Origin: a bacterium
Lineage (GTDB): Bacteria; Chloroflexota; Dormibacteria; UBA8260; Bog-877
Direction of reading: 5' to 3'
Assembly: GCA_021817025.1 (NCBI GenBank)
Contig: JAKAWF010000042.1
Location: 1-18,700, forward strand
Length of the DNA: 18,700 nucleotides
Part shown: positions 1-18,700 of the stretch, in pieces
How the letters are laid out: each line of letters starts with the position of its first letter
Numbering within the stretch: position 1 is the first letter of the stretch
Notes under the pieces: model-generated
The model's database searches: none
The model's input: only the letters and a program-made list of their open reading frames with translations
What the model was told of the DNA's origin: nothing
Translations under genes and position numbers: made by a program

Positions 1-555
1 GTGAGGCCACCGGCTGGCCAGCAGGAGCGCTGTGAAGGGAGACTTGCATGCGGGGACGAGGGCCGGGGGGTGGGACTCCCCCCGGCCCGGGGCCCGGGGT
101 CGCGGCTGGACGAAGTCCCCTGCACCCCCGCCCGGGGTCGCGGCTGCACCGGTCCACCTCACGTCCAGGCCCGGGGTCGCGGCCGGAGGCCAATTCACCC
201 CAGGCCCGGGGCCGCGGCTGGTGGGCGGGTCCCAGTTACCTGCACCCCCAGGCCCGGGGTCGCCGCTGGAGGAGGTCACCTGCACCCCAGGCCCGGGGTC
301 GCGGCTGGACGGAGGACAGCCGCGGCCCCGGGCAGGTTGCGGCGGGTGGGGGAGCCCTTGGGGCCGATGCCACGCTCGAAGGTCATGGCCCTTTTCCCTG
401 AATTCAAGCCTCACCCCGTCCCCAGTACCCACCTCAAGCTGCCCCGAGCCGCCCTGCGCGCTCCGAGTAGCGGCGCCCAGGTCCGCCCAGGAAACAAGTT
501 CGCCAAGTGGAACAGCGCGAGTTGACTAGCACTATCCTGTCGGGAGTCATTCAGG
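1..555. other. GC-rich stretch without a convincing gene, upstream of the cluster
   Basis: This leader has open frames in all three forward phases only because its extreme G/C content lacks stop codons. The translations are low-complexity Pro/Gly/Arg/Ala strings that shift frame along the repeats, so I do not call a gene. It holds an array of imperfect direct repeats (91-309) and then about 200 bases of more ordinary sequence leading to the first real gene. A self-complementary GCTGGCCAGC lies near the left edge. Possible promoter-like bits (TTGACT at 522-527, TATCCT at 533-538) are wrongly spaced relative to each other, so no promoter is called. The region could be an intergenic regulatory zone or the boundary of the island. 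Confidence 0.6.
91..309. repeat. Imperfect ~39-bp tandem repeat array, about six copies
   Basis: A 20-base core, ggcccggggtcgcggctgga, is exact at 91-110 and 290-309. One- to two-mismatch copies lie at about 129-148, 168-187, 202-221 and 251-270. Start-to-start distances are 38, 39, 34, 49 and 39 bases. The intervening 14-29 bases are also related, most sharing a cacctgcacccca-like end, so the unit is about 39 bp in total. The unequal periods break any reading frame, which argues against a repetitive protein. The related spacers and short core argue against CRISPR. Each core contains the palindrome CCCGGG and should form stable structure. It could be a minisatellite, an iteron-like binding array or a repeat family dispersed in this genome; the role is unknown. 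Confidence 0.75.
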
Positions 556-3500
556 ATGGGGCCAGGGGTGACCTCCAAGATGTCGATCGTACGCTTGCCC
601 ACGGTTGAGGACCAAGAGGGAACTCGTGATCGAGCGATCCGGCTCTTCCGCTTCCTGCGAGCAGTCACCGAGCTTCGCAGTCAGCCGATCCGGACCCTGG
701 AGAGATATCCCGAGGTGCTCTGGCTGAGCCAGGTCCCGGAGGAGCGCGAATGCTCAGTGATCTGGCGTTCTAGCTCCAGTGCCGACACCGATAGCTGGCT
801 GCGGGTAAGAAAGCCTTCCTTGCCAGTGCGGCCGGATCCCCCGCGCGTCCTGGACGATTGGCTCATCCCCGAGGAGCTGGATGACTCCAGCCTGGACTTC
901 CCTCCGCTGCACTACCCGCGCATCGAGGTCCCCACTGGTTCTGCCTCCATGGAACCTGACCCAGATCCACCTGCGGCGGTGCGAGACGCCCACGCCCGCT
1001 ACGTGGAGCACGACTGGTGGCCCTGGGCGCTGAAGGACCGCCGGGTCCAGCCGATTCTCAAAGTGTACAAGCAGCTCTTCACGATCTACCAGCGCCAGCG
1101 GCAGCTGGGGGAGCAGTACGAGGTGGTGCTCGGGGTGGGGTTACTCACCTGGACACCTGAGACCGGCTCCACCCAGCCGATCCGGCGTCACCTCCTGGTT
1201 GCCAACTGCAGTTTGGAGTTCGACCCCGACCGGGCGGTCATCTCGCTCGGTCCGGGCGGGGATCGCACCCAGCTGGCCCTAGAACAGGAGATGCTGGACG
1301 CGGAGGTAAGGGTTAGCGGAGCGCCGTTGACCCAGATCGCCCAGCTTCTGGAAGCCGAAGATGCCCTAACCAACCAGGATACTTTGACCAGGGCGCTGCG
1401 GACCTGGGTGAACGCCGCCTCTCCCTCAGGGAGGTGCAGTGAGGGTCTCGTGCCGCCCTCGGAAAGCGGTGTCGACCCGGTGGTCACCCTGGCTCCGGCT
1501 CTCATTCTGCGGCCCCGAGGGGAGAGGTCGCTGCTGGAGATGTTCGACGGAATCATCGAGAACCTCATGGGCGGTGGGGCGCTCCCGGCGGGAGTGCGGG
1601 GGCTGGTGGAAGTTGAGGACGACGAGGTGCCGGAAGAGGAGAGGTCATCCCTCCTCCCTGACGGGACCATCTATTTCCCCCTGGACGCCAACCGGGAACA
1701 GCTGGACATCGTCCGCAAGCTGTCGGCCCATCACGGGGTCCTGGTGCAGGGTCCCCCGGGCACGGGTAAGTCCCACACCATCGCCAATCTGGTTGCCCAC
1801 CTGCTTGCTTGTGGGCAGCGGGTACTGGTCACCAGCCAGGCGCCCCGGGCTCTAGAAGTCCTCCGGGAGCTTCTGCCGGAGGAGATAGCGGCGCTCGCCG
1901 TCCTGCTGTTGGGTTCCGACGCCAAGTCGATCCAGTCGATGGAGGATTCAGTCCAGGGAATCTCCGCGCGCTTTCAAAGCTGGGACCAAGGTCGGGCCGG
2001 AGACGAAATTGTTCGGCTGGAGAAGGAGCGCGACCAGGTGCTGCGGCGCGAGGCGGAAGTCCGAGCTGAGCTTCGCAAGCTGCGGCGCCGGGACTCTGAT
2101 GAGGTGGATCCGCTTCCGGGAGGCTACCGAGGCACCCGCCAGCGGGTGGCGGAGAGGCTGAGTACCGAGCGCGAGGAGCTGGGGTGGCTCTCTGGTTCTA
2201 CGGCCTCCGGGCCTCCGCCACTTTCCAACCACGAGGCCTTGCAATTACTCGATGCGCTGCGGCAGTTTCCCGACATTCGGCGCCAGGCTGACAGCCAGCG
2301 CCTGATTGACCTCCGTCACCTTCCCAGCCCCGATCTGTTCGGCCAGAGGGTGGAAGTAGAGAGGAAGGCCGCCGACCTTGCACGTAGGCAGGCGGCAGCG
2401 GTAGGAGTTCGGCTCCCGCCTGGCATGGAGAAGGTGGACTCCGCCTCTCTCCAAGCGGCCGGAGCCGCCGTTAAAAAGCTCCTACAAGGACTCGAGCTGC
2501 TGCAGCCCCGCCAGGGCGACTGGGCTCGACGACCATGGGACGATCTGGTGCGCGGGTCTGACACCCACTGGGTCTCACTTCGCGGGGACACGGCGACTGC
2601 CCTCACTGCGCTTGAAGGAGCTCAAGATGTCCTGACCCAGCGCCGGGTGAGCGGTATCGAGGCCTCTCAGCGCGACTCCGTGCGGGGCCCCGCTCGGACC
2701 GTGTCTGAACGCCTGAAGCAAGGGCGTGGCCTTGGCTTCCGCCTACTCCAACCAAGGCCCCTGCGAGATGCTCTTGAGGCCCTGGACCGAATCCGCGTTG
2801 ACGGCCTGCCGGTTGATCGAGCGGAAGCAGCCGAAGCGCTGATTCGGTGGATCAACGCTTGGGACCGGATGGATGACCTTGAAGGACTATGGCAGAAGGT
2901 CAACCCTGCCCCTGCTGGCGGCATAGGGTCTCGCCTAGCCCACTACCGTGACTCCTTGCAGCGGCTGGACCAGCTCCTTGAGCTCCAGCCCGCAAGGAAA
3001 AGGGCAGCTGAGCTGGTGGCCGCGGCCAACCTGCCCATATCCGGCGCAGCTCGCTGGGAGGACCTCTCCGGCATCCGCTACTGCTTTGCGCTGCTGGCGG
3101 CTGAAGCCAGCCGTCGGGGGGCTGCGTCCGCCGCCGCGCCCATCCAGGAGACTCTCTCCCAGCTGAGGAATGTGGCAGCGCGAGTGGACAGCCACCCATG
3201 CGTCGGGACGCTCTGGCGCGCCGTCCAAGCTCGCGACGCAGAGGCGTACTCCCGGGCGTATCGCGAGCTGGAGCTGGCCGACGCCGGGCAGCGAAGGGCG
3301 GAGGCGGCCGTGCATCTCCTAGACCGACTGGGAAACGCGCTCCCCCAGGTTGCCGGCGAGCTCGTGGCGACTGCCCAGCTGCCCCACTGGGATGGCCGGC
3401 TCGCGCAGATCGAATCGGCGTGGAACTGGCTCCTTGCGGACTCTTGGCTCCGGCAGCGATCTGCCTCAGAGGAACCGCAGAAGCTGCTCGGGGAGCTCGA

Positions 3501-5928
3501 GGCACTTCACCGCAAATCGCTCTCAATAGCTCGTGATCTAGCGGCCGCCGGGGCCTGGCAGTACTGCCTCCGCCGTCTCACACCGGGCCACCGCCAGCAC
3601 CTCCAAGCCTGGTCCCAAGCGATGCGTCGAGTTGGGCGCGGCACTGGCAAATATGCAGCCAGCCATCGGAAAAACGCCCGAGATCACCTGGAGGCATGTA
3701 GGGACGCGATCCCGGCCTGGATCATGCCCATCTACCGGGTGGCGGAGACCCTGCGGGCCGGGGTCGACGCATTCGATGTGGTTATTGTGGATGAGGCTAG
3801 TCAGTCAGGCCCGGATGCGCTTTTTCTCAACTATCTGGCGCGCAAGATGGTAGTCGTCGGAGACGACATGCAGATCAGCCCCAGCCAGGTGGGCCTGAAC
3901 CTAGCGGAGGTCGATACTCTGGCTCGTGAGCTTCTCGAGGATGTTCCCCACCGTGATGCCCTCACCTTCCGAGACAGCTTGTTCGACCAGGCCAAGATCC
4001 GCTTTTCGGCCCGCGTTGGCCTCCGGGAACACTTCCGCTGCATGCCGGAGATCATTCAGTTTTCCAATGACCTCTGCTACCGCAGCGAGCCTCTGATCGC
4101 GGTCCGCCAATTTGGAGCGGGCCGCCTCTCGCCGGTCGTAATAACCCGCCACGTCAGGGATGGTTACCTGAAGGAAGGGCGCGGCGACCAGAACCCGGCC
4201 GAGGCTCATGCAATCGTGGACACAATCGTGCAATGCTGCGCCAACCCTGCCTACGACGGGAAGACGATGGGGGTGATCAGCCTGGTGGGGGACACGCAAG
4301 CCAAGCTGATTGAGACGATGTTGGTGAAGCAATTAGGCCCAGAGGAGATGGAACGCCGGCAGCTCACCTGTGGCAACTCCTACGCGTTTCAAGGTGCGGA
4401 GCGGCACGTAATGTTCCTCAGCATGGTCTCTGCGGTCTCCGAGACCCACCGCATGACCAGCTTGACCGGAGAGCACGATCGGCAGCGGTTCAATGTAGCG
4501 GCCAGTCGTGCCCAGGACCAGATGTGGCTCTTTCACAGCCTCACCCTAGACGACTTCCATACCTCCGACGACCTGCGCTACCGCCTGCTCGCTTACTGCC
4601 AGAACCCACACTTGGAGCCGACCGCGAGCATCGGCCGGGAAAGGCTCGACGAAATGGAGCGCCGGGCTCGCATCCGAGCCGCGGGCGAAAGCCCGCCCGA
4701 ACCCTTTGAAAGCTGGTTTGAGCTGGACGTGTTCCTGGGTCTTGTGCGGAGGGGATTCCATGTGACCCCGCAGTATCCTCTCGCCGGATACTGGGTGGAT
4801 CTAATGGTGCAGGGGCTGCACGGTCGAGTGGCGGTGGAGTGCGATGGCGATTACTGGCATGGACCCGAACGCCATGATGCGGACATGGCTCGCCAGCAGG
4901 AGCTCGAGCGATGTGGACTTCGCTTCATCCGCATCGCTGGCTCACAGTACTACCTGGATCGCGAGGGCAGCCTCAATGAGGTCGTCGAGGAGCTTCAGCG
5001 ACAGCACGTAAGTCCGATTGGCCGGCCTGAGAGCCCTCAGCGCTCTCAGCGCGTGGCGAGCCCATTCGCGGGGACGTCTGAGTCGGGGGTTCCGGTGGGA
5101 GACGAGCCGGCTTCCTCAGGTCCAATTGCCAACCCAAACGTAGCTTCCGATGCGGCCCCAGGGTCGGAGGAGGCCGGGGCTGCACCAACGATGGAATCAC
5201 GCGACCCGCGGCCCGCTGAGGGATACGGCTCACTTTCGGGACCTGCGCGTACGGAGACGGACTCAGCGTTTCCGCGCACGCGCTCAACATCGTCGGCACC
5301 AGATGGAGGCGCTACCCCAGCAGCCTTCAACGGCCCGTTAGACCGTACGGGGTCGGCCTCCTCGCAGACCGAAGACAGCGCGGGGATTGCGCCTGCGCGT
5401 AGACTTGCCCTCGAGCGCGAAGGTGCCGTGACCCCCAGTCCGGCCCGTCGGCCGGCCCCGCCGACGTCAGCTGCACCGCGTCGCGTCGCGGAGGCACTGG
5501 TTGAGATGATTGGAGCTGAAGGGCCAGTGATCGTCGAGGTGCTGTTCCGGCACTATGTCCGAGCGAGCGGGGGGAGGAAAGTTGGCACCCAGATCCGCGA
5601 GGATCTCCTGCGCGCGCTTCACATAGCGGTCTCCAGCGGGCAGGTTCTCCTGCGAAAGGAGCTTGGCACCACGGACCAGCTCCGAGCGGTAGTGCGACTG
5701 CCGTCGACGCCTGAGGTACTGGTGCGCGACAGGAAGCCGGAGCACAGCATTCGCGAGATACCTCCGAGCGAGGTGGCGTCTGTTATGCGCTCGCTAGCTC
5801 ATGACTACCAGGGGCACGCTCGGGGCGAGGCGTTGTACAGCAGAGTCCTGAAGAGGTACCACATGGTCAGGCTAACCAATGACGCGCACCGCTACCTAGA
5901 TGAAATCGCAAACTTCTACCTCAAGTGA
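556..5928 (+). CDS. SF1 (UPF1/DNA2-like) helicase fused to Vsr/MTES_1575-type nuclease and DUF3320-like domain
   Basis: A 1790-residue cytoplasmic DNA or RNA helicase-nuclease. Visible SF1 motifs are Walker A GPPGTGKS (399-406), motif II VDEASQ (1078-1083), motif III GDDMQ (1102-1106), LREHFRC (1156-1162), motif V FQGAER (1278-1283) and motif VI FNVAASRA (1312-1319). Between motifs I and II sits an insertion of nearly 700 residues, with a charged coiled-coil-like start near 475-520. Residues about 1386-1475 match the Vsr-like/MTES_1575 nuclease pattern: VDL with D1415, then VECDGDYWHG with E1428 and D1430. A Pro/Ser/Gly-rich, probably disordered linker (about 1485-1642) leads to a DUF3320-like C-terminus (about 1643-1720). 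This domain order is typical of the DUF3320 helicase family. Starts at ATG 556 (GGGAG at 542-546) and ATG 580 (AGGGGTGA at 564-571) are about equally supported. A 237-bp gap separates it from the next gene, so co-transcription is uncertain. Confidence 0.93.
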   Translation: MGPGVTSKMSIVRLPTVEDQEGTRDRAIRLFRFLRAVTELRSQPIRTLERYPEVLWLSQVPEERECSVIWRSSSSADTDSWLRVRKPSLPVRPDPPRVLDDWLIPEELDDSSLDFPPLHYPRIEVPTGSASMEPDPDPPAAVRDAHARYVEHDWWPWALKDRRVQPILKVYKQLFTIYQRQRQLGEQYEVVLGVGLLTWTPETGSTQPIRRHLLVANCSLEFDPDRAVISLGPGGDRTQLALEQEMLDAEVRVSGAPLTQIAQLLEAEDALTNQDTLTRALRTWVNAASPSGRCSEGLVPPSESGVDPVVTLAPALILRPRGERSLLEMFDGIIENLMGGGALPAGVRGLVEVEDDEVPEEERSSLLPDGTIYFPLDANREQLDIVRKLSAHHGVLVQGPPGTGKSHTIANLVAHLLACGQRVLVTSQAPRALEVLRELLPEEIAALAVLLLGSDAKSIQSMEDSVQGISARFQSWDQGRAGDEIVRLEKERDQVLRREAEVRAELRKLRRRDSDEVDPLPGGYRGTRQRVAERLSTEREELGWLSGSTASGPPPLSNHEALQLLDALRQFPDIRRQADSQRLIDLRHLPSPDLFGQRVEVERKAADLARRQAAAVGVRLPPGMEKVDSASLQAAGAAVKKLLQGLELLQPRQGDWARRPWDDLVRGSDTHWVSLRGDTATALTALEGAQDVLTQRRVSGIEASQRDSVRGPARTVSERLKQGRGLGFRLLQPRPLRDALEALDRIRVDGLPVDRAEAAEALIRWINAWDRMDDLEGLWQKVNPAPAGGIGSRLAHYRDSLQRLDQLLELQPARKRAAELVAAANLPISGAARWEDLSGIRYCFALLAAEASRRGAASAAAPIQETLSQLRNVAARVDSHPCVGTLWRAVQARDAEAYSRAYRELELADAGQRRAEAAVHLLDRLGNALPQVAGELVATAQLPHWDGRLAQIESAWNWLLADSWLRQRSASEEPQKLLGELEALHRKSLSIARDLAAAGAWQYCLRRLTPGHRQHLQAWSQAMRRVGRGTGKYAASHRKNARDHLEACRDAIPAWIMPIYRVAETLRAGVDAFDVVIVDEASQSGPDALFLNYLARKMVVVGDDMQISPSQVGLNLAEVDTLARELLEDVPHRDALTFRDSLFDQAKIRFSARVGLREHFRCMPEIIQFSNDLCYRSEPLIAVRQFGAGRLSPVVITRHVRDGYLKEGRGDQNPAEAHAIVDTIVQCCANPAYDGKTMGVISLVGDTQAKLIETMLVKQLGPEEMERRQLTCGNSYAFQGAERHVMFLSMVSAVSETHRMTSLTGEHDRQRFNVAASRAQDQMWLFHSLTLDDFHTSDDLRYRLLAYCQNPHLEPTASIGRERLDEMERRARIRAAGESPPEPFESWFELDVFLGLVRRGFHVTPQYPLAGYWVDLMVQGLHGRVAVECDGDYWHGPERHDADMARQQELERCGLRFIRIAGSQYYLDREGSLNEVVEELQRQHVSPIGRPESPQRSQRVASPFAGTSESGVPVGDEPASSGPIANPNVASDAAPGSEEAGAAPTMESRDPRPAEGYGSLSGPARTETDSAFPRTRSTSSAPDGGATPAAFNGPLDRTGSASSQTEDSAGIAPARRLALEREGAVTPSPARRPAPPTSAAPRRVAEALVEMIGAEGPVIVEVLFRHYVRASGGRKVGTQIREDLLRALHIAVSSGQVLLRKELGTTDQLRAVVRLPSTPEVLVRDRKPEHSIREIPPSEVASVMRSLAHDYQGHARGEALYSRVLKRYHMVRLTNDAHRYLDEIANFYLK

Positions 5929-6165
5929 GGCAATCGCGATTCTGTCTGGTGTTCCCCTCCCCACGAGCTGCGAGAAGAATTCGGCCAACGACGGTCTCTA
6001 CTGGCTGGGAAGGATCGTTTGGCGGGGAGACCGCTCGCGTATTCTGGAAGAGGTGCCTACGGGTAGGCTGAGGGTGACCATAGGTGCTCATCGATCTGAG
6101 GCATGCCACGGCCATAGTCAGCGATCCGTGGTCCCCAGATTCCGCCGTCGGTTGGAGGTCGCGCC
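5929..6165 (+). other. Gap between the two helicase genes; may carry a leader or promoter
   Basis: Sequence from the stop of the SF1 helicase to the proposed start of the SNF2 helicase. An 89-codon frame (5900-6169) spans it but overlaps the upstream gene by 29 bases, has a biased Ser/Arg composition, matches nothing I recognise and lacks the strong third-position G/C preference of its neighbours. I treat it as chance. Its TAA stop (6167-6169) does overlap the proposed ATA start (6166-6168), an arrangement like the usual ATGA coupling overlap, so a coupling leader is not fully excluded. I see no convincing promoter hexamers or terminator. Confidence 0.4.
6154..6158 (+). promoter_or_regulatory. 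Shine-Dalgarno site that points to an ATA start at 6166
   Basis: GGAGG lies seven bases before the ATA at 6166-6168, which is ideal ribosome spacing. No ATG, GTG or TTG lies in frame between the stop codon at 6115-6117 and the TTG at 6211. The next candidate site, GAGGT at 6199-6203 before TTG 6211, is weaker and would cut off residues that look like part of the protein family's N-terminus. Confidence 0.55.
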
Positions 6166-9100
6166 ATAACCACCCTTGAGGAGCTTACGCCGGGCCTCGA
6201 GGTCTCCGGGTTGGTGCCCGGCACCGCAGTTGAGGTGGTTGCCGTCACGTGGCATGGAGACAGCGCCGTCACACTCACGTATCGCGATGTCTCCGGTCGG
6301 GTGGCGGAGCGTCTCCTATATCGCGGCGATGAGGCTCACCTTCAGGTGGCGAGGGGGCAGTCCCGCTGGAGCTTTACCGGAGACGCCGCCGCGTTTCGGC
6401 TGGCCGCGGAAGCCAGGCGCATTCGGCTAGGGTACCTCTTCGACCCTTTACTGGCAGTCCACCTGTCCCTGTTGGAACCGCTCCCTCACCAGATCCGAGC
6501 GGTGTACGCAGAGATGCTGCCCAGGCAACCGCTCCGCTTTCTCCTCGCAGACGACCCCGGAGCGGGCAAGACCATCATGTCGGGCCTGTTCATGAAGGAG
6601 CTGATGCTCCGTGGAGACCTCCGCCGCTGTCTGGTGGTGGCGCCGGGTGGGCTCGTGGCTCAGTGGCAGGAGGAGCTGGCCGAGAAGTTCCACCTGGAGT
6701 TCAAGATCCTCACCCGGGACGCGGTTGAGGCAAGCCTGCAGGGCAACCCCTTCCTGGACGAGCCGCTGCTCATCGCCCGGATGCATCAGCTGTCGCGCAA
6801 CTCAGAGCTTCGGCAAAGGCTTGCAGCGACCGACTGGGATCTCGTGGTGGTGGACGAGGCGCACCGGATGAGCGCTCACTTCCAGGGCGAGGAGGTGCGG
6901 AAGACCCAGCTATACGAGCTTGGGGAACTCCTCCGAGGCGTGGCTCGCCATTTTCTCCTCCTGACGGCTACCCCCCATTCTGGAAAACAGGAGGACTTCC
7001 AGCTTTTCATGGCACTGCTGGACCCGGACCGCTTCGCTGGCAAACCACGGGGCGAGATCGGGGACGTCTCGGACCTCCAGCGCCGAATGATCAAGGAGAA
7101 GATCCTGCGCATGGATGGAACCAAGCTCTTCCCGGAGCGACGGGCCTCCACAGTACCGTTCCGGCTCTCTCCCTTGGAGATGGAGCTGTACGATCGGGTC
7201 ACCTGGTACGTGCGCGAGGAGATGAACCGCGCCGACACTCTCCAGGGTGGTCAGAGGGCGGTGGTCGGGTTCGCACTCACTGGCCTTCAGCGGCGCCTGG
7301 CGTCCTCCCCCGAAGCCATCTACCGCTCCCTGCAGCGTAGGCGGGAGCGGCTGGAGGAGCAGTTGATGCGTCCTGATCGGGCTGGGACCGAGGTTGATCA
7401 GGGGCTCGGCCGCCTCCAGGCACTCCTTGCCGGCGGCGGTGATGAGGATCTAAGTGACTTGGACGCGGATGAGGCTGAAAGGCTCGACGAGGAGGCCGTC
7501 GATCAGGCGTCTGCTTCCAGGACGCGGGAGGAGCTGGGCCGGGAGGTCAAAGTGCTCCGCGAGCTGGAGCAGCTGGCAAAGGACGTGCGAGCGGCGGCCG
7601 AGGACACCAAGTGGGTGGAGCTGAGAGGGGTCATTGAACGTCTGGCGATGCCTCAATCCGGTCAGAGGCTGCAGGACAAGCTGATCGTCTTCACTGAGTA
7701 CAGGGCGACCCTCGACTACCTCACATCCCGCCTGACGACCTACCTCGGCCGCCCGGAAGCCGTGGTGGCCATCCATGGGGGCGTGCATCGGGAGGACCGG
7801 CGCCGGCTGCAGTACCGCTTCACGGACGATCCTGAGGTTCTGGTGATGGTCGCGACTGACGCCGCCGGCGAGGGAATCAATCTGCAGCGAGCCCACCTTC
7901 TCATCAACTATGACCTGCCCTGGAATCCCAACCGCATAGAGCAGCGCTTTGGGCGCATCCACAGGATCGGCCAGGAAGAGGTATGCCACATGTGGAGCCT
8001 CGTGGCCGAAGACACCCGCGAGGGCGAGGTGTACCAGCTGCTGCTGCACAAGTTGGAAGAGCAGCGGGAGGCTCTGAAGGGCGAAGTATTCGACGTGCTC
8101 GGGCAGGCGCTGCCGGGACGGACACTGCGCGATCTTCTGATCCAGGCCATCCGCTATGGGGACCGCCCCGAGGTCCGGGCCCAGCTCCGTGAGGTCATCG
8201 ACCGTGACGTGGGGGAGGGCCTGGCGACGCTGGTCGCTGAGCATGCCCTGGCCTCTGAGGTCATGGACCAGCCGGAAGTTGCCGAGGTGAGGGAGCAGAT
8301 GGAGCTGGCGGCTGCACAGCGCCTGCAACCCCACTTCGTGGGCGCGTTCTTCTTGGCGGCGCTGGAGAGGCTCGGAGGTAGGTGGACCGAGCGAGAGTCC
8401 GATCGCTTCGAGCTGCTGTTCGTCCCGGCCGCGGTCCGCAACGCTCCGGGATTCCAGGTCCTGCCTCCACGCTATGAGCGGGTGACTTTCGAGAAGTCGC
8501 TAATCTCAGTTTCGGGTCACCCGCCGGCCGAGTTCATCTGTCCGGGTCACCCGCTGATGGAGGCCGTCGTCGACCTGGTTCAGCAGCGGGAGGGTGCTGC
8601 GCTCACCCAGGGCGCGGTCCTGGTCAAGCCAGGCGGTTCGGATGAGAGCCCTAGTCTCATGCTCTTCCTTGAGCACGAGATTGCAGACTCCCGGCCCGCC
8701 GGGGATGGTCCTCATGTTGTCTCGCGAAGGTCCCAGTTCGTGACCGTTCGGAATGACGGCCGGGTGGAGCCGGCTGGACCCGCCCCCTACCTCGACTGCC
8801 GCCCTCCCGATGCCCGCGAGCGCCAACTGGCGCTTCAGCTCGCCCGGGTACCCTGGCCAGGCGGTGCCGCAGAACAAGCTGGTCTGGACTACGCCATCCG
8901 GGAGCTCGTGCCGGGCCACCTGAACGAGGTGCGATCTTTGACCGTGGGCCGCGTCGAGAAGGTGCGATCGGCCGTGCAGAAGAGGCTGACCCGGGAAATC
9001 ACGTACTGGGACCGGCGGGCTCAGGAGCTGGAGGCCCAGGCGAGGCAGGGGAGGCAGCCAAGGATCAACCCCGCCATGGCCCGCGCTCGCGCCGACGAGC

Positions 9101-9642
9101 TTCAGTTGCGCCTCCAGCACCGACTGGCGGAGCTGGAGCAGGAGCTTCAGCTGCAGCCTCTGCCACCTCGAGTCGTGGCCGCAGCCGTACTGGTGCCCGA
9201 ACAGTTGCTGGAGGCAGGCCCGGCGGGCGCCCGGCATCCACCGATGCACGCACGCGACACGGAAGAGGTCGACCGGCGCGCCATCGAGGCCGTGCTGGCA
9301 GCGGAGCGGCGGCTGGGCCGACGTCCCGTTCCCATGGACCATAACAACCCGGGGTTCGACATCCAGTCTCGGAACTCGGAAGGGCAACTCCTGTTCATAG
9401 AGGTCAAGGGGCGAATCCAGGGGGCCGAGACCGTCACAGTGACGCGCAACGAGATCCTCACCGGCCTCAACACCGGGGGCCAGTACCGGCTGGCCCTTGT
9501 GGAGGTCCTCCCTGGGGGCGGAGAACGGGTTCGTTACCTGGCTGATCCGTTCTCGGACAAGTCCGCTCGGCTAAGCTTCGCGGAGATCAGCACCACCTTC
9601 AGCTGGACCAAGCTCTGGGAGGCGGCGTCCGATCCAGCCTAA
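6166..9642 (+). CDS. SNF2-family helicase with C-terminal DUF3883/NOV_C nuclease-like domain
   Basis: A 1158-residue Swi2/Snf2-type DNA translocase (COG0553-like), numbered from the proposed start. Motif I is DDPGAGKT (129-136), motif II DEAH (230-233), motif III TATPHSG (267-273), motif V ATDAAGEGINLQ (563-574) and motif VI NRIEQRFGRIHRIGQ (589-603). Charged coiled-coil-like segments occur in the inter-lobe insert and near 940-1010. The C-terminus (about 1027-1130) is DUF3883/NOV_C, with GFD (D1065) and IEVKG (E1079, K1081) forming a PD-(D/E)xK-like triad. This helicase type repeatedly neighbours DUF1156 methylases and DUF499 ATPases, and DISARM DrmD is a related SNF2 protein. The start is unusual: the first standard start is TTG 6211, but the frame upstream reads TTLEELTPGLEVSGL, resembling family N-termini. 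With GGAGG at 6154-6158, translation probably begins at ATA 6166; 6211 is the conservative alternative. Confidence 0.93.
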   Translation: MTTLEELTPGLEVSGLVPGTAVEVVAVTWHGDSAVTLTYRDVSGRVAERLLYRGDEAHLQVARGQSRWSFTGDAAAFRLAAEARRIRLGYLFDPLLAVHLSLLEPLPHQIRAVYAEMLPRQPLRFLLADDPGAGKTIMSGLFMKELMLRGDLRRCLVVAPGGLVAQWQEELAEKFHLEFKILTRDAVEASLQGNPFLDEPLLIARMHQLSRNSELRQRLAATDWDLVVVDEAHRMSAHFQGEEVRKTQLYELGELLRGVARHFLLLTATPHSGKQEDFQLFMALLDPDRFAGKPRGEIGDVSDLQRRMIKEKILRMDGTKLFPERRASTVPFRLSPLEMELYDRVTWYVREEMNRADTLQGGQRAVVGFALTGLQRRLASSPEAIYRSLQRRRERLEEQLMRPDRAGTEVDQGLGRLQALLAGGGDEDLSDLDADEAERLDEEAVDQASASRTREELGREVKVLRELEQLAKDVRAAAEDTKWVELRGVIERLAMPQSGQRLQDKLIVFTEYRATLDYLTSRLTTYLGRPEAVVAIHGGVHREDRRRLQYRFTDDPEVLVMVATDAAGEGINLQRAHLLINYDLPWNPNRIEQRFGRIHRIGQEEVCHMWSLVAEDTREGEVYQLLLHKLEEQREALKGEVFDVLGQALPGRTLRDLLIQAIRYGDRPEVRAQLREVIDRDVGEGLATLVAEHALASEVMDQPEVAEVREQMELAAAQRLQPHFVGAFFLAALERLGGRWTERESDRFELLFVPAAVRNAPGFQVLPPRYERVTFEKSLISVSGHPPAEFICPGHPLMEAVVDLVQQREGAALTQGAVLVKPGGSDESPSLMLFLEHEIADSRPAGDGPHVVSRRSQFVTVRNDGRVEPAGPAPYLDCRPPDARERQLALQLARVPWPGGAAEQAGLDYAIRELVPGHLNEVRSLTVGRVEKVRSAVQKRLTREITYWDRRAQELEAQARQGRQPRINPAMARARADELQLRLQHRLAELEQELQLQPLPPRVVAAAVLVPEQLLEAGPAGARHPPMHARDTEEVDRRAIEAVLAAERRLGRRPVPMDHNNPGFDIQSRNSEGQLLFIEVKGRIQGAETVTVTRNEILTGLNTGGQYRLALVEVLPGGGERVRYLADPFSDKSARLSFAEISTTFSWTKLWEAASDPA

Positions 9643-9650
9643 AGGCACCC

Positions 9651-9658
9651 GGGGAGGA
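9651..9658 (+). promoter_or_regulatory. Ribosome binding site of the small unknown gene
   Basis: GGGGAGGA sits about ten bases before ATG 9669 and begins only eight bases after the SNF2 helicase stop. It supports translation of the 124-residue protein from this ATG as part of the same transcript. Confidence 0.6.
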
Positions 9659-9668
9659 AACGATCGAA

Positions 9669-10043
9669 ATGACGCCGGAGGTCGCGAAGAGGCTGGCGGA
9701 ATACGTCGCCCAGAACCGGATGCGGCTGGCATCCCTGCACCCGGGTACTCCCGTGTCGACCGAGGAACTCGCGAAAGAGCTGGCTAGTGACGCTCACTTC
9801 GCAAAGATTGGCCTCTGCAAATTCTGGCGCGACCCCACCGTGGAAGAGGTGCGGGCGGTGCTGACGGCCATCCCGGACCCCTACGGAGTAGGGCCGCCGG
9901 TCGAATTGCTCGCTACCGCGGTCACCCTCGCCTGCAGCAAGCACACGCGTGGGCCGCGAGGAGTGTCCATCGCAGCCGGGACGGTGGGCACGCTCGTCCT
10001 TGGGTGGCTCATCTCAAGGGCATCCGGGGGCCGCCATGGCTGA
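9669..10043 (+). CDS. Small protein of unknown family with hydrophobic C-terminal segment
   Basis: I do not recognise this 124-residue protein. It is very likely real: third codon positions are strongly G/C, a good ribosome site precedes ATG 9669, it starts 26 bases after the helicase stop, and its end overlaps the methyltransferase start by 8 bases, implying translational coupling. The N-terminal two thirds look soluble and helical (MTPEVAKRLAEYVAQN, then a charged helix near VEEVRAVL). A hydrophobic stretch of about 18 residues (VSIAAGTVGTLVLGWLIS, from residue 99) near the C-terminus could be one membrane span or an amphipathic packing helix, with a short basic tail. Similar clusters often carry a small DUF3780 gene beside the methylase. 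This one is shorter and shows no resemblance I can identify. It might be an adaptor, a membrane anchor or a regulator; no function is claimed. Confidence 0.8.
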   Translation: MTPEVAKRLAEYVAQNRMRLASLHPGTPVSTEELAKELASDAHFAKIGLCKFWRDPTVEEVRAVLTAIPDPYGVGPPVELLATAVTLACSKHTRGPRGVSIAAGTVGTLVLGWLISRASGGRHG

Positions 10044-12750
10044 CGAACGCGAAGGTCCGCCGAGAAAGCTCATTGAGGTAGCCCTGCCCCTGCAGGCGAT
10101 CAACGAGGCTTCGTCTAGAGAGAAGTCTATCCGGCATGGTCACCCATCCACGCTGCATCTGTGGTGGGCCCGGCGCCCCCTTGCCGCCTGTCGAGCTGTC
10201 CTCTTCGCCCAACTGGTGGACGACCCTTCGGCGCACCCTGACAGGTTCCCCACCGAGGAAGCTCAAGAGCGCGAGCGGGAGCGACTCTTCGAGTTGATCC
10301 GCCAGTTGGTCCAGTGGGAGAACTCTTCCAACGATCGTGTCCTAGGCGCGGCCCGGGCAGAAATCCGCAACTCTCTCGGAAGCGACCTTCCGCCCGTGCT
10401 CGACCCGTTTGCCGGGGGCGGGTCCATCCCTCTCGAAGCGCAGAGGCTGGGGCTGGAAGCTCACGCTGGAGACCTCAACCCAGTCGCGGTCATGATCTGC
10501 AAGGCGCTGATCGAACTTCCCTTTGCGTTCAGGGGACAACCCCCGATCTCGAAGCGGAGCGAGCTCGCTCTTGGCGCGGGCAGCTGGCACGGCGCGACAG
10601 GCCTGGCTGCGGACGTCCGACATTACGGGAACTGGATGCTCGAGCGGGCGCGGACCCGGATTGGCCACCTCTACCCGCCAGCCCAACTGCCCACCGGAGG
10701 CCAGGCACCTGTCATTGCCTGGCTCTGGTCCCGGACGGTGGTCTGCCCTAACCCAGCCTGTGGAGGGCGGGCACCGCTGCTGCGCTCGTTCGTGTTGTCT
10801 AGCAGGGCAGGGAAGCGCGTTTGGATGCGACCAGTGCGGAGCGGCAGTCAACTGTCATTCGAAATTGTCCAGGGAGATGGCGCCCCCGCAGAGGGGACGG
10901 TATCTAGGACAGGTGGCAAGTGCCTTCTCTGCGGCTCGCCCATCCCGCTTCCCCACATTCGATCGGAGGGGCGCGCCGGTCGGCTCGGAGCCCAGCTCGT
11001 GGCCATCGTCGCCGAGGGGAACAGGCAGCGAGTATACCTGCCCTCGACGTTGGAGCATGCCCGCGCGGCAGACGTTCCATCGCCCGCCGATGTGCCGATA
11101 GCTGAACTGGCAATAGACCCGCGAAACGTGTGGTGCGTGAACTACGGGCTTACGCACATCTCCGATCTATTCACCGCCCGCCAGCTTACGGCCATTGTCA
11201 CTTTCTCCGACCTCGTGCTGGAGGCCCGCGATCAGGTGATCGCGGACGGTGGGAGCCAAGAATACGCTAGTGCAGTCGGGACGTACCTAGCATTCGCTGT
11301 GGACAAGATGGCAGACATTTCGAGCTCTCTGGTGACCTGGAAGCCATCGATGAACCAGGCGATACATGGATTCACCCGGCAAGCGCTACCGATGGTATGG
11401 GACTTCGCAGAAGTGCAGCCGTTTTCTGGAGCAGCGGGAGACTTCGGCGTCACCGTAAGCGGGATCTGCAAGGTCTTGGAAGGACTCGTGCCGATCTCAT
11501 CTGGTGAGGGCCATCAGGTGGACGCAATAAAGTCCACAAATGGACTCCAGCGTGCCATCATCTGCACCGATCCTCCCTACTATGACAACATCGGGTACGC
11601 AAACCTAGCTGATTTCTTCTACGTCTGGCTCCGCAGGTCCATCCGCGCACTGTATCCGGACGTCTTTGCAACTGTCCTTACCCCGAAGCGGGAGGAGCTG
11701 GTTGCCGACCCGCAGCGCTCCGGCGGCAGGGACGCAGCCAAGGCCGGTTTCGAGGCAGGGTTCCGGGCAGCCGTGGGAAACCTTGTGGGCATTGCCGACC
11801 CTCGATTCCCGATCACTATCTTCTACGCCTTCAAGCAGGCCGAAACGGATGGCGGCGACCAGGTAGCGTCAACCGGCTGGGAGACGATGCTGAAGGGGCT
11901 CATTGCCTCTGGCCTCTCGGTCAGGGGGACATGGCCAATGCGCACCGAGTTGGGTAACCGGCCGCGTGGCCAGCGGAGCAACGCATTGGCCTCGTCGGTG
12001 GTGCTGGTCTGTCGGCGACGGCCCGACCGCGCGGGCATTGTTGACCGCAAGGGCCTGCTCGCCGAGTTGAGGGCCTCCCTCCCCGATCGGCTACGGGTAC
12101 TGCAGCAGGAGACGATCGCACCGGTCGACCTTGCCCAGGCGGCAATCGGGCCCGGGATGGAGGTCTTCTCCAAGTACGACAGGGTGCTGGAGGCTGACGG
12201 GACGTCCATGGCGGTTCGCACCGCTCTGGGCCTCATCAACCACGTGCTGGATGAGGTGCTTGCAGCGCAGGATGGCGAGTTCGACCCGGAGACCAGATGG
12301 GCGGTGTCCTGGTTCGAGCAGCACGGGTTCGGAGACGGCCCCTTTGGGGACGCGGAGACACTATCGAAGGCTCGCGTCACCAGCGTGGGGCGCCTCGAGA
12401 ACATCGGTGTGGTTGACTCGAAGGGAGGCAAAGTCCGGCTGAGATCCCGAGTGGAGCTGGACTCCGGAGACGGATTCCCCGATCCCACCGGTCCAGTCTG
12501 GACGCTCGCCCAGGTTGCCGCCAACAGGCTAGCTGCCCATTCGGAGGTGGCCGCCGCAGAGGTGATCGCCACCTGCCCGAGTTCCCGAGAGGCGATTCGC
12601 GATCTTGCGTACCGCCTCCACGCGATAGCCCAGAAGCAGGGTCGGGCGGAGGATGCCGCCTGCTACAACGATCTTGGCGCCGCGTGGGCCGACATCCAGA
12701 AGCTGGCCGATGGCATCGGAAGGGCACCGCATCAGGACGCGATGCTCTAA
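10036..12750 (+). CDS. DUF1156/COG1743-type DNA adenine or cytosine-N4 methyltransferase with Zn-ribbon
   Basis: A predicted 904-residue S-adenosylmethionine-dependent DNA amino-methyltransferase. The N-terminus (RKLIEVALPLQAINEAS, then HPSTLHLWWARRPLAACR) is the DUF1156 signature. The SAM-binding motif I is DPFAGGGS (123-130), followed by DLNP (146-149). The catalytic motif IV is DPPYYDN (512-518), followed by the family's FFYVWLRRS-like segment. About 380 residues separate the two motifs and include a probable zinc ribbon (C237, C242, C296, C299); this insert may hold the target-recognition region. The frame is open back to GTG 9949, but ATG 10036 begins right at the conserved N-terminus and overlaps the previous gene by 8 bases, so I chose it. 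It should mark self DNA for the helicase-nucleases encoded nearby. The modified base and target site cannot be read from the sequence; adenine-N6 is the usual prediction. Confidence 0.93.
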   Translation: MADEREGPPRKLIEVALPLQAINEASSREKSIRHGHPSTLHLWWARRPLAACRAVLFAQLVDDPSAHPDRFPTEEAQERERERLFELIRQLVQWENSSNDRVLGAARAEIRNSLGSDLPPVLDPFAGGGSIPLEAQRLGLEAHAGDLNPVAVMICKALIELPFAFRGQPPISKRSELALGAGSWHGATGLAADVRHYGNWMLERARTRIGHLYPPAQLPTGGQAPVIAWLWSRTVVCPNPACGGRAPLLRSFVLSSRAGKRVWMRPVRSGSQLSFEIVQGDGAPAEGTVSRTGGKCLLCGSPIPLPHIRSEGRAGRLGAQLVAIVAEGNRQRVYLPSTLEHARAADVPSPADVPIAELAIDPRNVWCVNYGLTHISDLFTARQLTAIVTFSDLVLEARDQVIADGGSQEYASAVGTYLAFAVDKMADISSSLVTWKPSMNQAIHGFTRQALPMVWDFAEVQPFSGAAGDFGVTVSGICKVLEGLVPISSGEGHQVDAIKSTNGLQRAIICTDPPYYDNIGYANLADFFYVWLRRSIRALYPDVFATVLTPKREELVADPQRSGGRDAAKAGFEAGFRAAVGNLVGIADPRFPITIFYAFKQAETDGGDQVASTGWETMLKGLIASGLSVRGTWPMRTELGNRPRGQRSNALASSVVLVCRRRPDRAGIVDRKGLLAELRASLPDRLRVLQQETIAPVDLAQAAIGPGMEVFSKYDRVLEADGTSMAVRTALGLINHVLDEVLAAQDGEFDPETRWAVSWFEQHGFGDGPFGDAETLSKARVTSVGRLENIGVVDSKGGKVRLRSRVELDSGDGFPDPTGPVWTLAQVAANRLAAHSEVAAAEVIATCPSSREAIRDLAYRLHAIAQKQGRAEDAACYNDLGAAWADIQKLADGIGRAPHQDAML

Positions 12751-12752
12751 GT

Positions 12753-12757
12753 GGAGG
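12753..12757 (+). promoter_or_regulatory. Ribosome binding site fixing the GTG start of the DUF499 gene
   Basis: GGAGG directly follows the methyltransferase stop and lies six bases before GTG 12764. It decides for this start over the upstream in-frame ATG 12653, which would overlap the methyltransferase gene by 98 bases and add residues unrelated to the HEPN domain. Confidence 0.75.
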
Positions 12758-12763
12758 TCCCGA

Positions 12764-15700
12764 GTGACAGCGAGTAACAGGGAGCGGATCGGCAGGGCTC
12801 TAGAGTTGGTGGCAGCCGGGCTGGCGCCCTTCTTGGACGCCCAGATGCGGGCAGTAGTACCCAAGGGCAGCAATTGGATTGAGGCCGTATCAGCCCGCTT
12901 CGGACTCGTGCACACTCCCTCCCTTACCGACCCTCAGTTCCAATTGAAGGTCATATGGGACTCCTGGAACGAGGTTTTCGCCAAGATCCTGCAGCGTAGC
13001 GACCGGACCCAGGTGAGCATCCTGATGGATGCTCGGAACTCATGGGCTCACAACAAATCGTTTTCCTTTGACGACACCTATCGTGCTCTGGATGCCGCCC
13101 AGTCGCTCTTGTCCGCAGTTGGAGCTGAGCCGCAGGCGGCAGCCGTAAAGCGCTCCAGGGACGAGGTCCTTAGACAGAGGTACGAGGAGGAGGCCCGTAA
13201 GACGTCCAAAGCGGTTTCCGTGGGGGGTACTACGGTGGCGGGACTGCAGCCGTGGCGGGAAGTGATCGTGCCACACCCCGACGTGCGCTCCGGAGGGTTC
13301 GTGCAGGCCGAGTTCGCGGCCAACCTATGGCAGGTGTTCCAGGGAGATGCCGCCCCTGAGTACCAGGACCCCGCCGAGTTCTTTCGTCGCACGTACCTCA
13401 CGGATGGACTGCGCCAACTCCTAACCGACGCGCTGCGGAGGATGGCCGGGAAGAGGGGCGCCCCGGTAGTGGAACTCCAGACCACGTTCGGAGGTGGCAA
13501 GACCCATGCACTCTTGGCCCTGTACCACCTCTTCTCCGGCACTCCGGCTAGCCAATTCCCCCAGGAAGTCCAGGACATCATCAGCCGGGCCGATGCCCAG
13601 CCGCCACAGTCAGTGAAAAGAGTGGTGCTGGCCTGCGACCGGATCCCGCCCGGGCAGGCAGTCGCCAAGCCTGACGGGACCTCAGTCAGCACGTTGTGGG
13701 GGGAGATCGCCTGGCAGCTGGGAGGCCCGGAGGGGTATGCGCTGGTGGCGCAGTCCGACCGCGCCGGCACCAGCCCAGGGGCACAGCTCGATGAGGTCCT
13801 GCGCCGCTACGGCCCTGCTCTGATCCTGATTGACGAGTGGGTCGCATACGCTCGGCAGCTGTACCACGACCAGGGTCTCCCAGCGGGAAGCTTCGATGCG
13901 CACTTCACGTTCGCCCAAGCACTGACGGAGGCCGCCCAGTCTGTGCCCGGCTGCCTTTTGGTCATATCGATTCCCCAATCGGAGGCCGGGCCTTCAGGGG
14001 CCGGGTACGAACCGGCCGGCTCCAGCAGCGAAGTCGGAGGGCCGGGTGGCCGCGAGACGCTCTCCCGGCTCCGGCTGGTCGTGGGCCGGGTGGAGTCACC
14101 GTGGCGGCCTGCGACTTCCGACGAAAGCTTCGAGATTGTGAGGCGCCGGCTGTTCCAGCCACTGGATGGGCCTGAAGCATTCGCTGCCAGGGACGCCACA
14201 GCCAGGGCGTTTGGAGACCTCTATCGGCGCCAGGCCCGAGACTTTCCCATCGAATGTCGCGAAGAGGCATACGTGACCCGGATCAAGGCAGCGTACCCCA
14301 TTCACCCGGAGCTCTTCGATCGTCTTTACCAGGCCTGGTCCACCCTAGAGAGATTCCAGCGCACGAGGGGCGTGCTCCGGCTCATGGCGTCGGTCATCCA
14401 CTCACTTTGGGCTGGCGCAGATGGTGCGCCCCTTATCCTTCCAGGGACCGTCCCGCTCCACGATTCGGTCGTCTCAACAGAACTCACCAGGTATCTAGAG
14501 GACAATTGGAAGCCAATCCTAGATCGAGATGTGGACGGGCCAGGCTCTCTCGCGCAACAACTTGACGCCGAGCACTCCAATCTGGGGCGCTTCGGTGCTG
14601 CCCGCAGGGCCGCCCGAGCCATCTTCCTCGGGTCTGCCCCAACCTTGGGCACTGCCAACCGGGGACTCGACGAGATCCGAGTCCGCCTGGCCTGTGCATT
14701 CCCCACTGACCCGACAGATGTTTTCTCCGACGCCTTGCGACGACTGGCCAGTTCGTCCACATTCTTGTATAGCGAGGGGCACCGATTCTGGTACGACACC
14801 CAGCCGTCGGTCAGCAGGACCGCGGCGGAACGCAAGCAGCGCTATCTGGAGCACCAGCACGAGGATGTCCAGGACGAGCTAAAGAGGCGTCTTCGCGCGG
14901 ACAGCTTGATTCGCGCCCAGCGGGGTGGATTCATCGCTGTCCACCCGGCACCCGACACCAGTGCCGAAATTGAAGATTCCGACGACGGCGTGAGGCTGAT
15001 CATCCTTGGGCCGGAGGTGTCTCACTCTTCCAAGCTAAGCAAGTCGACAGCGGTCCAGCGGACCATGGATATCCTTGAGCATCGGGGAAAAGCGCCCCGC
15101 CTCTACCGAAACCTAATGCTCTTCCTAGCCGCCGATGGAAGCCGCCTCGATGAACTGCTGGACTCGATCGCTGACTTCCTCGCCTGGAACTCCATCCAGC
15201 AGGAGATGGAGGATTTAGGACTTCTGCAGCAGCGCCGGCAGATCGAGACGAGGCGCCAGGACAGTGATCAAACTGTGCGCTTGCGGCTGCTGGAAACCTA
15301 CAACTGGATCCTTGTACCCAGCCAGCCAGAAAGGTCCGGTGCGGTGACCCTCGACGCCCTAAGGGCTACCGGAGAGGACGGCCTCGCTGCTCGCACCTAC
15401 CGCAAGCTTTGCGAGAACCAGCTTATCAACGACGTGTACAACCCCATTCTCCTGCGTCGCGAGCTCGACGCGATCCCACTTTGGCGGGGAGACCACATCA
15501 CAGCGGGCGAGCTCTGGGACCACTTGGCCCGCTACATATACCTACCCAGGCTCCGAGATCGGGAAGTGCTCTACGGAGCGATTGCCGAAGCCCCCAGGCA
15601 ACTGATCCCCGAGAGGTGGCGCGAAGAGAGCTTCGGAGTGGCGACTGTCTTCGATGAGTCGACGGGTCGCTATCGGGGGGTAGTTGGACCAGGCGGTGAT

Positions 15701-16048
15701 CTCCATGGGCCAGTTCAGTCGGGTACGCTGCTGCTTCATCCCTCGGCGATCACCGAAGTACCCCCAGGGACCCCGCCGCCACCGCCACCGCCACCGCCAC
15801 CGCCACCGGCAGTGCCCCGGAGATTCCACGCATCGGTGCCGCTGGATCCGCTCCGTGCTGCTCGTGATGCAGGGCTCGTTGCAGAGGAGATAGTCCGGCT
15901 GCTGACTGGCGTTCCGACAGCTTCTGTCCAGGTGAGGATGGAGATTCTCGGACACGCACCAGACGGCTTTCCTCCTGAGGTCGAGCGCGCGGTGACAGAA
16001 AACGCATCCGTCCTGCACGCTGAAGTCTTCGGGTTCGAAGACGACTAG
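12764..16048 (+). CDS. Swt1-HEPN + DUF499 (COG1483) AAA-type ATPase
   Basis: A predicted 1094-residue cytoplasmic ATPase. Residues about 1-120 form a Swt1-like HEPN domain ending in RNSWAH (R91 to H96), an intact Rx4H motif of HEPN ribonucleases. The DUF499 ATPase follows: Walker A-like TTFGGGKTH (240-248) and Walker B LIDEW with D357 and E358. The family segments RVESPWRPA and SFEIVRRRLFQ come next, then a long helical C-terminal half. Near the end are twelve consecutive prolines (1004-1015) encoded by a CCG/CCA hexanucleotide repeat, then the conserved DUF499 tail (FHASVPLDPLRAARDAG to TENASVLHAEVFGFE). The GTG start lies 13 bases after the methyltransferase stop, with an excellent ribosome site. 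In the cluster it is the likely sensor or motor of the DNA-marking system; the HEPN domain suggests RNA cleavage as an abortive arm (inference). The HEPN part could instead be a non-catalytic interaction module. Confidence 0.93.
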   Translation: MTASNRERIGRALELVAAGLAPFLDAQMRAVVPKGSNWIEAVSARFGLVHTPSLTDPQFQLKVIWDSWNEVFAKILQRSDRTQVSILMDARNSWAHNKSFSFDDTYRALDAAQSLLSAVGAEPQAAAVKRSRDEVLRQRYEEEARKTSKAVSVGGTTVAGLQPWREVIVPHPDVRSGGFVQAEFAANLWQVFQGDAAPEYQDPAEFFRRTYLTDGLRQLLTDALRRMAGKRGAPVVELQTTFGGGKTHALLALYHLFSGTPASQFPQEVQDIISRADAQPPQSVKRVVLACDRIPPGQAVAKPDGTSVSTLWGEIAWQLGGPEGYALVAQSDRAGTSPGAQLDEVLRRYGPALILIDEWVAYARQLYHDQGLPAGSFDAHFTFAQALTEAAQSVPGCLLVISIPQSEAGPSGAGYEPAGSSSEVGGPGGRETLSRLRLVVGRVESPWRPATSDESFEIVRRRLFQPLDGPEAFAARDATARAFGDLYRRQARDFPIECREEAYVTRIKAAYPIHPELFDRLYQAWSTLERFQRTRGVLRLMASVIHSLWAGADGAPLILPGTVPLHDSVVSTELTRYLEDNWKPILDRDVDGPGSLAQQLDAEHSNLGRFGAARRAARAIFLGSAPTLGTANRGLDEIRVRLACAFPTDPTDVFSDALRRLASSSTFLYSEGHRFWYDTQPSVSRTAAERKQRYLEHQHEDVQDELKRRLRADSLIRAQRGGFIAVHPAPDTSAEIEDSDDGVRLIILGPEVSHSSKLSKSTAVQRTMDILEHRGKAPRLYRNLMLFLAADGSRLDELLDSIADFLAWNSIQQEMEDLGLLQQRRQIETRRQDSDQTVRLRLLETYNWILVPSQPERSGAVTLDALRATGEDGLAARTYRKLCENQLINDVYNPILLRRELDAIPLWRGDHITAGELWDHLARYIYLPRLRDREVLYGAIAEAPRQLIPERWREESFGVATVFDESTGRYRGVVGPGGDLHGPVQSGTLLLHPSAITEVPPGTPPPPPPPPPPPPAVPRRFHASVPLDPLRAARDAGLVAEEIVRLLTGVPTASVQVRMEILGHAPDGFPPEVERAVTENASVLHAEVFGFEDD
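15773..15808 (+). repeat. CCG/CCA hexanucleotide microsatellite coding for poly-proline
   Basis: Five perfect CCGCCA units (15776-15805), flanked by CCG codons, give twelve consecutive prolines joining the ATPase body to its conserved tail. Slippage by one unit would add or remove two prolines without frameshift, so the linker length may vary between strains. Confidence 0.9.
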
Positions 16049-16590
16049 CCTGGGGTTTCATGTGTCTGTGCGGCATCCGGCCGGCCAACGGCAGGGCCAG
16101 ATGGGCTGCGCCCACAACACTGCCTCTGCTCATGCGGTCAGGAGCACGCTTGGCTCATTCCTGTCCTTTCTACATCCTCGAATACGTTCGCACCTCAACA
16201 GCTCTGTTCGCGCCCCACGCACTTCGCTCGGGCCTCGCGAGACCGCATCACGGTTCCCCCGAGGCAGCTCCCGCGCCGACGCTACTTCATGAGAAATGGG
16301 CCTATTTTCTCGAAGTACTATCCATGCTGTGGCCGTCGTCTCCATCCCGCGCTACAACCTGGACTCCTCCCGTCAGGTGTACGGCTACCGGCGTCAGCTG
16401 GGTCTGCGCCGACTTCATTGCACGCCGCCGCGCCCCAGTTGCGGGCTAGCCTCGTACGGTACATATGGTGCTGCATTGGCGGTCCATATACATACTCTCA
16501 GTCCCGACGAGCCTCGCGTGCGACTCGGTGCCACATAGTTTCTGGCAGCCTGAGGCTCCTCGCACGGTCCGCATACCGGGGTATCATAGA
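16049..16590. other. 542-bp gap without a recognisable gene before the OLD gene
   Basis: Several short frames overlap here in different phases (16060-16449, 16289-16600 and others), but none has a credible ribosome site, the third-position bias of the neighbours or a recognisable sequence, so no gene is called. The stretch is visibly less GC-rich toward its right end, with AT-rich patches such as catatacatact (about 16485-16496) that could contain a promoter for the OLD gene; no clear -35 partner is seen. A weak 6-bp hairpin (GAGAAA 16291-16296 with TTTCTC 16306-16311) is present. The gap separates the operon from the next transcription unit. Confidence 0.55.
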
Positions 16591-18522
16591 GTGCACCTGA
16601 AGAAACTCTCGATAGCACACTATCGTGCTTACCAAAGCGCTGAGCTCTCGCCTGGGCCGACTGGGCTTACCGTCCTCACCGGACCGAACAACTCCGGAAA
16701 GTCGGCGCTCCTGTCAGCGCTCGACGTAGTTGCTGGCCTTCCGGTGGAGGGTCCACTACTCCACCACCAGTCGAAACGTGCACCTGTCATCGAAGCATCC
16801 TTCGCGCTTCTCCCGGAACTCGATCTCAAGTTGCTCGACGTCCCGACTGGCCATGCCTGGTACACGACTCCTCCCCTACTTGTGTACCGTTGGGTGCGCA
16901 CATCCTTCGAGCCGGACGTAATGGTGCTGTCGACAGCCGCGCTGCAGGCTGAAGGTGCCAACCAGCAGATAGTCGCAACGATCGACCAAAGGACGCAGCA
17001 GCTGCATCGCATGTACTGGCCCGACGTCGTCGAACGCTGGCCGAACCTACCGACACGCCAAGTAGCTGGAGTCGGGTCGCGTACTTTGGAGACCTGGGCT
17101 GGCCAGGAACCATGGTTGCAACTCTTGATGCGGTGGCGACTCAGATATTTTCACTTCGAAGCACTTCGACCTGGCGGCCCCCGCGTCGCGACAACGAACG
17201 CCAGCGCACTGCTTCACTCAACGGGAGACAATCTGGTAGAGCACCTCCTGTGGGTCAGGAGTAACAAGGAACGAAGATTTCGGGACATCAGGAGCGCCAT
17301 GAAGGCACTCATCCCTGGCATAGGTAGTCTGCAGGTAAGAGCCACGGGGAGTACGGCTGAGGTCGGCTTCGACGGTATTGGTGGGCGCTTCAGGAATGTT
17401 AAAGACATGGGCACTGGAGTAGAGCAGCTTCTCCTCACTCTGACTGTTGGCCTCGCAGGCAGCGATAGCGCCTTAGTGATAGAAGAGCCGGAAACCAATC
17501 TGCACGCCGGCGCGCAGCGGGCCTTGCTACGCTATTTCCATAATTGGAGTAGGCATGGACCGATTGTCCTTGCTAGTCATTCACCAATCTTCCTTGACTT
17601 AGCGCCTGGGGACTGCGTTCTGAGTGTCCGACGGCAAAAGGGGCATTCGCGCGTGAGGCCAGTTCGACCAGACAGCGCGCTTCGCACGGTATTGGACGAG
17701 CTGGGCGTGCAGCTCGGCGATGTCCTGGCGGCGGAGCGAGTACTTATAGTTGAGGGCAAGTCGGATGCAGCCGTTTTGCGGCGGTGGTTTCCGGCGTTAC
17801 TACGCACCGACACAGTAGTCGTGCCAGCAGGCGGGGGAGTGCGCGCGTCGCGTGTTAGAGACCTCCGCAACATACTAGAGAACGCAGACCGCCTCAAACG
17901 ACGATACCTGGCTATCCGCGACCGAGACGAGCTCACAGATGAGCAGGCAGCGAGCATGGAGGTTTTCGGCGACGTGAAGGTGCTGCCGCGTCGCGAGCTT
18001 GAAAACTACCTGCTGGACGGTGCGGCTCTCTTGTCGTTTCTTCGTTCGCGCACCACCGCGCCGCAGTCTCTTACACCCGAAGGCATGGAACGCTCAATGA
18101 AGGAGTTGGCTGATACCCTGCGCGAGCGAGTCATTCTGGATCGTGCGCTTGTACGGTTGGGGTGGTTGGCACCGATTTATCCAGTCAAGTACGAGGAACT
18201 TGCGTCCGCGCACAGGGCGGAGTCCCAAGCGGAGGCCATTGCTGCAGCGGTCACGGAGAAGTTGTGCCTGGACGTGGGTGACGTGAGGCAGCAGCTCTAC
18301 AACGCTTTGGAGTTGTCGAGACTAGGTGTCACGAAGGACTGGGAGACTCAGTGGCGACTGATCGTTCCCGGTGCAGACTTGCTGGCCTTAGTTTGCAGGA
18401 AGTATGAGGTCCGCTTCGACAAGGACAGGGATGCTGCCACTATAGCAGCGGAGATAAGGCCGCCAGGAGACTTGGTCGCTATCCTGAGCCCATTTCTGAA
18501 GCGAACCGGGGCGGTGACTTAG
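16591..18522 (+). CDS. OLD-family ATPase with TOPRIM nuclease domain
   Basis: A predicted 643-residue overcoming-lysogenization-defect (OLD) type protein: an ABC-like ATPase followed by a TOPRIM nuclease, acting on DNA in the cytoplasm. Walker A is GPNNSGKS (31-38); a signature-like GTGVEQLL precedes Walker B ALVIEEPETNLH (294-305), and H330 in ASHSP is the switch histidine. TOPRIM acids are E388 in VEGKSD and the D444-R-D446 pair, followed by RRELENYLLD, common in OLD/DUF4435-like TOPRIM domains. The start is GTG 16591, which begins the typical MHLKKLSIAHYRAYQ N-terminus 8-9 bases after a weak GGGGT; the 42 residues available upstream to ATG 16465 do not look like family sequence. No UvrD-like helicase follows within the window, so it is not a visible Gabija pair. 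Codon use is less G/C-biased than in the operon, suggesting separate acquisition. Probably an independent anti-phage gene. Confidence 0.92.
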   Translation: MHLKKLSIAHYRAYQSAELSPGPTGLTVLTGPNNSGKSALLSALDVVAGLPVEGPLLHHQSKRAPVIEASFALLPELDLKLLDVPTGHAWYTTPPLLVYRWVRTSFEPDVMVLSTAALQAEGANQQIVATIDQRTQQLHRMYWPDVVERWPNLPTRQVAGVGSRTLETWAGQEPWLQLLMRWRLRYFHFEALRPGGPRVATTNASALLHSTGDNLVEHLLWVRSNKERRFRDIRSAMKALIPGIGSLQVRATGSTAEVGFDGIGGRFRNVKDMGTGVEQLLLTLTVGLAGSDSALVIEEPETNLHAGAQRALLRYFHNWSRHGPIVLASHSPIFLDLAPGDCVLSVRRQKGHSRVRPVRPDSALRTVLDELGVQLGDVLAAERVLIVEGKSDAAVLRRWFPALLRTDTVVVPAGGGVRASRVRDLRNILENADRLKRRYLAIRDRDELTDEQAASMEVFGDVKVLPRRELENYLLDGAALLSFLRSRTTAPQSLTPEGMERSMKELADTLRERVILDRALVRLGWLAPIYPVKYEELASAHRAESQAEAIAAAVTEKLCLDVGDVRQQLYNALELSRLGVTKDWETQWRLIVPGADLLALVCRKYEVRFDKDRDAATIAAEIRPPGDLVAILSPFLKRTGAVT

Positions 18523-18592
18523 GTTGCTTCCCTCGGGGGCCAGGGGTGATCAGTAGTCCCGCGGGTCATGATCTTCAGCTGGCTGTTGTGCC

Positions 18593-18630
18593 CCCCACCC
18601 GCCGCAACTGATCCGGGACGGCGGGTGGGG
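18593..18630. repeat. Perfect 12-bp inverted repeat (hairpin) after the OLD gene
   Basis: CCCCACCCGCCG (18593-18604) pairs perfectly with CGGCGGGTGGGG (18619-18630) across a 14-base loop, about 70 bases after the OLD stop codon. It would fold strongly in RNA, but no T-run follows, so it is a poor intrinsic terminator. It may instead be part of a mobile-element end, since its right arm runs straight into the tandem repeats. Confidence 0.7.
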
Positions 18631-18670
18631 AAGTGAGGGCGGGTCACTGGGGAAGTGAGGGCGGGTCACT
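18627..18670. repeat. Two perfect tandem 22-bp repeats at the right edge
   Basis: The unit begins GGGGAAGTGAGGG and ends CGGGTCACT; copies lie at 18627-18648 and 18649-18670 with no differences. A related GCGGGTCAT occurs at 18561-18569. Closely spaced repeats with GCGGGTCACT-type cores are reminiscent of the multiple internal terminal repeats of IS21-like insertion sequences, so an IS may begin just beyond the window. No transposase is visible inside it. Confidence 0.7.
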
Positions 18671-18700
18671 GGGCACCCGAGGTTAAGGTGCGGACCAGCT

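Follow-up and report, generated by a model that had tools for sequence, protein, structure and literature searches.

The window, by which we mean the whole 18,700-nt stretch of the Dormibacteria contig JAKAWF010000042.1 (GCA_021817025.1), is very probably a piece of a defence island of an uncultured bacterium, centred on the operon of Hma, also described as the Type-1 BREX-related (BR) system. In this reading, the variable slot between hmaA and hmaB holds a lineage-specific passenger or accessory, a 124-aa protein, and the SF1 helicase and OLD-type genes are separate defence genes. The five open frames of the original prediction were confirmed in the ORF list, all on the + strand (556-5928, 6211-9642, 9669-10043, 9949-12750 and 12653-16048), with the domains that had been claimed and no family for the 124-aa protein. 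A sixth + strand gene lies beyond 16048, where the predicted feature ended (Table 1). Judging by their strong family matches, the four large frames cannot be due to chance. RNA families and tRNAs were searched for in the window and none was found.

Table 1. Genes of the window; the start of hmaA is the probable one, and those of hmaB and hmaC are the most likely ones.
Gene or product	Position	Strand	Supporting matches
SF1 helicase with MTES_1575/Vsr-type nuclease	556..5928	+	MTES_1575 1e-23, AAA_11, AAA_12
hmaA: SNF2/RapA-like helicase, C-terminal NOV_C (which we take to be DUF3883) PD-(D/E)xK nuclease	6166..9642	+	PADLOC HmaA 1372.8 bits; NOV_C E 9e-17
124-residue protein, mostly helical, hydrophobic C-terminal segment, hmaA/hmaB slot	9669..10043	+	four relatives
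hmaB: DUF1156 DNA methyltransferase	10036..12750	+	PADLOC HmaB 1038.4 bits; DUF1156 E 3e-33
hmaC: Swt1-type HEPN RNase domain and DUF499 AAA+ ATPase	12764..16048	+	PADLOC HmaC 921.9 bits; HEPN_Swt1 4e-27, DUF499 3e-27
OLD-type ABC ATPase with TOPRIM-like C-terminus	16465..18522	+	AAA_21 2e-16, AAA_15 6e-15

On sequence evidence, genes 2, 4 and 5 are hmaA, hmaB and hmaC of the already described anti-phage Hma (Type-1 BR) system. They are adjacent on the + strand (6211-16048), being interrupted only by the 124-aa gene. In the available text of Payne et al. 2021 (PMC8565338), Hma is likewise an operon of three genes, for a helicase, a methylase and an ATPase, and all of its PADLOC models were matched here. 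Three of the five predicted genes therefore match an already defined system, while the SF1 and 124-aa genes are outside it. The locus differs from Hma by the 124-aa gene between hmaA and hmaB and by the HEPN domain, which is not within the best PADLOC HmaC stretch (model positions 3-809 of 941; ORF 198-1032). The recurrence of DUF1156, DUF499 and SNF2-DUF3883 genes, which the original prediction took as known, held: of 40 Hma loci retrieved, 32 show all three hma genes, in A-B-C order and on one strand in 32/32. HEPN_Swt1 and DUF499 are both present in all of the best 120 of 7994 HmaC relatives, of which the closest have 97, 87, 74 and 71% identity. Within the HEPN motif (RNSWAH), R is conserved in 121 of 121 aligned HmaC sequences and H (H133 in ORF numbering) in 120 of 121, the query included. 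Read by eye, the DEAH and EVKG motifs of HmaA and the DPFAGGG and DPPY motifs of HmaB are intact. Matches to hmaB occur in 177 plasmid records, 93 of them covering at least 80% of the query, and in 3 loci of viral contigs; all three carry hma genes, and neither SF1 nor the 124-aa protein gave a match there.

The same architecture has been noted before. For Type-1 BR, the available parts of Rakesh and Krishnan 2026 (PMC12839542) describe the helicase/methylase/ATPase trio as an RM-like module of 2446 taxa, of which 1370 have the ATPase fused to HEPN and 1921 (79%) have the helicase fused to a nuclease. Our locus resembles the HEPN-fused variant in the N-terminal HEPN on the DUF499 ATPase, the DUF1156 N6-methylase, the SNF2 helicase with a C-terminal active REase and the TOPRIM/OLD companions. 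None of the defining features tested differs, as helicase-nuclease, DUF1156, DUF499/HEPN and one-strand adjacency were all found. At the fold level, that source adds TUDOR and an inactive REase in the helicase, and wHTH and RRM in the ATPase. Identical domain fusions were noted as R-M components, with no system name in the text available, by Anantharaman et al. 2013 (PMC3710099; HEPN-DUF499 and SNF2-DUF3883 operon). The same three core genes form a predicted restriction system with EVE in Bell et al. 2020 (PMC7641849, as far as available; COG1743-DUF499-SWI2/SNF2 nuclease operon), whereas no EVE-domain protein was found among the six proteins scanned here. The type of HmaB is disputed in the accessible text of the sources, being an m5C methylase in PMC8565338 and adenine-specific in PMC12839542 and PADLOC.

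Other systems were weighed from the scans and the literature, with no match to ARMADA, BREX or Hhe. Type-2 BR was discarded, since none of the six proteins matched HKD/PLD or DUF3780 in Pfam; so was Type-3 BR/BREX, with no PglZ match among them and a BrxC model score of only 17 bits. The claimed absence of BREX core genes stands as far as PglZ and BrxL are concerned, neither being present among the six scanned proteins, but HmaA also matches a BREX helicase model (328 bits), and hmaABC are described as homologous to the ATPase, methylase and helicase of type-3 BREX. The absence of DISARM core genes was borne out, as there are no separate drm genes while DrmA, DrmB and DrmC are required. HmaA alone bears a resemblance to DISARM proteins, with PADLOC scores of 369 (DrmD) and 247 (DrmA) against 1373 bits for HmaA, and an NCBIfam DrmD score of 374 with a cut-off of 610.

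Family identity, gene order and intact motifs come from the locus itself; for marking, scanning, cutting and suicide we draw on the literature on the Hma family. HmaB would mark the host DNA by methylating one fixed sequence, probably on adenine. HmaC, the DUF499 ATPase, would scan or load on unmarked DNA and recruit HmaA, which would translocate and cut this DNA with its DUF3883 nuclease. If cutting fails, the HEPN domain of HmaC may act as a fallback RNase that halts cell growth. The DNA-marking, restriction-like operon of the original prediction agrees with the published Hma/Type-1 BR reading, and so does a HEPN domain as possible suicide arm; the accessible text of PMC12839542 already proposes the helicase-nuclease as effector and the HEPN as suicide arm.

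Start sites were evaluated gene by gene. With its most likely start at ATG 10036, hmaB shares 8 bases with the end of the 124-aa gene, and for hmaC the most likely one is GTG 12764, because a 97%-identical relative has 1094 aa. From aligned 5' ends, hmaA probably starts at ATA 6166, 15 codons upstream of the listed TTG 6211. The lack of ATG, GTG or TTG at this expected position, with ATA instead, could speak for a decayed operon that no longer defends the cell, which we regard as very improbable. Every frame is full length, the catalytic residues of SF1 and HmaC are conserved and those of HmaA and HmaB are intact by eye. Moreover, ATC stands at the equivalent position in two other loci, GGAGG is found 7 bases ahead of the ATA, and TTG 6211 could serve as an alternative start.

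The SF1 helicase-nuclease looks like an independent, stand-alone defence gene adjoining the Hma operon, because no recurrent link to hma or to any neighbour was found among the sampled loci. It belongs to a large family; 118-120 of 120 sequences, the query included, retain the residues of Walker A, of DEAS and of the nuclease (E1389, D1415, E1428 and D1432). Among known SF1 helicase-nucleases (PDC-S37, Hhe and ProA), it resembles the SF1 helicase, with matches concentrated in the C-terminal half (helicase end and Vsr-type nuclease), but only over part of the length: in PADLOC, PDC-S37 gives 218 bits with partial model coverage and Hhe 105 bits. Identity with Hhe or ProA was rejected, as the NCBIfam scores are 137 (cut-off 2000) and 209 (cut-off 1500) bits, respectively. 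In plasmids, the family matches 409 records, none of them with a single place covering 80% of the query, and no viral contig gave a confirmed match.

A composite of five or six genes, in which the SF1 helicase-Vsr protein (and the OLD-type one) is a second effector on DNA flagged by HmaC, is quite unlikely. All genes are on one strand and close together, and the accessible text of PMC12839542 reports auxiliary nucleases inside Type-1 BR loci or close by. Neither promoter nor terminator was detected in the 282-nt gap between SF1 and hmaA, which is uninformative by itself, although the shared strand and the lack of a detected terminator make co-transcription of both genes possible. Nevertheless, hmaB or hmaC were found near SF1 family members in 0 of 80 sampled family loci (50 of them with at least 4 kb downstream), and the SF1 gene was found near hma in 0 of 40 sampled Hma loci (24 with at least 4 kb upstream of hmaA). 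Within these samples, SF1 stands beside the other four genes only here, and the single five-gene system originally proposed was thus rejected. Its SNF2 helicase-nuclease effector is retained, as in the published reading, but not the pairing of both helicases as effectors. Among the closest SF1 relatives (65% and 61%), a recent local pairing with hma is possible. The relatedness ladder of SF1 (65, 61 and 47% identity) is also unlike those of HmaC and the 124-aa protein. Within 6 kb of SF1 in the 80 loci, among 604 mechanical neighbour ORFs, the largest neighbour family occurs in only 5 loci with side and strand mixed, so no recurring partner emerged. In the genomes of the class, SF1 matches were found in 2 of 110, and in both cases the contig concerned lacked a match to hmaB. 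Three SF1-bearing genomes (G002, G006 and G043) hold hmaB-like genes on other contigs, which also argues against the composite; these are draft assemblies, and the two genes may still be neighbours there. The accessible text of PMC12839542 has SF1 once, in a reference title, and Vsr 0 times.

The OLD-type gene downstream is likely auxiliary or independent. Its protein (P0006) resembles OLD-type/PARIS-like ATPase-TOPRIM proteins in the ATPase and in a weak OLD-like_TOPRIM match (E 0.015, below the cut-off), but similarity is low, with 88 bits to the AriAB model of PADLOC and 26-27% identity with OLD-type genes in the vicinity of two other Hma loci. It also resembles the backup effectors listed in PMC12839542, where the accessible text names nucleases of the PD-(D/E)xK, HEPN, HNH and TOPRIM types as auxiliary effectors encoded inside Type-1 BR loci or close to them.

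The 124-aa gene looks real, to judge from its four relatives (98, 86, 72 and 62-63% identity) and its 8-base overlap with hmaB, and its GC by codon position resembles that of the neighbours. Pfam, PADLOC and NCBIfam scans returned no known family at the thresholds used. In this lineage it could be a fourth, essential component of Hma, membrane-tethered and made in step with HmaB, which appears unlikely to us. The gene starts 26 nt after hmaA and overlaps the ATG of hmaB, the identities of its closest relatives fall together with those of HmaC, and a hydrophobic C-terminal segment is found in 5 of 5 sequences (maximum 17-residue Kyte-Doolittle mean of 1.88-2.06). However, it was found in 0 of 40 other Hma loci, G061 included (hmaA and hmaB matches 31 nt apart), and a search of 110 genomes of the class, run without positive control, gave no match. 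Structure prediction yielded a weak model (mean pLDDT 65.6), with no match among solved structures at E <= 0.001.

We favour the passenger or accessory reading for this protein. The hmaA-hmaB spacing exceeds 250 bases in 22 of 34 other Hma loci, in several of which the slot holds toxin-antitoxin or abortive-type genes, and the hmaB-hmaC spacing does so in 16 of 36 Hma loci. As a tentative extension, Hma may have two cargo slots (hmaA/hmaB and hmaB/hmaC) repeatedly loaded with differing suicide or toxin-antitoxin modules, so that a phage inhibiting the core could release a second, exchangeable killing module; the 124-aa gene would be a new, possibly membrane-anchored cargo. The unusual points of the locus are this gene, the recurrent slots and the apparent ATA start of hmaA.

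The Hma trio is widespread and already described, while the 124-aa gene within the operon is new and its function unexplained. With this operon, a widespread defence family, understood mechanistically for the most part by inference, gains one more lineage, and the genes in the two slots are the more useful lead. If these act as backup effectors and are coupled to the core, Hma would amount to a platform whose suicide modules can be exchanged.

Six same-strand genes of interest are found in the window (see the table): the five of the original prediction, all present as observed there in Pfam, PADLOC and NCBIfam scans of the proteins, and one further gene directly after the operon, which that prediction had left out. 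No tRNA or Rfam family was found in the window. The SNF2 helicase, DUF1156 methylase and DUF499 ATPase genes are hmaA, hmaB and hmaC. The name Hma was given to the system in 2021 on the basis of 1,638 instances (PMC8565338), and the same trio constitutes the Type-1 BREX-Related (BR) systems reported in 2446 taxa by a 2026 survey, with HEPN fused to the ATPase in 1370 of them (PMC12839542). Domain fusions of the trio were noted already in 2013 (PMC3710099), and its operon again in 2020 (PMC7641849). The window operon is an ordinary, well-formed Hma/Type-1 BR member within a defence island. PMC12839542 proposes the methylase as the self mark, the ATPase as scanner, the helicase-nuclease as effector and HEPN as last-resort suicide; the working model originally predicted is the same.

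Features of the window with their coordinates, domain assignments and PADLOC model matches
Feature	Position	Assignment or description	PADLOC match
18-base GC-rich unit	91-334	7 copies with at most 2 mismatches	
P0001 (SF1 helicase-nuclease)		SF1 helicase + MTES_1575 (Vsr-type) nuclease	
GGAGG before hmaA	6154-6158		
ATA of hmaA	6166	at the expected start position	
Reference TTG of hmaA	6211		
P0002 (HmaA)		SNF2 helicase + NOV_C nuclease-like domain	1373 bits, model positions 18-1167 of 1176
P0003 (124-aa protein)		no family in the Pfam, PADLOC and NCBIfam scans	
P0004 (HmaB)	most likely start ATG 10036	DUF1156 methyltransferase	1038 bits, model positions 8-964 of 967
P0005 (HmaC)	most likely start GTG 12764	Swt1-type HEPN fused to DUF499	922 bits, best stretch 3-809 of 941 model positions
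P0006 (ATPase-TOPRIM gene)	16465-18522	OLD-type ATPase; TOPRIM match below cut-off	
22-base unit at the right end	18626-18669	twice in tandem	

The SF1 helicase gene does not seem to belong to this operon. An alignment of 16 SF1 relatives was searched against one genome per species, giving 239 relatives, of which the best 80 (29-44% identity) were kept. Neither hmaB nor hmaC was found at any of these 80 loci (tblastn, E <= 1e-5), and no family lies beside more than 5 of them. At one (L075), a SNF2-helicase match with 37% identity over HmaA residues 88-752 lies about 7 kb away on the opposite strand. Since downstream sequence reaches at least 1.5 kb in 61 loci and at least 4 kb in 50, a directly downstream hma operon should in fairness be counted against 50-61 loci, not 80. 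Among 7 genomes behind SF1 loci, hmaB matched strongly in two (G002 and G006), off the SF1 contig, and in a third only as a fragment (E 7.5e-4).

In the reverse search, two phyla, judged to be Chloroflexota and Actinomycetota, were searched for hmaB (400 and 396 genomes), with matches at E <= 1e-80 in 68 and 26, respectively. One place each, mostly the best scoring, was fetched from 40 of these 94 genomes (29 + 11). None of the 40 Hma loci carries a relative of the SF1 or the 124-aa protein (E <= 1e-3), and three show a weak match to P0006; hmaA lies within 34, with at least 1.5 kb upstream of it in 29 and at least 4 kb in 24. In the class of genome G061, 7 of 110 genomes have an hmaB match (E <= 1e-40), two have an SF1 match (query P0007, a relative of the SF1 protein; scoring limited to four candidates per genome), and none has the 124-aa protein in a search run without a positive control. 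Genome G043 has both hmaB and SF1 matches, on separate contigs. Given the empty counts in both directions among the loci sampled, the new two-helicase system originally proposed is not supported.

The closest relatives of HmaC have 97, 87, 74 and 71% identity among the matches listed, and those of the 124-aa protein 98, 86, 72 and 63%, while the SF1 relatives fall at once to 65, 61 and 47%. These sequence comparisons are only suggestive that the 124-aa gene may travel with hma in this lineage and that the SF1 gene may have arrived separately. The 65% relative of SF1 (P0007) is named Candidatus Dormibacteria, and a 56% relative of HmaC (P0144) Candidatus Dormibacteraeota; the window probably derives from an uncultured bacterium related to these. 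The 124-aa protein has 4 relatives at E <= 0.001 among about 5.8 billion proteins; codon-position GC of its gene is close to that of the neighbouring genes, and a hydrophobic C-terminal segment is found in all 5 sequences. Its model is mostly helical with low confidence (pLDDT 65.6; below 50 for residues 95-124), and no solved structure resembles it at E <= 0.001.

The catalytic motifs look intact. When HmaC is aligned with the best 120 of its 7994 relatives, all 121 sequences retain the HEPN R, the ATPase Walker A lysine and the Walker B aspartate-glutamate, and 120 of the 121 retain the HEPN H. In the SF1 family, 118-120 of 120 sequences (the query among them) retain the Walker A, DEAS and nuclease residues E1389, D1415, E1428 and D1432; for HmaA and HmaB the motifs were inspected by eye only. 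Experimental support for the helicase nuclease is reportedly provided by Liu et al. 2024.

Overlap among the listed frames probably reflects starts set at the first possible codon instead of the true one. The HmaC start was placed from a relative with 97% identity, which has 1094 aa; that of HmaB most likely lies 8 bases inside the 3' end of the 124-aa gene, itself preceded by GGGGAGGAA. For HmaA, the 5' ends of 34 relatives were compared, taking as reference the residue aligned with the window TTG. An ATG, GTG or TTG is found 13-16 codons before it in 31 of the 34; the window has ATA there, 7 bases after GGAGG. L155 and L164 (other hmaA loci) have ATC there, the former also with TTG 9 codons before the reference residue and the latter with GTG and TTG further upstream, and L184 has none of these. 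The ATA may serve as an intentionally weak start for this dangerous helicase-nuclease.

Regarding the flanks, OLD/TOPRIM genes are common companions of Type-1 BR loci (PMC12839542). In genome G360, whose HmaC is 73-74% identical to that of the window, hmaC is directly followed by a gene whose 546-aa product has a sub-threshold Pfam match to reverse transcriptase (L196 5481-7121) and then by an OLD-type ATPase sharing 27% identity with P0006, indicating that this flank is variable. The 18-base unit, immediately upstream of the SF1 gene, has six copies on the plus strand at 35-48-base spacing and one on the minus strand (0.01 expected in shuffles).

Measured between tblastn matches, so that unmatched gene ends are counted in, the hmaA-hmaB gap exceeds 250 nt in 22 of 34 fetched loci with both genes, and the hmaB-hmaC gap in 16 of 36 with hmaB before hmaC (all within L148-L187). 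Some gaps hold no convincing gene. The order of the hma genes is not universal, since in two Hma-like loci (L173 and L175) hmaB is preceded by the hmaC match, with no hmaA found in the fetched stretch. In L178 (2981-9894), hmaA matches extend over about 6.9 kb, the best giving 994 of 1876 summed bits, nearly double, as if two hmaA-like genes stood side by side. From 66 mechanically chosen ORFs of these gaps, or slots, a few of them from viral-contig loci, 20 were put through Pfam. They include DarT, a macro domain, two Schlafen AlbA_2, adjoining nucleotidyltransferase and HEPN, two GmrSD_N, PIN, NYN, two OLD-type AAA, AbiJ_NTD4, an ADP-ribosylglycohydrolase with phosphatase, a lone NOV_C and, in viral-contig locus L082, a sacsin-type ATPase; one is the second half of a split hmaA (hmaA is split in L168), and three have no family. 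Further slot ORFs are tied to these by BLAST. Nucleases near or within Type-1 BR loci are on record in PMC12839542, so the pattern is partly known. Several of the Hma slots contain toxin-antitoxin or abortive-type genes, and we infer that two slots may be a rule for Hma operons.
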